Assembly (NCBI RefSeq): GCF_029893235.1
Contig: NZ_JARXWE010000009.1
Span: 1-64,000, forward strand
Direction: 5' to 3'
DNA: 64,000 bases
From: Dysgonomonas sp. PH5-45
GTDB taxonomy: Bacteria > Bacteroidota > Bacteroidia > Bacteroidales > Dysgonomonadaceae
Made by a program: the position numbers and the translations under genes. Under the pieces are notes generated by a model that did not search any database, was not told where the DNA came from, and saw only the letters and a list, made by a program, of their open reading frames with translations. This document shows, one piece after another, positions 1 through 64,000 of this stretch (position 1 is its first letter; each line of letters starts with the position of its first letter).

Positions 1-165
1 TTTTCTACTGCTGTTTCTAAAGTTAGACAACCCATAGAATCATTCTTCAATTGGTTGAATGAAAATACAAAAATTCAAAGAGCGCAAAAAGTAAGATCCA
101 CTGCCGGACTACTCATACATACGATGGGCAAAATTGCCATCGCTTTTATTTATCTAATTTTTTAA
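1..165 (+). pseudogene. IS transposase, C-terminal end only (cut by window edge)
   Basis: The first 54 codons read in frame 1 to a TAA at 163-165 and give a DDE-transposase-like C-terminus, with the stretch SKVRQPIESFFNWLNE followed by a VRSTAGLLIHT-type segment and a hydrophobic end. This resembles the tail of IS4- or IS982-like transposases of Bacteroidetes; the family assignment is from memory of the sequence style. The rest of the element lies left of the window. Its end overlaps the truncated ATPase gene on the other strand, so the insertion probably broke that gene. Confidence 0.65.
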
Positions 166-516
166 ATACTGATTCGCATTATTAATAGAATCATATTCTT
201 TTTTGAGTTCTTCATTTGCTAAAATTGTAGAAGCTCCCTTAAAGTCTGCTTCTTGCATTCTATTAATAACAAATACTTCGTCTTTTAATATATCTCTATT
301 ATCGACAAGAGCTGATCTATGATTTACTCTGTCTGAAAAAATCCTATCTTCAGAAGCTTTTTCAAATGATATATCTTCAAATGTTTTTGCAAAAGAAGAT
401 TTCATAGCACCATTCGGTGCATAAATTATTTGGACTTTAGATTTTGTGAAATCAAAAGTATGTTGAAGTCTTTTAATTCCGTAACAATTTTCAAAATGTA
501 TTTTTAATTCGTTCAT
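154..516 (-). pseudogene. AAA/ABC-type ATPase, N-terminal fragment truncated by the IS
   Basis: The start ATG at 516 (MNELKIHFEN) is preceded by an AGAAGAAAAT leader and opens an ATPase of the RecF/SMC-like type seen in defence proteins such as RloC or PrrC-like families. A Walker A motif, APNGAMKSS, sits near residue 33. Family members usually run to several hundred residues, but here the frame stops after about 120, exactly where it runs into the IS transposase end on the opposite strand. The last residues (NANQYLKN) are therefore probably IS-derived. The frame is open upstream to 591 but shows no convincing homology there. Confidence 0.6.
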
Positions 517-845
517 ATTTTCTTCTTTTGTTTCTACAAATCTGCCGACATTAACATAAGGACTGGAGGCTTGGCGTTTGTGACCGACCACAGCCCACTC
601 GAACGGGTTATAAACTTTTAAATTTACTCAACTATTTCTGCGAACCTACATCGCCACTTATACCAAACTACTTACTGGGTGCTATTTCTCAATCTCAATT
701 ATTCGTTTTTAAGTTCGCTATCTTTGTAAAGCTGGAAGCGTTTCTATTTTGTTGACTCTAAACAAAGTAATGAAGTGTAATTTTGCAGATTTATTGTGAT
801 TTTCATTTATTGTATGACTTGACTACGCTATTCTTTTGGTAAATA

Positions 846-1598
846 TCATCTATTTTTTTGAACAATTGTAATCCATGATTTATCAAATCCAAGCGCGGAT
901 AACACCTCTTCTTTGTCAAGAGGTTGTGGCTGTTTTATCCTGATTACCAAACTTTTTTGAGGAACATCTTCAATGATTGTAAATTGAGAGCCATGTGGTT
1001 GCCATGTGAAACGATGCTCAGTTGTTTTTTTGTCAGTTCCAATCAAATTATTATTTTTATTCCACTCCCATTTATAAAGTTCATGATCATAGCGAATTGT
1101 CTCAAACTCAAAGACACAAACTTCTGACAAGTCATTTGATTTCATCAGAACGACGGTGCGTAAATGTTTAAATTTTTCCCTAATTGCGGAAACTCGTTCA
1201 TTCCAAATATCTAATACAAGTTTTCCTATAAGTTCTGGGTTGGCACTTGTATCAATGCGTTCTCCAAACGAATAAACTGGGGAATTCCTTCCTGAAATTA
1301 GCCTTACTCTTTTCTGAGTCGAAGGTTTAGCCGCTTTTACAGTTTTTGCGCCCCAAGCGGTATTACCCATTACAACATCATCAAGTCCAACATTTGAAGG
1401 TTTCCATTCTGCACCAATACAATTCGCAAAAATATTTTCCCAATCAGAGCCTTCTAATTCCGGCTTTCCTTTGGAGGCTAGAAGATAAATCAATTCTTTC
1501 CCAAGAAGAAATGGAAAATCTTTTGGAAATTCATTTGGCGGAAATGCTGAAACAGACTTGTTTACTGTTCTAAGTTTAGGCGATTTATCTTGTTCCAT
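846..1598 (-). CDS. Putative restriction endonuclease partner of the adjacent C5 methyltransferase
   Basis: This 250-residue soluble protein has no family I can name. Its start overlaps the end of the methyltransferase gene by 14 bp on the same strand, the usual layout of a type II restriction-modification pair. The role is inferred from that coupling only. No clear PD-(D/E)XK or HNH motif can be fixed by eye. A small R-M accessory protein is the alternative. Confidence 0.45.
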   Translation of the reverse strand: MEQDKSPKLRTVNKSVSAFPPNEFPKDFPFLLGKELIYLLASKGKPELEGSDWENIFANCIGAEWKPSNVGLDDVVMGNTAWGAKTVKAAKPSTQKRVRLISGRNSPVYSFGERIDTSANPELIGKLVLDIWNERVSAIREKFKHLRTVVLMKSNDLSEVCVFEFETIRYDHELYKWEWNKNNNLIGTDKKTTEHRFTWQPHGSQFTIIEDVPQKSLVIRIKQPQPLDKEEVLSALGFDKSWITIVQKNR

Positions 1599-2565
1599 AT
1601 TCTACCTCATAATCTCTTAATACCGAAGTTATATCCATTGACGAAGCAACATACGGTAATAGTTTTAAAATAACTGCTTTAACAATATTGACAGGGACTG
1701 CATTTCCTGCTTGTTTTCGTGCTTGACTATCACTTACTGCGATTTTGTAAGTATCGGGAAATCCTTGCAAACGAAACATTTCTCTTGGCGTCAACCGTCT
1801 TTCTCCATTTACAAGTAAATAATTATAAGACGCTCCTGCTCGCAAAGCGCAAGAATATGGATAAGAACAAATATTTCCTGCCTTATTTTCATGCCATATA
1901 GAAAGTTTATAAGCTGATTTATGTTTTGCTTTTCTTTTTTCTAAGATATAATCCGAAGCATAATGTTTTTTATCAACTTGTTTTTCAAGAATTTCAGAAA
2001 GTGGCTTGAAAGGTCTTATCGGCGAAGGGAATGAGAAAAATATCGGTTCTCTGTGTCCGACGATAATAACTCGTTCTCTTTTTTGAGGCAAACCGTAATC
2101 AAGCGCATTTAATACGGCATATTGAACATGATAATCCAAATCTTGTAAGGTTTTGATAATAATTTTCAGAGTTTTTCCGTTATCGTGTCCGACAAGTTGT
2201 TTTACATTTTCTAATACAAATGCCGTAGGTCGTTTGTGTTTTAAAATTCTTGCAATATCAAAAAACAAAGTACCTCTAATGTCATTGAATCCTTGTCTTT
2301 GTCCAATTATGCTGAACGGCTGACACGGAAAACCTGCAAATAAAATATCATGGTCAGGAATATCTTTTTCATCCACTTTGGTAATATCACCAAAAGGTCG
2401 CTCGCCAAAATTTTCTTCATAACTGAACTGGCAAGCAGGGTCAATATCAGATGAAAATACGCAATCAGGAATAAGATTATTCTCATTGCACGCTTCGTCC
2501 ATTGCTTGTCTAAAACCGCCTATTCCGCAAAAGAGGTCAATAAATTTTACTGTTTCCATAAACAT
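1585..2565 (-). CDS. DNA (cytosine-5) methyltransferase
   Basis: This 326-residue protein is a complete C5 methyltransferase. Motif I DLFCGIGGFRQAMD is near residue 10, motif IV GFPCQPFS (catalytic Cys) near 80, motif VI LENV near 115, motif VIII LPQKRERV near 160, and motif X QAGNAVPVNIV near 290. The target recognition region between VIII and IX is short. It methylates cytosine in a specific duplex site and should protect DNA from the product of the overlapping downstream gene. The start at 2565 (MFMETVKFIDLF) could be the second Met two codons in. Confidence 0.92.
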   Translation of the reverse strand: MFMETVKFIDLFCGIGGFRQAMDEACNENNLIPDCVFSSDIDPACQFSYEENFGERPFGDITKVDEKDIPDHDILFAGFPCQPFSIIGQRQGFNDIRGTLFFDIARILKHKRPTAFVLENVKQLVGHDNGKTLKIIIKTLQDLDYHVQYAVLNALDYGLPQKRERVIIVGHREPIFFSFPSPIRPFKPLSEILEKQVDKKHYASDYILEKRKAKHKSAYKLSIWHENKAGNICSYPYSCALRAGASYNYLLVNGERRLTPREMFRLQGFPDTYKIAVSDSQARKQAGNAVPVNIVKAVILKLLPYVASSMDITSVLRDYEVEYGTR

Positions 2566-2758
2566 TCAGGCTATTACACCAGCAAAGATACTAAACATTT
2601 GAAAAACAGAGAACTTCTTCATACTTATTTCTGCACTTCTTTAAATAAAGATGCTGGATTTCTATCTAAAATTTAAGTTTTCGCTAAAAAAACGTATCTT
2701 TGTAATCAGAAAACAAACGGATTCGTCCGTTAAACATATTGGTTTAGTATTCACGTTA

Positions 2759-2886
2759 TTATCCTGTTTCGAAATCTGGTAAATTTCAATAGTCCTAGGG
2801 TAATAAGCGAGGATGCTCCATGTCGTATAGGCGTGGAGCTACTGCTTATTTGGACTATGGGCTTACCAGAGCCTCGAAACGGATAA
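2759..2886 (+). other. Long nested hairpin, candidate structured RNA or regulatory leader
   Basis: In a 377-bp gene-free stretch, five consecutive stems nest inside each other: 2759-2772 with 2874-2886 (one bulged T), 2776-2782 with 2863-2869, 2789-2795 with 2852-2858, 2802-2808 with 2844-2850, and 2815-2820 with 2834-2839. Every stem is a perfect complement apart from the bulge. Such a 128-nt rod suggests a structured RNA or leader of the following gene. Orientation is assumed to match the downstream plus-strand genes. Confidence 0.6.
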
Positions 2887-2895
2887 GTTAGTAGT

Positions 2896-2922
2896 TTCCA
2901 CGTCTTCTTTTTTGTCGTGGAA
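2896..2922 (+). terminator. Hairpin between the long structure and the next gene
   Basis: TTCCACG at 2896-2902 pairs with CGTGGAA at 2916-2922 around a T-rich loop. It lies 20 nt before the next start codon, so it is either part of the leader structure or an attenuator. There is no T tract after the stem, so a simple terminator is doubtful. Confidence 0.35.
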
Positions 2923-2942
2923 CTCTATAAAGACAAAGAGTT

Positions 2943-3353
2943 ATGACAAAAACAAATTCTATCTATCAAGAAACTTACGATTATGTAAGGCAAAATCCCG
3001 ATGCTGTATTAGAATCTATCCCCAATCACTTTCTGGATCTTTGGCTAGTCAAAGCTGATGAACAAATAGATATACCCTATCATCACTTTATTAGCATATA
3101 CTACGCTTATAAGGCTAATAAAGAAGAAACTACTGCTACTTCTTCTTTAGGAATAGTGGAAATGGATAAACAGTGGAGCTTATTTCACGATTTTCAAGTC
3201 CTCCTTCAAATGGAAGATTTGCTCAGGACAATACCTCTTCCGGGTATTGAAAAGGAAGAAATCACAATCTTTCATTTTGACAACTACAACAAAGAGCAAA
3301 TATCCATTGCAGAGGATATTATACAGCTATCAAATCAGCTACAAACAACATAA
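2943..3353 (+). CDS. Hypothetical acidic protein
   Basis: This 136-residue protein is rich in Glu and Asp and has no signal peptide or membrane segment. No family is recognised. It is the first gene after the nested hairpin and is followed 12 bp later by a lipoprotein gene, so the two are probably co-transcribed as a small accessory operon of the mobilizable island. Confidence 0.6.
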   Translation: MTKTNSIYQETYDYVRQNPDAVLESIPNHFLDLWLVKADEQIDIPYHHFISIYYAYKANKEETTATSSLGIVEMDKQWSLFHDFQVLLQMEDLLRTIPLPGIEKEEITIFHFDNYNKEQISIAEDIIQLSNQLQTT

Positions 3354-3365
3354 AACAAAAATCAC

Positions 3366-3923
3366 ATGAGAAAGATCTTGCTATTTGTCATTCCCATTTT
3401 AGCGCTAAATGGATGTCATTCACAAAACTCGGTTTTAGAAAACACCATTATTGATTATCTGGAAACGGATTCAAAATCAGGAATTCGAACTGACTTGAAA
3501 ATTAAGTTTGTCGAATCGGAAGTTTCCGACATTCTGGTTTCTGACAGTATTTCCATCCTTGAAAAACACTATCAGGAAGAATATGAGAAAAAATTAGAAT
3601 CTGCTCAAAAGAATGTTGACCATTGGCAACAATCTGTTGCCAAACACGAAAAGAAGAAAAGTGATATTGTTCATAAAATGCTTCTGGCTGAATCAACAGA
3701 AAAGCTTAATAACGCCAAATCAACTTTGGAGGAAGTCAAATCATGGCGACCGGACTATCTAGGTCGTTACGCAGGAAGAGATAAAAATGAACTAATTGCC
3801 AAAAGCGTAAAATGTAAATTGTCCTTCCAGAACCCGAAACTCTCCTCCCGGCAAGAACTGGATGCGACTTTTATTTTTTCACCGGATGGACAAAAAATCC
3901 ATGAATTCATAAGAGGAAAATAA
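3366..3923 (+). CDS. Putative lipoprotein with coiled coil
   Basis: The 185-residue product begins MRKILLFVIPILALNGCHS, a short signal peptide with lipobox LNGC, so the mature protein should be lipid-anchored at Cys17. A Lys/Glu-rich helix of about residues 70-125 looks like a coiled coil. Function unknown. It ends at a strong G+C hairpin shared with the converging mobilization operon. Confidence 0.65.
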   Translation: MRKILLFVIPILALNGCHSQNSVLENTIIDYLETDSKSGIRTDLKIKFVESEVSDILVSDSISILEKHYQEEYEKKLESAQKNVDHWQQSVAKHEKKKSDIVHKMLLAESTEKLNNAKSTLEEVKSWRPDYLGRYAGRDKNELIAKSVKCKLSFQNPKLSSRQELDATFIFSPDGQKIHEFIRGK

Positions 3924-3960
3924 GACAAATACTCATTGCTCGGGGATCGCCAAACGGCAA

Positions 3961-3992
3961 GGGGCGGGATCACCCGTCCCAACGAGTGATCC
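3961..3992. terminator. Bidirectional hairpin between converging operons
   Basis: GGGGCGGG at 3961-3968 pairs with CCCGTCCC at 3973-3980. An alternative stem pairs GGATCAC at 3967-3973 with GTGATCC at 3986-3992. It lies exactly between the lipoprotein gene and the converging gene that ends at 3992. No T tract follows, so it is called from position and stem strength. Confidence 0.5.
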
Positions 3993-4582
3993 TATTTGAT
4001 CTTTTTCTCTCTTTCTTCAATACTGTTTTTTAGTTTTTTGAGCAAATCAGTATTTTTACTATCATTGAAAAGATCTTCAAGTTCAAGAAGTTCTTTTTCT
4101 GAAATACCATTTTGAAGTTTAATATACCTGTACTTCAAATCGCTATCTTGCAAAAGACATTTTTCCTTGTATTGAGATATGTTCGTATGAATGGAACATA
4201 ATAATAGTACAATTGTCGAAAGCAGAATTGTCAGAGTTTTGATTGATTTGAAACTAATTGCAAATGTATCCTTTACCAAAGAGAGTTTTCGAAGAGCTTC
4301 CTCTGTTTCCTTTTGAGAGCCGACAAGTTTTGTCGTTTGCTCCTTAATTCGTTTTTCCACTTCTCCTTGGCATTCCTTTACCTCATGTCTAATAAAATGG
4401 AACAGATCATCAACTTTATTACCGGTCTCTTTGCTCCTTTCGATAAGACGCATATATTCCGGATCCGGCTGATTCGCTTCATCCTCATTATGCATTGCAT
4501 CCACTTTAGAAGAGATCTCATTTAATGTTTGTTTGAATTCCTCAAACATTTCACTAATAATTGCTATATCATTTTTTGCCAT
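3992..4582 (-). CDS. Membrane-anchored coiled-coil protein of the mobilization operon
   Basis: This 196-residue protein has a charged N-terminal helical half, one hydrophobic segment around residues 115-135 (LTILLSTIVLLLCSI) and a second charged helix at the C-terminus. It sits 14 bp after the relaxase gene and is probably translated with it. Small membrane proteins at this position in Bacteroides mobilization operons have no assigned role. Anchoring the relaxosome is one possibility, but that is a guess. Confidence 0.6.
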   Translation of the reverse strand: MAKNDIAIISEMFEEFKQTLNEISSKVDAMHNEDEANQPDPEYMRLIERSKETGNKVDDLFHFIRHEVKECQGEVEKRIKEQTTKLVGSQKETEEALRKLSLVKDTFAISFKSIKTLTILLSTIVLLLCSIHTNISQYKEKCLLQDSDLKYRYIKLQNGISEKELLELEDLFNDSKNTDLLKKLKNSIEEREKKIK

Positions 4583-4596
4583 ACTGTTATGATTTT

Positions 4597-5499
4597 TTAA
4601 TAACTACGATTTCTTTTTCGTTTCCAATCTTCATTGTCAGAGCTTCCGGCAGAAGCTCCCATTGCTCCCAGAATACCCAAAGGAGCTTCTATAATAGTTT
4701 GCAGAGGAGAGGTCTTGCCTGTTGATCGCTCCACGAAGTTGGAGTCTCTTTCTGCTGAATATGAGATTTTTTCTTCTCCTGTAAAAACTTGATTGATTTT
4801 TGAGTAACTAAAACTCCGATCAACCTTAGATCCGCTAAAAGAAAAACCGTTCTTACTAAAAACAACTCCCTGTATCTCATTCGTTTTCCCTTTGTACTTA
4901 AAGGAAAGTTCAATATCTTTTCGGGTGAGTTCCGATTGGAGATCGGACCAGTTACTCGATTTTGGCATGGCTTGTTTAAGCGCATCATATATTTGATATT
5001 TTGTCCTATCAGGCTCTTTTAGCCGATGCGTTTTGACTCGTTCCTTTCCTTTGGCATAATAGAGGTCATTCTTTAGAGTAAGCTCCTTGCAGGTCTTCTC
5101 ACTTCTGTATCGGTCATTCTTGTCAGAGATCAGTTTGCCCTCATTATTGATCCGGTTTATACATAAATGGATATGAGGGTGTTCTTTGTCATAATGCCGT
5201 ATAATAACATATTGAGTATTTGTTATATTCATCTTCTTCATGTACTCTCTGGCAATCTCAGCCATTCGTTCATTGGATAACTTGTCTTTATCCTGCGATG
5301 AAAAATCAAGTGAGATATGATAAACCGGACATTTTATTTTAGGGTTCATTTCTTGTTGAGTCAAGAAGCTATCAATAATACTATCTTTATCTCTTGTCCG
5401 AACACCATTGCTATCTACAATCTCAGCACTCTTTTCTTTGTCTAGCATATAATCGACAACACGGCTAAAGCTGCTCCCTAATACTATTTTTGCTATCAT
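4597..5499 (-). CDS. mobB: Relaxase (MobB, MOBP-like)
   Basis: The 300-residue protein carries the three-His metal motif HPHIHLCIN around residue 125 and a YRSEKTCKEL segment after it, as in Bacteroides relaxases. The nicking tyrosine is probably Tyr17 (VVDYMLD). The enzyme would nick oriT and lead the strand into a recipient through a helper conjugation system. Its start overlaps the end of mobC by 4 bp. The C-terminal 60 residues are Ser- and Lys-rich and look disordered. Confidence 0.9.
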   Translation of the reverse strand: MIAKIVLGSSFSRVVDYMLDKEKSAEIVDSNGVRTRDKDSIIDSFLTQQEMNPKIKCPVYHISLDFSSQDKDKLSNERMAEIAREYMKKMNITNTQYVIIRHYDKEHPHIHLCINRINNEGKLISDKNDRYRSEKTCKELTLKNDLYYAKGKERVKTHRLKEPDRTKYQIYDALKQAMPKSSNWSDLQSELTRKDIELSFKYKGKTNEIQGVVFSKNGFSFSGSKVDRSFSYSKINQVFTGEEKISYSAERDSNFVERSTGKTSPLQTIIEAPLGILGAMGASAGSSDNEDWKRKRNRSY

Positions 5500-5867
5500 C
5501 CTCTCATTGTCTTAATAATGCTATCTATACTTTCTGCCAGATAGAGGTATTCTTGCCGGATCTCAATATACCCCGCTTGATTAGCTTTTTTGGCGACCTG
5601 ATTCAGATTATTCGCCATTCCACAAAGCTTTCGGATCAGCTCATTGATTTCTGGCGTCATGCGTTGAATGACATTGCTATCCAAAATACAAGCACGTACA
5701 TAATCGGTCTGGGAAAGAGCTGCTTCTTTTGCTTTCCCCTTTAGGGTATAATACTCCGTTGTCATTAGTTTTATATTAACTTGATATTTCCGTTTTTCGT
5801 GAGCCTTTTTTGCAGGCCGTCCGATATTTTTTTCTTTCATTTTTACTGTAATTATTTGTGAGACCAT
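5496..5867 (-). CDS. mobC: Relaxosome accessory protein MobC
   Basis: The 123-residue basic protein contains KYQVNIKLMTTEYYTLKGKAKEAALSQTDYVRACIL, split here as a beta strand followed by two helices, the ribbon-helix-helix layout of MobC. The later IRKLCGMANNLNQVAKKAN segment is the usual MobC signature. It should bind oriT and help the relaxase. A perfect palindrome lies just upstream. Confidence 0.85.
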   Translation of the reverse strand: MVSQIITVKMKEKNIGRPAKKAHEKRKYQVNIKLMTTEYYTLKGKAKEAALSQTDYVRACILDSNVIQRMTPEINELIRKLCGMANNLNQVAKKANQAGYIEIRQEYLYLAESIDSIIKTMRG

Positions 5868-5879
5868 CGGGATTGTAGA

Positions 5880-5897
5880 GTTTCGGGTACCCGAAAC
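5880..5897. promoter_or_regulatory. Perfect 18-bp palindrome upstream of mobC (oriT or operator candidate)
   Basis: GTTTCGGGTACCCGAAAC is fully self-complementary and lies 13 bp before the mobC start, in the 68-bp gap after the Toprim gene. This is a usual place for oriT or for a MobC binding site. Confidence 0.5.
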
Positions 5898-5935
5898 ATA
5901 AACTTGCTTATTGAAAGAATTAGATTAAACGTCAA

Positions 5936-6940
5936 TCAAATTACCTTTAGTTCAAAAGTCTCAATAAGCAAGTTGAGCATTGGATTTTTCTCTATCATTT
6001 GTTGACAGATGTTTTTTTGAGGACTGCTTTTTATAAGGAAATCTGCGATATCATAACCTTCTTTGATTTGTTCCTTAGAAGCATATCTCTCCAAATAATC
6101 GGAAACGATTACTTCAATACCAAGATCCGACATCTGCTCGCGTTTGATATCCCAATAATCCTTTGCGCCCAAATCCGGGAATAAAACAACTTTGCGGTTT
6201 TTCAGAACAAGCATATTGTCTTGGTTCAGGCAACCGTTTTTACCTCCGGTAGCAATCCATATATACTGTGGGATGTAAATTGAAGCGACCATTGCTGTTT
6301 TTTCACTTTCAACTATGGCTATAGGAGAGGTTTTATTCTCACGCAATAAATGTTCTCCGAAAAAGCATTGTTTCAGTTGATAGTTCTCCTGTTTTAGCAA
6401 CGAATGTACCCAAGTGATATGACTGTGAGGTTTCTTAACTCTTTTTCCAGTCTGTGGATCATATAGCATGATTTTCCCTGTACGAATTCTATCTTGTTGA
6501 TCGATTTGCCAGAATACGGTTGATCCATTCCAATGATTGGCTGTCCCAACTTGATACTTCTTGAATAGTAGTTCTGATACACTATAACCGAACTTAGATT
6601 GAAAGAATAGAAATAGATTATTTGTATCATAATGTTTTAAGCTTTTGTTTAGCAAAGCCTGATCTAAATAATCCGGTTCTACGGTCTCTCGATCATGTTT
6701 TTGAAAAATAGGGAAAGTCTGCTGTTCTTCTTTTTCTGTCGGGTTATCTATGAAGTATTGTTTGGGTGTATAATGATAACCGCATTTCTGCTCTCTATTA
6801 CATCTGCCAACATAATTAGGGAACTTGATAGACTCTTTCGAATCAACATAGCGGACGAAAATTCGCTTCTGACCACATGCCGGACAAGTATGTCTTGAAC
6901 TCGGAGTTTTGTATTTTTCTAAGTGAAATCGATAATTCAT
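5936..6940 (-). CDS. Zinc-ribbon/Toprim primase-like protein (DUF6371-like)
   Basis: The 334-residue protein starts with a zinc ribbon: CPACGQKR about residue 25 and CNREQKCGYHY about residue 48. A Toprim-like core follows, with IVESEKTAM near residue 215 and LFPDLGAKDYWD near 255. This matches the primase-like proteins of Bacteroides mobilizable elements. I chose ATG at 6940, which has AAAGGAGGG just before it, over a GTG at 6976 whose extra codons lie in a conserved repeat. Confidence 0.75.
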   Translation of the reverse strand: MNYRFHLEKYKTPSSRHTCPACGQKRIFVRYVDSKESIKFPNYVGRCNREQKCGYHYTPKQYFIDNPTEKEEQQTFPIFQKHDRETVEPDYLDQALLNKSLKHYDTNNLFLFFQSKFGYSVSELLFKKYQVGTANHWNGSTVFWQIDQQDRIRTGKIMLYDPQTGKRVKKPHSHITWVHSLLKQENYQLKQCFFGEHLLRENKTSPIAIVESEKTAMVASIYIPQYIWIATGGKNGCLNQDNMLVLKNRKVVLFPDLGAKDYWDIKREQMSDLGIEVIVSDYLERYASKEQIKEGYDIADFLIKSSPQKNICQQMIEKNPMLNLLIETFELKVI

Positions 6941-6952
6941 TTTTCCCTCCTT

Positions 6953-7165
6953 TGGCACACTGTCAACTTTGTACACACTGGTAAAACTGCTACTGGTTAT
7001 CAGTTAGTTAACCCCTGAAAAGTGTGCCTGAAAATCCGATTTTCGGATGCACACTTCAACGAAAAAAGCCGAAAGTGTGTACTCGGAATTTCAAAATTAC
7101 GCACAGTTTATTTGTTGATTATCAATGCGATAACTGTCGGGGTTGACAGAGTTGACAGTGTGCCA
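6953..7165. repeat. Repeat-rich intergenic unit bounded by 15-bp inverted repeats
   Basis: TGGCACACTGTCAAC at 6953-6967 is the exact reverse complement of GTTGACAGTGTGCCA at 7151-7165. The right arm is preceded by a further GTTGACAG at 7142-7149. Inside, AAGTGTGC at 7020-7027 pairs with GCACACTT at 7049-7056 around a second inner stem. Another AAAGTGTG lies at 7072-7079. The unit fills the gap between two genes. It could be an origin with iterons, an operator cluster or a small MITE-like insertion; no target duplication was seen. Confidence 0.6.
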
Positions 7166-8548
7166 CTAGTACAGTTTTCGATAGTAGCCGTATTTAAAAT
7201 TCTCTAGTAGATTGCCATTCCATTTTCCCACTATTTTCTTGAATGTGTTTTCGGGAATAGAAAGGTTGGCAGCAACTCTAATTCCATCTTTAGTGGCAAA
7301 TTCATACGGTAAGGCATTGTAGAGTTTTTGTTTCTCCATATCCATTTTCTCCAGAAGATCGGAGGAACTGATAATATACTGGACCTTTTTTGCCGTTCTC
7401 TTGAAGTATTCGATCACTTCAATAGCTCCTTCTACGCTTTTTAAGTCAATGTAATCCTTATCGGCTTCTCCACATAGCCAACGAGCCATTTGTAATATCA
7501 GACAGAAACGGATAGCATATATTTCCATTTTGGAGTATATACCCATCATAATCTCGTCTTTTTCTTGGTTGCACTGATCGGTGTTTGTTCGTTGCCACTC
7601 GTAGATTTTCTTCTTTGCATCCGGCTTGAAACTTAGTTCTCGTGGGATTGGATCGCCTGTTTCATCAGTCACAAAATCAATATCAATCAATTTTTGAACA
7701 AGACCGTTCCAGTATGGAATTACATGAGTTGACAACTCATCTTCGCTCCAATAGCGTTTTTCAAGATTGCTTGGAATGACAAAGAGGATTCGATCTAAGA
7801 AGCCGTTTTGACTACGCTCTCCTTTTGCCAGTTCCTTTAACACTCCATGCTGGATGGTACCAATTACATTGATAAAAGAGTGTTTTACTGAAACTGAGTT
7901 TTTGGCTCCACGTCTATCTAATATGATCGGTTTACAGGAAAATACGGAGAGCCAGAACTGTTCCTCTGAACCTTTGGAGTAACGATTGAAATTCTTAAAC
8001 CACGAAGCTAATTCATCAGAATATAAACATATACCTCGTTTGTTATTCTCGTGTAAAAAGGCAAGTGATTCCGGGGTAATGTCAGATACAACAAACTTAT
8101 TTAACGTGGGCTCTTCTGGCAAATCAAGTCCTCGTTCTTCACGTTCTTTTCGGGAATAAGAAAGGATTTCTTCGTATTCCTTATACTCTTTCTTGAATTT
8201 TAGCGCATTATTGGCATCAGAGTCTAGTAATGGGCGCAACGCAAAGTATAAAGGGTGTGATTTATTCGTTCCCGGGCGACCGAGAAAAGCCAGATAGAGG
8301 ATACATCGCTCACTCCATCCTTCTTTCAACTTGGCAACATGGGTATTTCCTGTCAAAGTTGAAATGACATAACAAAGAGCCATTGCAATATAATCCGGTG
8401 GGTAATTGAGTCGTTCGCTTGTAACATGGATAATTTCTCGTAACTGTTTGGGTAGTGCGTGTATAGGAAAGTCTGATGCGTATAGCTTCTCCCGGCATTG
8501 AAGCGCATCATCAATTATGCCTTCTGCTGTGATTTTGTTTGATTCCAT
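7166..8548 (-). CDS. DUF3987 (VirE-associated) ATPase-like protein
   Basis: This 460-residue protein has a P-loop-like GRPGTNKSHP near residue 90, a LYSDELASWF Walker-B-like segment near 175, and the LDRILFVIP segment near 250 that is usual in the DUF3987 family of Bacteroides mobile elements. It probably works with the downstream Toprim protein in element DNA replication. Its stop codon directly abuts the right arm of the inverted repeat. It is preceded by the HTH gene with a 1-bp gap. Confidence 0.8.
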   Translation of the reverse strand: MESNKITAEGIIDDALQCREKLYASDFPIHALPKQLREIIHVTSERLNYPPDYIAMALCYVISTLTGNTHVAKLKEGWSERCILYLAFLGRPGTNKSHPLYFALRPLLDSDANNALKFKKEYKEYEEILSYSRKEREERGLDLPEEPTLNKFVVSDITPESLAFLHENNKRGICLYSDELASWFKNFNRYSKGSEEQFWLSVFSCKPIILDRRGAKNSVSVKHSFINVIGTIQHGVLKELAKGERSQNGFLDRILFVIPSNLEKRYWSEDELSTHVIPYWNGLVQKLIDIDFVTDETGDPIPRELSFKPDAKKKIYEWQRTNTDQCNQEKDEIMMGIYSKMEIYAIRFCLILQMARWLCGEADKDYIDLKSVEGAIEVIEYFKRTAKKVQYIISSSDLLEKMDMEKQKLYNALPYEFATKDGIRVAANLSIPENTFKKIVGKWNGNLLENFKYGYYRKLY

Positions 8549-8549
8549 A

Positions 8550-8912
8550 TCAAGAGATTTTCCTTTTTCCTTTATTCTTTAATTCAGTTTCTAACCTCTC
8601 GATATGTTCCTTAACGGTCTCCTGCTTATTGGATAGCAACCATTCTTCAAGTTCAGATTTTCTGAACAAAACTCGACCTCCTCGAGTTCCTTGCCGGAAG
8701 AATGGTATTGTATGGTCGCTCGTTTTGCGGTAAAGTGTACTTTTCTTATAACCTGTAAAGCGTGCTGCCATGTCAATGGACATGATTTCTGGGAATTGAA
8801 CAGTATTATTCTGACTTTCTTTCCCGAATGTTTCCTGTAAAGATATAAACTCTTCTACAGTAAGATAAATCAAAGGTTTTTCTTTGATTTCTTCAAATGA
8901 TCTTTGTTTCAT
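8550..8912 (-). CDS. Helix-turn-helix (excisionase-like, MerR/HTH_17) protein
   Basis: The 120-residue protein carries MSIDMAARFTGYKKSTLYRKTSDHTIP (split by function into helix, turn, recognition helix) near residues 45-70, then a FRQGTRGGRVLFRKSELEEWL wing. This is the DNA-binding layout of Bacteroides excisionase and HTH_17 proteins. It leads the operon with the DUF3987 gene. Confidence 0.8.
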   Translation of the reverse strand: MKQRSFEEIKEKPLIYLTVEEFISLQETFGKESQNNTVQFPEIMSIDMAARFTGYKKSTLYRKTSDHTIPFFRQGTRGGRVLFRKSELEEWLLSNKQETVKEHIERLETELKNKGKRKIS

Positions 8913-8991
8913 TGCATTCTATTTGATTTGTTCGATGCAAAGATGTAATAAGACAGTTGAAGTTCAATCGGTTAGAAGTGGTAGGGTAATT

Positions 8992-9906
8992 TCAATTTTC
9001 AGGAGGATATTTTACCACTCTAATTTTCTTGATTGTATCACTAAGACCATTTGTAATTTTCATGATCTCTTTATAGAGCATAGGGGCGGCGTCTTTAGGT
9101 GGCTGTCGATATAAATTTCGGATTGTTAAATATGGCTTCGAACTTTGAAGAAAATCTTGACTGTCATATAGGTTGAAAAGTATTAGATAATCTGCAATGA
9201 AACGACACATAGTGTTTGATAGCTTAATCTCATCGATCGAATCAAGGATGTTCCTGTTTGCATAATATTCATCAATACGTAAAAGTAAAGCCAATGCATG
9301 TATCCCCATGTGAATAAATTTCTTAACAGGCTTCTTTCTTTTGTTTTCACCATCTTTTACTCTCCAATATCTCAACTGATTGATTTTCTTATCAAGTAGA
9401 TCTCTCTGTTCCAATTTGAAACATGATTCATATGCCTCTGACAACTCATCCACAAGCATTTCTCGGTCATTCACGATAAATTCTTCTTCGTTTTTCTTGA
9501 TTATCATAAACGTATTTAGCTTCAACTCTTCTATTTCATTCCAAACTTCTTCGAGTAACGCCTTGATACATTTTGGATTATCCAATTCGATACTTTGAGC
9601 TATGCTACCCTTATTGGTAACTCTAATTTTTGCGTTTTGATTGTCTATAAGGAACTTTGCTTTTTCTAACAGGTCAATTGCATACTGAAAGGATGGGAAT
9701 AGAGGTGTTTCAAAATCAATTTTGTCTAAATACAGGCAATGACCAAATTTCCACAGATGAGATTCATATTCTTTGATCTGAGGTAATTCTCTCGAATAAT
9801 TGTCTATCAGGTTAGCAAAGGCATCATGGTCGATGGTAGTAGCACTGTCATCGAAATACTCAAGGTTAATGCCACAAAGGGCTACTTTGAAGTCTGTTTT
9901 ATTCAT
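8992..9906 (-). CDS. Hypothetical helical protein at the usual integrase position
   Basis: The product has 304 residues, is mostly helical and charged, and has no signal peptide or membrane segment. No integrase R-H-R-Y pattern, nuclease motif or named family was found. It may be an RteC-like or other island regulator, but that is not supported by motifs. It is the last gene before the tRNA-Pro remnant. Confidence 0.6.
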   Translation of the reverse strand: MNKTDFKVALCGINLEYFDDSATTIDHDAFANLIDNYSRELPQIKEYESHLWKFGHCLYLDKIDFETPLFPSFQYAIDLLEKAKFLIDNQNAKIRVTNKGSIAQSIELDNPKCIKALLEEVWNEIEELKLNTFMIIKKNEEEFIVNDREMLVDELSEAYESCFKLEQRDLLDKKINQLRYWRVKDGENKRKKPVKKFIHMGIHALALLLRIDEYYANRNILDSIDEIKLSNTMCRFIADYLILFNLYDSQDFLQSSKPYLTIRNLYRQPPKDAAPMLYKEIMKITNGLSDTIKKIRVVKYPPEN

Positions 9907-10010
9907 GGGAGTGAGTTAAACTTTGTTATTTTTTTAAGTCAAAGATAAGGCAATTTATATGCAAAAACAAACCGAGAAACCGTCACGAATCCGTCACGCA
10001 CAAATAAAAA

Positions 10011-10038
10011 AGAGGTTTACTTTTTATCGTAAACCTCT
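10011..10038 (-). terminator. Terminator downstream of the tRNA-Pro 3' end
   Basis: AGAGGTTTAC at 10011-10020 pairs perfectly with GTAAACCTCT at 10029-10038. Read on the minus strand, the stem is followed by a T-rich run (complement of 10001-10010). It lies 13 bp past the tRNA-Pro 3' end and is probably the original tRNA terminator, on the chromosome side of the junction. Confidence 0.75.
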
Positions 10039-10050
10039 CTGTTTCAACCG

Positions 10051-10093
10051 TCGGGATGACACGATTCGAACGTGCGACCACACGCCCCCCAGA
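10051..10093 (-). other. Attachment-site remnant: 3' half of tRNA-Pro(GGG)
   Basis: On the minus strand this reads the anticodon loop CTGGGGG, the 3' anticodon strand GCGTG, a variable loop, a full T arm (GCACG, TTCGAAT, CGTGT), the acceptor strand CATCCCG and discriminator A. The 5' half is missing and the bases beyond 10093 do not pair as an anticodon stem. This is the classic duplicate left by integration into a tRNA gene. The chromosome lies on the tRNA 3' side (left), the inserted element on the right. Confidence 0.75.
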
Positions 10094-10190
10094 CGTTTCT
10101 TAAAAATCCACAATCATCTTATTTATAAAGGAATATACGTGTTTCTAATTTTTGTTTGACGTTATTTTGATGCCTTACATATAAATATCT

Positions 10191-10559
10191 TCATTTCTTA
10201 GATAGCATCGAGATTAACGTATCTTGAGTTTCAATTATTTTTTCTAAGTCGTTAATACGGATTTTCAAGGCTTCTATCTCCTGTATATATTTTTCTATTG
10301 CTTGTTCTGACCTGTTATTATCTTTGGTTTTGAGCATTTGCCCCTCTCCTGTAAGAAGCCAATTTACGTTAAGTTCAGGGTAAGCAACACCTATTTTCGA
10401 TATAACTTCTGTTCCTATTGACGCTTTTTTCTTTAAGGCATTCGTAATATATCCTTCAGATATACCTACAGTTCGTTCAAAATTAGTTCTGCCTCCTCGC
10501 CTATCGGATTTTAGATAGTCAATAAAATCAATTAGTCTTTCTATTGCTGTTTTACCCAT
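10191..10559 (-). CDS. Small phage repressor-like HTH protein with C-terminal coiled coil
   Basis: This 122-residue protein has an XRE-like N-terminal fold (FERTVGISEGYITNALKKK near residue 27) and the VNWLLTGEGQML segment that follows the HTH in Bacteroidetes CI-like repressors. The C-terminus is a Lys/Glu/Ile helix suited to dimerisation. Unlike its upstream neighbour it has no S24 peptidase domain. It is read 1 bp after the S24 repressor, so both act together or as a truncated antagonist pair. Confidence 0.75.
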   Translation of the reverse strand: MGKTAIERLIDFIDYLKSDRRGGRTNFERTVGISEGYITNALKKKASIGTEVISKIGVAYPELNVNWLLTGEGQMLKTKDNNRSEQAIEKYIQEIEALKIRINDLEKIIETQDTLISMLSKK

Positions 10560-10560
10560 A

Positions 10561-11277
10561 TCACATTACCACCTTCTCATACTTCGCGATAACTAGCCAC
10601 ATAGAATATATCATATCCACATTTATTTCATTATCATCATAATCCTTGTTAAAGGATGATAGAACAAATCTATCTTTTCCGCTACCTTTCTTCACTTGCT
10701 TGATAAGCCTACGGTTATCTACCAAATCAACTACGTACACTTGTCCATATTCAATATATTCTTTCCACATCTTTATTTTTCGAATTTGAACAATAGTTCC
10801 CGGAGGATATATTGGCGACATACTGTTATTTGTGACAGGACAAGCTATATCCCCACTTTGCGCATCCACAAATGGTATGTATTTTTCCACATATTGGGCC
10901 GTATCTATTTCTTGATTAGTTGTACCACCTGCAATATCTAAATTGATTAATGGGACTAATTTAAAGTTTGAAGTGGGTAAGTATTCAGCTAGAGGTTCTC
11001 TTACAGTAGACGCTTCTTCCACAACAGGAGCGTGTTGGAGAGGATTAGAATTGCTCGCATTAAGCATACTCCCATCCCCTTTAAGAAGCCATCTTAAAGA
11101 AATATCTGGGTACTCATTTGCTATCTTTATAAGCATATCAGCACTGGGATTTGTGCCTCTGTTGAACATTGATTTTAATGTGCCTTCAGAAATATCTATG
11201 GATTCTCCAAAAGCTTTTATGGTTATATTTTTACTCTTTATGAATATCCTAATCCTCTGTAATACTTTATTTTCCAT
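10561..11277 (-). CDS. CI-like repressor with S24 peptidase domain
   Basis: The 238-residue protein starts at ATG 11277 (MENKVLQRIR). Residues 1-70 are an XRE HTH ending in LRWLLKGDGSML. Residues 110-238 are an S24/LexA-like domain with VTNNSMSPIYPPG (Ser nucleophile) near residue 150 and RRLIKQVKK (catalytic Lys) near 200. It should hold the prophage silent and self-cleave on RecA activation. It faces the early operon across a perfect inverted repeat. Confidence 0.88.
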   Translation of the reverse strand: MENKVLQRIRIFIKSKNITIKAFGESIDISEGTLKSMFNRGTNPSADMLIKIANEYPDISLRWLLKGDGSMLNASNSNPLQHAPVVEEASTVREPLAEYLPTSNFKLVPLINLDIAGGTTNQEIDTAQYVEKYIPFVDAQSGDIACPVTNNSMSPIYPPGTIVQIRKIKMWKEYIEYGQVYVVDLVDNRRLIKQVKKGSGKDRFVLSSFNKDYDDNEINVDMIYSMWLVIAKYEKVVM

Positions 11278-11305
11278 AATTATTAATTTAGAATAATTAT
11301 AAATT

Positions 11306-11360
11306 GTAAGCATATGATAACTTTTAACTATTTTAGTCTGAAAAGTTATCATATGCTTAC
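11306..11360. promoter_or_regulatory. Phage operator: perfect 20-bp inverted repeat
   Basis: GTAAGCATATGATAACTTTT at 11306-11325 is repeated as its exact reverse complement at 11341-11360, with a 15-bp spacer. Each arm also holds the self-complementary core CATATG. It lies between the divergent repressor and early genes and is the natural target of the S24 repressor. Confidence 0.85.
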
Positions 11361-11368
11361 TATATTTG
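11337..11368 (+). promoter_or_regulatory. Rightward early promoter overlapping the operator
   Basis: TATATTTG at 11361-11368 fits the Bacteroidetes -7 element TAnnTTTG. Exactly 20 bp upstream is TCTG (11337-11340), one change from the -33 TTTG. The right operator arm fills the whole spacer, so repressor binding would block it. Confidence 0.7.
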
Positions 11369-11441
11369 CATTGTGATTATAACCAATCCATCTAACCATA
11401 GGTGCAAAAATTTATATTAAGGCTAAAGTAAGAAAAAAAAC

Positions 11442-11660
11442 ATGAATACAGAAGCAACAAATGTAAAAATAGTAAGCAAACCAGCATTGACTGCCACGTT
11501 AAAAGCGCTCCCATTAGGAAAGCCAAAGCTTATCAAAAATAAGCAATTCAAGGCTAATGTAGTCCGAAATACTATTAGTCGGTTAAACAAGAAGGGGTAT
11601 TCATTTGAAGCTACTGAAGATGGTTTAGTCGATGCAGTCCAAGTAACACGTATAAAGTAA
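11442..11660 (+). CDS. Small basic early protein
   Basis: The 72-residue basic protein is the first gene after the early promoter. It contains VRNTISRLNKKGYSFEATEDG, a short helix-then-strand layout that suggests nucleic acid or protein binding. Position alone makes it a candidate Cro-like or antirepressor protein. No family is recognised. Confidence 0.6.
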   Translation: MNTEATNVKIVSKPALTATLKALPLGKPKLIKNKQFKANVVRNTISRLNKKGYSFEATEDGLVDAVQVTRIK

Positions 11661-11667
11661 AATACTT

Positions 11668-12000
11668 ATGATTGGAAGAAGCGAACATTCGGACTCTATG
11701 AATGGATACTCTCTACGAGAGGAAAAAGCTAAAGAAAAATACTACGAGGGAAAGAAGATAGAGATAAAAACCTCTGTTTGTGATATCTCCCTAAAAAGAT
11801 GGCTTAGTGAAACTGAGGCTTGTCTATACACATCGTTTGGTGTTGACACATTGCGTGATGCACGCGATATGAATAAGCTTCCATTCAGAAAAATGGGTAA
11901 ACGAATCATTTACGAAAAAAAAGATCTTGACACCTTTATGGAACAACTGGAATTCCATAAGAACGGAACAATAAGAAACGAAAAAAGAGTACGGAAATGA
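11668..12000 (+). CDS. HTH_17/DUF3853-like DNA-binding protein
   Basis: In the 110-residue protein, WLSETEACLYTSFGVDTLRDARDMNKLP followed by FRKMGKRIIYEKKDLDTFME (residues about 50-95) is an excisionase-like winged helix of the type found in Bacteroidetes phages and islands. Candidate excisionase or early regulator. It overlaps the next gene by 4 bp. Confidence 0.7.
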   Translation: MIGRSEHSDSMNGYSLREEKAKEKYYEGKKIEIKTSVCDISLKRWLSETEACLYTSFGVDTLRDARDMNKLPFRKMGKRIIYEKKDLDTFMEQLEFHKNGTIRNEKRVRK

Positions 12001-12239
12001 ACAAATTCAAGACAACAGAAGATATCCTCCTTGAAATCTTACTTGGCATAACACTCTTCATTACAATAGGAATTTTTATGTATGCTATAAAATCTTGCAG
12101 AGATAAAGAAAGTTGTAAAGACTCCCAAGAACTAACAGAAATGATGGAGTACCATTCTAATAGAGGGTATTTGGTGTCTGAACATGATGGGTTTTTAATA
12201 CTTAAAAAAATAAACAGGGGGAGTAGCTCAGTCAGGTAG
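11997..12239 (+). CDS. Small single-span membrane protein
   Basis: This 80-residue product has one hydrophobic helix at about residues 11-31 (ILLEILLGITLFITIGIFMYA) split from a charged tail. Its last seven codons run into the tRNA-like sequence starting at 12217. Function unknown. It may be an early host-takeover or exclusion protein. Confidence 0.55.
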   Translation: MNKFKTTEDILLEILLGITLFITIGIFMYAIKSCRDKESCKDSQELTEMMEYHSNRGYLVSEHDGFLILKKINRGSSSVR

Positions 12240-12285
12240 AGCGAGAAGGAACGCTAGGTCGGTGGTTCGAATCCATCCTCCTCCA
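12217..12285 (+). tRNA. Abnormal short tRNA-like RNA
   Basis: Acceptor arms GGGGGAG (12217-12223) and CTCCTCC (12278-12284) pair with one G-T. A D arm GCTC/GAGC (12226-12229, 12239-12242) and a T arm GGTGG-TTCGAAT-CCATC (12261-12277) are canonical. Only 13 bases separate the D stem from a normal AGGTC variable loop, where a standard tRNA needs 18. A usable 5-bp anticodon stem with 7-base loop cannot be formed. It is therefore a degenerate phage tRNA or a tRNA mimic. Length 69 nt. Confidence 0.55.
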
Positions 12286-12317
12286 CTAATAATCCGAAAT
12301 AGATTTTTCTGAATCCA

Positions 12318-12426
12318 GCTAATTCACCAATGAGTTAGCCTTAGAAAACTCGTCCTTTTTCGAAAGGTTTTTGGGACAAGTTCTTTGACATATTTAAACC
12401 TCCACTCTGCCAAGTTAAACTGGCAG
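12318..12426 (+). other. Run of three hairpins between the two tRNA-like RNAs
   Basis: Stems: 12318-12325 with 12332-12339; 12347-12355 with 12374-12382 (one mismatch); 12407-12412 with 12421-12426 (perfect CTGCCA/TGGCAG). No believable coding frame covers 12240-12837, so this block is read as non-coding RNA. Confidence 0.45.
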
Positions 12427-12618
12427 CTTACACATTGAGTTGTGTAGTAAAATGTGAGGCTGTGTGAGCGTAAGGCAGCACGTAAAACAAACTATTTTAC
12501 TCCTTTCGTTAGTCGGAAGCTAACTATCCTCGCATTGGTGGAAAACAAAAATGTGGGAGGAGACAACATATTTTTGAGAGATAACTCTAAATCTGACAAC
12601 TCGGAAAGACGAGTATAT

Positions 12619-12800
12619 GGAGAGTTGGCGGAATTGGTAGACGCGCATAGAAAGGCATAAAAACCCATTGCCGAATAGTTAGGGGAAGGACAATAAGCCC
12701 TGTCGTTGAATCGAGAATTTCTGTGTTGACCCGAACAGAATGCAAAAGGTTGAAACATTCGGGTCCCCCGTACTTACAGGTTCGAACCCTGTACTCTCTA
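12619..12800 (+). ncRNA. 182-nt tRNA-Leu-like RNA with enlarged anticodon and variable arms
   Basis: Acceptor GGAGAGT (12619-12625) pairs with ACTCTCT (12793-12799); discriminator A and then CA follow. The D arm region (TTGGCGGAATTGGTAGACGC) is that of tRNA-Leu. The T arm ACAGG-TTCGAAC-CCTGT (12776-12792) is perfect. CATAGAAA (12646-12653) pairs with TTTCTGTG (12718-12725) as an extended anticodon stem enclosing 64 bases. GACCCGAA (12728-12735) pairs with TTCGGGTC (12758-12765) as an oversized variable arm. A normal tRNA-Leu has about 85 nt. It may be an intron-bearing tRNA, a decoy or a new tRNA-like RNA. Confidence 0.6.
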
Positions 12801-12837
12801 CAATGCAATATCGCAGAAAACAAAATTCATAAATAAA

Positions 12838-13311
12838 ATGGAATTAAAAGTAGAAAAATCAAACGCATTAAAAGCGTGGCGAGAAACAGACAATCGAGGT
12901 AAGGCCTTATTAGAAAAACTTTATCCGAATGTAAATTTCAACAACCAAAGTATCATGGATCGTGTCAAAACTTACGAGGATGCTTGTGCTGAACTCGGGG
13001 AAACTCAAATAGATGAAGTTGCTTGCAGAGAATTAGGGTTAAATAAAAATGATATAGCCTACCTCAAACTTGCCCAGATCGTGAGAGCCTTGAATGAAGG
13101 ATGGGTGGCCAAAGTGTACGATGAAGAAAAACGCTATTACCCTTGGTTCAGACACAATGGTTCTTCGGCTGTTTTCCGTTTCGACGGTTCGTACTACGAT
13201 TGCTCGGGTGCCCGCGCTGGTAGCGGCTCCCCCCTTTGCTTTAAATCGAAAGAACTATCCGATTATGCCGGAGTGCAATTTTTGGATTTCTGGAAGGAAT
13301 TTATTGTGTAA
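12838..13311 (+). CDS. DGR target protein 1 (variable C-terminal lectin-like region)
   Basis: The 157-residue protein belongs to a family common in Bacteroidales phages: an N-terminal helical part (SNALKAWRETDNRGKALLEKLYP), a RALNEGW motif near residue 85, YPWF near 100, then the variable segment. The variable repeat codes for about residues 108-134 and ends in GSGSPLCF, followed by a constant tail ELSDYAGVQFLDFWKEF. The arrangement fits a small C-type-lectin-like fold, which I infer from the DGR. No signal peptide or membrane span, so it probably acts in the cytoplasm or virion. Confidence 0.85.
   Translation: MELKVEKSNALKAWRETDNRGKALLEKLYPNVNFNNQSIMDRVKTYEDACAELGETQIDEVACRELGLNKNDIAYLKLAQIVRALNEGWVAKVYDEEKRYYPWFRHNGSSAVFRFDGSYYDCSGARAGSGSPLCFKSKELSDYAGVQFLDFWKEFIV
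13160..13239 (+). repeat. DGR variable repeat VR1
   Basis: Aligned without gaps to the template at 13859-13938 it differs at 15 of 80 positions up to the shared TGC (plus one boundary base at the left edge region). All 15 fall on template adenines (A to G, T or C). Five of the 20 template adenines are unchanged. This is the signature of adenine-specific mutagenic retrohoming. Confidence 0.93.
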
Positions 13312-13330
13312 TTAATCTAACATAGATATT

Positions 13331-13813
13331 ATGAATACGACAGAATTAAAAGTTAGTAAAGTTAATGCTCTTAAAGCATGGAGAGATACCGATAAGAATG
13401 GTAAGCTACTTTTGGAAAATTTGTATGGAGCAAAAGTATTTCAAAATCAGGACGTGAGAGATCGGATCAAAACATTTGAGGATGCTTTAGCAGAAACAGG
13501 CAGACCAAATGTGCCGGACTTTTCAAATGTACCGGAGAATATGAAAGATTATTTTGTAGCTCAATACAAAATGTCAGTTATAGCAGAAGCTCTTAACGAA
13601 GGATGGACCCCTGATTGGGATAATGCCAATGAAAAAAAATGGTGGCCTTGGTTTATTATGGAAAAGGCTGTTTTCCGTTTCTTCAATTCGCGCTACTGTT
13701 GCTCGTATGCCGACGCTGGTAGCGGCTCCCGCCTTTGCTTCCGAACAGAAGAATTATCAACCTATTGTGCTGAACAATTCCTTCCTATCTGGAGAGATAT
13801 TCAACTGAGATAA
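13331..13813 (+). CDS. DGR target protein 2 (paralog of target 1)
   Basis: The 160-residue protein shares the whole layout of target 1: VNALKAWRDTDKNGKLLLENLYG at the start, VIAEALNEGW near residue 87, WWPWF near 102, variable segment at about 112-136, then LCFRTEELSTYCAEQFLPIWRDI. The gene begins 20 bp after target 1 and ends 46 bp before the template repeat, so it is the target nearest the template. Paralogs in tandem suggest target duplication inside the cassette. Confidence 0.85.
   Translation: MNTTELKVSKVNALKAWRDTDKNGKLLLENLYGAKVFQNQDVRDRIKTFEDALAETGRPNVPDFSNVPENMKDYFVAQYKMSVIAEALNEGWTPDWDNANEKKWWPWFIMEKAVFRFFNSRYCCSYADAGSGSRLCFRTEELSTYCAEQFLPIWRDIQLR
13666..13738 (+). repeat. DGR variable repeat VR2
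   Basis: It aligns to template 13866-13938 at a constant offset of exactly 200 bases. There are 14 differences, all at template adenines. Similarity stops sharply left of GGCTG at 13666. Confidence 0.93.
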
Positions 13814-13858
13814 TTCATAAACAGGTTGTCGTTCTTCTGGTGCTGCTTTCCGCCTACT

Positions 13859-13938
13859 GTTCTTCGGCTGATTTCCGTTTCAACAATTCGAACTACAATT
13901 ACTCGAATGCCAACACTGGTAGCAGCTCCCACCTATGC
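13859..13938 (+). repeat. DGR template repeat (TR)
   Basis: This copy lies outside any gene, between target 2 and the reverse transcriptase, and holds 20 adenines from 13860 to 13938. Read in the target frame, its variable codons are mostly AAC or AAT (FRFNNSNYNYSNANTGSSSH), the usual DGR template design that maximises amino-acid change. The block from CTGGT to TGC (13916-13938) is the best conserved part and is the candidate homing-initiation end. Confidence 0.93.
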
Positions 13939-14048
13939 AAATTTTATATATTATAAAAAAGAATGAGACCTTACCTCTAGGTAAAAGATAAAATATAATT
14001 GAACAGGGTTAGTAGGAATTCCGAAAACCCTAATTAGATAAGCAAAGG
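13939..14048 (+). ncRNA. DGR template-to-RT spacer with hairpins
   Basis: This 110-nt non-coding spacer has TTACCT/AGGTAA at 13971-13984 and AGGGTT at 14005-14010 pairing with AACCCT at 14026-14031. In the Bordetella phage DGR the RNA downstream of the template is needed to prime cDNA synthesis, and this stretch is in the same place. Confidence 0.5.
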
Positions 14049-15053
14049 ATGAAAAGATTAAACAATTTATATGATAGTATTTGTTCTATAAGTAATTTGT
14101 ATGAAGCGTACTCCAAAGCACGAAAGGGAAAGTCTAAATCCTATGGAGTTCAAAAGTTTGAAGAAAACTTAGATGCCAATATCAACCAAATATATTGTGA
14201 ACTTATCTCAGGAACCTATAAGACTTCGGAATATAAAGTTTTCAGCATATTTGAGCCAAAAGAAAGAATTGTTTACAGACTTCCGTTTCGTGATAGAGTG
14301 GTACATCATGCTATTATGAATGTTCTCGAAAGTATTTGGGTGCCTATCTTTATAACTCATACCTATTCCTGTATAAAAGGTAGAGGTATACATAAAGCAT
14401 TAAAACACATAAGACGCGATCTTAAAGATTACGAAAATACCCATTACTGTTTAAAATTAGACATCCGAAAATTCTACCCATCCATAAACCACAATATTCT
14501 TAAAGACATTGTCCGCAAAAAGATAAAAGATTTAAGGTTACTCAGCCTATTGGATGGGATAATAGATTCCGCTCCGGGGCTTCCCATAGGTAACTATCTT
14601 TCTCAATATTTAGCGAATCTCTATTTGACTTATTTTGACCATTGGCTGAAAGAAAATCTTGGGGTTAAATACTACTACCGATATGCCGATGATATGGTAA
14701 TATTGTCTTCAGACAAAGATTATCTCCATCAAACTAGATTAAGAATAAGAGATTTTCTACAACAAGAGTTAGAGTTAGATCTAAAAAGTAATTACCAAAT
14801 ATTTCCTGTGGATACTAATGGTATAGACTTTATAGGTTATGTATTCTTTCATTCACACATTCTATTACGGAAAAGAATAAAGAAAAACCTCTGTAAGAAA
14901 GTAGCAAAACTTGAAAAACAGAATACCTCTTTAAGAATATACAAACGGTCTATTTGCTCGCATCTTGGGTGGGCTAAACACTGTAATTCAAGAAATCTTA
15001 TGAAATCAATAATCAAAAACGAGGAAATGCTAATTTCCCTACATTTAAAATAA
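14049..15053 (+). CDS. DGR reverse transcriptase
   Basis: The 334-residue protein has the fingers-palm RT core: RIVYRLPFRDRVVHHAIM near residue 75, LKLDIRKFYPSI (motif A, catalytic Asp) near 137, GLPIGNYLSQYLANLYL near 178 and YRYADDMVI (catalytic YADD) near 220. The GxxxSQ in motif 4, in place of the QGxxxSP of group II introns, is diagnostic for DGR enzymes. There is no maturase or endonuclease domain. It copies template RNA with errors at adenines. A terminator follows. Confidence 0.93.
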   Translation: MKRLNNLYDSICSISNLYEAYSKARKGKSKSYGVQKFEENLDANINQIYCELISGTYKTSEYKVFSIFEPKERIVYRLPFRDRVVHHAIMNVLESIWVPIFITHTYSCIKGRGIHKALKHIRRDLKDYENTHYCLKLDIRKFYPSINHNILKDIVRKKIKDLRLLSLLDGIIDSAPGLPIGNYLSQYLANLYLTYFDHWLKENLGVKYYYRYADDMVILSSDKDYLHQTRLRIRDFLQQELELDLKSNYQIFPVDTNGIDFIGYVFFHSHILLRKRIKKNLCKKVAKLEKQNTSLRIYKRSICSHLGWAKHCNSRNLMKSIIKNEEMLISLHLK

Positions 15054-15075
15054 ACCGAATCCATTGTTTATATAT

Positions 15076-15114
15076 GCCCAGATCTTCGACCAATTTAAGT
15101 TCTGGGCTTTATTT
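15076..15114 (+). terminator. Terminator closing the DGR cassette
   Basis: GCCCAGA at 15076-15082 pairs with TCTGGGC at 15101-15107 and is followed by TTTATTT. It lies 23 bp past the RT stop codon. Confidence 0.75.
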
Positions 15115-15131
15115 ATTAAAATTAAATCATT

Positions 15132-15599
15132 ATGTTCCAAACAGAATTTAAACTAACTATCGGGATTACTCCTGAATTGAACAGTATTTTATCGGGTTTT
15201 CTTGGATATCTATCAAGTAACAAAGCTATTCCTGAAAAACAGCTGGAGAACACTGAATCTCCCGAAAAAGAGAAAGAATCAACCGGAAGACAAACACGAA
15301 AATCTAAAGCGGATAAAAGTTCGGTCGTAACAGAAAGTGTTACTTCACCAGAAACCGAAGAAAAAGATACTTCTACGGAGTCCTCTGGTAAAGGAAGTAC
15401 GTCTGAACCTCCTGCTGATTCGAATTCCTCTGCTATCACTGTGGAAATGCTTCGCGCTAAGGTCAAAGAAGTAATTACAGCAGACAGAAGTAAACGAGAT
15501 GCTATTGAAGCCAAGTTTGCTGAGTTCAACGCTTCAAATCCGACAACTCTTGATGTAAAACACTATCAAGAATATTGGGATTTCCTAAACAATCTTTAA
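15132..15599 (+). CDS. Phage protein with disordered central linker
   Basis: The 155-residue product has an N-terminal ordered part, a long Ser/Thr/Glu/Lys-rich linker at about residues 38-105 and a C-terminal helical part (LRAKVKEVITADRSKRDAIEAKFAEF split by a turn) ending YWDFLNNL. It is the first gene of the recombination module, 1 bp before the DUF2800 gene. No Avd-like four-helix pattern was seen, so it is unlikely to be the DGR accessory protein. Confidence 0.65.
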   Translation: MFQTEFKLTIGITPELNSILSGFLGYLSSNKAIPEKQLENTESPEKEKESTGRQTRKSKADKSSVVTESVTSPETEEKDTSTESSGKGSTSEPPADSNSSAITVEMLRAKVKEVITADRSKRDAIEAKFAEFNASNPTTLDVKHYQEYWDFLNNL

Positions 15600-15600
15600 A

Positions 15601-16758
15601 ATGGGACACGCTGTATTATCCCCGAGTGGTGCAAGTCGTTGGATGGCTTGCACTCCATCGGCTCGTCTGGAAGAAAGTTTTCCTAACACCACAAGCGAAG
15701 CAGCCGAAGAAGGAACAGTTGCCCATGCCCTCGGAGAATTGCTTATCAAGCAGAAACTAAAGCTGCTCACAAAAGCGCAATTCAACAAATTGTTCAAGGA
15801 AATCGAGGCAGACAAATACTATTCCGGTTCGATGTATGAATACGCCGATGAATATGCAACTTTTGTAGTAGAAAAATTTAATGCTGCAAAAAAACATACA
15901 TCTGATGCAGAAATATTCGTTGAGCAAAAGATTGATCTGACCCAATTTATTCCTGAAGGATTCGGAACAGGAGACTGCTTTATTGTAGCTGACCGGATTT
16001 TAGATTTTACGGATTACAAACATGGAAAAGGCGTTCGGGTAGATGCTGTAAATAATAAGCAAATGATGATATATGCACTTGGCGCGTATATAGAATTTAG
16101 TATTCTATTCGAAATAGAAACGATTAGGATGACCATTTACCAGCCTCGTATAGATAACATTTCCACATTCGAAATATCGGTAAAAGAACTTCTCAAATGG
16201 GCGGAAGAAGAACTGAAACCCAGAGCTCAACTTGCTTTTGATGGTAAAGGAAATTATGTACCAGGTGATCATTGTCGGTTTTGTAGGGCTAAAGCCCTGT
16301 GTAAAGCGAATGCTAATAAACAGATGAAACCCATAACGGATAGCCATTACAAAAATCCAGATCTTATGAATAAGCTGGATGTAGCTTATATCATAAAAGA
16401 AGGAGACACTATTGTAAAATGGATCAACTCTGTAAAAGAATTTGCGTTGGCAGAAGCCTTGAATGGTGAGAACTTCGAAGGGCTTAAACTTGTCGAGGGA
16501 CGAAGTAACCGAATATACTCAAATCCGGATGAAGTAGCTAAAGCTCTTATCGCAGCCGGATATAAAGAAGCAATCATCTATGAAAAAAACCTACTTGGCT
16601 TAACCAAAATGGAAAAAGCGTTAGGTAAAAAGGAAATGGAAACTATTATCGGTAGCCTGATAATTAAGCCTAGCGGTAAACCATCATTAGTAGATATTGC
16701 GGACAAAAGACCTGAATGGAATTCGGCAGTATCCGATTTCGAAGGATTATTCGAATAA
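15601..16758 (+). CDS. DUF2800 protein (PD-(D/E)XK exonuclease-like)
   Basis: The 385-residue protein begins HAVLSPSGASRWMACTPSARLEE, the DUF2800 signature. A Cas4/RecB-like nuclease core follows (GTGDCFIV near residue 120, DFTDYKHGKG near 137), and a Cys cluster HCRFCRAKALCKAN near 222 fits an iron-sulphur or zinc site. It forms the standard phage cassette with the DUF2815 protein and polymerase, probably in DNA recombination. Confidence 0.85.
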   Translation: MGHAVLSPSGASRWMACTPSARLEESFPNTTSEAAEEGTVAHALGELLIKQKLKLLTKAQFNKLFKEIEADKYYSGSMYEYADEYATFVVEKFNAAKKHTSDAEIFVEQKIDLTQFIPEGFGTGDCFIVADRILDFTDYKHGKGVRVDAVNNKQMMIYALGAYIEFSILFEIETIRMTIYQPRIDNISTFEISVKELLKWAEEELKPRAQLAFDGKGNYVPGDHCRFCRAKALCKANANKQMKPITDSHYKNPDLMNKLDVAYIIKEGDTIVKWINSVKEFALAEALNGENFEGLKLVEGRSNRIYSNPDEVAKALIAAGYKEAIIYEKNLLGLTKMEKALGKKEMETIIGSLIIKPSGKPSLVDIADKRPEWNSAVSDFEGLFE

Positions 16759-16788
16759 ATTTATTATAAACATTTAATTCATTTTTTT

Positions 16789-17346
16789 ATGGCAACAGAA
16801 TCATTTAATGTAATTACTGGTAAAGTAAGAGCCAGTTACGCTAACGTGTTTGAACCGAAAGCTATTAAAGCGGGAGACAAACCTAAGTATTCAATTTCAC
16901 TGATCATCTCAAAAGATGATGTAGCTACTGTCAAAGCAATAAAAGAAGCTATTGCAAAAGCTACCGAAAGTGGAAAAGTTAACTTATGGGGAGGTAAAGT
17001 ACCGAACAATATGAAAGAGGTACTAAAAGACGGAGATGCCTATTATCCTGATGATGCGGCATACGCAAATTCTTATTTTATTGGTGCTTCCAGCGACACT
17101 AAACCCGGAATTGTAGATAAAAAGAAAAGAAATATAACTGATGAAGATGAGTTTTATAGTGGCTGCTATTGTCTTGCCAGTGTTAATTTTTATCCATACA
17201 ATTTTGAAAATGTTAGCAAAGGAGTTGGATGTGGACTCAATAACCTTCTAAAAGTAGAAGATGGTGAAAAATTAGCAGGAAGATCGAATGCAACTTCTGA
17301 TTTCGCCGACTATTTCGATGACGATGCTGATCCTCTATTGGGATAA
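16789..17346 (+). CDS. DUF2815 single-stranded DNA-binding protein
   Basis: The 185-residue protein shows the family pattern KVRASYANVFEPKA near the start, YSISLIISKDD near 33 and CYCLASVNFYPYN near 128, with an acidic C-terminus (FDDDADP) typical of SSB-like proteins. It always neighbours DUF2800 and a family A polymerase in such phages and should coat single-stranded DNA in replication or recombination. Confidence 0.85.
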   Translation: MATESFNVITGKVRASYANVFEPKAIKAGDKPKYSISLIISKDDVATVKAIKEAIAKATESGKVNLWGGKVPNNMKEVLKDGDAYYPDDAAYANSYFIGASSDTKPGIVDKKKRNITDEDEFYSGCYCLASVNFYPYNFENVSKGVGCGLNNLLKVEDGEKLAGRSNATSDFADYFDDDADPLLG

Positions 17347-17422
17347 TTGTCGCCAATCAATAAGTTAAATAACCAGAAAGGTGTGAAGTATAAAGCTTTG
17401 CACCTTTTTCATATTTCTCAAA

Positions 17423-17584
17423 ATGCCAAATAGTGATAAACCAAAAACCGGAAAACTCACATATATAAATGGTAATCATCGTGAAATATTAGCTGCTGAT
17501 AAACCTTTTGCCCTTTTACAATCTTTAAAAAAGCAGAAAATAGCACAAGGAATTACGGCAAGTAAATTAAAAATATCCTACTGA
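17423..17584 (+). CDS. Small phage protein (53 residues)
   Basis: An ATG at 17423 opens 53 codons to TGA 17582-17584. The basic peptide reads MPNSDKPKTGKLTYINGNHR then a helix ending SKLKISY. It fills the gap between the DUF2815 gene and the next ORF with a 1-bp junction, so it is likely translated in the operon. Function unknown. Confidence 0.55.
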   Translation: MPNSDKPKTGKLTYINGNHREILAADKPFALLQSLKKQKIAQGITASKLKISY

Positions 17585-17585
17585 T

Positions 17586-17963
17586 ATGAATGATTTCAAA
17601 ATACTCTCAGGAAGCAATATACTCCTGTATTCTTGCGATTTCGGAGACGGTATTGCAATCGGATTTAACGATGGTCGTCATTTTATTGTAATGGGAGCTG
17701 GCGATTATGCTGTTTACCCATTTCATTCATCAATGCTTAGAATTACCTGTGAGTTAATCCCATGTAAAAGAGAAGACCTGAAATTAAACGATACAGCGTT
17801 TTGTACTATATCTGAACTTCCTCAAATTGATGACCTAAATTGCTATTGTAAAATAATGGAAGAAGACAAATTCGTATATGTTGATCATGGAGATTTTGTT
17901 CGAGAATCAAATGCGGATCCTTCTCAATTTAATTGGTGGAAAGTACAACCTCTAAACAAATGA
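17586..17963 (+). CDS. Hypothetical phage protein
   Basis: The 125-residue protein is beta-rich and Cys-containing, starts 1 bp after the preceding small gene and has no signal peptide. No family recognised. The context is the replication operon. Confidence 0.6.
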   Translation: MNDFKILSGSNILLYSCDFGDGIAIGFNDGRHFIVMGAGDYAVYPFHSSMLRITCELIPCKREDLKLNDTAFCTISELPQIDDLNCYCKIMEEDKFVYVDHGDFVRESNADPSQFNWWKVQPLNK

Positions 17964-17966
17964 TCT

Positions 17967-18149
17967 ATGGAAATAAAACAATTTTGGCTAATAATAGCCC
18001 CCAACGATTTTAGAATAGAAGTTCCTTATGGTAGAGTTGTTATCCAAGACAATGGAAACTCAATAATATACATGGAGGGCACTGACAAAATATCGGCTGT
18101 TGTTCCTCCTACACATCTTATTGTACTAAATCCCATTATACTACCATGA
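17967..18149 (+). CDS. Hypothetical small phage protein
   Basis: The 60-residue protein starts 3 bp after the previous gene and its stop overlaps the polymerase start by 4 bp (ATGA). The tight coupling supports translation. Function unknown. Confidence 0.55.
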   Translation: MEIKQFWLIIAPNDFRIEVPYGRVVIQDNGNSIIYMEGTDKISAVVPPTHLIVLNPIILP

Positions 18150-20089
18150 GAACATTATCAATAGATATAGAGACATATAGTTCGGAGGATTTAACGAAAT
18201 CGGGAGTTTACAGATATGCTGAAGCTCCCGATTTTGCTATTCTCTTATTCGGATTTGCTTATGATGATGACCCTGTAGCAGTTATTGACCTTGCACAAGA
18301 AGAAGAGTTGCCGGATGGAATATTAGAAGCCTTAATGGACTCAACTATTCTCAAGACAGCATGGAATGCAGCATTCGAAATAACTTGTATATCCTCTTAC
18401 TTCAACTTGGATCTTGATGTTACTCAGTGGGAATGCTCTATGGTCAAATCGGCTATGCTCGGTTTACCTCTTTCCTTAGATATGGCATCCAAAGTATTAC
18501 AGTTGCCCGAAGAGAAAATGAAAGCTGGTAAAGCTTTGATCCGTTATTTTTCAGTTCCCTGTAAGCCTACAAAAGTAAATCAGGGAAGAACTCGTAATCT
18601 ACCCCACCATGACGTAGACAAATGGAATCTATATAAGGAGTACAATGGTATGGACGTAGAGGTAGAACGTGCCATAAGACGGAAAATAGCATTTTTCGAC
18701 ATACCGGAAAAAGAAAGACAATTATGGTATTTAGACCAGAAAATCAATAAAAGAGGAGTCGCATTAGACCTATCATTTGTCGAATCAGCTCTATACATCA
18801 ATGATATTTGTACCGATGAATTATTAGCTGAAGCAAAAGATATAACGGGTCTGGATAACCCCAATAGTGCTGCCCAACTTAAATCATGGTTATCAGAAGA
18901 GATGTCAGAGGAGATAACATCTTTGAAGAAAAATGATATACCTGATATGATTGATCGAGCTGATGATAAAAAAGTCAAACGCTTGTTAGAACTTCGGCAA
19001 CAACTATCCAAAACCTCTATCAAGAAATACATAGCCATGCTAAATTCAGTGTGCAAAGACGGCAGGATAAGAGGTCTTACGCAATTCTATGGAGCCAATA
19101 GAACTGGACGGTTTGCAGGGCGTATAGTACAGCTCCAGAATCTAGTTCGAAATCTACTAAAGGATTTAGAGTTAGCCCGTGAATTGGTGTATAATAAAGA
19201 ATATGATATACTTAAACTAACGTTTGGTAATATTTCCGATGTGCTATCTCAGCTAATACGTACTGCTTTCATAGCTTCTAATGGTCATAGACTATATGTA
19301 GCTGACTTTAGTGCCATCGAAGCACGTGTGTTAGCTTGGTGGGCGAAAGAAAGATGGAGATTGGACGTATTCAAAACTCATGGAATGATATACGAAGCAT
19401 CTGCATCTGCTATGTTTGGTGTACCACTGGAAAAAGTAACAAAAGATCTCAGGGGTAGAGGAAAGGTTGCAGAACTAGCACTTGGCTATCAAGGTGCTGT
19501 GGGAGCCTTAAAAGCTATGGATATCAAAAAGGAACTGATAGAAGAAGAGATGCCGGGAATAGTAAAAGCTTGGCGAAAATCCAATAAGAATATAGTTCAA
19601 CTTTGGTATACCGTAGAAAAGGCCGTAATATTAACAATAAAAGAAGGTAAACCTAACACAGTTAACGGAGTAACCTTTTATATGCGCAAAGGGATACTAT
19701 TCGCTAAACTACCATCAGGCCGTTCTCTAGCATATCCACAACCCAGAGTTATTCAAAAACAGACAGCTTTCGGAACAAAAGAATCAATACAGTACAAAGG
19801 TCTCGATGATAAAAACAAGTGGGGTGATATTGATTCTTACGGAGGAAAATTTGTCGAAAACATTACTCAGGCTATTGCGAGAGACTGCTTATGCGAATCT
19901 ATGCTCAGGCTGGAAGAAGCCAACTATCCGCTTGTTTTTCATGTACATGACGAAGGTATCGGAGACATAATTGAAGGCTTTGGAAGCATAGGAGAAATGT
20001 GTGAAATAATGAGTCGTCCAATGCCGTGGGCTCCAGATCTGCCCCTAAACGCAGAAGGCTACGTTACCGACTTCTACAAAAAAGATTAA
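18146..20089 (+). CDS. Phage DNA polymerase, family A with 3'-5' exonuclease
   Basis: The 647-residue protein starts with exonuclease motif SIDIETYSS. Polymerase motif A is DFSAIEARVLAWW near residue 390, motif B contains RGRGKVAELALGYQGAVGAL near 432, and motif C is VFHVHDEG near 600. No 5' nuclease domain is present, as usual for phage enzymes beside DUF2800 and DUF2815. It should replicate the phage genome. Confidence 0.92.
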   Translation: MRTLSIDIETYSSEDLTKSGVYRYAEAPDFAILLFGFAYDDDPVAVIDLAQEEELPDGILEALMDSTILKTAWNAAFEITCISSYFNLDLDVTQWECSMVKSAMLGLPLSLDMASKVLQLPEEKMKAGKALIRYFSVPCKPTKVNQGRTRNLPHHDVDKWNLYKEYNGMDVEVERAIRRKIAFFDIPEKERQLWYLDQKINKRGVALDLSFVESALYINDICTDELLAEAKDITGLDNPNSAAQLKSWLSEEMSEEITSLKKNDIPDMIDRADDKKVKRLLELRQQLSKTSIKKYIAMLNSVCKDGRIRGLTQFYGANRTGRFAGRIVQLQNLVRNLLKDLELARELVYNKEYDILKLTFGNISDVLSQLIRTAFIASNGHRLYVADFSAIEARVLAWWAKERWRLDVFKTHGMIYEASASAMFGVPLEKVTKDLRGRGKVAELALGYQGAVGALKAMDIKKELIEEEMPGIVKAWRKSNKNIVQLWYTVEKAVILTIKEGKPNTVNGVTFYMRKGILFAKLPSGRSLAYPQPRVIQKQTAFGTKESIQYKGLDDKNKWGDIDSYGGKFVENITQAIARDCLCESMLRLEEANYPLVFHVHDEGIGDIIEGFGSIGEMCEIMSRPMPWAPDLPLNAEGYVTDFYKKD

Positions 20090-20091
20090 TA

Positions 20092-20961
20092 ATGGATAAA
20101 GATATTATTGCATGGTGGTCTGGTGGTGCTAGCTCTGCTGTCGCTTGTAAACTAGCGATTGATCTTTTCGGAGCTAATAGAGTCAGAGTAATCTTTCAAG
20201 ATACAAGGAACGAGGATGACGATACATACCGCTTTTTGAAAGATTGTGAAAAATGGTATGGCATTAAAATCGAAATTATATCGAGCAAAGAATTTAACTC
20301 AATTGAGGAAGTCTGGTATAAATATCTTTCACTCAGTGTTGCTGGAGGCGCAATTTGCTCAACCAAGTTAAAGAGGGAAGTTAGAGAACAATGGGAAAAA
20401 GAAAATACTTGGGCACATCAAGTGTTCGGGTACGATATGAAAGAAGCAATAAAAAGAGCCGTTCCCATGACTTTAAATAATCCTAAACTTAACGCTATTT
20501 ATCCATTGTTGTTGTATGGATACTTCAAAAAAGATTGTATTAAAATATTAGATAACGCTGGAATTAAAGTACCGGAGCCCTATATAAAAGGCTATGAAAA
20601 TAATAACTGTGATAAAACAGGTTGTACTCGTGGTGGAATTGGTTATTGGCAAAAAAGAAAAAGAGAAGAATACAATAAGTTCTATAAGATGGCAATGAGA
20701 GAACATGAACTTACGAATCTCAAAGGCGAACCGGTTACCATTTGTAAAGACCAGAGCAATGAAGCTAAGAAGAAAGGTGGATATGTTCCTGTGTTCTTAT
20801 TACCACACCCGGACTATCCGGAAGTAAAAGATATATCAATGTTCAAAGGTCGAGAGCCTGAACCATTAGTAGAATGCAATGGGTTTTGTGGACTTGACGA
20901 CATGGATGTGTATTTAGAGAAAAAAAAGAGATTAAACAATAATAATGAATTCAACTTTTGA
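20092..20961 (+). CDS. PP-loop ATPase, PAPS reductase-like
   Basis: ATG at 20092 follows the polymerase stop by 2 bp. The 289-residue protein has the PP-loop WWSGGASSAV at residues 8-17, CSTKLKRE near 85 and a Cys-rich stretch NNCDKTGCTRGG near 183. Phage members of this superfamily are often tied to DNA or tRNA modification or to sulphur handling. The actual substrate cannot be read from the sequence. Confidence 0.8.
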   Translation: MDKDIIAWWSGGASSAVACKLAIDLFGANRVRVIFQDTRNEDDDTYRFLKDCEKWYGIKIEIISSKEFNSIEEVWYKYLSLSVAGGAICSTKLKREVREQWEKENTWAHQVFGYDMKEAIKRAVPMTLNNPKLNAIYPLLLYGYFKKDCIKILDNAGIKVPEPYIKGYENNNCDKTGCTRGGIGYWQKRKREEYNKFYKMAMREHELTNLKGEPVTICKDQSNEAKKKGGYVPVFLLPHPDYPEVKDISMFKGREPEPLVECNGFCGLDDMDVYLEKKKRLNNNNEFNF

Positions 20962-21442
20962 AAGAAACGGAGAGAAAAGCACTGTCGAATGGTACACTCC
21001 TCCCTACATAATAGAAGCTTTAGGTGGGTGGTGGTCCTTTGATCTTGATCCTGCATCCCCAGAGAATATAATCACAGAAACAGCTTGTAAATACTATACT
21101 AAAAGAGACAATGGTCTTACCCAATCATGGCATGGTCGTATATTCCTTAATCCTCCTTACGAGAATCCTTTGATTGGGCAATTTATGCAAAAATTATCTG
21201 AGCATGGGAATGGAATTGCTTTAGTATATAATCGTACAGATTCCAAATGGTGCCAAGAGTATGTCTTAAAAAGAGCTGATGCAATATTATTTCTGAGTAA
21301 ACGAATAAAATTCATAAAACCGGACGGTTCTATGGGAAACAGCCCTGGTGCTGGATCTATTTTAATAGCGTATGGTCAAGAAAACGTAAAATACTTAGAG
21401 AATTGTGGGCTTGAAGGCTGTATTTTATACCCTAAAAACTAA
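20945..21442 (+). CDS. Phage DNA N6-adenine methyltransferase (Dam-like)
   Basis: The 165-residue protein starts with the phage Dam signature EWYTPPYIIEAL and FDLDPASPE, then has the catalytic FLNPPYENP (NPPY) near residue 62. It should methylate adenine in phage DNA to evade restriction. It overlaps the PP-loop gene by 17 bp. Confidence 0.87.
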   Translation: MNSTFERNGEKSTVEWYTPPYIIEALGGWWSFDLDPASPENIITETACKYYTKRDNGLTQSWHGRIFLNPPYENPLIGQFMQKLSEHGNGIALVYNRTDSKWCQEYVLKRADAILFLSKRIKFIKPDGSMGNSPGAGSILIAYGQENVKYLENCGLEGCILYPKN

Positions 21443-21470
21443 ACATTAATCAAGCAACATTAAAAGAATT

Positions 21471-21755
21471 ATGAAAAATCAATCACCTAAAATAGATCAA
21501 TTTAAAGGCATAACATCTGAAATGTCGGATTTGTACGAACGCAAGAATGCCGATTATGGAGACAGCTTTGGAAAATCTTTCAAAGAGTATGGTGAAGCGA
21601 TGCCTTGTATTCGCTTAGAAGACAAGTTAAATCGTCTGAAATCCCTAACTATCCGAAAACAATCGGCACAGGTAAATACCGAAAGTGTTGAAGATACTCT
21701 TATGGATATCGCCAATTATGCTGTAATGTCTATCATCGAGTTACGAAACCGATGA
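21471..21755 (+). CDS. DUF1599 (nucleotide modification-associated) protein
   Basis: The 94-residue protein has the family pattern KNADYGDSF near residue 25, RLEDKLNRLKSL near 45 and EDTLMDIANYAVM near 72. The fold resembles all-alpha NTP pyrophosphatases. It sits among DNA methyltransferases and overlaps the next gene by 4 bp, so a role in nucleotide or base modification is likely. Confidence 0.82.
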   Translation: MKNQSPKIDQFKGITSEMSDLYERKNADYGDSFGKSFKEYGEAMPCIRLEDKLNRLKSLTIRKQSAQVNTESVEDTLMDIANYAVMSIIELRNR

Positions 21756-22492
21756 TATCTAATTTCAAAGCTGAGACATTCGGATGCGTAACACTTATAG
21801 AAGGCGATTGTTATGAAATTATGGATACTTTTTATCCTTTTCAATTTGATCTGGCAATACCGGATGTAGATTATGGGTTGGATGTTACCAAAATGCCGTT
21901 TACAAAGAGAACGGTGATGCCTGTAAAGCAGAAAAATGGCAAATCACTCAATGTAAGAAAATCAGAATACAAGCAGAAAGACTGGGACCTAAAAACTCCT
22001 GGTCTTTCTTATTTTGAGAAACTATTCGATGTGTCAGTACATCAGATTATATGGGGCATTGATTATCTGAATATTCCCAACATTGGAAATGGAAGAATTA
22101 AATGGGATAAATGCGTTCCCGAGAAATTAAGTTTTAAAGGTTTTGAAAGAGCCTATTGTAGCTTACTGGATTCTGAGATTGATATAAAACTACTATGGAG
22201 CGGATTCAGGCAAGCAAAAAGCTTAGAAGAACCAACAATACAACAAGGGAATAAGAAGTTGAATGAAAAACGGATTCACCCTACACAAAAACCAGTGCTT
22301 CTATATAAACGCTTATTGCTAGACTACGCCAAACCCGGATGGAAAATATTAGACACTCACGGAGGAAGCATGAGTCTGGCAATTGCCTGTTTCGACTTAG
22401 GATATGAGGTCGTAATTATAGAAAAAGACTCCGATTATTTTACCGATGGTCGGGATAGATTAATAAAACATATAACGGATAAGAAAATATGA
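21752..22492 (+). CDS. Phage N-type DNA methyltransferase with altered catalytic motif
   Basis: The 246-residue protein has the beta-class order: FDLAIPDVDYG near residue 30 where DPPYG is expected, RIHPTQKPVLLYKRLL near 175, and the SAM-binding ILDTHGGSMSLAIAC near 198. The P-P of the catalytic loop is replaced by V-D, so activity is uncertain. It is translationally coupled on both sides through ATGA overlaps. Confidence 0.8.
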   Translation: MISNFKAETFGCVTLIEGDCYEIMDTFYPFQFDLAIPDVDYGLDVTKMPFTKRTVMPVKQKNGKSLNVRKSEYKQKDWDLKTPGLSYFEKLFDVSVHQIIWGIDYLNIPNIGNGRIKWDKCVPEKLSFKGFERAYCSLLDSEIDIKLLWSGFRQAKSLEEPTIQQGNKKLNEKRIHPTQKPVLLYKRLLLDYAKPGWKILDTHGGSMSLAIACFDLGYEVVIIEKDSDYFTDGRDRLIKHITDKKI

Positions 22493-23595
22493 ATCATGCA
22501 TCTCTTTTTAGCGGTATAGGTGGTTTTGATCTTGCAGCTGAATGGATGGGATGGCATAATGTGTTCCACTCCGAAGTAGATCCTTTCTGCAATAAAATAT
22601 TAAAATATCATTTTCCAAACTCTATATCTTATGGTAACATTAAAGAAACAGACTTCACCCCACACAAGGGGGGGGTGGACATACTTACCGGTGGATTCCC
22701 CTGTCAACCATTCTCATCAGCAGGATTACGCAATGGAACAGACGATTCCCGATACCTTTGGCCTGAAATGTTCAGAGCAATTAGAGAAATTCGCCCCCGA
22801 TGGGTCATTGCGGAAAATGTTCGTGGATTACTTAGTTGGAATGGAGGGTTGGTTCTCGACACGGTGTGCACTGATTTGGAAAATGAGGATTACGAAGTCT
22901 GGCCGTTCTTACTGCCAGCTTGCGGTGTCAACGCTCCGCACCAAAGATACCGTATCTGGATTATTGCCTACTGTTCGAACAACGATGACTGGGGGAATAC
23001 ATCCGAACAGGCTAAAAGACAAAAACAACAATTCAGAAACCGCTTTGAGCAAGGTATTGCTTCCAACACCTACAGCGCAGGATTTCAAACGCAGAGGGCC
23101 GAACAGCAAGCAACAAGGACTCCCGGAGATATTATACAATATGAAATTACTCCCAACACCGCTTGCGAACAATCATCGAAACGGGAGAACATCGATTACC
23201 CCGAGTATACTACAAAAGTTGAACCAAGGTTGGACTGTAGAGCTTCACGATCTTGCAACGTTGAGCCTACTTCCGACCCCGACCAACTCAATGGCAACAT
23301 ATCCAGATTTCATCCAAGCGAAGTATCACAGTTCCAAACGCCCGGAATATGGAAAAATAATTGGAAAAACTTTCCAACTCAACCCCCTGTTTGTAGCAGA
23401 GATGATGGGCTTTCCGGTAGGATGGACACTAACGCCCTTCTTGATGGACGAAAACCCCGAAACCCTTGGCAACCGTGGAATAAATGGAGGCAAGAATCTG
23501 TAAAGTCGTTTGGTAATGCCGTTGTTCCTCAAATACCCTATATGATTTTTAAGACCATAGCTGATTTTGAAAGAACTTTAAAATTGTTTGAATAA
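22489..23595 (+). CDS. Phage C5 cytosine methyltransferase
   Basis: The 368-residue protein has motif I SLFSGIGGFDLAAEWMG, motif IV GGFPCQPFSSAG near residue 67, motif VI AENVRG near 107, motif VIII APHQRYRIWI near 148 and motif X SFGNAVVPQI near 345. Residues about 160-330 hold an atypical, low-complexity recognition region that is also open in a second frame. The start overlaps the preceding gene by 4 bp. Confidence 0.9.
   Translation: MNHASLFSGIGGFDLAAEWMGWHNVFHSEVDPFCNKILKYHFPNSISYGNIKETDFTPHKGGVDILTGGFPCQPFSSAGLRNGTDDSRYLWPEMFRAIREIRPRWVIAENVRGLLSWNGGLVLDTVCTDLENEDYEVWPFLLPACGVNAPHQRYRIWIIAYCSNNDDWGNTSEQAKRQKQQFRNRFEQGIASNTYSAGFQTQRAEQQATRTPGDIIQYEITPNTACEQSSKRENIDYPEYTTKVEPRLDCRASRSCNVEPTSDPDQLNGNISRFHPSEVSQFQTPGIWKNNWKNFPTQPPVCSRDDGLSGRMDTNALLDGRKPRNPWQPWNKWRQESVKSFGNAVVPQIPYMIFKTIADFERTLKLFE
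22631..23503 (+). CDS. Overlapping +1-frame ORF inside the C5 methyltransferase gene
   Basis: A 290-codon frame from ATG 22631 lies wholly inside the methyltransferase gene. Its product looks protein-like: FAPDGSLRKMF, WFSTRCALIWKM, three LLPTP-type repeats and LNPLFVAEMMGFPVGW near the end. I recall similar LLPTPTA and MMGFP segments next to phage C5 methyltransferases, so the overlap may be real. It could also be a by-product of constraint on the other frame. Confidence 0.5.
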   Translation: MVTLKKQTSPHTRGGWTYLPVDSPVNHSHQQDYAMEQTIPDTFGLKCSEQLEKFAPDGSLRKMFVDYLVGMEGWFSTRCALIWKMRITKSGRSYCQLAVSTLRTKDTVSGLLPTVRTTMTGGIHPNRLKDKNNNSETALSKVLLPTPTAQDFKRRGPNSKQQGLPEILYNMKLLPTPLANNHRNGRTSITPSILQKLNQGWTVELHDLATLSLLPTPTNSMATYPDFIQAKYHSSKRPEYGKIIGKTFQLNPLFVAEMMGFPVGWTLTPFLMDENPETLGNRGINGGKNL

Positions 23596-23774
23596 TGAAA
23601 CATCAAAATTCGGGATATCTGGTATTAACCAAATCTGGTTTATCGGGACGAACCTACCATAAAGACGAATTGATCAACGGTAAACAACCTATTTACGTAA
23701 AGTATGAGAATAATAAAGATCTGAAATTACTCTGTGACCCTGAATCTCTCACCGTAAAAGGATTTATAGATTAA
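23595..23774 (+). CDS. Small phage protein (59 residues)
   Basis: ATG 23595 shares one base with the methyltransferase TAA (TAATG). The 59-residue basic peptide contains SGLSGRTYHKDELINGKQPIY, split here as a short loop and strand pair, and has no known family. The tight coupling and clean fit before the primase-helicase gene support it. Confidence 0.6.
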   Translation: MKHQNSGYLVLTKSGLSGRTYHKDELINGKQPIYVKYENNKDLKLLCDPESLTVKGFID

Positions 23775-23779
23775 TAAAT

Positions 23780-26179
23780 ATGAGTGATAAACTACAAATA
23801 AAATATGATGGTGAATTAGATATCGCCATAGGAAGAAGCCGTAAAGAAGTCAATTGGAAAAATAAGACAGTTGATTGGTCTGCTTTCTTGAACCGGATTA
23901 AAGATACCCATCGAACACATGAAACGTTTTCTCAATATCTGGGGATGAATAAAACCATGCAATCCGATATAAAAGATATTGGAGGTTTTGTTGGCGGATT
24001 CATTGCCGGAGGTAGACGTAAGATAGAAAACGTCTCTCACCGACAACTCGTTACGTTGGATATTGATTTCGGAACAATGGATATTTGGGCTGATTTCAAA
24101 TTAATGGGATTCGCCGGAGCTATCTATTCAACTCATAAACATTCTCCGGATAAACCGCGTCTGCGTCTGATTGTACCTTTAGATAGAGAGGTTTCGCGTG
24201 AAGAATACGAACCAATCGCTCGTTATATTGCTAATGAGTACGATATCAACGCTTTCGATGATACAACCTTCGATGTTTGCCGGTTAATGTATTGGCCGAG
24301 TTCGCCAAAAGATGGAGATTACATCTTCGAATATTCGGATGGAGAATGGATGTCGGCAGACGATATTCTAAATTCATATACCGATTGGACGGATGCTAGT
24401 AGCTGGCCTATCAGCGAAAGAGTAGATAAAGCCGTGCATTCCGAAATCAAAAAACAGGAAATACCAACCGAGAAAAAAGGGATCGTGGGAGCTTTCTGTC
24501 GCACTTACTCTATTAGTGAAGCCATTGATAAATTCTTAGCTGAAGAATACGAAGCTTGCGATGTAGAGAACAGATTTACCTATAAGCATGGAAGTACGGC
24601 TGCGGGGTTAGTGGTTTACGATGATCTCTTTGCCTTTTCCCATCATGGGACCGATCCTGCGAGTGGTAAGCTGTGTAATGCCTTCGATTTGGTTCGTGTA
24701 CATAAATTTGGAATAAAAGACACTGATAGTAAAGAAAATACTCCGGCTAATAAACTTCCATCTTATATCGCTATGCAGGAATTTGCAACAAAAGATGGAG
24801 AAGTTCGGAAAACCATTGCCGAAGAAAGACTGGAATCCGCAAAAGAAGATTTTGAAGATTTTACGGAAGAAGATGTTGTTGAAGTAGAAGACGATACTTG
24901 GCTAGAAAAACTGGATGTGGACTCCAAAGGTGTTACTAAAGCATCAATAACCAACTGCCGGTTGATATTCGAAAACCACAAAGCATTTAAAGGAAAATTT
25001 GCATATAACGAATTTAGGAATACCAATGATGTTATGGGCAATCTTCCTTGGCGTAGAGTCGATAAGAGTATGAATATCTGGAACAACTTCGATAATGGGC
25101 ACTTAAGCGAATGGTTCGAACGTAATTTCGATATCTCCCACGAATCAAAGCTCAAAATAGCTAAACTCAACACATTCGATATGCACAGATACCATCCGGT
25201 ACGTGATTATCTGAATAGTCTGAAATGGGATGGAGTCAAAAGAGTAGAAACCGTATTTATTGATAATCTGGGTGCGGCAGATACACCATATACCAGAGCG
25301 GTCACGCTTAAAAGTCTGGTTGCTGCGGTAGCTAGAATTTTCGAACCGGGTGTAAAATTCGATTATGTGTCAGTCCTTGTCGGAGAGCAGGGTGTCGGGA
25401 AAAGCGTCACACTTCAGAAACTAGGTAAATCCGACAAAGGGTGGTTCTCCGACAACTTTGACCTGAAAGGAACAAACCAAGATGTTGAACAGGTTCTCGG
25501 TGTATGGATCAAAGAGATTCAGGAGCTTGCCGGATTCAGAGGTAAAGATGCGGAAAAGGTAAAATCCTTCATCAGCTCCCGACAGGACGAATGTCGGTTA
25601 GCCTTTAAAGAAGAAAAGGGCTATTTCCCTCGTCAGTGTGTATTCTTCGGAACATCTAATGATTATAACTTCCTGAATGATCCGAGTGGCAACAGACGTT
25701 TCTGGCCTATAAGGACGTATGTTCAGGAGCCAACAAAAGATTTTAGACGATTGGAAGACGAAGTAGACCAGATTTGGGCAGAAGCCGTACAAATCTATAA
25801 AAATGGAGAATCCTTATTCCTCGACAAAAATACGGAAGCTATGGCTCGTAGAATGCAGGACGATTACCGAAGTATTGATGAATGGGAAGAACTTATAAGA
25901 GAATACCTCGACATAGAGTGGCCCGAAAACTGGAAGGAGATGGATCTCGGCTCTCGTAAGCTATTCCTGAACGGAGATGAACTTGCACCGAAAGGGGAAG
26001 TAAAAAGAGACAAGTTCTCCGTTCTTGATATTTGGTGTGAGCGTTTCAATGGCGACATAAAAATAGCTTCGTCTGATGCAAAACGTATACGAAATGCGAT
26101 GCGTAAAATTGAAGGTTGGGAGGAAAAAGTAATTAAGGTCGAAGGCAAATCTGTCAGGGGCTTTTACCGAATAAAATAA
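23780..26179 (+). CDS. Primase-helicase (AEP-like primase plus VirE-type helicase)
   Basis: The 799-residue protein has an N-terminal primase-polymerase-like part (VTLDIDFG near residue 93, YSTHKHSPDKPRLRL near 116, FDVCRLMYWPS near 162) and a C-terminal VirE/D5-like ATPase with Walker A GEQGVGKS near 535, FFGTSNDYNFL near 620 and GNRRFWPI near 638. It would prime and unwind phage DNA beside the family A polymerase. Confidence 0.85.
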   Translation: MSDKLQIKYDGELDIAIGRSRKEVNWKNKTVDWSAFLNRIKDTHRTHETFSQYLGMNKTMQSDIKDIGGFVGGFIAGGRRKIENVSHRQLVTLDIDFGTMDIWADFKLMGFAGAIYSTHKHSPDKPRLRLIVPLDREVSREEYEPIARYIANEYDINAFDDTTFDVCRLMYWPSSPKDGDYIFEYSDGEWMSADDILNSYTDWTDASSWPISERVDKAVHSEIKKQEIPTEKKGIVGAFCRTYSISEAIDKFLAEEYEACDVENRFTYKHGSTAAGLVVYDDLFAFSHHGTDPASGKLCNAFDLVRVHKFGIKDTDSKENTPANKLPSYIAMQEFATKDGEVRKTIAEERLESAKEDFEDFTEEDVVEVEDDTWLEKLDVDSKGVTKASITNCRLIFENHKAFKGKFAYNEFRNTNDVMGNLPWRRVDKSMNIWNNFDNGHLSEWFERNFDISHESKLKIAKLNTFDMHRYHPVRDYLNSLKWDGVKRVETVFIDNLGAADTPYTRAVTLKSLVAAVARIFEPGVKFDYVSVLVGEQGVGKSVTLQKLGKSDKGWFSDNFDLKGTNQDVEQVLGVWIKEIQELAGFRGKDAEKVKSFISSRQDECRLAFKEEKGYFPRQCVFFGTSNDYNFLNDPSGNRRFWPIRTYVQEPTKDFRRLEDEVDQIWAEAVQIYKNGESLFLDKNTEAMARRMQDDYRSIDEWEELIREYLDIEWPENWKEMDLGSRKLFLNGDELAPKGEVKRDKFSVLDIWCERFNGDIKIASSDAKRIRNAMRKIEGWEEKVIKVEGKSVRGFYRIK

Positions 26180-26523
26180 GGTACACATCAGCTACATTTT
26201 TAAAGAAATTGTAACCTTTTTAATTACAGAGTTACTATAAATTATATAAATGTAACCTGTTTTGTAACTCTCCAAAGTGTTTATTACAAACAATTTGGAG
26301 TATAAAAGTTACAAAGTTACATATTTATATTAATAGTAATATTTATTAGGTATTATATATTGGTATATCGCTGCCTAATTGCATACACCCTACGCGCGTA
26401 CGCGCGAGTAACCCTCAAAATAACAGAAGTGAATGCGCATCGTCCGGCTGTCGAAAGGTAGCTTTTGGTTGCTGTTATATCATGCTGAAATAATAAATAG
26501 GTCTGCGACCTTAATCAACTTTT
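26180..26523. other. Candidate phage replication origin
   Basis: This 344-bp gap has no gene. Six GTAAC/GTTAC pentamers cluster in 110 bp (26211, 26231, 26252, 26264, 26308, 26316) in very AT-rich DNA. They are followed by a perfect 14-bp palindrome CGCGCGTACGCGCG at 26393-26406, a sharp GC island. Iterons, AT-rich DNA and position after the primase-helicase suggest an origin. Confidence 0.5.
26499..26511 (+). repeat. Short covarying hairpin, copy 1
   Basis: AGGTC-TGC-GACCT. It lies 12 bp before the VRR-NUC start codon and is one of six related hairpins in the prophage. Confidence 0.6.
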
Positions 26524-26835
26524 ATGAACGAAAAATTACTAGAACGAAAACTCGTTGCCGCCTGTAAGAAACTTGGTTGTAAAGCAATCAAGTTTTCTTC
26601 TTTTTATGACACAGGTTATCCGGACAGGGAGATTCTAATACCCGGAGGATTCACTTGGTGGCGTGAGATTAAAACGACAGGAGAAGAACCCTCACTTATG
26701 CAGAAAGTTAAAATCAAATTGCTACAAGACATGGGATTCAACGTTGGTGTTATCGACAGTCAGGAATCGTTAGACCAAACTATAAGAGATCTTGAAACCT
26801 TTTTAAAACAGATTGGGTATGTTAAGAAAGAGTGA
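26524..26835 (+). CDS. VRR-NUC domain nuclease
   Basis: The 103-residue single-domain protein follows the VRR-NUC pattern: E at residue 7 (LERKLVAACKKLG), GYPDREILIPGG near 35 and WWREIKTTGEEPS near 47 (catalytic D/E-x-K), then a C-terminal helix. It precedes an SNF2 helicase, the usual phage pairing, and may resolve replication or recombination intermediates. Confidence 0.87.
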   Translation: MNEKLLERKLVAACKKLGCKAIKFSSFYDTGYPDREILIPGGFTWWREIKTTGEEPSLMQKVKIKLLQDMGFNVGVIDSQESLDQTIRDLETFLKQIGYVKKE

Positions 26836-28264
26836 TATGCATGGATATCAGGATCATTCTCGTCAACACATAATAGACAATCCAGCATCAGGGCTCTTTC
26901 TCGAAATGGGTCTTGGTAAGACAGTATCTACCCTTACTGCCATTGACGAACTGATATTTGAACTATTGTCTGTAAAGAAAGTGTTGATAATAGCTCCGCT
27001 TAAAGTAGCGCAGAATACCTGGTCTAAAGAAATAACCAAATGGGAACATTTGAGGCATTTGACTATATCCAAAGTATTAGGTCCCGAGAAAAAACGAAAA
27101 GAAGCTTTAAAGCAAGATGCCGACATATACATCATAAATCGGGAAAATGTTGTCTGGTTAGTCAATTATTACGGAGGATCCTATTTTCCTTTCGAGATGT
27201 TGGTTATCGATGAATTATCAAGTTTCAAAAGTCCAAAATCTCAACGCTTTAAGGCTTTGCGAATGGTTAGACCCAAGATTGACAGAGTAGTAGGCTTGAC
27301 AGGAACACCAGCCCCTAATGGACTTATCGATTTATGGAGTCAGGTATATTTATTGGACCAAGGAGAGAGATTGGAGAAGAATGTTACTCAATATAGGACA
27401 AAATATTTTACTCCCGGAAGATCTAATGGCCATGTAGTATTCAACTACAAGCTCAATAAAGGAAGCGAGGAAATTATACATGAGAAAATAAGTGACATCT
27501 GTATCTCTATGAAAACGGAGGATTACTTGGAATTACCTCCGGTTCTCTCACGTATGGAGGAAATAGCACTTGACGACAAGACAATGGAATCCTATTTGGA
27601 ATTCGAAAAAGAACAGGTGTTATCTTTTGTCGATGGAGATGTTATAACCGCCGATAATAAGGCAGCTCTATCCAATAAACTTTTGCAATACGCTAATGGG
27701 GCTCTTTATTCAGAAAACGGACCCGAAGGTTGTAATAAATATAGTAATAAGAATTACCATGTGGTCCATGAAGCCAAATTGGATAGGTTAGAAGAAATCA
27801 TAGATACAGCCAATGGCCAATCGGTTCTTATCTTTTACCAATTCCAGAGTGACTTAGACCGGATTATGAAACGGCTCAAACCATATAAACCTGTAATACT
27901 CAAAACAGCCAAGGATGAAGACGACTGGAACGATGGTAAAATACCTGTTCTTCTGACGCATTCCAAAAGCGCAGGGCATGGGTTGAACCTTCAGGATGGC
28001 GGAAGCATAGTAGCATGGTTCGGCATCCCTTGGTCACTCGAAGAGTACCAACAAGCCAATAAGAGGCTTCATCGTCAAGGGCAAAATAATACAGTGATAA
28101 TCCATCACTTGATAGTACCCGGAACTTATGATGAAGATGTTCTAAAATCCTTACAATCCAAAGATCAAACACAGGATTACTTAATGGTAGCTCTCAATGC
28201 TAGAGCAAAAAAATATATAACAGAACAAAATAAAACAGAATTTAAAAATGGAAAAATTATTTAA
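26819..28264 (+). CDS. SNF2-like DEAD/DEAH helicase
   Basis: ATG 26819 is the best start; it overlaps the nuclease gene by 17 bp. The protein has Walker A EMGLGKT near residue 30, motif II VIDELS near 125, motif III GLTGTPAPNG near 160, and C-terminal motifs HGLNLQDGG near 385 and QQANKRLHRQGQ near 412. It is a double-stranded DNA translocase of phage replication modules. Confidence 0.9.
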   Translation: MLRKSDMHGYQDHSRQHIIDNPASGLFLEMGLGKTVSTLTAIDELIFELLSVKKVLIIAPLKVAQNTWSKEITKWEHLRHLTISKVLGPEKKRKEALKQDADIYIINRENVVWLVNYYGGSYFPFEMLVIDELSSFKSPKSQRFKALRMVRPKIDRVVGLTGTPAPNGLIDLWSQVYLLDQGERLEKNVTQYRTKYFTPGRSNGHVVFNYKLNKGSEEIIHEKISDICISMKTEDYLELPPVLSRMEEIALDDKTMESYLEFEKEQVLSFVDGDVITADNKAALSNKLLQYANGALYSENGPEGCNKYSNKNYHVVHEAKLDRLEEIIDTANGQSVLIFYQFQSDLDRIMKRLKPYKPVILKTAKDEDDWNDGKIPVLLTHSKSAGHGLNLQDGGSIVAWFGIPWSLEEYQQANKRLHRQGQNNTVIIHHLIVPGTYDEDVLKSLQSKDQTQDYLMVALNARAKKYITEQNKTEFKNGKII

Positions 28265-28556
28265 AACTTGGGGATCATGGGCATCCACGCAATTCCCTAA
28301 TCAAACTACAGTAGGAAAAGTAAACCACTTAAGTAAAGAGGTTGCTGAATTGAAGGAATCCATAGAAAAAGGGAAGATAGATATAGTCGAAATAGCCGAT
28401 TGTTTCGGACTACTGTTCAGTATATGTGACATAGAAAAAATAGACTACTTAAGTCTTAAAAAAGCTATTGAGGACAAACTTATCATAAATAAAAATCGGG
28501 ATTGGCCAAAGACTCCAGAGAGTGATGGTTCCTACTTACATATAAAAAGCAAATGA
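28248..28556 (+). CDS. MazG-like/DUF550 nucleotide pyrophosphohydrolase
   Basis: The 102-residue all-helical protein has KVNHLSKEVAELKES near residue 25 and DIVEIADCFGLLF near 45, matching the EExxE and ExxD metal sites of MazG-type enzymes. It probably clears non-canonical dNTPs. It overlaps the helicase end by 17 bp. Confidence 0.82.
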   Translation: MEKLFKTWGSWASTQFPNQTTVGKVNHLSKEVAELKESIEKGKIDIVEIADCFGLLFSICDIEKIDYLSLKKAIEDKLIINKNRDWPKTPESDGSYLHIKSK

Positions 28557-28615
28557 TTTCATTTAGACTCGGTCTTCTCACGATCAACATTACTTAATAT
28601 AAAACTCAAATAAAA

Positions 28616-28628
28616 GGGTCTGTGCCCC
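28616..28628 (+). repeat. Short covarying hairpin, copy 2 (degenerate, runs into C11)
   Basis: GGGTC-TGT-GCCCC. The right arm passes into a homopolymer of 11 C (28625-28635) followed by 8 A. The next start codon is 36 bp on. Confidence 0.5.
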
Positions 28629-28663
28629 CCCCCCCAAAAAAAACTTCAAAAACATACGATAAG

Positions 28664-28807
28664 ATGAACAACGAATGGAAGATCGATCATCTGGTGCGTA
28701 ATGGTTATATAATTACCCACCTTGGTAAAAACATAAGAGCTGAAAAAGGAACAGAATCTGTTCAAGGGAATGTACACACAGTTCACAAGAAAGTATTTGG
28801 CTATTAA
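28664..28807 (+). CDS. Small phage protein (47 residues)
   Basis: ATG 28664 gives a 47-residue basic peptide with HLVRNGYIITHLGKNIRAEKG. The frame is open further up through the C11-A8 tract, but the ATG is the better start. Function unknown. Confidence 0.5.
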   Translation: MNNEWKIDHLVRNGYIITHLGKNIRAEKGTESVQGNVHTVHKKVFGY

Positions 28808-28823
28808 TAATTCAAGAAAAAAA

Positions 28824-29450
28824 ATGATTAAATCTATATTCAACTCAGACGGAGAGGCTATAAAAGCAGCTTTGGATATACATTCTACTAAAGGATTTGT
28901 AGATGTTGATCCTACCTACAGTATTGGAAATTTTTATAGAAAAACCGGAATAGAAGAGCCCAAGTTGAAATTCGACATTGCACCTCAGGTAGAAGGAGTT
29001 ATACAATCAGATGCACGAAACTTACCTTTAGATAATGAATGCGTAGATACTATTGTTTTTGATCCTCCATTTTTGGCTACTATGGGTAAATCCTTACAAA
29101 AAGATGATGCATCCAACATAATAGCTAAACGATTCTCGGTATTTCCTAATGAACAAGAGTTACATCAGTTTTATATAGATAGCCTAAAAGAATTTTACAG
29201 GATACTCAGAAATAAAGGTATTGTGATATTCAAATGTCAAGATAAAGTAAGTAGCGGGAAACAATATTTAAGCCATGTTTTTATAATCAATGAGGCTGAA
29301 AGATTAGGGTTTTACACCAAAGACATTGGAATTTTATTGGCGAAAAGCAGAATAATGGCACAATGGCAGAAGAATCAGAAACATTTTAGAAAATTCCACT
29401 CTTATTATTTAATTCTGCAAAAGCAGAATAAAAATATCAAATACGTTTAA
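28824..29450 (+). CDS. SAM-dependent DNA methyltransferase-like protein
   Basis: ATG 28824 is chosen (MIKSIFNSDGEAIKAALDIH). The product has an N-terminal DPTYSIGNFY, then VDTIVFDPPFLAT (DPPF catalytic motif) near residue 75 and KGIVIFKCQDKVS near 130. It lacks a clear GxG SAM loop, so it is a compact phage N-type methylase whose target is unknown. It converges with the next gene with a 4-bp overlap. Confidence 0.75.
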   Translation: MIKSIFNSDGEAIKAALDIHSTKGFVDVDPTYSIGNFYRKTGIEEPKLKFDIAPQVEGVIQSDARNLPLDNECVDTIVFDPPFLATMGKSLQKDDASNIIAKRFSVFPNEQELHQFYIDSLKEFYRILRNKGIVIFKCQDKVSSGKQYLSHVFIINEAERLGFYTKDIGILLAKSRIMAQWQKNQKHFRKFHSYYLILQKQNKNIKYV

Positions 29451-29920
29451 TTCCGAATCAACTTCAGTCGATCCCCACGATAAAACATCAGAGGATTAAT
29501 GAAGAAATACTTGGGTTTATCTGACGAGGCTATAACTTTTCTATCCTTAAGTTCAGATATAGCTTTATAGATATGGCTTTTATCCGTATAACCGGTGTAT
29601 GATTTGCACTTGTTCAGTACAAAATAAACCGTATCCTCATATTTCAGCTCAGAGAGAAAATAAAGCAATACTTTCTGAGCTCGGGAAGACAAATCACCGA
29701 ACACGATCAGTCCGGCAGGATACAGTTTAATGAAACCTTCTGCATCAAACAATTTCATACGGCTAACCGTATTGAACCCTGTTTGAACTTCACCTGTCTT
29801 AGTATCCACAACATCTACGACTCCGCCATTAGCTATAACAGATTGCCTGTTTTTAGTCTTAACGGAATACAATCCTTCTAAAAAAGGATTTCTCGACTCT
29901 ATTTCAGTGGATTTAGACAT
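29447..29920 (-). CDS. RepL-like replication initiator or regulator
   Basis: ATG 29920 opens 157 residues with a beta-rich N-terminus (VVDVVDTKTGEV), a central LSSRAQKVLLYFL helix and a winged-helix C-terminus (YTDKSHIYKAISELKDRKVIA). This is the pattern of RepL-like plasmid initiators. It is alone on the minus strand and could be a copy-control or initiator gene of the second regulatory island. Confidence 0.6.
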   Translation of the reverse strand: MSKSTEIESRNPFLEGLYSVKTKNRQSVIANGGVVDVVDTKTGEVQTGFNTVSRMKLFDAEGFIKLYPAGLIVFGDLSSRAQKVLLYFLSELKYEDTVYFVLNKCKSYTGYTDKSHIYKAISELKDRKVIASSDKPKYFFINPLMFYRGDRLKLIRN

Positions 29921-29950
29921 ATTGTGAGCAAAGATATAAATAAAACAACA

Positions 29951-29998
29951 AAAGAGGTACGAAATGCACATCTTTTAGTGTTCAAATCGTACCTCTTT
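29951..29998. terminator. Perfect 12-bp stem upstream of the RepL-like gene
   Basis: AAAGAGGTACGA at 29951-29962 pairs with TCGTACCTCTTT at 29987-29998. A T-rich run follows on the plus strand. It is either a plus-strand terminator or a leader/operator of the minus-strand gene. Confidence 0.6.
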
Positions 29999-30626
29999 TT
30001 ATTTTAATTACTCTTGATAATCAAAAATATACAAGAATATCTATTCTTCTTATAATAGAAAGGTAAAAAGCAGGAGGCATTTTATCCTTTTAAGATAAAA
30101 GCAGGATAACTAATAGTCAAAACATAGTCAATTTAGTGATTATATCAACTGAGTTTTAAACTTTACACCATTAGATGACCATCACTTCATCTGATATAAA
30201 AATAATGGCTTATTCGGCTTTAAAATGCGTTTCTACATTTATAAGATTATAGGATAAGAAGAATAAAAAGCTAAAAATACACATATACAACTGGTACTCA
30301 ATATATTAAATATAAATATCAGAAATCCAGAAAAAAATAAAAAAAATAAAAGCGATATCGGGTTGGGCGTATTCCGAATCTACAAAGCGGGGGCGGGGTA
30401 TGCAATAGCCACCAATGAATATAAAATTCTGATAGTCAATATTTTACAAGGTTAACATTATTAATATTTCAACTCTTAAACGGTCGTTTAAGAGTTGATT
30501 TTAACCATTCGGTTTAATCTGTTTATTATCAGTGTATTACATCTTGAAATCGGATGCGTTTTAATGTGATTATCTTTCTCTGTTATATTGTAGTTAGCTT
30601 TTATAGGCGTTAACACGCTGATACAG
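29999..30626. other. Gene-free AT-rich region with a GC-rich island and a hairpin
   Basis: No coding frame is credible here. It holds a GC-rich block at about 30356-30400 (GCGGGGGCGGGG core) inside very AT-rich DNA. It also holds a perfect 12-bp hairpin, CAACTCTTAAAC at 30470-30481 with GTTTAAGAGTTG at 30486-30497. Confidence 0.6.
30460..30479 (+). repeat. Direct repeat, left copy
   Basis: ATTAATATTTCAACTCTTAA matches 31518-31537 at 19 of 20 bases. The pair flanks a 1.04-kb segment with the XRE repressor. The left copy runs into the 12-bp hairpin. Confidence 0.55.
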
Positions 30627-30953
30627 TTACCAGCCTCTGCGATCCATCTCGTCTAAATGTTCTTTTTGTTCTTTGCTTCCTTGGTATTGTCTTTGTCTGG
30701 CTTTGCCGTCTATTGTGTGGTATTTACCGTCCGGCGTGACAGTTGGTTTGTAGTTAGGATCTGTAGAATATCCGCGCGATGTTTCAACGTTATTATTTTG
30801 ATAGGTAGAATCCACTCCAATAGGAGTGTTATTTTCTGTACTTACTTCCGTGCGATTAGATATTATTCCTAGTATAATTGCTAAAATTATAATTATTAGT
30901 AACAATATACCAGGGATAATAATGTTTCTATTACTTACTTTAGTTTCTTTCAT
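30627..30953 (-). CDS. Small membrane-anchored protein
   Basis: The 108-residue protein has one membrane helix at residues 11-31 (IIIPGILLLIIIILAIILGI) and then a soluble Asn/Lys/Gln-rich tail containing YHTIDGKARQRQYQGS. The N-terminal charge pattern suggests the tail is outside the inner membrane. Function unknown. It could be an exclusion or host-interaction protein expressed with the repressor. Confidence 0.6.
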   Translation of the reverse strand: MKETKVSNRNIIIPGILLLIIIILAIILGIISNRTEVSTENNTPIGVDSTYQNNNVETSRGYSTDPNYKPTVTPDGKYHTIDGKARQRQYQGSKEQKEHLDEMDRRGW

Positions 30954-31016
30954 TATCTAAATATCTTTTTAAGGAATCCCAAAACACAACAATACCTACT
31001 ATCATAAGTCCCACAA

Positions 31017-31280
31017 CTATGATACTGATATATGTATTTCTTTTCCGCAATGTGGGCAAAGGTTATTAACATGGGGCCTTTGTGACTCGTCTACTATTTC
31101 AGATATAGGTACACCCAGAGCCTTAGATATTTTCCGAAGCGTGTCTAATGTAGGATTATTCTTTGCGAGCGTAGTCCCTAAACTATCGCCAGAAGTCCCG
31201 ATACTCTCAGCTAAAGCCCTTAAAGTAGTTCCTTTTCGCTTACAAATATCTTTGATTATATCTTTTATATTCCTTTCCAT
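31017..31280 (-). CDS. XRE repressor with C-terminal zinc ribbon
   Basis: The 87-residue protein is a complete XRE HTH (TLRALAESIGTSGDSLGTTLAKNNPTLDTLRKISKALGVP, read as five helices) with an unusual CPHCGKEIH tail, half of a zinc site that may dimerise. It lies next to three evenly spaced repeats and a strong divergent promoter, so it probably represses the rightward small-gene operon. Confidence 0.8.
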   Translation of the reverse strand: MERNIKDIIKDICKRKGTTLRALAESIGTSGDSLGTTLAKNNPTLDTLRKISKALGVPISEIVDESQRPHVNNLCPHCGKEIHISVS

Positions 31281-31324
31281 ACTTTTTTGTACAAAAGAAA
31301 ACCTTTATATCTGAAAACACAACT

Positions 31325-31398
31325 AAAGTTCTATTAATAAAAGTTAAACAAGAAAGAAAGTTCTATTATTATTTGCATAAACGAAACTAAAGTTCTAT
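31325..31398. promoter_or_regulatory. Three operator copies at exact 32-bp intervals
   Basis: AAAGTTCTAT occurs at 31325-31334, 31357-31366 and 31389-31398. The starts are 32 bp apart each time, about three helical turns, so bound repressors would sit on the same DNA face. The third copy overlaps the rightward -7 region. Copies 1 and 3 share the longer AACTAAAGTTCTAT. Confidence 0.8.
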
Positions 31399-31403
31399 AT
31401 TTG
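31372..31403 (+). promoter_or_regulatory. Rightward Bacteroidetes promoter
   Basis: TTTG at 31372-31375, a 20-bp spacer and TATATTTG at 31396-31403 match the consensus exactly. It would drive the long leader and small-gene operon to about 37,391. The third operator sits inside it. Confidence 0.82.
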
Positions 31404-31871
31404 TATTAGAAAGTTAAGGGAAACACAACGGTGTTATGATAAAACCCAAAACCGTTTTGCAGATACATATAACGTTTAAAAATCTGCCAGGCTGTGTTAC
31501 CTGCCAAACACGTTAAAATTAATATATCAACTCTTAACTATTGGATGTTACAAGGTTTAGCGGTCTCCCTAAAATAAGAACCGAGAAAACGGATCGAACC
31601 GTTTACCCTAATGCAGGTTAGCGACCTTTGACGTATTGAAAAATGGATAACCGAGTTTAACGGGATCGGGTGAAACTGGACGACAGGAAAGAGTAACCAT
31701 AATATTAAACAACTTCGGAGTTATAGCATAACGCACACGTGTTGCAAGGGTCGCAATCCTTATCCGAATAGAAATAAACACACGTAATAATCAACTTGAA
31801 TTATTAACAACAAAGCGAGGTTTGAGCCTGAACAACTTAACAACCCCGCTTTATTAATACTCTTAAAAAGT
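31404..31871 (+). ncRNA. Long structured leader without genes
   Basis: This transcribed stretch has no credible ORF. Visible stems include AAACGG/CCGTTT around 31597-31614 and AAAGCG plus GGTT pairing with AACC plus CGCTTT around 31811-31855. The second copy of the 20-bp direct repeat is at 31518-31537. Confidence 0.4.
31518..31537 (+). repeat. Direct repeat, right copy
   Basis: It matches 30460-30479 at 19 of 20 bases, in the same orientation. It lies about 115 bp downstream of the rightward promoter. Confidence 0.55.
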
Positions 31872-31982
31872 ATGAAAGCAAAAATAGTCAAGTTTTTGGA
31901 TAAAGCAACATTTTATATTGCTTTTTCTGCTCTCGTCTATTTTGGTGTAATTCTAATTATAACCATTATAGATAGATTATAA
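31872..31982 (+). CDS. 36-residue membrane peptide
   Basis: ATG 31872 to TAA 31980-31982 encodes a basic N-terminus (MKAKIVKFLDKA) and one membrane helix (LVYFGVILIITII). Such peptides are common at the head of phage accessory operons. Function unknown. Confidence 0.5.
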   Translation: MKAKIVKFLDKATFYIAFSALVYFGVILIITIIDRL

Positions 31983-32135
31983 TAATCTCCCAGCCTTTTA
32001 ACTCTGGTTTGTAAGTCTTCTTTAGTTAGGTGTTGACGAATGAACGATGCGAACAATAGAAAGAAGCGAAGCTAAGACTTAAAAAGGCTGTGTTTTCCTT
32101 CTGGTTATTTGGTTAACCTTAAGGACCTAAAAATA

Positions 32136-32172
32136 AACCGGTGTGTAATCCGACCAAAGACGCACACCGGTT
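32136..32172 (+). terminator. Perfect 10-bp hairpin in the leader
   Basis: AACCGGTGTG at 32136-32145 pairs with CACACCGGTT at 32163-32172. It is followed by an A-rich rather than T-rich run, so an attenuator or a stability hairpin is more likely than a simple terminator. Confidence 0.5.
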
Positions 32173-32207
32173 AAAAACCGAATCAATTTAAAAATTAAAT
32201 CAATTCA

Positions 32208-32235
32208 TATAGGGGAAATTAAATCCTGCCCTATA
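32208..32235 (+). promoter_or_regulatory. Hairpin just before the operon's first large gene
   Basis: TATAGGG at 32208-32214 pairs with CCCTATA at 32229-32235, 13 bp before the start codon at 32249. It may control translation initiation. Confidence 0.4.
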
Positions 32236-32248
32236 CAGGTGTAAAGAT

Positions 32249-32806
32249 ATGACAACAAATACAAAGAAACAATCTAATGATCTCAGATTCTCAACTGTTA
32301 AAATAGTAGGAAGTAAAAAGATAGTTGTAAAAATAAGACTTAATGATGAATGTAAAAACGGACACCAAGATTTTGCAATAACCGCTGATATTTATGAGAA
32401 AAAAGGAAACGGACAATATTATCATAGCTGCGGGGGTTGCTGCCATGATGAGATATTGAAGTATTTCCCTAAATTTAAAATATTTGTTGACTTGCATCTT
32501 TCAGATTATTCGGGTGCACCAATGTATGCAACAGAAAATGGGTATTATTGGTTTACGCAAGACAGAAAAACTGCACTTGAATATCTTAGAATAACAGACG
32601 AGGAATATGATAATATACAAGGCTATATTGCACAAAAAAACAATGGATTGATAGAAACCCAATTCAACAAGGTATATTTTGGTGAAGCTTTACAACATTT
32701 TGGTATTGTTGACAGATGGAGAAAGGAAGCGAAGGAAGCTATTAGTCAACTAGAATTATTGACAGAAACTAAATTTATTAATGATTCAAGACGTTCCAGC
32801 CTTTAA
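32249..32806 (+). CDS. Hypothetical phage protein with Cys cluster
   Basis: The 185-residue protein has a CGGCCHDEIL cluster near residue 68 that may bind zinc, and a beta-rich N-terminus. The C-terminal half is helical. No family is known to me. It is the first substantial gene of the XRE-controlled operon. Confidence 0.6.
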   Translation: MTTNTKKQSNDLRFSTVKIVGSKKIVVKIRLNDECKNGHQDFAITADIYEKKGNGQYYHSCGGCCHDEILKYFPKFKIFVDLHLSDYSGAPMYATENGYYWFTQDRKTALEYLRITDEEYDNIQGYIAQKNNGLIETQFNKVYFGEALQHFGIVDRWRKEAKEAISQLELLTETKFINDSRRSSL

Positions 32807-32810
32807 CATT

Positions 32811-33098
32811 ATGAAAGCAAATAATGATTATATGAGTGGCATTATTAATGGATGTCGCATAATAATAGCTGTTAAATTTATGTGGGCTAGTTATAATGAA
32901 TCTCTATTCATTTGCACAGTTGACCAGCTTGCGACTGTATTGAAAAAGCATAGTAACGAAAAGGGAATAGAATTTATAAAAGAATTCGACCCTCAAAAAC
33001 TTACCTTCAAACGAATTGCAAAAGCACAGCTATTGAAATGGTCTGAGATGGATACAGAAGCGCACTTATATTTAAAAAATCACTACTATTTTAATTAA
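32811..33098 (+). CDS. Hypothetical phage protein
   Basis: ATG 32811 gives 95 residues (MKANNDYMSGIING). An in-frame ATG at 32781 lies inside the previous gene and is less likely. No motif recognised. Confidence 0.5.
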   Translation: MKANNDYMSGIINGCRIIIAVKFMWASYNESLFICTVDQLATVLKKHSNEKGIEFIKEFDPQKLTFKRIAKAQLLKWSEMDTEAHLYLKNHYYFN

Positions 33099-33104
33099 AA
33101 TACC

Positions 33105-33362
33105 ATGACAACAAAATTATATATTGTACCTCGTTATTGTCCTAAATATAACGAGGTACTTCTGTTTTATTACGATGACAGAAAGCAGTTAGTTTGTTTT
33201 TGTCAGTCTGAAGGGCATAGTGTAGCCGATTACGGATATTATAAAAACAGCACAAAGCCAGTACCCACAGAAAAACAAGACGAAGCCGAAAAGCTTATAA
33301 AATCATATACCGAAGGTGAAGACTTCTTTATCGAATCAAGCAAATTAAAGTTTGCTAGTTAA
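33105..33362 (+). CDS. Hypothetical phage protein
   Basis: The 85-residue protein has a Tyr-rich N-terminus (IVPRYCPKYNEVLLFYYDD) and a Lys/Glu C-terminal helix. It is 6 bp downstream of its neighbour. Function unknown. Confidence 0.55.
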   Translation: MTTKLYIVPRYCPKYNEVLLFYYDDRKQLVCFCQSEGHSVADYGYYKNSTKPVPTEKQDEAEKLIKSYTEGEDFFIESSKLKFAS

Positions 33363-33384
33363 TAACCTATCAAAGATTAGAACA

Positions 33385-33783
33385 ATGAAAACAGCTATTA
33401 TAAATTGGGAAAATGCATACGAAAACGATTTAGTTCGTGAAACAATGGAGATATGCGAAATCGATGACGTGTTAGCATGGTTTGAAGGGGATCCGGATGA
33501 ATTAAGGATCAACAGCGAAACGGTTTTGTTTATAGATATACAAAATCCAGAACACACCCGCCAAACTGTTATTTATTTAGATGGTAGTTATCAAGTTGAT
33601 GAAACCGAAATAATTAAACGCCTTACAGAATTTTATTCTGTAGATGAAAATGGATCCGACTCTTTCGACCTGTATTATAACAAAACCGAATCCACTAACG
33701 AAAATATGAAAAACCTTAAAAACGGAATAGCCTACAGAGGCGGCAAAGGTTATATTTATTCTCTGTACACATCTAAAAATTGA
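33385..33783 (+). CDS. Hypothetical acidic phage protein
   Basis: ATG 33385 (MKTAIINWENAYENDL) is preferred to an upstream in-frame start because the latter overlaps the previous gene. The 132-residue acidic protein has no membrane span. Acidic small phage proteins are sometimes anti-defence DNA mimics, but nothing here proves it. Confidence 0.55.
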   Translation: MKTAIINWENAYENDLVRETMEICEIDDVLAWFEGDPDELRINSETVLFIDIQNPEHTRQTVIYLDGSYQVDETEIIKRLTEFYSVDENGSDSFDLYYNKTESTNENMKNLKNGIAYRGGKGYIYSLYTSKN

Positions 33784-33974
33784 ATAGTTATGAAAAGATA
33801 AAATTGGAATTAACTCCTGCTCAATACTCTATACTAACTACCATCTTGAACAAAGTTGAAGAGTGCATGAGTTGGGATGATGATCTACAGGAATATGCTG
33901 ATGGCGCGCGCTTCCTTATGTCGCTGGATAAAACAGAATACGCAGTATTTAAGAGACTTATAAACAACGTTTAA
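33780..33974 (+). CDS. Hypothetical phage protein with TTG start
   Basis: A 64-codon frame from TTG 33780 (MNSYEKIKLELTPAQYSIL) overlaps the previous stop by 4 bp. There is no in-frame ATG before residue 24. The helical peptide shares the TTG-AAT-nnT-TAT-GAA opening with the small gene at 34631. Confidence 0.45.
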   Translation: MNSYEKIKLELTPAQYSILTTILNKVEECMSWDDDLQEYADGARFLMSLDKTEYAVFKRLINNV

Positions 33975-33986
33975 AAGATTAATAAT

Positions 33987-34577
33987 ATGGACAGATTAAA
34001 CAAACAATTTGAGATACACACTATATCACGTCAAACTCTTATTGACTATGGGTATGACGAAGATATAGTCATGCAACTAAGTGATAGTGATATGCAAAGT
34101 ATTGCTTCCGATCTGAATAGCTCCTATACTGAGTGGAACAACCTGTTCGGTTCTGATATGAGCATAATCCCCGAAAAATATATAAACCAAATAACTAAAG
34201 AAAATATGAAAAAGATTGATTTAAGCACATTCGAAAATTGCTGTAAATACTTAGAAATTGCGCCGAATTTACCAGATGTATCAATGTTGCCGGCTACACA
34301 CGCAAAAGCATTAGTAAGCAACTATAGATTATGGGTTATCGCCGAAGCATGGAACAAAGAAGATAATTTTATCCCAGACTACGATAACGACAGCCAAAGA
34401 AAATATTATGCATGGTTTTGGAAATACAAAGAAGGTTTCCGTTTCAACGATTCGACGTACTATTACTCGAATGCCTGCACTGGTGGCGGCTCCCACCTTT
34501 GCTTTAAAACCCCCGAACGGGCAAAACAATTTGCGGAGATGTTTATTGACTTACATAACGATGTATTGCTTTTCTAA
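33987..34577 (+). CDS. DGR target protein 3 (remote target)
   Basis: This 196-residue protein has an extra N-terminal part of about 70 residues, then the family layout of targets 1 and 2: VIAEAWNKEDNFIPDYDN near residue 120, KYYAWF near 138, the variable segment at about 150-172 and LCFKTPERAKQFAEMFIDL at the end. It lies 20 kb from the reverse transcriptase in another operon, yet its variable repeat matches the same template. No signal peptide. Confidence 0.82.
   Translation: MDRLNKQFEIHTISRQTLIDYGYDEDIVMQLSDSDMQSIASDLNSSYTEWNNLFGSDMSIIPEKYINQITKENMKKIDLSTFENCCKYLEIAPNLPDVSMLPATHAKALVSNYRLWVIAEAWNKEDNFIPDYDNDSQRKYYAWFWKYKEGFRFNDSTYYYSNACTGGGSHLCFKTPERAKQFAEMFIDLHNDVLLF
34434..34502 (+). repeat. 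DGR variable repeat VR3, remote
   Basis: It aligns without gaps to template 13870-13938 (offset 20,564). Of ten differences nine are at template adenines and one is C to G at template position 13893. It is less diverged than VR1 or VR2, so it may have been rewritten more recently or less often. Confidence 0.9.
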
Positions 34578-34630
34578 TAACCACAGAATTAGGCAGTATG
34601 CTATTTTGTTTACTGCCTAATCTATAAATT

Positions 34631-34756
34631 TTGAATAACTATGAAACGGATTTTTGTGATGTACTTAATTTTGATACAGAAAAAGACACTCGCAATGCGT
34701 ATTTGCTATTAAGCAAACGTAATCTTCACAGATACAGTTATCAACTTGTAAAATAA
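34631..34756 (+). CDS. Possible 41-residue peptide with TTG start
   Basis: TTG 34631 opens 41 residues (NNYETDFCDVLNFDTEKD at the start) to TAA 34754-34756. The ATG at 34641 is in another frame and gives only 23 residues. The balanced charge pattern and similarity of its start to 33780 favour the TTG frame, weakly. Confidence 0.35.
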   Translation: MNNYETDFCDVLNFDTEKDTRNAYLLLSKRNLHRYSYQLVK

Positions 34757-34763
34757 AATAATC

Positions 34764-34844
34764 ATGTTTATACTAATAATTATAGTCATTGGAATGATCC
34801 TTTCATTCTTTAAAGAGATTTTCAAACCTTTCAATCCTAAATAA
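34764..34844 (+). CDS. 26-residue membrane peptide
   Basis: ATG 34764 encodes a hydrophobic N-terminus (MFILIIIVIGMILSFF) and a Lys/Pro tail. It ends 3 bp before the next start codon. Function unknown. Confidence 0.45.
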   Translation: MFILIIIVIGMILSFFKEIFKPFNPK

Positions 34845-34847
34845 GCT

Positions 34848-35185
34848 ATGACAATAACAATTTCAAAAATAGTAAATGAAGCTATTCTAATTTTTAAAAG
34901 GAATAATGCCTCTGAAAAATTCAGTATTTCTTTTGATGAGAAAATAAGAAGTTACCCAAACGGCGTATATTGTCATGCTGTAATTATACAATGGGATATG
35001 TTTTTCGACTATATATGTGGCAATGGGTGGATGTACGGGCAAGGCAACCACATTTTTTTGACGATAACGGAAATATTATAAGTAAAGAGATTTTTAAAAA
35101 CAACACGTATATGTTAAAAGACTTCATGGCGTTTGAATATAGTGGACAAAATATAATTGAATATTTATCTACCCTAAGAATATAA
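34848..35185 (+). pseudogene. Small phage gene split by a frameshift in a T7 run
   Basis: The frame from ATG 34848 reads to GQGNHIF near 35053 and then ends out of register at 35081. From the run of seven T at 35053-35059 a second frame continues naturally as FFDDNGNIISKEIFKNN to a stop at 35185. Joined, they make a protein of about 111 residues. Either one T was gained or lost, or slippage restores it. Confidence 0.65.
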
Positions 35186-35252
35186 TATACTTACTGAACA
35201 AAAAGAAACGTGAACTTTTTTAAAATATCACCCAATTTTTAAATAAATCAAT

Positions 35253-35924
35253 ATGGAAAAGAAGTATGTAGCATATTATCGTGTATCAACACAAAGACAA
35301 GGTATATCGGGGCTTGGTCTTAATGCACAACGAAAAGATGTCGGTACATTCTTGTCCATACACGGAGGGGAATTAGTCACTGAGTACCAAGATATTGAAA
35401 GCGGGAAAAAGAATGACCGTCCAAACCTCATCCGGGCTATTGATGACTGTGAAAAACAAAATGCAATACTTTTGATTGCTAAATTAGACCGACTAAGTCG
35501 TAATGCTCCTTTCATTCTCACACTACAAGATTCAAAAGTAAATTTTGTTTGCTGTGATATGCCTGACGCCAATTCTATGACTATTGGAATAATGGCTATT
35601 CTCGCACAAGATGAAAGGAAACGCACCAGTCAACGCACCAGATCTGCGTTAGATATAAAAAAATCGAATGGAGTAAAATTAGGGAATCCTAGATGGGAGG
35701 AGGCTTTAACCCATGACGTTCAAAAGAAAGGAGCTATGGCTAACCGCTTAAAATCTATTAATCACCCCGCAAATAAAAAAGCTGCTGCATTTGCGTTAGT
35801 ATTACGAAAAAATGGACTCACACTACAAGAAATTGCAGACGAACTAAATAAAAATGAATTCAGAACACCCAAAGGTTGCCCTTGGATTCCCAGTTCTGTC
35901 GGCAGACTATTAAATAGAGCATAG
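35253..35924 (+). CDS. Serine recombinase (resolvase/invertase)
   Basis: The 223-residue protein has YYRVSTQRQG (catalytic Ser10), LLIAKLDRLSRN near residue 70 with the conserved arginines, ERKRTSQRTRSAL near 125 (E helix), and a C-terminal HTH (LTLQEIADELNKNEFRTPKG). It is resolvase-sized, not a large serine integrase. It could invert or resolve phage DNA. It is followed 2 bp later by a divergent paralog. Confidence 0.88.
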   Translation: MEKKYVAYYRVSTQRQGISGLGLNAQRKDVGTFLSIHGGELVTEYQDIESGKKNDRPNLIRAIDDCEKQNAILLIAKLDRLSRNAPFILTLQDSKVNFVCCDMPDANSMTIGIMAILAQDERKRTSQRTRSALDIKKSNGVKLGNPRWEEALTHDVQKKGAMANRLKSINHPANKKAAAFALVLRKNGLTLQEIADELNKNEFRTPKGCPWIPSSVGRLLNRA

Positions 35925-35926
35925 AT

Positions 35927-36523
35927 ATGAAAAAATATGTTTTTTACTCGCCTAATAAGCAAAAGAAAAAAGTAGAATATGATTTCTGTTTTGTTTCAAA
36001 ATGTATCCAAGGAAAAATAATTGAAAAGTATATCGGCAAAACCAATCTAAAACAAGCTGCGGAATATGCTCTCGAAAATAAAATAATATTAGTGGTAGCT
36101 CTATTGCAGCATTTGGGCGACACACCCAAAGGAATAATAGGAGTGTGCAGAGAGATCGGTTTTGAAAATATTGTTTGTTGTGATGTATCTCTTCTAAGCG
36201 AGAGAGTTATAGTGGATCTATGTTATTACAGACAGCAGCACAAAATATATTCCTCAATATGTAGTTCCATAGGCAAGAAAGGTAAAGGTACGTCCAGTAA
36301 TTTCACGCTTGCAGGACGTAAAAAAGGAGCTGAGGCTAACAAACAAAAATCGCAGAAGGATCCGGCAAATAAAAAAGCTATTCCGGAAATAATCAGATTA
36401 CGAAAATTAGGTATGACAGGACAAGAAATCGCCGATAGTTTGAACGATCAGGGATTGCGAACGCCAACAGGTAAACTTTGGATAGCCAGTAGTGTATTGC
36501 GATTAGTAGAGCGAAATCAGTAA
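35927..36523 (+). CDS. Degenerate serine recombinase paralog
   Basis: In this 198-residue protein the C-terminal domain (KKGAEANKQKSQKDPANKKA, then MTGQEIADSLNDQGLRTPTG and LWIASSVLRLVER) closely follows the upstream recombinase. The catalytic part is eroded: YVFYSPNK replaces YYRVST, and no LDRLSR is present. It probably binds the same DNA sites without cutting, as a partner or regulator. Confidence 0.75.
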   Translation: MKKYVFYSPNKQKKKVEYDFCFVSKCIQGKIIEKYIGKTNLKQAAEYALENKIILVVALLQHLGDTPKGIIGVCREIGFENIVCCDVSLLSERVIVDLCYYRQQHKIYSSICSSIGKKGKGTSSNFTLAGRKKGAEANKQKSQKDPANKKAIPEIIRLRKLGMTGQEIADSLNDQGLRTPTGKLWIASSVLRLVERNQ

Positions 36524-36576
36524 TGATTTTTCTACAAAATTATCTATAAGAAAGAAATATTTAAAATTTACGATAT

Positions 36577-36804
36577 ATGAAAACTTTAAGTCAAGCTCAA
36601 ATAGCAGAATTGAATAATTGGATATCAAACCAATATGACGGCTTAGATAAATTCTATCAAAGTTTATCAGAGATAAGTATGGCGTATGCCAGAATGTATG
36701 TAACTCTATCAGATATGAACGCTTCTGATGAGGCTATATCCATTGGTAAGAAACAAGATTTATATGTACTTTCAGAATTAATGAATATATTTAAGCCTGA
36801 ATAG
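36577..36804 (+). CDS. Hypothetical helical phage protein
   Basis: The 75-residue protein is all helical with a Met/Tyr-rich centre and no motif. It is separate by 53 bp from the recombinase pair. Function unknown. Confidence 0.5.
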   Translation: MKTLSQAQIAELNNWISNQYDGLDKFYQSLSEISMAYARMYVTLSDMNASDEAISIGKKQDLYVLSELMNIFKPE

Positions 36805-36831
36805 TTAATCACAAGAATTGGAGGTTGTATT

Positions 36832-37026
36832 ATGAATTACCCAGAAACGTTAAGAGATACGATTGAAGTATTAGAAATTATTAGTAAATATACAAACGAA
36901 CCTTTGGAATTTGAGGATGGTTATGCATCTGCCGATTTGGATACGACCCAACTATCCAGCGAAGAAATAGAGTTTTTACAACAGAAAGGGTGTTCAATCT
37001 CAGAGGGACTTATATCTTTCAGATGA
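36832..37026 (+). CDS. Hypothetical acidic phage protein with strong Shine-Dalgarno
   Basis: The 64-residue acidic protein (pI low by inspection) is preceded by AATTGGAGG 8 bp before its ATG. Such a strong ribosome site is uncommon in this host group and recurs before the next gene, suggesting high-level expression. No family recognised. Confidence 0.55.
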   Translation: MNYPETLRDTIEVLEIISKYTNEPLEFEDGYASADLDTTQLSSEEIEFLQQKGCSISEGLISFR

Positions 37027-37043
37027 AAATTGGAGGCAGTACC

Positions 37044-37391
37044 ATGAAGATAAACGATTGGCTAACTAACAGTAAAATAATAGAAGAATCTGAGGACAAG
37101 ACCCAGCAACTTCAAGATGTTCAACGACTCCACAAGACCTTTTTAGATATACCTAACAAGCATATAGAAGAATATCAAAAGCTAATTGTAGACAGGCTTA
37201 GTAAGTCTATCAATGCTGGCGGAAGTGTGAATTTCTACAATCCACATCTTAGTTGTTTGATAGGTATCGCACGAACGATTGACGATTTTAAAAGATTATA
37301 TTTCGAAAATGGAGTCGAAGTGATGATGGTATTTGTTCGTCCCGATGGGACAGCTATAAGTGAAGACGAAGAAATTACTACAGATTTTTAA
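37044..37391 (+). CDS. Hypothetical phage protein with strong Shine-Dalgarno
   Basis: ATG 37044 (MKINDWLTNSKII) is chosen because AATTGGAGG precedes it. The 115-residue product is helical at first and then has an acidic tail (SEDEEITTDF). It overlaps the converging gene by 4 bp. Function unknown. Confidence 0.55.
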   Translation: MKINDWLTNSKIIEESEDKTQQLQDVQRLHKTFLDIPNKHIEEYQKLIVDRLSKSINAGGSVNFYNPHLSCLIGIARTIDDFKRLYFENGVEVMMVFVRPDGTAISEDEEITTDF

Positions 37392-38008
37392 CCCAACACA
37401 ATTCCGGCTTTCCTCACTTCTTCCATAAACCGTTGTTTTTTATCAGGAGATATGTGTAGCTCATAGCCCAATAGATTGATATTATTTTTTTCAGGGAGAA
37501 CGACTACGCAAGATTGTGCGCCATTTGACTCATCGGATTTTTTCATATTGGTGGCATCAATATACATTTTGTAATAGTCGCGCTTAAGAAAGGGGTCACT
37601 TGTAGTCGTTATCAGGTCGTTTAGTTCGAGGAGTACATCTTCTTTTGTACGTACACCATCCTCCAGATTTTTACGTATTGCTTCCATTCGGGCATTAGCG
37701 TCACCGACAGCTTCTTCGGAGGGGAAGAACAATCCTTTCTTTTTGGCATATTCTGCCAGGTGTTTATCCAACAACTCCTCAAATTCTATTTGAGCCTGAG
37801 CCAGTTTACGTTGGGCATTTTCGGAAGCAAAGAAAGGTTGTGCCGCACTGGAGTTTTCTGCTTCGGATATATACCCGGCAGTTTCGCGCCAAGCCCTTTG
37901 TTTATTTCCATATAACAGAAATAGCATACACGCACCATAGATAAGATCGTCTTTGGTTCGAGCGGCATTTGCTTTTAGGTTTTTAGCCGTTGTTTGCTTC
38001 TTGCCCAT
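37388..38008 (-). CDS. Putative terminase small subunit-like protein
   Basis: The 206-residue protein has a helical AWRETAGYISEAENSSAAQPFF segment near residues 38-60, split here, that resembles the HTH of small terminases (the A-Y-x-x-A-G-Y pattern), a long helix, and a C-terminal conserved part. The assignment is tentative because the large subunit lies 18 kb away on the other strand. It overlaps its upstream neighbour by 26 bp. Confidence 0.4.
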   Translation of the reverse strand: MGKKQTTAKNLKANAARTKDDLIYGACMLFLLYGNKQRAWRETAGYISEAENSSAAQPFFASENAQRKLAQAQIEFEELLDKHLAEYAKKKGLFFPSEEAVGDANARMEAIRKNLEDGVRTKEDVLLELNDLITTTSDPFLKRDYYKMYIDATNMKKSDESNGAQSCVVVLPEKNNINLLGYELHISPDKKQRFMEEVRKAGIVLG

Positions 38009-38339
38009 CAGGATTTAGGTGTTTATTTATCAGGTTTTGCACTTCGTTACGAAATTCGGCATTGGAAGCGAACAAGCTATTCATGGCGAACGATATTGCT
38101 CCGAAGTTTTCCAACGCAGTCCCGTCCTTCTGGTCCATGAGATGACGAAGAAGCCCATACCCGAATTGTTCCGAACTGTACCCAAGCGTAAAAACAGGCA
38201 CAGGTAAGAATCCATCCTGAACGGTCTCATCCCCTTTTTTGATATACTTGGGTCGTTTTACATCTACTACGACTTTTTCATTATAGGCTCTGAATTCGTA
38301 GTTACCGGTTTTCAGTGATTTGTTATTATTTTTTCCCAT
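37983..38339 (-). CDS. Hypothetical phage protein
   Basis: ATG 38339 (MGKNNNKSLKTGNYEF) gives 118 residues with a Lys/Asn-rich N-terminus and a helical C-terminus. A consensus promoter lies 25 bp upstream. It leads a two-gene unit with the terminase-like protein. Confidence 0.55.
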   Translation of the reverse strand: MGKNNNKSLKTGNYEFRAYNEKVVVDVKRPKYIKKGDETVQDGFLPVPVFTLGYSSEQFGYGLLRHLMDQKDGTALENFGAISFAMNSLFASNAEFRNEVQNLINKHLNPDGQEANNG

Positions 38340-38363
38340 ACTTAAAGGATTGATTGTTAAAGA

Positions 38364-38395
38364 CAAATTTAGTTGCTTTATACACTAAAACCAAA
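38364..38395 (-). promoter_or_regulatory. Leftward Bacteroidetes promoter
   Basis: On the minus strand TTTG (38395-38392), a 20-bp spacer, and TAAATTTG (38371-38364) match the consensus exactly, 25 bp before the start codon at 38339. Confidence 0.8.
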
Positions 38396-38432
38396 TTAAT
38401 TTGTATATTTGTATAAAATAGGATGCGCCTCA

Positions 38433-38456
38433 GATATTTCAAGCAAGCTTGATATC
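38433..38456. other. Hairpin in the 38.4-kb intergenic region
   Basis: GATAT-TT-CAAGC at 38433-38444 pairs with GCTTGATATC at 38447-38456 with a two-base bulge. It lies in a 233-bp gap between two leftward genes, upstream of the promoter. It may terminate the leftward tail operon. Confidence 0.4.
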
Positions 38457-38572
38457 GTTAGGCTGCCACTATTTTTGTAATTCCATGAGTTTGAAAATTT
38501 TGTTTTCATAGTATTTTTTTTAGAACACGATCGACCGCTTCTTTATTTGTGATAGATAGGAGCGGTTTTTGC

Positions 38573-38899
38573 TTAAACCAATCTGAACCAATTATAAAGT
38601 TTTCTGTGTTTTAAATATACAGGATCCATATCATGTAAATAGGCTTCCTTTTCGAAGGAAATATTACGATAAGCATCCCTTTTATTTTTGTATTGTAGCA
38701 GCCGAACAACCCATTCAATGCCATACCAGATATAGAAAAACAAGTAAAGCATTTCCCTCATCTGCGCTGTATGAATGGACTCATGGTTGATTGTTCTATC
38801 CGATATCGGTTTATACTCTTTTCGGGCAAATATTACGCCGAATAAATTTAAGGCGACAAAGCCTTTGGTTGGTAATAATTTGTTATAGATTATTTTCAT
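38573..38899 (-). CDS. Small HExxH metal-binding protein
   Basis: The 108-residue protein has NHESIHTAQ near residue 38, an HExxH zinc-peptidase motif, followed by an aromatic membrane-like helix (MLYLFFYIWYGIEWVV). Similar short proteins recur in Bacteroidetes phages and genomes. At the end of the structural region it could have a lysis or envelope role, but the activity is unproven. Confidence 0.65.
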   Translation of the reverse strand: MKIIYNKLLPTKGFVALNLFGVIFARKEYKPISDRTINHESIHTAQMREMLYLFFYIWYGIEWVVRLLQYKNKRDAYRNISFEKEAYLHDMDPVYLKHRKLYNWFRLV

Positions 38900-38906
38900 A
38901 TATTTG
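38879..38906 (+). promoter_or_regulatory. Weak rightward promoter for the lipoprotein gene
   Basis: TTTG at 38879-38882 and TATATTTG at 38899-38906 are present, but the spacer is 16 bp, shorter than the usual 19-21. The -7 element fits and lies 26 bp before the ATG. Confidence 0.45.
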
Positions 38907-38931
38907 TAATGTTCTAAAAAATTATATACTG

Positions 38932-39381
38932 ATGAGAAAGATATTTTACATACTGTTTTCGATTTGTCTACTAACAGCTTGTTCTAGTGACGACCCTATT
39001 ACTGATGATGGAGGGAACAATGGAACTATAAATCCAAACGCAGAACTTATTTTTAATGAACCATTATTACTTTTTGGTAAAAGTAAACAAGAAGTAAAAG
39101 CCAGCGAAACAAGAGATCTTGTCGAAGGAGCAGAAGCATCTTTCAAAGAAGTAAAAGGTAATTTGCAATATGTCATAAATTATATGTTTACAAACGATAA
39201 ACTAACCGAAATTACTGTTGTTATAGAAAACCAACCTACAGATAGGTATAGTGAAACTGTTACATCTTTATCTAAAAAATACACAAAAGATAAAAATAAA
39301 GATATGTTCTATGCTGATTCCTATTATATATACCCAGTAGCTTCAGTTGACAAAACATCGTGGATTTATATGCCTAAATAA
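38932..39381 (+). CDS. Prophage-encoded lipoprotein (moron candidate)
   Basis: ATG 38932 gives 149 residues: signal peptide MRKIFYILFSICLLTACSS with lipobox LTAC, an Asp/Asn/Gly-rich linker, and a beta-rich domain. It is the only plus-strand gene between 37.4 and 56.2 kb and has its own promoter-like sequence, so it could be expressed from the lysogen. Surface lipoproteins of this kind sometimes block superinfection. Confidence 0.65.
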   Translation: MRKIFYILFSICLLTACSSDDPITDDGGNNGTINPNAELIFNEPLLLFGKSKQEVKASETRDLVEGAEASFKEVKGNLQYVINYMFTNDKLTEITVVIENQPTDRYSETVTSLSKKYTKDKNKDMFYADSYYIYPVASVDKTSWIYMPK

Positions 39382-39389
39382 TAGATAGT

Positions 39390-42356
39390 TTAATCCGTAT
39401 ATCGGAATACTTTTAGTGTTTCACCATCCATGTATACTTCTCTAGGATAAGCATTATCCCTGCCTTGTGGAAGAGATTCCGCATCTATCCATATTTTAGA
39501 TTGGTAAGCATCTGCGATAAAAAATACTTTATTATCAGATTTTTGTATTTTTATTGCTCCCCCATCAATATATACAGATGTGTGAATTTTTCCTGTTTGC
39601 ATATTGTACAAATAGAATTTCATACGTGGTCCTGCAAAACTGTCATTAACAAAGAAATCAAGTTCAAAAATAACTAAATCTCCATGCAACATTCGTAAAG
39701 ACCTAGTAACAGGATCAATAACTATACAGTTACCATCCTTATTACTCTCAAATTTACCCATTAGCCGCAACCCATTTAATAAATCGTACAGGATATTACC
39801 CCCTGCAAGATCCATAGACTTATCAGCATTAAATTTATGTACACCGCCGCTTAACGATACATCTCCGTTCTCGCTAAAGGTATTAGCCCCTTTCCCAAAC
39901 ATGGCAGCTCCTGTGTCACCATCAATTTTTGAGACAAGTTCATCATTAGCGTTTTTAAACTCTAACGTTACTCCGAATAATAAAAATACCTTATTTACGA
40001 TATCAATAAGTAATCCTTTGAATTTATTTCCCAACCGAACTTTACCATTGTTCAAGTCGTACATACTACCTTCATTAGAATCATCATCCACATAGTTGAT
40101 CGATTTGATGACATCTCCATAAATAGCTCCACCTGATATATAAGCCATGCCATTTACAAGAGATATATCTCTCCGGTCTTCCTGAACAGGATAGATAACA
40201 CCTAACAGCAAGTAATAATAATCCTTGTCAAAATCATATTGCAGTTTGTCGGTTGAGACGAACCATTCAGCGAGCCCCGTACTCCGTTCTGCTTTTACAT
40301 AGATATAATAATCTTTATCGTTTTCAGATAATTCCTGACTGGCAGCATCATTTATACCCCAAGTAAATTTATCGACATCTGCGGGAGCTTCGTCACCACC
40401 TCCCCACCAAAGGGCACGATGATTGATATAACCTGTAGAAAGTGACACCTTAAATACATCATCTTCTTTATAAGCCTTCATGCTTATTTTGTTGGTCGTA
40501 AAATCCCGACTTTTGGCTCCGACTGCCAAGTACCCGGTTTCAATACTATTCGGACGAATATTCTCCGGATCGAAGTAGCCGTCCGTGTCGAATATCTTAT
40601 CCCGAAGAGCACGGAGATTACGACTATTGCGAATACCATTCCGGCGATTAACTGTATTCTGCGAACCATTATTCTGAACATTCTCGGCTATATTTCCTAT
40701 TTCATTTTCAATACGGTTTATCGGATTCGATATTATTTTTTCCGCCAGCGTTATCTGATAGGATGGGATCTGTTGTTCCGCTTTGTAGGTAATTACAAGG
40801 TTCTGAACAGATTTGACTGTATAAAAACTACCATCGTCCGCTTCCATATCACCTAACTCATTATCTACGATTCGCATACTTATAGCCTCTTTCAAGGCTC
40901 GGGCAACAATCGGACGATTTGCTAAATATATTTCATCCAGATTAACTGTATAGGATATTTTACTGCGGGAGTTCTCGTCCAGATATTTCTGAGCCGCTTC
41001 TTCCAGTCTTTCTTCGGCCCCAGTTACATAGCTCTCAGGCATAAGAATGTAGAGTAAAACAAACTTATCTCCTTTCTTGGGTTTCACATTGCCTGAAGGC
41101 AGTATATAATTAGCGGATGAAGTGACATCTTTTTCTAATCTGAATTTCCATCGGCAACCATCAGCATAATGCGGATCCGCAGAACTCAAAGGAGAAGCTT
41201 CTACTATCTTAAAATTGGTAACACAATATCCGGTTTTCATTGATAGGGTCGCATCCTCTGATGTGAGATATTCGTTTATGTCAAATCCCAGATCATACAA
41301 GTACACATAGAAGTAGGATTGTACCAAATCCCCATTCTCCTTAATCGTATCGTCTATATCTTCTACACCCCCGATAGTATCGATCGGATTGTTATTAGCG
41401 TCTACCATACCTTCGATAGATGGGTAAATGTCATCAAATGTTTTACTGCCCGGACGTACACCGAAATAGTCTATCAGATTTTGATTAGCTAACAAGTAGT
41501 CTGTTGGTCTGGCTTGATGTCGGGTGTCTCTAAATACAGGTAGCTGCAAATTTTGCGTGAATCGAGGAAATGACTCGTTTCTCAGATAATTCCGGTCGAT
41601 ATTTCGGTCACTACCTTTTACGCGTAATTTCGTAATAACGGTATTTGCCTCTACATCTCTTTGTATTTCGTATAACCCATTACCTTTTCCGTATTCGAAT
41701 GTGATCAGCTCGTTCTCTACTCTGAATTCGGGGTATTCTACGCCTACATAGATAAGTTTCTTAGCAGTATCCAAATAAAAAAAGAAACCGAAGTCGCTGT
41801 TGGATCTAGTCAAAGCATTCCAGCAATTCTCATTGGATGGTGATATCTGTAAAGTCTCACTTTCCAATATTCTGTCGCCCCAGCCTATATTAGTCACAGG
41901 TTGAGGGTCGTCATATCCTTTACATGGCATAAGTATTACCCATCTTTCGGCTCCGGAATACTGACCATCCAGATTTGCCTGTATACGTCGGCACAAATCA
42001 TACACATCTCCATAGAATGAAAACGAATCCATACCTGTGTAATACATATCATCATTCAACACATAGTCCATGAAGTCGCAGTCGACAAGTTCATATTGCT
42101 TGGACGTGAAAACGATAGATGTCTGAAACGCATCACCTCTTATACCCGTTGCCGATGTTCGTTTTATGGACGGTTCGTTCCGAACTAGATACTTCTCTCC
42201 TCTGAACTCTGCATAACTATTCGGCGGAAGATTTAATTTCTGTGCCGAAAGTAAAGTCGAAGATATGGTCTTCTCGCCCATTGCAGCTCCTGAATAAGAG
42301 AAGTCCTGAGTTGCGGTAACGAGTTTCCCTGATGGATTATATATTTTAAGCAACAT
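39390..42356 (-). CDS. Tail-tip/baseplate hub protein (Tal-like)
   Basis: The 988-residue protein lies directly after two distal-tail-type genes and far exceeds them in size, as tail-associated hub proteins do. The N-terminal 400 residues look like a beta-rich hub. Residues about 560-620 are Asn/Arg-rich, and the C-terminal half is beta-rich with aromatic repeats that may contact the host. Identification rests mainly on position and length. Confidence 0.65.
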   Translation of the reverse strand: MLLKIYNPSGKLVTATQDFSYSGAAMGEKTISSTLLSAQKLNLPPNSYAEFRGEKYLVRNEPSIKRTSATGIRGDAFQTSIVFTSKQYELVDCDFMDYVLNDDMYYTGMDSFSFYGDVYDLCRRIQANLDGQYSGAERWVILMPCKGYDDPQPVTNIGWGDRILESETLQISPSNENCWNALTRSNSDFGFFFYLDTAKKLIYVGVEYPEFRVENELITFEYGKGNGLYEIQRDVEANTVITKLRVKGSDRNIDRNYLRNESFPRFTQNLQLPVFRDTRHQARPTDYLLANQNLIDYFGVRPGSKTFDDIYPSIEGMVDANNNPIDTIGGVEDIDDTIKENGDLVQSYFYVYLYDLGFDINEYLTSEDATLSMKTGYCVTNFKIVEASPLSSADPHYADGCRWKFRLEKDVTSSANYILPSGNVKPKKGDKFVLLYILMPESYVTGAEERLEEAAQKYLDENSRSKISYTVNLDEIYLANRPIVARALKEAISMRIVDNELGDMEADDGSFYTVKSVQNLVITYKAEQQIPSYQITLAEKIISNPINRIENEIGNIAENVQNNGSQNTVNRRNGIRNSRNLRALRDKIFDTDGYFDPENIRPNSIETGYLAVGAKSRDFTTNKISMKAYKEDDVFKVSLSTGYINHRALWWGGGDEAPADVDKFTWGINDAASQELSENDKDYYIYVKAERSTGLAEWFVSTDKLQYDFDKDYYYLLLGVIYPVQEDRRDISLVNGMAYISGGAIYGDVIKSINYVDDDSNEGSMYDLNNGKVRLGNKFKGLLIDIVNKVFLLFGVTLEFKNANDELVSKIDGDTGAAMFGKGANTFSENGDVSLSGGVHKFNADKSMDLAGGNILYDLLNGLRLMGKFESNKDGNCIVIDPVTRSLRMLHGDLVIFELDFFVNDSFAGPRMKFYLYNMQTGKIHTSVYIDGGAIKIQKSDNKVFFIADAYQSKIWIDAESLPQGRDNAYPREVYMDGETLKVFRYTD

Positions 42357-42392
42357 GATGGTTTGTTTTTAATTCTCAAACGACTAATAAAA

Positions 42393-42405
42393 AGGTCTTT
42401 GACCT
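42393..42405 (-). repeat. Short covarying hairpin, copy 3
   Basis: Plus-strand AGGTC-TTT-GACCT. It ends within the stop codon of the upstream tail gene and lies 36 bp before the start of the tail-tip gene. Confidence 0.6.
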
Positions 42406-43499
42406 TAGTTTCTGTAGATACCGATTATCGGTAAATAAGTATAATCCTCTACATGGATATGCTCTACGATAATTCTGAATCCTTTTTGGATAAATTGGAA
42501 TCCTGTAACTTCACCCTTTTTGTTTTTACACCAGAATGCAGATCGGGGAGTTTTTGTGTTTAGAGCCAAGTATTCTACAAAACCATACAAAGTATTTTTG
42601 TTATAAAACTCATTCCACATATCTGCCTGTTCTAAAATATCTTGTAGAGCTAAAAGGTCTTTTGACTCCAACATCCCGAACCCCGCAGGAAGTTCTATTT
42701 CAGGCAATAGTTCTTTGGCATAGTACATAACAGGTACATCCGCCGGAAATCTAAGTATAGCTTCTTTGCGGTTGATAAACTCCTGAAGTAAAGGCTTAAG
42801 CATAATCCAACTTTTTCCCATATCATAGCTAGAGATAGGATATGTTTGACCGTTATGGGAAATCTCACATCGTAATATGTATAACCCTTCCTGAACTTCT
42901 ACTGTTTGTGAGTTTTCGACATAATTGTTACCTCCGAATACAGGAGTTCCGGTTTCGTAAGGTCTTCCATCAGATTGAACAACCAAAGCCCATTCATTCG
43001 TATTAGGGATATATCTATTTTGGATATCTTTTAGAAATGTACCATCTGAGAAATAGATATCACTGGCCGAGTTACCAATGAATAACCCATCAGATACATC
43101 TAAGGTAGACTGTGGTAATTCATTCAGGAATAATAATTCCAGTAGTTTCCATTTACCGTCTTTTTTACCGGTATCCCTAATGGATATGTAGCTCAGACGA
43201 TATCCTTTAGCCTTATCTACATCTATTAATTGAAAAACTCCATCCTTTGATTCACCTCTTGCCGATTTGTCATACTGCCCTTTGGTGCGGTTACTTATGT
43301 ATGAAGTAAGATTCGACAATAAGTTCATCTGATTGGGGTGTACAGCTACTTCCACTATAGTATTGAACAAAGCTGTACTGTTACCTAGCTCTACCTCCTC
43401 CTGATTTTTCAGTGATATTATATCCTTGACATCTACTTTGTATTTGTCATATATGTTTATGGACTCATCATCCCCACGTTGTATATAAAAAGTTTCCAT
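42405..43499 (-). CDS. Distal tail protein 2 (Dit/tail-hub related)
   Basis: The 364-residue protein has an N-terminal half with SKDGVFQLI near residue 105, a motif shared with the preceding gene, and a C-terminal half ending in a FRIIVEHIHVEDYTYLPI strand. The shared motif and the tape-measure-to-tip gene order point to a second tail-tip ring protein. Confidence 0.6.
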   Translation of the reverse strand: METFYIQRGDDESINIYDKYKVDVKDIISLKNQEEVELGNSTALFNTIVEVAVHPNQMNLLSNLTSYISNRTKGQYDKSARGESKDGVFQLIDVDKAKGYRLSYISIRDTGKKDGKWKLLELLFLNELPQSTLDVSDGLFIGNSASDIYFSDGTFLKDIQNRYIPNTNEWALVVQSDGRPYETGTPVFGGNNYVENSQTVEVQEGLYILRCEISHNGQTYPISSYDMGKSWIMLKPLLQEFINRKEAILRFPADVPVMYYAKELLPEIELPAGFGMLESKDLLALQDILEQADMWNEFYNKNTLYGFVEYLALNTKTPRSAFWCKNKKGEVTGFQFIQKGFRIIVEHIHVEDYTYLPIIGIYRN

Positions 43500-43515
43500 G
43501 ATTGTGTGAATTAAG

Positions 43516-44181
43516 TTAAATAAATGGGTCTGTGACCCTTATAGCGTTAATACTACTCGGATTAATTATGCAGAATCGGATATTATCTTTCGTAAAAGTT
43601 TCGGTTTTATCCAGATCCCGAGTTCCATCAGAATAAAAAACATCGATATTCTCACCCTCTGTTATTTCAAATGTCAATGAATTAGATGCTCTTCCATAAG
43701 TAGATGCTCCAAAAGATAACCCATTCGGGCATCTGAATTTCAATGTCGCCTGAACCAGATCCTTGCTTACACAGTATCCCCGATATTTTTCTTTCGAGAA
43801 CGACATACTTTTGTAAGTAAGCCTTGCCCCTGTATTCCGGTAAGGAGAGAAAAGTTGAAAAACGCCATCTCTGTTCTCTTGTGTATATTGGTTTTTACCG
43901 GGTTGAATAAGGTATGTTATAAACTTGTTGAACTGGTCTCTACCATGAGCCCCATAATAGGTTACATCCAGTTCCACCTCTTTATCTGCGAATATGGCCT
44001 TATCAGGAATATATAATTCTACGCCTTGACTTTCAGCCCAATCACGGCTAAAAGGTTCTTTAGGATTGGGTATCTCTAACAGTCCTCGTGTAGCGTTTAT
44101 AACAACTCCCCATTCGGCAAATATATCTTTCGCTTCGTCACTGGCTTTTTGTATGAAAAAATTACGTTGCATTGCGTTCAC
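43516..44181 (-). CDS. Distal tail protein (Dit-like)
   Basis: The 221-residue protein starts FIQKASDEAKDIFAEWGVVI, then KEPFSRDWAESQG near residue 42 and NRDGVFQLF near 108, a pattern seen in Bacteroidetes phage distal tail proteins. It follows the tape measure by two genes. It overlaps the upstream small gene by 20 bp. Confidence 0.7.
   Translation of the reverse strand: MNAMQRNFFIQKASDEAKDIFAEWGVVINATRGLLEIPNPKEPFSRDWAESQGVELYIPDKAIFADKEVELDVTYYGAHGRDQFNKFITYLIQPGKNQYTQENRDGVFQLFSPYRNTGARLTYKSMSFSKEKYRGYCVSKDLVQATLKFRCPNGLSFGASTYGRASNSLTFEITEGENIDVFYSDGTRDLDKTETFTKDNIRFCIINPSSINAIRVTDPFI
43526..43538 (-). repeat. Short covarying hairpin, copy 4
   Basis: Plus-strand GGGTC-TGT-GACCC. It is inside the last codons of the Dit-like gene (encoding VTDP) and 26 bp before the next start, so the structure may have shaped the protein end. 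Confidence 0.6.
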
Positions 44182-44650
44182 GATTATATATTTTTACGTT
44201 ATCACCTTCGACTATGGAATTATCGTATCTGTAAACAGATACATTTGTTGTCCTCCTCACTTTTACTACAGAATCATTGTATGTTTCAACGCTTATTTTA
44301 GAATGGGGGCCACAAAATATCAATACTTCTGAATTGTGGAGAAGATATAGGCTCACCACTCCATAATCGGCAATCCATATTTTCATTTTACTGTCCCCGA
44401 GAACGACTACAGTATCGGCATACACAGTTGCTTCCGAATCCGAATCGACATAGATATTATAATCTTCAGTTTTCCCTTTCAGATACCTTCGTATTATATC
44501 GAGCGAAGGATAATCATGTTCGATACAAAAATCTATACCCCTCTTGTACATAGACATAAGAGAGTCCATGTCACCTTTCCAGTTTTCCTGCCAAGGTCTG
44601 CAAAGTCCCTTATTTATAGCTTCATTTAATAATAAATCTGATAATTCCAT
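44162..44650 (-). CDS. Beta-solenoid-like small tail protein
   Basis: The 162-residue protein has a helical start and then about five short rungs (ATVYADTVVVLGDSKMKIWI and similar), an alternating pattern of small hydrophobics and polar residues like a right-handed beta-helix. It sits between the tape measure and Dit genes. Function unknown. Confidence 0.55.
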   Translation of the reverse strand: MELSDLLLNEAINKGLCRPWQENWKGDMDSLMSMYKRGIDFCIEHDYPSLDIIRRYLKGKTEDYNIYVDSDSEATVYADTVVVLGDSKMKIWIADYGVVSLYLLHNSEVLIFCGPHSKISVETYNDSVVKVRRTTNVSVYRYDNSIVEGDNVKIYNRERNAT

Positions 44651-44681
44651 TCTTTGGTTTTATAGTTAAATGGGTAACAAA

Positions 44682-44696
44682 AGGGTCTGTGACCCT
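44682..44696 (-). repeat. Short covarying hairpin, copy 5
   Basis: Plus-strand AGGGTC-TGT-GACCCT. It touches the tape-measure stop codon and lies 31 bp before the next start. Confidence 0.6.
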
Positions 44697-47600
44697 CATT
44701 TTATATAAACTCTTATTCCGGCACCATTATCTCCATTAGACTGCGCTATGACCGACCTCAATGCGTTGTTCATAGAGACAGTGGCAGAACTCATTGTTGC
44801 AACTTCCGTTAGTATTTGCGACTGTATTAGTTGCGAGGCTTGCAATACTGACAATTGATTTTCACTATTAATCATTATCGATATGGTAACATCTCTTATG
44901 GTATTCAAGTAAGCCTCGATAATCTGAGCCGTATCTTCCGTTAGTCCCTGTATTCCTTTCGACAAGCCTGATAATTCTCCCGAGTTGGTAAGAGCATCGA
45001 ATATCTCTTTCCATCCTCCTGAGTTGAAGATATCCATCACATCCTCGGATATATCTCCGGCCATACCGATGAGTTCCTTAACCTGTTCGGGAGTAAATCT
45101 TTTGTAAGTAGCATTCCCCTGGTCATCGATGCCCAACATCTCATTCATTCTCTTGAACAGAGGGGCAAGTGCACTCTCGACAACAGTTTTCTGGAACTGT
45201 TTGGATATGGTTTGTTTGAGATTGTTTTTTATGGATTTGAACATAGCTTCTTGAGCATCATCTCCGGCTTCAAAGGCTTCGACTAACGCATTAGTCATTT
45301 CATTAGCCATATCCTTGATACTACCAGTGAGGCTTTCGGTAATCTCTGTTATAATATCCTCTATCTCATAACCTAATTGGCGATACTCTTCTTCCCAATT
45401 CTTGATTTTATTTTTGTCGGTTTTCTTTTTATCCTTCTCCGATTTTATCTGACCTTGAATAAGTTGTTGTTGCCTTTTTAGCTCAGCTATTTGTAGTTTT
45501 TTCGTGTCATACTCGGCATTGCCGAGAGCTTTTGCGGCTGCTCTGCCTAGTTGTTCGTATGCTATTTTAGAAGCATCAATGGCTTCTTGTAAGCGGCGTA
45601 TTTGTTTCTCATGCTTACGGTCACTCAAAGATGTAATGGAAGAGATAACACCAGCAATACCCTTTACGCCTTGTGATAATCCTCCAATAATATCTCCTGA
45701 CGCTATTCGAGCTACACCTGATGCAGTATCACCTAAACCACCAACAATACCAACAATGTCATTAAGAGTATCAGTTGTGTCTTCATCTGCTCCGAGAGCT
45801 TCAAAAAGGGAGATAAAAGAATTAGCAAGATCAGTAACTTGTTTAGTCACATTATCTATTCCTGCGGCCATTTTAGACCACGTTGTAGCATTCTGCGCAT
45901 CTAAGTTTTTCAGCTTATCTTCTGTCTCCTCAATTTTTGAATTTAGTTTATCTATATCTTCCGGGTTATCTGTTTTATCTCTTTCAGCTTTCAATAGCGA
46001 TAACTCGTCATTCAGTTTACCTTTGAGGAGAGAGTTTTCTTGAAGTTCTTTTATGCTGTCTATGAGTATCTTAAACGGATTCTTTGAGCGCAATTCTTTT
46101 TCACTAGCCAACACTTTCTTGGTGAAGGATGCTATTTGTTGTTCTGTGGTCTTAAACTCTTTTCCGTCAATGCGTATAGAAAATGTCCCATCCATATTTC
46201 GCTTAGCCTCCGCTAAGGCTGTTTTCCATTTTTGAATGAGATAGTTTAACTCTTTTTCCGACATTTCAGATATGTTGCCAAACATCCTTTGGTATGCATC
46301 AGTCATTTGAATGGCGGTAGCAGTAACAGCCGCTAATTCTTCGGCTTTTGCTGTTTCCGCATTGGCTACCATACCCGCATACACTTCCGCAGATACTTTA
46401 CTTTTCTGGGTTTCCAGATCCTTAAATATCTGAGTGTATTTATAGTTTATACCATCTATTTTTTGTTGAGTAGTTTGGAATTTATCCAACATCTCTAAGA
46501 ATGAGTTTTTAGCTTCCTGACCAAATCTCTTTTTAAAAGTTTTTCCAGCATCAGAACCCCAATTGCTGCTAGCATCGGATAATTTAGCAGAAACATCATC
46601 TTGAAAATTATCAAATTCAATAGGAATGTCACCATATATTTGTTTTACAAACGATTCGGAAACTTCTTTACTTACACCTTTCTGCATATACATATCGCGA
46701 AGTGCATAAGCTTCTTTCTTGAGATCGAAAAGATCATTTAGGTCTTGCCATTGTTTTTTGAGCGCCTCTATTTCTTCTTCCGATTGAGTACCTCCAATTT
46801 CTTTATTGACACTGTTCCATAAAGCAACATCTTTCTTAGAAGTTCCTTTTGAAAGTTTGTCCGATATAGATTGGTAATAGGCTAATTCATTTGATGCATA
46901 TTTTATATCGATACCCAAACCTTTGAATTGAGCGGCAAAGTTTTCTTCGACTTTAGCCTTAGCATTAGACTCATCCAACACATCCAGATATTTCTTGTAA
47001 GCACCGTTAGCTTCTTTTACCAACGCTATTTCAGCTTTGTATTTGGCTAATCGGGCATCCTCTGCCGCTTTTCCTGCTTTTCCTGCTTTTTGGGAAGATT
47101 TAGGATCCAAGTTCACGCCTAGCTCCCCCGCTACTTTTTTGAGAGCCTCAACTCTGTCTTTAGCATCCTTAACAATTTCATCACTTTTGGTCGGGTCCGC
47201 TAAAATTTCCTTGAGCGACTTGTAAGCATCCTGCATACTCTTAGCATCCGTGAAAGCACTAAAAGGAGAGAAATACTTGCTGTCATAACCCAATGTTTTC
47301 TTTACCGCATCTCTTATTTTAGACGAAGTAACCTCTACCCGTTTTAATTCAGCATCATATTCGGATAGTTTATAATTATTATAATTCTTAGATAGTGCTT
47401 TTAATTTTTTATACGAATCTGCCCGAGCTTGGTTTATTTTTTCAGCAGCTATATTTTCATTTTTCTCACTATTTCTTATCTGGTTCTCTCGGTCTTCGAG
47501 ATTTTTTTTAATCTTTTTCTCAGCTTCGTTGAAATCGTCTAACAGTTGTTTAGGAGATCGCGCATCACCTGGTATAGACTTCATCATCGTGGAAGAACCA

Positions 47601-50494
47601 AACACAGCATCATTAACTTTAGATGCACGTTCCATCTCAGTATTGTATTGTTTTACGGCAACAACATAATCTGTTAACTCCTTTGCATTCCATGATAGAT
47701 AAACCTGCTGTTCTTTTGACAATCCGTATTCTCGTGATACTTCGTTTGTTACTTTAAGGACCTCTTTTTTAAAATCACTATACCCATGTTTCAAAAAATT
47801 AAAGTCAGCCGAAGATTGAACTCTACTAGCTATTTGATCTGCCAAATTCTTAATATGCTCTTCTTCGATACCGCCTTTCTGATTTACTCCTCTGTTAAGA
47901 GTTTTTGGATTTGGTAGTTTAGATAGTAGCACAGCATAAGCTTCATTACGATCTTTTCCTTTTGAATCTTCAATGGCTGTCATAGCTTTTTCCATAGCCG
48001 ACATTTTCATCTTTTTTTGGATGGATGCCGCAGCATACTGGGCTTGTTCTGCTATGTATGTATACCCTTCAGCTTCAACACGCATTTTATCGTAGTACTC
48101 CCCGAATTGAGATAAAAGTTTATCTTTCGTTTCTTTATATTCGATAGTCCCTTTTGTTGTTTTATCCAACTTTTCAATCAGCTCATCATGTGCTTTGATA
48201 AGAGATTCCATCTCCTTAACTCCACCTTCAGCAATCGTTGTTAATTCTTTTTTCAGCCGTTGCGATTCTCTGTAAGTGTTGTATATAGCAATTCCAATAC
48301 CGACTATTGCTGCTGTTAATAACATAGGACCGTTGGTAGCCCATAAGTTTTTGAGTTGTGCGCCAAAACCTCTAGCCGCAATTCCCATCCTCGTAAAAGC
48401 ACCAGTAATACCTGTTTGGGAAGCAATGAATTTCTTCATCGCAGCATCGCTACCTCTGTGCCAAAGCATTGTTTTAGCGATCAAGGCATCCATACTTCCT
48501 CCAGTAGCCATGATACCGAGACGGTAAACCCCAAAAGCTGTTATTAGGCTTTCTAATATACCAAGGATGGCTCTCCAGTTTTCGGTCATAGTAGTTAGAC
48601 CTTCAGCCATACCTTTTAGGAAGCCTTCATTATCCTGTCCGATGCTATTGTACATTACATCAATAGCATCCTGTAAGTTCTTCCATTTTGCACCTAAAGT
48701 CTCGGCTTGCTTCTCCTGCATATTGAAGAAAACACCTCCGGCATCGGTCATCTCGAACAATACATCGCGTACCATTTCGAAAGGAACTAGCCTATTGGAA
48801 ATCTTATCGAATACCTCATTCGTAGATACAACACGCCCTTCCAAATTAGTAAATTGATCTGCTAAAGCTTCTATCAAGGGAATCCCTGCTTCCGTAAATT
48901 GACGGACCTCCTGACCACGAAGTACAGAAGCCGCTCTCACCTGTCCGTAAGCTAATATAAGTCTACCCATATCTACTCCTAGTCCCGAAGATATGTCTGC
49001 TAACCTTTTTGTTGTATTAAATAGCTGATCTGTCTCAATCCTATAGGCTGCCAACCCCTTCACGTAAGAGTTCAACTGCATGATTGAGAAAGGTGATTTC
49101 AACCCTAAATCAACGACTTGAGAGAACAATTTATCAGCTTGATCTTTACTTTGAAGTATAACCTGTAAGGCTACTTGCTGTTTTTCAAACTCTCCGCGTA
49201 TTTCAATCAGTTTGTTCGCGAACTGTTGCATTTTTTCAAGACTGAAATATGCCAGAGCTTTAGAAGTCAGATTGTCTACAAGACTAGCTTGAGATGCGTA
49301 AGTCTCATTTATCTGTTTATTGACACCTAATCTTTGTTGCTGAAGCCTTAACAGATCGGCTTCGGCTTTATTAAGCGAATTGAGTTGCGAAATTCCGTTT
49401 GGATTATTGACATTTATTTCACCTCTTAATCTGCGTATTTCATTCAATTTTTCCGTTATTTGGTTAAGGGTATTTGTACCCATACCCATAACTTCAGCGA
49501 ATGAACGGTTGACTTTAGGTGGATTATTTATGTCGGAAAGCAGCTTCTTAAGACGCTCAATTTCTTTCGTTGCGTCACTGAAATCGGAAGAACTAATAGG
49601 AGCTTTTATTTTCAAAGCCTCAATCTCTCTCAGCTTTCTTTTGATTTCCTCAATAGATTGCTCGGGTAAAGAGAAGGCTTGTTGTAGATTAAGCTGACCG
49701 ATAGAAGCAAGCTTATCTCGCAATCCGGTTATTGCTTTTTCAGCATCTATAAACGATTGCGAGTTGATTGGGGCAAAATCCTTTACTTCTCTAAGGGCTT
49801 TTATTTTAGCCTCTATTTCTTTAATTGAATTCTCGGGTAGTTGAAAAGGATTTACTTGTTGAGTTTGAAATAGAGAGGATATGTCACCTTTCAATTTATT
49901 TATAAGGTCACTCACCCTCGTTATTTCTGCCGGATTGCTTAAGGGAATATTTAGTTTATATTGCTCTAGTGATTTTATTTTGGATTTGAGATCGCCAATA
50001 GTGCTTTCGGCCATCTTGTTTATATCAGCCCAAGATTTATTAAATACGGAAGACAAATTTTTACCAGCCTTATTTAGTTCAGACTGTACCGATGAAAACT
50101 CCTGAACTAATCTGGAAGTATCAGCTCCTTTAGGTAAATTCTTATATTGTGTTTCAAGTTCTTTTAGTTTTTGGATAAGGGTATCTATGTATCCTAATTG
50201 GGCAGTAGTGTTAGTCCCCCCACTTCCATTTGTAGCATTACTAAGTAAGGATGCAGCGTTACTGATGGTATTTTTGAAACTATCGTCCAAAGTCACCTTC
50301 AGTTTGAAATCCTCTGCCATCAAAGCCTGTTTTATTGCTCCAATCAGTTGGTTGGAATCTACACGAGTAGATATATCAGCTACAGTGCTTATACCAGATA
50401 GCTGTTTCTCAACGTTCCTAATTGTATCCGGAAGTTGAGATATGTCTATATTTAGTGAGTAGGATAAAGATCCTAAATCGTTATTTGTGGCCAT
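44696..50494 (-). CDS. Tail tape measure protein
   Basis: The 1932-residue protein is the longest in the window. It is rich in helical coiled-coil repeats (ISQLPDTIRNVEKQLSGI near the start), has a hydrophobic segment near residues 735-755 (LLTAAIVGIGIAIY) and an Ala/Gly-rich segment near 1650. Its length suggests a long flexible siphovirus tail. It follows the tail chaperone pair. Confidence 0.92.
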   Translation of the reverse strand: MATNNDLGSLSYSLNIDISQLPDTIRNVEKQLSGISTVADISTRVDSNQLIGAIKQALMAEDFKLKVTLDDSFKNTISNAASLLSNATNGSGGTNTTAQLGYIDTLIQKLKELETQYKNLPKGADTSRLVQEFSSVQSELNKAGKNLSSVFNKSWADINKMAESTIGDLKSKIKSLEQYKLNIPLSNPAEITRVSDLINKLKGDISSLFQTQQVNPFQLPENSIKEIEAKIKALREVKDFAPINSQSFIDAEKAITGLRDKLASIGQLNLQQAFSLPEQSIEEIKRKLREIEALKIKAPISSSDFSDATKEIERLKKLLSDINNPPKVNRSFAEVMGMGTNTLNQITEKLNEIRRLRGEINVNNPNGISQLNSLNKAEADLLRLQQQRLGVNKQINETYASQASLVDNLTSKALAYFSLEKMQQFANKLIEIRGEFEKQQVALQVILQSKDQADKLFSQVVDLGLKSPFSIMQLNSYVKGLAAYRIETDQLFNTTKRLADISSGLGVDMGRLILAYGQVRAASVLRGQEVRQFTEAGIPLIEALADQFTNLEGRVVSTNEVFDKISNRLVPFEMVRDVLFEMTDAGGVFFNMQEKQAETLGAKWKNLQDAIDVMYNSIGQDNEGFLKGMAEGLTTMTENWRAILGILESLITAFGVYRLGIMATGGSMDALIAKTMLWHRGSDAAMKKFIASQTGITGAFTRMGIAARGFGAQLKNLWATNGPMLLTAAIVGIGIAIYNTYRESQRLKKELTTIAEGGVKEMESLIKAHDELIEKLDKTTKGTIEYKETKDKLLSQFGEYYDKMRVEAEGYTYIAEQAQYAAASIQKKMKMSAMEKAMTAIEDSKGKDRNEAYAVLLSKLPNPKTLNRGVNQKGGIEEEHIKNLADQIASRVQSSADFNFLKHGYSDFKKEVLKVTNEVSREYGLSKEQQVYLSWNAKELTDYVVAVKQYNTEMERASKVNDAVFGSSTMMKSIPGDARSPKQLLDDFNEAEKKIKKNLEDRENQIRNSEKNENIAAEKINQARADSYKKLKALSKNYNNYKLSEYDAELKRVEVTSSKIRDAVKKTLGYDSKYFSPFSAFTDAKSMQDAYKSLKEILADPTKSDEIVKDAKDRVEALKKVAGELGVNLDPKSSQKAGKAGKAAEDARLAKYKAEIALVKEANGAYKKYLDVLDESNAKAKVEENFAAQFKGLGIDIKYASNELAYYQSISDKLSKGTSKKDVALWNSVNKEIGGTQSEEEIEALKKQWQDLNDLFDLKKEAYALRDMYMQKGVSKEVSESFVKQIYGDIPIEFDNFQDDVSAKLSDASSNWGSDAGKTFKKRFGQEAKNSFLEMLDKFQTTQQKIDGINYKYTQIFKDLETQKSKVSAEVYAGMVANAETAKAEELAAVTATAIQMTDAYQRMFGNISEMSEKELNYLIQKWKTALAEAKRNMDGTFSIRIDGKEFKTTEQQIASFTKKVLASEKELRSKNPFKILIDSIKELQENSLLKGKLNDELSLLKAERDKTDNPEDIDKLNSKIEETEDKLKNLDAQNATTWSKMAAGIDNVTKQVTDLANSFISLFEALGADEDTTDTLNDIVGIVGGLGDTASGVARIASGDIIGGLSQGVKGIAGVISSITSLSDRKHEKQIRRLQEAIDASKIAYEQLGRAAAKALGNAEYDTKKLQIAELKRQQQLIQGQIKSEKDKKKTDKNKIKNWEEEYRQLGYEIEDIITEITESLTGSIKDMANEMTNALVEAFEAGDDAQEAMFKSIKNNLKQTISKQFQKTVVESALAPLFKRMNEMLGIDDQGNATYKRFTPEQVKELIGMAGDISEDVMDIFNSGGWKEIFDALTNSGELSGLSKGIQGLTEDTAQIIEAYLNTIRDVTISIMINSENQLSVLQASQLIQSQILTEVATMSSATVSMNNALRSVIAQSNGDNGAGIRVYIK

Positions 50495-50705
50495 CCTTAT
50501 TTAATATTTGTGCCATTGACATAGCTGTAGGCTGATTATCCCTGTTTTGAATTGCGACTTCTTCTATTTCTTCTTTTGTGTGGTCGGTCAATTTCTTACC
50601 ATATAATACTTTTGGAGCATCCAACATCATTAAAGAAATCAGAGCACAAGGCATATTCATATAATCTTTTCTTGAAACATGGTACTTTTCCATGAAGGAA
50701 GCCAT
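50481..50705 (-). CDS. Tail assembly chaperone, second frame
   Basis: The 74-residue protein starts at the TAATG overlap with the upstream gene and overlaps the tape-measure start by 14 bp. This is the position of gpT-type tail chaperones. Here it has its own ATG instead of an obvious programmed frameshift. Confidence 0.65.
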   Translation of the reverse strand: MASFMEKYHVSRKDYMNMPCALISLMMLDAPKVLYGKKLTDHTKEEIEEVAIQNRDNQPTAMSMAQILNKDGHK

Positions 50706-51169
50706 TAATCCGGCTTCGGTTCTGCTGGGGAAGTTGAAACTTCCTCCGGAGTCTGCTTTCTCATCAATGAGTTTATCCTCTCTGCTGTCTCGATATTGAG
50801 CAAAAAAAAACCTGCATCCATTCGATCAATAACTGCTGACAATAGTTGTGAGTATTCTTCTTCCGACAAGCGATGAAATAATATTCGCCAATGTATCCAG
50901 TGAAAAAAGAGTATCAGCCAATAATTATTTAATAGCCCAAGGGATAATACTTTGGCTTGTTCTTTCTGATAGAATCTCATAGCTCCAACAGTAGCAGCTA
51001 AATTAGGATTAGCTCTTTTTTGAGACACCAGATGAAAGGAAATACGCCAATTGGTATACTTTTTCATTGGTTTGAATCGGTAGGTATATTTGCCTATTTT
51101 CAAACCTATGGCTTTGTTCAACAGAAGAGCTCCCTGCTCATGTTGACTATCTATTGTAGATTCTTGCAT
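50705..51169 (-). CDS. Tail assembly chaperone (gpG-like)
   Basis: The 154-residue helical protein lies between the major tail protein and the tape measure, the constant site of tail chaperones. It shows a basic, Trp/His-rich middle (LLNNYWLILFFHWIHWRILF) and an acidic, Pro-rich end. Confidence 0.7.
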   Translation of the reverse strand: MQESTIDSQHEQGALLLNKAIGLKIGKYTYRFKPMKKYTNWRISFHLVSQKRANPNLAATVGAMRFYQKEQAKVLSLGLLNNYWLILFFHWIHWRILFHRLSEEEYSQLLSAVIDRMDAGFFLLNIETAERINSLMRKQTPEEVSTSPAEPKPD

Positions 51170-51244
51170 ATATTTTATTAAAAAAGGAAACAGGGAGCGG
51201 GAGTATGTCCCACCCCCTGTTTAGGTTTATTACTTGAAAGTCTA

Positions 51245-51796
51245 TTACTTGCCGATCATCAGAACAGCTTTTTCTTCGAAGCCAGTACCCCCACCTGCAT
51301 TTGCCGATACTTGGATATGGATGTTAAGAGTTTCAGTTTTAGTCGTATTACCTGTTATGTTAGCAACAAGTGATGCGTTCGTAAATACAATACCGTTACC
51401 ACCAACTTTAGGCTTCAACCAAAACATTCCTTCTTTGACGAAAGCTTGTCCGGATAGACCTACTACATTGTCAAAAGTTGTACTCTGTTCTGCTCCTAAC
51501 AGAAGTTTAGCCGAAGCAAGAGAAAGGTCAGGAATATCACCTTCGTACATAATTCCTCCGTTTTTCTCCCAGATTGTATATATAGGAATGTCCAACTCCT
51601 CTACATTTATATCTGTTTTGCTTGCTGCCTCATCAGTAATAGAACCGGTACCTACCAATACGACACCTAAATGCGTCCATACGGTAGTATCCGTTACCAT
51701 CCCTCTATCAGCCCAGTAAATACCGGCTTGTCCGATGGATAAACCTAAGTTGGCCACTAATGACCCTGCGGGCTTGGTTAGATTCAAATCTGCCAT
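51245..51796 (-). CDS. Major tail protein (putative)
   Basis: The 183-residue protein is beta-rich with a Gly-rich C-terminus (SANAGGGTGFEEKAVLMIG) and lies between tail-completion and chaperone genes, as the tail tube protein does. No clear Ig-like extension. Confidence 0.65.
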   Translation of the reverse strand: MADLNLTKPAGSLVANLGLSIGQAGIYWADRGMVTDTTVWTHLGVVLVGTGSITDEAASKTDINVEELDIPIYTIWEKNGGIMYEGDIPDLSLASAKLLLGAEQSTTFDNVVGLSGQAFVKEGMFWLKPKVGGNGIVFTNASLVANITGNTTKTETLNIHIQVSANAGGGTGFEEKAVLMIGK

Positions 51797-51846
51797 TACT
51801 TATAAAATTTATTCGTTAATACTTTTTTGTGCGCAAGCCCATAAAA

Positions 51847-51859
51847 GAGTCTGCGACTC
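51847..51859 (-). repeat. Short covarying hairpin, copy 6
   Basis: Plus-strand GAGTC-TGC-GACTC. It lies 50 bp before the major tail protein start, in the gap after the previous gene. Confidence 0.6.
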
Positions 51860-51887
51860 CTGTGCGATATGTTGAGGGTTTTTCCCT

Positions 51888-52289
51888 TTATTTTCTTGTT
51901 AGGGTTACCACATAAGCATTTATTGCTTTTATGTTATATCCGCTCTTATCCGGAAAACCGCTCTCACTAGAGAAGTCAAACAGATAATCATCGGTTTGAT
52001 AAGGTAAGTGCTCCATTATGGCATCACCCATTTTCTTTAATGCAGGACTATTCTTAGTTCCGCCCTGTAAATCTTTTGCATACATGGCTATACGAACTAC
52101 GCCTTTTCCATAAGCCTCCCAATCTTTCATTGCTGTGAGCATTGTCACAACAACAAATGTTTCCATTGGGTATTCTGCCGAGTCCGGGCGTTTACCAACA
52201 AACACCTTGTCCGACACACGTGCTACGTTCTGGCACAAGTCCCAAAGAGTGTCTTCAATTCGCTCAGTGCTGTAGTTTTTGTTTACCAT
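51888..52289 (-). CDS. Tail completion/terminator-like protein
   Basis: The 133-residue protein follows the HK97 gp10-like gene by a 1-bp overlap and precedes the tail tube gene. That order and the length suit a tail terminator protein of the DUF3168 kind. No decisive motif. Confidence 0.5.
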   Translation of the reverse strand: MVNKNYSTERIEDTLWDLCQNVARVSDKVFVGKRPDSAEYPMETFVVVTMLTAMKDWEAYGKGVVRIAMYAKDLQGGTKNSPALKKMGDAIMEHLPYQTDDYLFDFSSESGFPDKSGYNIKAINAYVVTLTRK

Positions 52290-52774
52290 TATGCCACTTC
52301 TTTAAAATATGTTCTCCAATTATCTTCTGTAAATGCCATAGCTTGTGTGAGTACCTCATGCAAATGGATGTTTTCAACATTTAAAGCATACCCCATTCCA
52401 GCTACAATCAGAAGCTTATAGCCATTGGAGAATAAGTCGATATTATTGTTCATCACTTGTAATGCAGCCTGTGCTCCATAAGGGAATTCGGAAACATTAG
52501 TAACCCGATGTCCGTAATGCCATTCATATTGCTTGCTATCCAAAGTTTCCCAGAATACCAAAGAACCATTTTTGAAAATACCGTATCCCATAGAATCTTG
52601 AAGGTTTCCGGTATAATCCTCCCATTTTCTGTTGCGGACAGCGTAACCGAGACTCGCCTGACCAATTTGCTTGTAAGCATTCAGTATTAAGCTTTCGGTC
52701 ATCTGATTCACTTTCGTGATACTGGCCTCAACGACCGCCTTATTTTTAGGAGAAGAACTAAAACTAATCTTCAT
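52289..52774 (-). CDS. Head-tail joining protein (HK97 gp10-like)
   Basis: The 161-residue protein contains YTGNLQDSMGYGIF near residue 55, the usual N-L-x-x-S pattern of gp10-like neck proteins after an N-terminal helix. It is coupled to genes on both sides by 1-bp overlaps. Confidence 0.65.
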   Translation of the reverse strand: MKISFSSSPKNKAVVEASITKVNQMTESLILNAYKQIGQASLGYAVRNRKWEDYTGNLQDSMGYGIFKNGSLVFWETLDSKQYEWHYGHRVTNVSEFPYGAQAALQVMNNNIDLFSNGYKLLIVAGMGYALNVENIHLHEVLTQAMAFTEDNWRTYFKEVA

Positions 52775-53103
52775 CAGTTATCAATTTCTTTAACCCATAT
52801 TCTGTTCCCGAGCATCATACTAGGTTCGTATTGCCTAACTATACCTGTTCTTTTGTCTATGTCGCTGTACTGTAATTCGATTTTAGACCCTTTTTGTATT
52901 TTAGGCATCCGTATAATCGGTATATAGACAATATAGTCTGCATCAATAGCATAGTTTGAATCCGTAGGCTTTCCCGCAGCTTGTATGTCACATATCGTTT
53001 CTACAATAACCTTCTCATCGGGAACTCTTTGGCTCGGTGGTAGGGTTTCATCAACTATTGAATCGAATACTTTACAACTATGTGGAAATTCTACAAAGTC
53101 CAT
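52774..53103 (-). CDS. Head-tail connector protein (putative)
   Basis: The 109-residue beta-rich protein lies between the gp6-like and gp10-like genes. By order it is the head closure (stopper) protein. No diagnostic motif. Confidence 0.5.
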   Translation of the reverse strand: MDFVEFPHSCKVFDSIVDETLPPSQRVPDEKVIVETICDIQAAGKPTDSNYAIDADYIVYIPIIRMPKIQKGSKIELQYSDIDKRTGIVRQYEPSMMLGNRIWVKEIDN

Positions 53104-53104
53104 A

Positions 53105-53467
53105 TCATCTTCTTTTCCATCTACTCGATGCGTTGGTTATTTTCACTAAAGATCCCGGATCATATTTAGGGTCTCCATATTTCTTATAAATAGCCATTGC
53201 CGCTTTAAACCAATCATCTCGGTAGGTGAAAGTTTCGCTTTTGGTTGTATGGGAAAATCCTCCGTGTGCTTTCTTTTCACCTCCGGATGACGATGGCTTT
53301 GTTATACCATACATAAGAAGATCAGCATATATAAGATCCCTTTGCTTTTGAGTTAAGTCGGAGGCTATCATCTCCCCATCTATTCCGCGAGCAAATAGGA
53401 TGGCATCCGAAGCTTTTTGAGGAACTTCGAATGCAACTAATCCTTCTATGTAATCAATTACGGTCAT
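53105..53467 (-). CDS. Head-tail adaptor (gp6-like, putative)
   Basis: The 120-residue helical protein starts MTVIDYIEGLVAFEVPQKAS and follows the capsid region, which suits the adaptor that docks on the portal. A central KKAHGGFSHTTKSETFTYRDDW loop is unusual. It overlaps the previous gene by 4 bp. Confidence 0.55.
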   Translation of the reverse strand: MTVIDYIEGLVAFEVPQKASDAILFARGIDGEMIASDLTQKQRDLIYADLLMYGITKPSSSGGEKKAHGGFSHTTKSETFTYRDDWFKAAMAIYKKYGDPKYDPGSLVKITNASSRWKRR

Positions 53468-53934
53468 TTTTTACCTTTGGCTTCTTCTTTTGCAACAAGA
53501 GCTGCTTCCCTAGATTCAAGATCGGATTGCTGTGACTCTAATGCACTTTTAAGATTTTCCAACTCCTCAGCTTGGGAATCCATTTCGGCTTTTTTAGAGC
53601 TAAAAGCTGACTCCTTAGACTCCAATTCTGTTTCTCTTTGAGATAACTTGGTTTCTGTATTGACTGCTTCTTTTTCGCGCTCAATTAGCTTTGCTTCTTG
53701 ATCTTTAAGTTGGTTCGCCCAACCTTCGAGACCTTTTCTGGCCTCAATCAGTTCTGCTTCTCTTGAAGAGATATCTTCGTCTCCCTTCTTTGCAGATTTA
53801 CCCTCAGCTTGAACCAAACCAGACTTGATCAATTCTTTAGCCCTTTTATCAGGAAATTCATAACTTTCTCCCTCGACATACGATTTAGTGAAATTGTCAA
53901 TGTCCCTAAAGTTTGTCAACGCTACTACCTTCAT
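53464..53934 (-). CDS. Coiled-coil protein behind the capsid gene
   Basis: The 156-residue protein has a short N-terminal domain (ALTNFRDIDNFTKSYVEGESY) and, from residue 55 to the end, a Glu/Lys/Ala coiled coil with internal heptad-like repeats of the type ESKESAFSSKKAE. The N-terminal domain resembles small phage head proteins. It overlaps the capsid gene by 4 bp. Confidence 0.6.
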   Translation of the reverse strand: MKVVALTNFRDIDNFTKSYVEGESYEFPDKRAKELIKSGLVQAEGKSAKKGDEDISSREAELIEARKGLEGWANQLKDQEAKLIEREKEAVNTETKLSQRETELESKESAFSSKKAEMDSQAEELENLKSALESQQSDLESREAALVAKEEAKGKK

Positions 53935-55028
53935 GCTTGAATTGTTTTAGTGTCGAGCGTATAAATACGGTCAACATTGGTTATTACTGGACAAACACGA
54001 GCTTGCGAAGCGGTCCATTCCGCAAAAGATGGTTTTATTGTGTGGTATTTCGATACCAAAATATACTCATCCGCAGTTTGATATGTAGCTGTTTTGATTT
54101 GTCCTTTTCGGTTAGCTTCAGCAAGCGATGCCCAAACCAAAGCCCCAACCTTCAAATCGGAAGTGAAGACAATTCGCCCTTCTGCCCAAGGTGTAATAGT
54201 AGAACGTACACCATTCTTCTCCAGCTTGATAGTCCTGTTCACCTCGGTAAAAGTGAAGCCCCACAAACTTTTGAATACAGTATTCGCCTGTTCAATAGTC
54301 GGTGTAGGTATATTGTTACCTACGAATCCTTTGTTGAATGCAAACTGTTCTTTGAATTGCTTCGATTTGATAAGATTTTGGAAAGCGTACCAATCACCGT
54401 AAGCGTATTCCAAAGTATTTCCGTCTTCGCGGCTTGCTTTAGTTTTGACACGGTTGATATCGTCCACCACTTTTGAATTGTCAGCATCTGACCATAACAC
54501 GGCTACCCCAAATTGATTTTCAGGAAGATATCCGTAGTCAAGACGGATTCCTGTTCCCACATTCTTGTTGTCGTCTTGTACTGTTATCCCTGTCGATAAT
54601 CCTTCGAGGAACATCAACTCCAAACGCTCCAAAATACCATCGATTACACGAGGTACATCGGCTAATATTTTGGCAATGATTTCGTTTATAGGTGTCTTCA
54701 GAGCGATAAGTGTGTCGATCTCGGTCATTTGCTCTTCGTTCAACCACAATTCCATACCCATTTTAGGTATTTTCCCTGTAGCTCTTTCGAGAGAATCCCT
54801 TTTCTTCAAAGGAAGACTGGAATCCATTGCTACTACATCAGCCGCAACGCGGTTGTAATTACCTATAACAGATGCCCATCTGCCATCTACAGAGAACTTC
54901 TTATCAAGAAGAATTCTGTGTAGATAAGTAAGGGCAGTTTGATTCTTGCCATTGAGTTTTTCAATATGTCGAAGAACCAACGCCGGAAAATGGGAAATAA
55001 TGTATTCTAAAAATAAAGATTGTTCCAT
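53931..55028 (-). CDS. Major capsid protein
   Basis: ATG 55028 is preceded by GGAGGACTAACATT. The 365-residue protein starts MEQSLFLEYIISHFP and has the size, order and composition of Bacteroidetes phage capsid proteins. A Lys/Arg segment KKRDSLERATG near residue 75 and a C-terminal VCPVITNVDRIYTLDT strand are visible. It follows a decoration protein and a scaffold gene. Confidence 0.8.
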   Translation of the reverse strand: MEQSLFLEYIISHFPALVLRHIEKLNGKNQTALTYLHRILLDKKFSVDGRWASVIGNYNRVAADVVAMDSSLPLKKRDSLERATGKIPKMGMELWLNEEQMTEIDTLIALKTPINEIIAKILADVPRVIDGILERLELMFLEGLSTGITVQDDNKNVGTGIRLDYGYLPENQFGVAVLWSDADNSKVVDDINRVKTKASREDGNTLEYAYGDWYAFQNLIKSKQFKEQFAFNKGFVGNNIPTPTIEQANTVFKSLWGFTFTEVNRTIKLEKNGVRSTITPWAEGRIVFTSDLKVGALVWASLAEANRKGQIKTATYQTADEYILVSKYHTIKPSFAEWTASQARVCPVITNVDRIYTLDTKTIQA

Positions 55029-55032
55029 AATG

Positions 55033-55434
55033 TTAGTCCTCCACAAATTTTATAAGATTCAACACTTCCTTCACATCGTCAAGGATGCTGGTCATGTCAT
55101 AAGGTGCAGCCTTATAATTGACAGTTCCTCTTAGAAGAATTCCTACTCTCGGGTCCTTCGTTTCTTTGCTTTGGATCACAACTCCTGCATACTCGTGTCC
55201 TGCCGGAAGAGCAGCATAGTCGGTACCTGAAGCAGCTAAAGGCATGGGCTTGTATTCTTTAGTCGCTGTTTCCATTATAACCAAATGCCCTGCATTGATT
55301 ACTGGTTTTGTAAAACCGGAAACATCGAGTGTACGCCCACCGCGCACTTCCTGAAAGACATCAACGATAACGACATTGTCATTACCTGTTATGATGGTCT
55401 GTTTAGAAGTTCCTGTTAATTCTGATATTGCCAT
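55033..55434 (-). CDS. Capsid decoration protein (putative)
   Basis: The 133-residue beta-rich protein lies 4 bp before the capsid gene. Its order and composition (VVIVDVFQEVRGGRTLDV near residue 20, then GTVNYKAAPYDMT near 105) suit a head decoration protein. Confidence 0.6.
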   Translation of the reverse strand: MAISELTGTSKQTIITGNDNVVIVDVFQEVRGGRTLDVSGFTKPVINAGHLVIMETATKEYKPMPLAASGTDYAALPAGHEYAGVVIQSKETKDPRVGILLRGTVNYKAAPYDMTSILDDVKEVLNLIKFVED

Positions 55435-55449
55435 TTTTATTATTTTTTT

Positions 55450-56094
55450 TTATGTCATTTTATCGAGAATTGCATCAATATCTTTCACATCCGGAGGAGG
55501 AGGTGTTCTGTCAGAACCCGGTATTTCGGTTGTTGCCTCCTGAAGACCAAAATTTGATGCTAATTCGTTATATTCCTGCAAAGCGTTTTTCGCAATATCT
55601 TCGACTGTACTTTCAGGAGTAATTTCGATGCGCCCGATTATTTTATCGCACAGTTCACTCTTAATCTTATACTGCGACATCAATTGCTTTTTTACATCCT
55701 GAGCGATAGCCGATCTCTTAGAAGAAGTTTCAAATCCGTTTATCTTCTCCATCAATGGTTTATTCGCTTCTGCAACGATTGCCGCGATATCCTTTGATGT
55801 TAAAGGCTTGTCTGGATCATTCTTTTCCTCCTTTTTGGGTTCTTCTGTTTTCCCATCTTCTTTTTTAGAAGGTTTTACCTTTTTCACAGCTTCGGAAATC
55901 TGATTATTAACATCCCCCTGAAACGTATTGAACATGGGGAGCATATCATTTACGAATGCTTCTAGCTTATCGTCTGTTATTCCTGCTGTAGTTGCAGCTT
56001 TAGCCATAGCATCAGCTACTTCTGAAAAGGTTCTCTCTGAAAATGTGCTGTTTTTTACAGCTTTTTCAAGTATGGGTAAGATTTTTTCTTTCAT
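55450..56094 (-). CDS. Capsid scaffolding protein
   Basis: The 214-residue protein is helical, with a Lys/Glu-rich linker at residues about 70-100, then LTSKDIAAIVAEANKPLME and a Pro/Asp-rich tail. This is the usual phage scaffold layout. It is the first gene of the leftward structural operon. No protease motif was found in it or beside it. Confidence 0.7.
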   Translation of the reverse strand: MKEKILPILEKAVKNSTFSERTFSEVADAMAKAATTAGITDDKLEAFVNDMLPMFNTFQGDVNNQISEAVKKVKPSKKEDGKTEEPKKEEKNDPDKPLTSKDIAAIVAEANKPLMEKINGFETSSKRSAIAQDVKKQLMSQYKIKSELCDKIIGRIEITPESTVEDIAKNALQEYNELASNFGLQEATTEIPGSDRTPPPPDVKDIDAILDKMT

Positions 56095-56127
56095 AAAAAT
56101 TAGTTACTTCTGAAACAATTGTTTGTG

Positions 56128-56135
56128 CAAATATA
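56128..56135 (-). promoter_or_regulatory. Leftward late promoter -7 element
   Basis: The minus strand reads TATATTTG, a perfect TAnnTTTG, about 34 bp before the scaffold start at 56094. No clear -33 TTTG is seen at the right distance, so a phage activator may be needed. Confidence 0.5.
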
Positions 56136-56228
56136 TAAGATTATTTTAATTCAGTGAATAAAAACACTAAAATAGTTGCAAAAGAAACTAATTTCTTTTT
56201 TCTTTGCTGTACAATATTTTAAGGTAAC

Positions 56229-57827
56229 TTGAAGAAACATGAGTTCATAAATCGTTTTGAGGCTAATGTAGATATACCTGAAGCGAAGGATTACATAGCA
56301 CCACAAGCAGGATTTCAGCAGAAAGTTTTAGCTTGTAATGCCGATGTCATCTTTAATGGAGGAGGTGCCGGTGCTGGTAAAACTTTTGGTAATCTGATGA
56401 AATTCATGTATGGTTTTGATGAACCAAACTACAGAGGAGTGGCTCTTCGAAATACACTAAAAGATACCAAATCGCAAGGAGGACTTGTAGATTCAGCCAA
56501 AGCTCTGTTTCCTGAAGCTTCGGGAACATGGAGAGAAACCGATCCTGCCGAATTCAGATGTGGAAGCGGAGCTACTATCCAATTCAACCACTTACAGAAT
56601 CAAAATATGGAAGTGATTGAGCAGATATGGAAAGGGCGGCAGATTACAACTATATACATAGATGAAATTACAGGAATAGAGTTTCCTGTTTTTGCTTATC
56701 TGTTTTCACGTAACCGGACAGGGGGAAAATGTTCTGTACGACCACAATTTTTAGCTTCTTGCAACCCATCTTCTACTCATTGGATTCGTATTTGGCTCGA
56801 TTGGTATATCGGAGACGATGGATTCATCAGACCAGACCGAGATGGTAAAATACGATACTTCTACATTACAGGGAAAACAGTAGAAAGTGTTGTTTGGGGT
56901 GATACAAAAGAAGAAGTATACGAACAATGCAAAGATGTCATCAAACCTATTGTTGACAGGATGAGAAAGAAAACAGGGCTAATAATTGACCCGATGAATT
57001 TCATCAAGTCCTTTACGTTCATCGAAGGTGTGTTAGCAGAGAATAAAGCTTTGATAGGTGGGGAAGACCAGTCCTATTTCGGTTCATTGACAACTACCGG
57101 AGACACTATTACATCTCAACTATTATTAGGTAACTGGAATGTAGCTTCCAGTGAGGATGATGAGCTGGTGTCAGTTGCCGACATGGACGCTGTATTGGAT
57201 AATATGGAGCGGCAAGTGAATGACCGCAAGTGCATGACCATAGATGCTGCACTCAAAGGTGACGATGCTATGGTGATATATGTATGGCAAGGATTTCATT
57301 TGATAGATATAGAGGTAATACCCCAATGCGAATCTAATGTAGCTATTGCAATCATCAATCGGTTAAAGCGTAAACACAGTATACCCGACAAGATGATTGT
57401 GTATGACGATAATGGCTCCGGATCATATTTATCAGGATTCTTCAGAGGAGCTTACGAGTTCCTGAATAATGGGAAAGTAGAAAATTCCGAAAACTATAAG
57501 AACCTGAAAAGCCAATGTGCAGACAAATGGGCTAATCGCATAAAAGAAAAGGGATACTCTTTTAATCAAGCCCTACTCAATAAAAATTATAAAGTAAAAA
57601 AAGTAAAAGAGATAAAGACGCTAAAATCTCATTTGAAACAGGAGCGTAGAGCGTTTCGTTGGGAAGAAGATGGTACAGATGGGAAAAAAGCTTTGATAAA
57701 GAAATCAGAGATGAAAACCCTGATAAATAAATCTCCAGACTTTACTGAGGCTTGGATAATGAGGGAGGCTTTAGAACTAAGAAAGCCGCATATAATAAAA
57801 AATAAACATCGATTACGCTATATATAA
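56229..57827 (+). CDS. terL: Terminase large subunit
   Basis: The 532-residue protein has Walker A NGGGAGAGKTF near residue 40, Walker B TIYIDEITG near 140, a coupling SCNPSS near 177, and nuclease-domain MTIDAALKGDD near 335 and VYDDNGSG near 392. Its only possible start near the conserved N-terminus is TTG at 56229, just behind an in-frame TAA and AAGGTAAC. It translocates phage DNA into the capsid. Confidence 0.9.
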   Translation: MKKHEFINRFEANVDIPEAKDYIAPQAGFQQKVLACNADVIFNGGGAGAGKTFGNLMKFMYGFDEPNYRGVALRNTLKDTKSQGGLVDSAKALFPEASGTWRETDPAEFRCGSGATIQFNHLQNQNMEVIEQIWKGRQITTIYIDEITGIEFPVFAYLFSRNRTGGKCSVRPQFLASCNPSSTHWIRIWLDWYIGDDGFIRPDRDGKIRYFYITGKTVESVVWGDTKEEVYEQCKDVIKPIVDRMRKKTGLIIDPMNFIKSFTFIEGVLAENKALIGGEDQSYFGSLTTTGDTITSQLLLGNWNVASSEDDELVSVADMDAVLDNMERQVNDRKCMTIDAALKGDDAMVIYVWQGFHLIDIEVIPQCESNVAIAIINRLKRKHSIPDKMIVYDDNGSGSYLSGFFRGAYEFLNNGKVENSENYKNLKSQCADKWANRIKEKGYSFNQALLNKNYKVKKVKEIKTLKSHLKQERRAFRWEEDGTDGKKALIKKSEMKTLINKSPDFTEAWIMREALELRKPHIIKNKHRLRYI

Positions 57828-57828
57828 T

Positions 57829-59328
57829 ATGGGACGTACAAAAGAGGAGTTGTTAGGCAATCCACAGAAGATTCTTATTAAGAAGCCTTTTACCAGAGGA
57901 GTTACACCTTATGTATCTCCTCTCTGCGGATTTACAGATGTAGCAACCATAGCCACTTTACCAAGGCGAAGGGAATATGTCGTATCCCAAGATACATTTC
58001 TGGATGAATTGGATCCATATTCTCATGCGATACATAGCCGTTTTGTATTAGATGACAAAAAGGTGCTGATAACTTACAAAGAGGATATAGTAAACGAAGA
58101 CGGAGATGTTGTAGAAGTAGAAAGAGAGAGAGAAGATACAATTCCTGTAACTCGCATGGCTTTTCCTTTCCAAGAAGTTATCGCTACAAAGCAGAAAGTA
58201 CACCTGACAGGGAATGATCTCCAACTGACTCTCGCAAACGAAACCCAAACAACAGAGGATAAAAAATACTTTACTACACTGAAGCAATTTTACATATCAA
58301 AAAATATGGATATTGCTTTATCAGAAAATGTCGAAAACCAACTGACAACAGGAGACACAGCCCTGCTACAATTCTTTAACAAAAGGGGAGAGCTTGATTG
58401 GAAAGTTTATTCGTGGAAAGACGGATATTGCTTATTGCCTCATTACGATGAATATGACGAGTTGATCCTTTTCGGTATATACTATTCGGATATTGATGGT
58501 GACAGCTCTTCTGAATTTTTAGATGTCTGGGATGATACGCTAAAATACAGGTACAAAAAAGATGGGTATGAGTTTAAACTGATTGCTAATCCTAAACCTC
58601 ACGGATTTAAAGAAATTCCTATTGCCTACAAAAGAGGGGATGTCGCTTGGAATAAAGTTCAAAAACCCATTGAAGATTTTGAGCTTCATGCTTCACTCTG
58701 GGCGGAAAGCGTCCGCTATTATGGAGACCCCCTTCTTTTCTTGAAAGGGTCTGTCGATATTCTACCGGGTAGGGATGAGCGAGGCAAGGTGTTAGCAGGG
58801 GAAGATGGTGATGCCGATGGAAAACTATTACAGGCAAACGAATCGAAAAATGTTACGAACCTCATGGATTTCATGCTTAAAGAGATATTCAGAGGAAGCC
58901 ATACTATTTCATTTTCACCGGAAACCGTTAAAACGAGTGGAGACTTACCAGGTATAACTGTGAAATTGCTGTTTAGCTCCGCTGTAGAGAAAGCTATATC
59001 CGAAGCAAAAAAATGGGACGGTTTTATTGACAGGATGTTGCGCTTGTTCATTTATGGGATTGGGATAGAGTCTAAGAGTTCAGCACAATTGGGACGACTT
59101 AAGGTTTTTGGAAAAATAATTCCATACATACCTCAAAATGATACAGAAATAATATCGAATATAAACAATAGTAAATCACAAGGTACTATATCGGTAGAAA
59201 CCGCCACCGACATACATCCGTATGCTGCTGCTGACGAAAACAAGCGTGTAGCTGTTGAAACCGAAAAAGAAAACAGTGATAATCAAAACTCTAAAACTGA
59301 AACTGATGACAACACTAAAGTTTTATAA
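57829..59328 (+). CDS. Portal protein
   Basis: The 499-residue protein follows the terminase by 1 bp. It has a long central stem region, EIPIAYKRGDVAWNK near residue 262, IEDFELHASLWAES near 284, and the acidic, Asn-rich C-terminal tail usual for portals. It forms the ring through which DNA enters. Confidence 0.85.
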   Translation: MGRTKEELLGNPQKILIKKPFTRGVTPYVSPLCGFTDVATIATLPRRREYVVSQDTFLDELDPYSHAIHSRFVLDDKKVLITYKEDIVNEDGDVVEVEREREDTIPVTRMAFPFQEVIATKQKVHLTGNDLQLTLANETQTTEDKKYFTTLKQFYISKNMDIALSENVENQLTTGDTALLQFFNKRGELDWKVYSWKDGYCLLPHYDEYDELILFGIYYSDIDGDSSSEFLDVWDDTLKYRYKKDGYEFKLIANPKPHGFKEIPIAYKRGDVAWNKVQKPIEDFELHASLWAESVRYYGDPLLFLKGSVDILPGRDERGKVLAGEDGDADGKLLQANESKNVTNLMDFMLKEIFRGSHTISFSPETVKTSGDLPGITVKLLFSSAVEKAISEAKKWDGFIDRMLRLFIYGIGIESKSSAQLGRLKVFGKIIPYIPQNDTEIISNINNSKSQGTISVETATDIHPYAAADENKRVAVETEKENSDNQNSKTETDDNTKVL

Positions 59329-60076
59329 AGGAGAATCGCTGAATATTAAGTTTGCTGCTTATGATAATAAGACTCCGGCAGAGCTATTGGATATTAGTGG
59401 ATATACTAAAACAGTAGAATTATTTACTCCTTATTCTGGGAAAATAATACCCACAATATCGGATATAGATAAGAATACCTTCCAAATAGATCTATCTGCT
59501 GATCAGACCAGAAACCTTAATGCCGGAGCTTTTAACATAGTGGTAAAGCTATCAAAGGGAAGCGAGGTAAAGATTGGAAAGAGTATTCCTTGCCAACTTT
59601 TGGATCCATATATCGATTGTGGACCCGAAGGGCTTTCTATGGATAATGGAATTGCTAAAGTCGAGATGAAGATAGATGCAGGAACGATCAATTTCGATAT
59701 GTTCTTTGGGTCTACAAATATAACTATTGGCGGAACTGAGGCAGATGAATACATCAAAGAAGCGGTAAAGGATAAAACAGATAGAAAAGAATTTTTTAAT
59801 GTTTCCCAACTGAAGGATAAATATAACTACGCAAATAAAAAGGAAGCGCGTTTAGATACTCCGGATTATCTGAGAGCTTCGGGACAGGTAGTTATATATC
59901 AGCTATCGACAGGAGACTGGATTGCAGAACAATTTACCGGCAACAACATATCTGATTGGATCAATGATGATTATTGGGTAGCCTTTGGGTCTTCTTCCCG
60001 AGTATTTGACGGTGGGAGAGCTGATTCACGGTACGGAGGAGCTAGAACAATTGATTGTGGAAACGCACTAGGTTAG
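59306..60076 (+). CDS. Baseplate/tail-fibre adaptor (BppU-like N-terminus)
   Basis: ATG 59306 (MTTLKFYKGESLNIKF) is the better start and overlaps the portal end by 23 bp. The 256-residue protein begins with a BppU-like beta domain, has a helical middle and ends with a Gly/Asp-rich tip (VFDGGRADSRYGGARTIDCG). That tip shows no match to the DGR template. It probably links the fibre to the baseplate. Confidence 0.65.
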   Translation: MTTLKFYKGESLNIKFAAYDNKTPAELLDISGYTKTVELFTPYSGKIIPTISDIDKNTFQIDLSADQTRNLNAGAFNIVVKLSKGSEVKIGKSIPCQLLDPYIDCGPEGLSMDNGIAKVEMKIDAGTINFDMFFGSTNITIGGTEADEYIKEAVKDKTDRKEFFNVSQLKDKYNYANKKEARLDTPDYLRASGQVVIYQLSTGDWIAEQFTGNNISDWINDDYWVAFGSSSRVFDGGRADSRYGGARTIDCGNALG

Positions 60077-60109
60077 TATATAAAAGAATAATTAACAAAT
60101 AATACATTA

Positions 60110-63100
60110 TGGCGGACAGATTTCAGCATAGGCGGGACACTAAAGAGCGTTGGGCTCAAATCAACCCGATCCTTATGGAAGGAGAAGTTGGTTACGAATT
60201 AGATACGGACCAATATAAGCTTGGCGATGGCATTCGTTCTTGGAATGATTTGCCATACAGAGGGGATCCTTGCGTTCAGCAGGAAGGAACTTCCACTACT
60301 ACCCCTATGTCCCAAGCGGCAATTACAGAAGCTTTGAAAAAGAGAGTACCGAAAACATCCTTTTTAAATGTATCGGCTGAAACAGGTAATTTTACATTCA
60401 TTAACTCCGAACAAGCTAGGCTTGCGGTTCCTGCCGCATCAAGAGGTAGAGACCAGATATTAGTATACCAGACAAAGGAGAAGGTGATCGTAGAATACTG
60501 TACCATATCTAATGTTACGAATGACGATGCATGGAAGGCTGATTCTTCATGGGAGTCCGTAGGCTCGGGTGGTATACTCAACATCTCAGAGGAGACAAAC
60601 AAATACGACTATGATAACGCTACCAGCGCGAGAGCAGCCGTACAAGATTCTGATAAAAAGCAGGGACAGCTCATCTTATATAAGTTAAAAACTGGTTGGG
60701 TGTACGATTTCTTTATCGGAGCCGATATCACTAATTGGAATGTTGATTCTAATTGGGTACAAATAGCTACGAGTGCCGATTTGCAAACACTTAACAAACT
60801 TGTAAACGACACAGTGAAGGACATCAATACGTCTATGACGAATTTAGACAAAGACCTTCGCGATGCTCTTAAAACCAGAGCCGATGGTGTACGCCTGACT
60901 GACGAAAATAAGCTACAACTGACTTCTGAGGGAACTGATGTCGGAGAAGCTATTGAACTGCCTTCGGGAATTCTAAATTTGTCTTACAAGGAAAATAAGG
61001 AATATACCAATTCTGAAACTGCCCGTAATACAGTTAAAACACCCGATCGAATCATAGGTCAAATCATCACCTATAAGTTAAACGATGGTGTTTGGTATTT
61101 GGACCAGTTTGTCGGTGAAACTATCGGTTCGTGGGGTAATAATGGCAGCTGGACACAGTATGCCCTGAAACGTGACCTTACACCGCTATTGCTTGATATT
61201 GAAGATTTGAAAATCAAATTCGATTCGGTGAATAGTGCTATTCTGGGTAAGATTGATGGTCTTGAGTCCGAAGACGTTGACGAAAATAACATGGCCATTA
61301 TCGGCACATCTAACGGTGTGGAAGTCGGTCGTGTGATCATCCCCAAAGGTGGTGGCGGAACAGGTCCGTCAACAGGAGTCGTTATGAAGATGAAAGCTAT
61401 CGGGGCTACTACTATTGTCGTTTCCAAAGGAGAAGATGCTATACTGAACTATAACTGGACGTCTGTCGATACTGAGGATGATTCCGAAACAGGCCCTGGT
61501 ACCCTTACCATTCTTGTAAATAACTTTGCCGTAATGACGGATACGATAAATCAGGGTGATAATTCCATCAACCTGAAAGGTTATCTGAATGACGGCTCCA
61601 ATATTGTGAGAATACGTGTTACCGACAGTTACAACAATTACCGTACACTGAACTACACTATACAGGTAGCTTCTTTGTTACTGACATCTACATTTGCAGA
61701 TGATATTTTTTACGATAGGGAACCCGTTCAGTTCCGTTATGTTGTTCAAGGAACGGGAACCAAAACAATCCGGTTCTGGTTAAATGGTGCTGAAATAGCA
61801 CCCGATGTAACGGATTCTACCAATAAGCAATTCACGAAGAATCTGACAGGACTTGTTCCGGGTACGAACTCTATCCGGGTTGTCGCCGAGAGTACCGTTG
61901 GCGGCTACAACCTGAAAAGTAATGAGATTTATTATGAGTTCATCAACACAAGTCAGGGGCTATCTCAGCCGGCTATTGTTATATCCTTCAACAAAACCAA
62001 AGTCCGCCAATTCGAGATTGTTGAGATTCCGTTCGTAATTTATGATCCGGATAATCAGAAAGCCCGTGTTGAGTTGTTAGTAAACAATGTGCTTGTTCAG
62101 ACATTGGACGTTGAACGTACGCGCCAGATATGGTCCTATTTAGCACAAGAACAGGGGACTTTCCAACTGAGGATACAGTGTCGGGGAGTAATGAAAGCGG
62201 TTACCTTCGAAGTTGAAGCATCCGAATACGATATCATGGAAGAGGTTGGAAACTTGCAGTACAAAGGTTCTGCTATCGGCAAATCGAACTCCGCAGCAGA
62301 CAGGGCTTCATGGAAATATGGAGACTACGATGCTATTTTCTCTGATTTTATGTGGACGGATGACGGATGGCATCGTGACGTAAACGGGAACAACCATTTG
62401 AGGCTCATTGGCGAGAGTAAAATAAACGTAGCTATAAAGCCTTTCGGTGTTGGTATTCTTCAGGAGGGCATGACCTTTACTGTGGAATTTGCTACGCAGG
62501 ATGTAGTAGACCCCGAAGCTGTTATCATGAGTTGCTTTGCCGATGGTATTGGTATCGAGGTGAAGCCTAACTATATTCGCCTGAAATCGGCCCAAACGGA
62601 AATCACAGCCAATCTGGATAGTTCTACAAAAGTAAGCGTATCATTCGTTGTTCAGAGAACCAATCAAAACCGGTTGCTATTGTTGTACATTGATGGAATC
62701 ATGTCGGGATCGATACAGTTCTCGTCAACGGACAACCTGTCACAGAGTAGTTCTCCCGGATTCTCAGTTGGTACAGGCGACAGAGCATGTATAACCATGC
62801 TATACACTATCAGATGGTATAACAACAGTTTGGATTTTAACCAGATATTCGGCAATTATATCTTTGATATTGAGAATTTCGATGAAAAAGTAGAAAAATA
62901 TCAGTTCAATAATATATTGAACGATTTTGGAGAGATTGATTATACCAAGGCACTCGATTGGCTTCCTTGTTTAACTATTGTCGGCGATTTGCCTACTTTC
63001 AAGGGGGATAAGAAAAACTGCGATATGTTGTATGAGGACAAGAAGAATCCTTCTCTATCGTGGTCGGGAAAGAATATCCAAAATGACGTACAGGGTACTT

Positions 63101-64000
63101 CCTCACAAGCATATCCACGTAAGAACTACAAGTTCAAGTTTCAAGAGCCTATCACTATGACCGAGACGGGGCAAACATCACCTACTTATTCTATGTTGGG
63201 AACCCAAATACCGGCAAAGGTGTTCTGTATGAAAGCCGACTTTGCGGAATCGTCCGGTACACATAATACGGGTATGGCTGTTCTTGTGGACGAAGCTCTG
63301 CGGAAATTGAACTATACCATACCACCACAAGCCAATGATGAAAGGGTGCGTACAACCGTATTCGGTTATCCATGCCTTATCTTCCACAAGCAAAACGAAT
63401 CCGATGCACCTACATTTTTAGGTAAATATAACTTCAATGATGACAAGTCGTCTACTCAGGTGTTCGGATTCCAGCCGGGCATGGAGTGTTGGGAGTTTTT
63501 GAATAATACCTCTAATATCTGCCTATTCAAAGGTGCGGATTGGACATCTACCATCGTAAACGGTAAGGGGGAGACTATTCCGGCATGGTTGAATGATTTG
63601 GAAGGTCGCTATCCTGACGGAAACGATAATGCCACCAACATAAAACCGTTGTGGTCGTGGGTTGCTTCCTGTATCGGAAATCCTACAAAGTTTAAGAGCG
63701 AATGTAAGAATCACTTTAATGAGAAGTGGCTTGTATTCTATTGCTTGGCAACAGAACTATTTGGGGCTATCGACCAACGGGCCAAAAACCAGATGTTAAC
63801 CACTTATGGGGAGAAGAGCGCGTCGGGCGACTTGATCTGGTACTTTATTTTCTATGACAACGATACCATTATCGGTATCAACAATGAGGGACGTATGTCG
63901 TTCAACTATGATATCGAAACTAAGGATGAATATGGTAGTTCTCACGTTTGGAACGGTTGGAACTCAGAATTGTGGACATTGGTTGAAGCTGCTTATCAGG
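60110..64000 (+). CDS. Large tail fibre protein (cut by window end)
   Basis: The frame from ATG 60110 stays open to the window end, giving at least 1297 residues. It starts MADRFQHRRDTKERWAQINPILMEGEVGYE, split by the common phage fibre N-terminal motif RRDT..W...NP.L..GE.G, then LGDGIRSWNDLPY. Repeated beta-rich segments and Ig-like parts follow. It is the likely host-recognition protein. The C-terminus lies outside the window. Confidence 0.88.

Follow-up and report, generated by a model that had tools for sequence, protein, structure and literature searches.

The window analysed here is a stretch of 64,000 nucleotides from Dysgonomonas sp. PH5-45. It raises the question of whether a reverse transcriptase (RT) gene and the near-repeats that precede it form a diversity-generating retroelement (DGR), and what the adenines of its template repeat (TR) are read as. 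According to an earlier note, every mismatch between the template and two variable repeats, 15 in VR1 and 14 in VR2, falls at a template adenine. Our recount agrees with this (29 of 29), and the aligned blocks are otherwise unchanged. VR1 was aligned with TR 13859–13938 (20 adenines in 80 nt, P = 2.3e-12) and VR2 with TR 13866–13938 (20 adenines in the block, P = 1.0e-10). When the alignment was stretched by 3 nt (AAA, 13939–13941), mismatches at TR adenines reached 18 of 18 for VR1 and 17 of 17 for VR2. The DGR reading is supported by the presence of the RT, the TR, the adenine-specific VRs and a TR–RT spacer RNA (Table 1), in an order conserved among relatives. The locus is almost certainly a prophage DGR.

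Table 1. Features of the DGR and its targets (positions in the window).
Feature	Position	Strand	Remarks
Target gene 1	12838..13311	+	157 aa; phrog_11581; VR near C-terminus
VR1	13160..13239	+	15/15 mismatches at TR adenines
Target gene 2	13331..13813	+	160 aa; phrog_11581; 49% identical to target 1
VR2	13666..13738	+	14/14 mismatches at TR adenines
TR	13859..13941	+	non-coding; 23 adenines; single CAG centred on 13924
TR–RT spacer RNA	13967..14049	+	Rfam RF03020 'RT-17 RNA'; 43.4 bits against gathering 40.4
DGR reverse transcriptase	14049..15053	+	334 aa; GxxxSQ, YADD; RVT_1, PHROG 1423, PDB 8ub7
Target gene 3	33987..34577	+	196 aa; remote; phrog_11581 5.7e-12
VR3	34434..34502	+	10 mismatches, 9 at TR adenines

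The RT matched Pfam RVT_1 (1.5e-17) and PHROG 1423 (9e-129), and its best match among solved structures was PDB 8ub7 (E = 2.9e-55), presumably the RT complex of the Bordetella DGR. The GxxxSQ motif typical of DGRs, also claimed before, is present as GNYLSQ. The gap of 110 nt between TR and RT contains the Rfam RT-17 RNA, and RF03020 was found just upstream of the RT in 7 of 18 relatives tested. RT-17 is a known RNA family and not a new one; a literature search for RT-17 together with DGRs found no paper. As the spacer at the same place in Bordetella phage BPP-1 recruits and primes its RT (PMC12875486), the RT-17 spacer is presumed by analogy to be an RT-recruiting and priming structure.

Classical DGRs carry an Avd-like accessory gene, and some DGRs on record have no accessory protein. 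In the ORFs near the RT that were tested, neither Pfam nor NCBIfam recognised the Avd family.

The count of two tandem targets holds for targets 1 and 2, which do lie in tandem, but it was incomplete. By masking the TR adenines and scanning the window, we found a further repeat, VR3, 20.5 kb downstream inside a 196-aa ORF. Nine of its ten mismatches fall at TR adenines (P = 2.5e-5). The sole other change, C to G at TR 13893, stands beside an A to C change. A pattern scan of the whole genome gave exactly four copies (TR, VR1, VR2, and VR3), and its reversed-sequence control gave zero. Owing to the non-adenine change and to fewer changes than in VR1 and VR2, VR3 may be a target that is old or seldom used. 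The genes adjoining target 3 at 35253–36523 are recombinase-like (invertase/serine recombinase matches).

All three targets matched phrog_11581, and target 3 was 29% identical to target 1. In each of them the C-terminus lies about 24 residues past the VR end. The AlphaFold2 model of target 2 (alignment of 105 relatives) had a pLDDT of 88 and was predicted helical; its VR segment was irregular and of low confidence (pLDDT about 57–61). In a large survey of the targets of DGRs (PMC8144416), C-type lectin folds went with every annotated VR region, and VR regions lacking annotation were considered possible new variants of this fold. For the present family, Foldseek, VIA-align, and profile searches of the PDB detected no C-type lectin, with the model weakest in the VR itself. 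A C-type lectin fold is unsupported by the target 2 model and the PDB searches, though a search that finds nothing does not disprove it. Profile hits of the family in the PDB (nitrile hydratase and others, E 0.02–0.6) were put down to chance. Matches in the viral library were uncharacterised phage proteins, crAss-like ones among them. The targets probably serve as recognition proteins encoded by the phage, with hypervariable binding as our best guess for their function.

The DGR lies inside a prophage with capsid, tape-measure, terminase, and portal genes, and a tyrosine-type integrase at contig positions 68312–69565 is followed by housekeeping-type genes (the integrase and these genes were assigned by eye from the sequence). 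Targets 1 and 2 are placed in the early/replication region, outside the tail block, with a repressor on one side and a recombination/replication block (exonuclease, ssDNA-binding protein, DNA polymerase) on the other. In single-target relatives, 4–7 kb lie between the DGR and a homologue of the 988-aa tail-region protein found in the window, and the targets are about 440 aa long. Because location and target size both differ from these relatives, the short-target clade seems to diversify another class of protein; its members lie in diverse contexts, most of which lack annotation.

About 350 related DGR loci were compared, and adenine-specific TR/VR pairs were found in about 125 of the first 154. 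The closest clade (RT about 60–70% identical) comes from Dysgonomonas, Paludibacter, Tannerella, Prevotellaceae, and environmental phages. Its order is short target, short target, TR of 75–90 nt, spacer, and RT, and some members have extra remote VRs (L019/L097, L113, L142). In 149 distinct TR/VR pairs, 2050 of 2074 substitutions were at TR adenines, a share that is biased by a detection score which itself favours adenine mismatches. The spectrum of the new bases (G:T:C = 56:30:14, with 67% of TR adenines changed) is unaffected by this score.

Variation opposite template adenines within a population, which the earlier note had expected, was observed in a sister element and in relatives. The same genome carries a second DGR on contig C22 (L009:3625-6368), with an RT 67% identical to that of the window and three targets. 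Two of these arose by a recent tandem duplication: from 4071 to at least 4580 they match each other save at nine sites, and all nine are at TR adenines. We also compared recent pairs of DGRs from different samples, with RTs at least 95% identical in DNA and TRs mostly identical. In the 25 valid pairs (three misaligned rows excluded), about 312 of about 327 VR differences were at shared TR adenines. By sequence comparison, this result shows that the VRs of near-identical DGRs with unchanged TR were rewritten independently and repeatedly. No copy of the same phage with other VRs occurred among 60 relatives, the best RT being 66% identical.

Two other accounts of the repeats were weighed against a DGR. 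If targets 1 and 2 were ordinary paralogues accompanied by a degenerate third copy, all diverged by normal mutation, their paralogy (49%) would be explained. The substitution pattern refutes this account, as 29 of 29 differences fall at template adenines (chance about 1e-12 for VR1 and 1e-10 for VR2), and its probability is negligible. A decayed or silent DGR, in which the VR differences would be relics of a system no longer working in this genome, draws on the use of a single genome and on the one non-adenine change in VR3. The RT frame, the catalytic motif, the TR, and the spacer are nevertheless all intact, and the duplicate in the C22 sister element differs solely at TR adenines within an otherwise identical block. 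We consider such a silent element improbable.

Not all template adenines gave mixed outcomes. TR 13924 (CAG) is read as G, and TR 13935 (CTA) as T, in VR1, VR2, and VR3 alike. Since these outcomes are shared and fixed, both sites are weaker evidence for ongoing mutagenesis than the remaining adenines. At the TR base matching 13935, CTA became CTT (synonymous Leu) in 124 of 124 VRs of the short-target clade; this base likely sits just past the 3′ limit of transfer. An Arg site in CAC context gave 169 G and 1 C, with an anchor that did not require Arg. In the window this site is C in VR1 and retains A in VR3, which indicates that it can be rewritten, and we left it out of the claim on CAG.

CAG sites were called interior when at least two changed non-CAG adenines lay on each side. 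Where the RT was at least about 40% identical to that of the window, interior CAG was read as G in 406 of 418 cases. The counts were A 3, G 115, T 1 for RTs at least 60% identical; A 2, G 156 for RTs 50–60% identical; A 3, G 120, T 2 for Clostridia-type elements; and A 1, G 15 for Syntrophaceae-type elements. Non-CAG contexts in the same VRs were mixed, with about 24–29% G in the first two of these groups. At four-fold degenerate positions, CAG gave G in 101 of 104 cases (80 loci, 50 RT clusters at 90% identity), and GAA gave A 6, G 13, T 11, C 5. The P value for CAG at these positions is 1e-39 when a G share of 0.37 is expected, but sites in related loci depend partly on one another, which makes the true value larger. 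In the recent pairs, CAG sites were G in 129 of 132 VR copies while neighbouring sites varied. The Clostridia-type group also showed nearly all G at CAC (92/95) and TAG (29/30).

A mechanism can be proposed for the DGR as a whole. The RT would copy an RNA that includes the TR and, downstream of it, the RT-17 spacer, which may take part in priming, and template adenines would be miscopied on the way. By mutagenic retrohoming, the mutated cDNA would then take the place of the VRs in three or more small phage proteins, and one RT would also serve the remote VR3. Miscopying may depend on context, such that A in 5′-CAG-3′ is nearly always copied as though it were G; the TR could thereby hold A where the VR stays constant. 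Slippage that re-uses the G of CAG would insert C, giving exactly A to G. We lean, with a little more belief than doubt, to an adenine code of at least two meanings in phage-type DGRs, mostly 'randomise' and at CAG 'write G', in which the RT nearly always inserts C and the TR can differ at chosen constant VR positions with the protein undisturbed.

The constant G might instead arise outside the RT, from failed transfer, repair of the G–T mismatch, or DNA-level selection on the VR. The constant CAG sites all have G in the VR, so an old G that was kept would look like an A copied as G, and T–G repair at CpG would fit both CAG and CAC. RTs less than 40% identical did not convert CAG (A 7, T 1), a small sample of eight sites that a scan for relatives of the distant RT L168 did not enlarge, as none was found. 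On the other hand, randomised adenines flank the interior CAG sites, including the GCA-GGG site in the middle of the TR of a 116-nt clade, and the synonymous sites rule out amino-acid selection. TAG follows the rule in the Clostridia-type elements yet is no CpG site. The pattern holds in Bacteroidota, Clostridia-type, and Syntrophaceae-type elements and splits by RT clade. As it crosses host phyla and follows the RT, repair of the cDNA or retention of an old G becomes less likely, and we rate an origin outside the RT as possible but rather unlikely. A VR hairpin (GCGGG...CCCGC), broken in the TR by A, was also considered as an IMH/IMH* mark; it occurs in one subclade only, with few free positions. 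It was dropped as the main explanation because the CAG context covers the same sites and more, and a second subclade lacks the hairpin.

Among known systems, the DGR of BPP-1 is close to the present locus, sharing with it a homologous RT (8ub7), the TR–spacer–RT order, and adenine-specific mutagenesis. In a 2026 study of BPP-1, the base 3′ of the adenine was shown experimentally to steer miscopying, and slippage with re-use of the preceding template base by the RT was proposed (PMC12875486). The average error given there is about 31%, and the text names no deterministic context; the near-certainty at CAG therefore goes beyond it. The CAG pattern is apparently unreported before. BPP-1 needs Avd (PMC12875486), whereas none was recognised here. 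Its single target is a tail-fibre protein with a C-type lectin fold, and a hairpin follows the VR (PMC3240598); the present locus has three short targets, none recognised as C-type lectins.

Bacteroidota prophage DGRs that have short tandem targets, in Dysgonomonas sp. ZJ279 (L097), Dysgonomonas sp. 521 (L098), and Paludibacter sp. 221 (L102), belong to the same RT clade (67–70%) and share the target–target–TR–RT order and the target family. Their host phage genes are largely unlike those of the window, and remote targets vary in number and position. Two-target phage DGRs with tentaclins are similar in using one RT for more than one target gene; tentaclins have an N-terminal C-type lectin and Ig domains and exceed 300 aa (PMC10743442), in contrast to the 157–196 aa of the present targets.

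The DGR itself is one more of a known phage kind. It is useful since the duplicated targets of the sister element in the same genome record rewriting events, and since the proteins that it diversifies are short, apparently not lectins, and encoded away from the tail genes. What makes the locus interesting is the CAG rule. If true, this rule would be a testable and nearly deterministic trait of an enzyme otherwise noted for randomness; it would help to tell fixed from variable sites in TRs and offer a means of writing constant positions into synthetic TRs.

Several minor features were observed around the DGR. Just upstream of target 1 are two tRNA-like sequences (12217–12285 and 12619–12800), neither of which was called by ARAGORN at default settings. 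One matched Rfam tRNA at 48.6 bits, although its anticodon arm is odd; in the other, 5′ and 3′ halves resembling tRNA-Leu (by eye) enclose a long extra middle. A possible mobilisable element (relaxase, DUF6371, DUF3987) lies left of the prophage at 3992–9906, and the prophage replication region holds several DNA methyltransferase genes at 20945–29450. Directly upstream of the TR, 13824–13858 is an adenine-free, imperfect partial copy of the TR start (TTCTTCTGGTGCTGCTTTCCGC).
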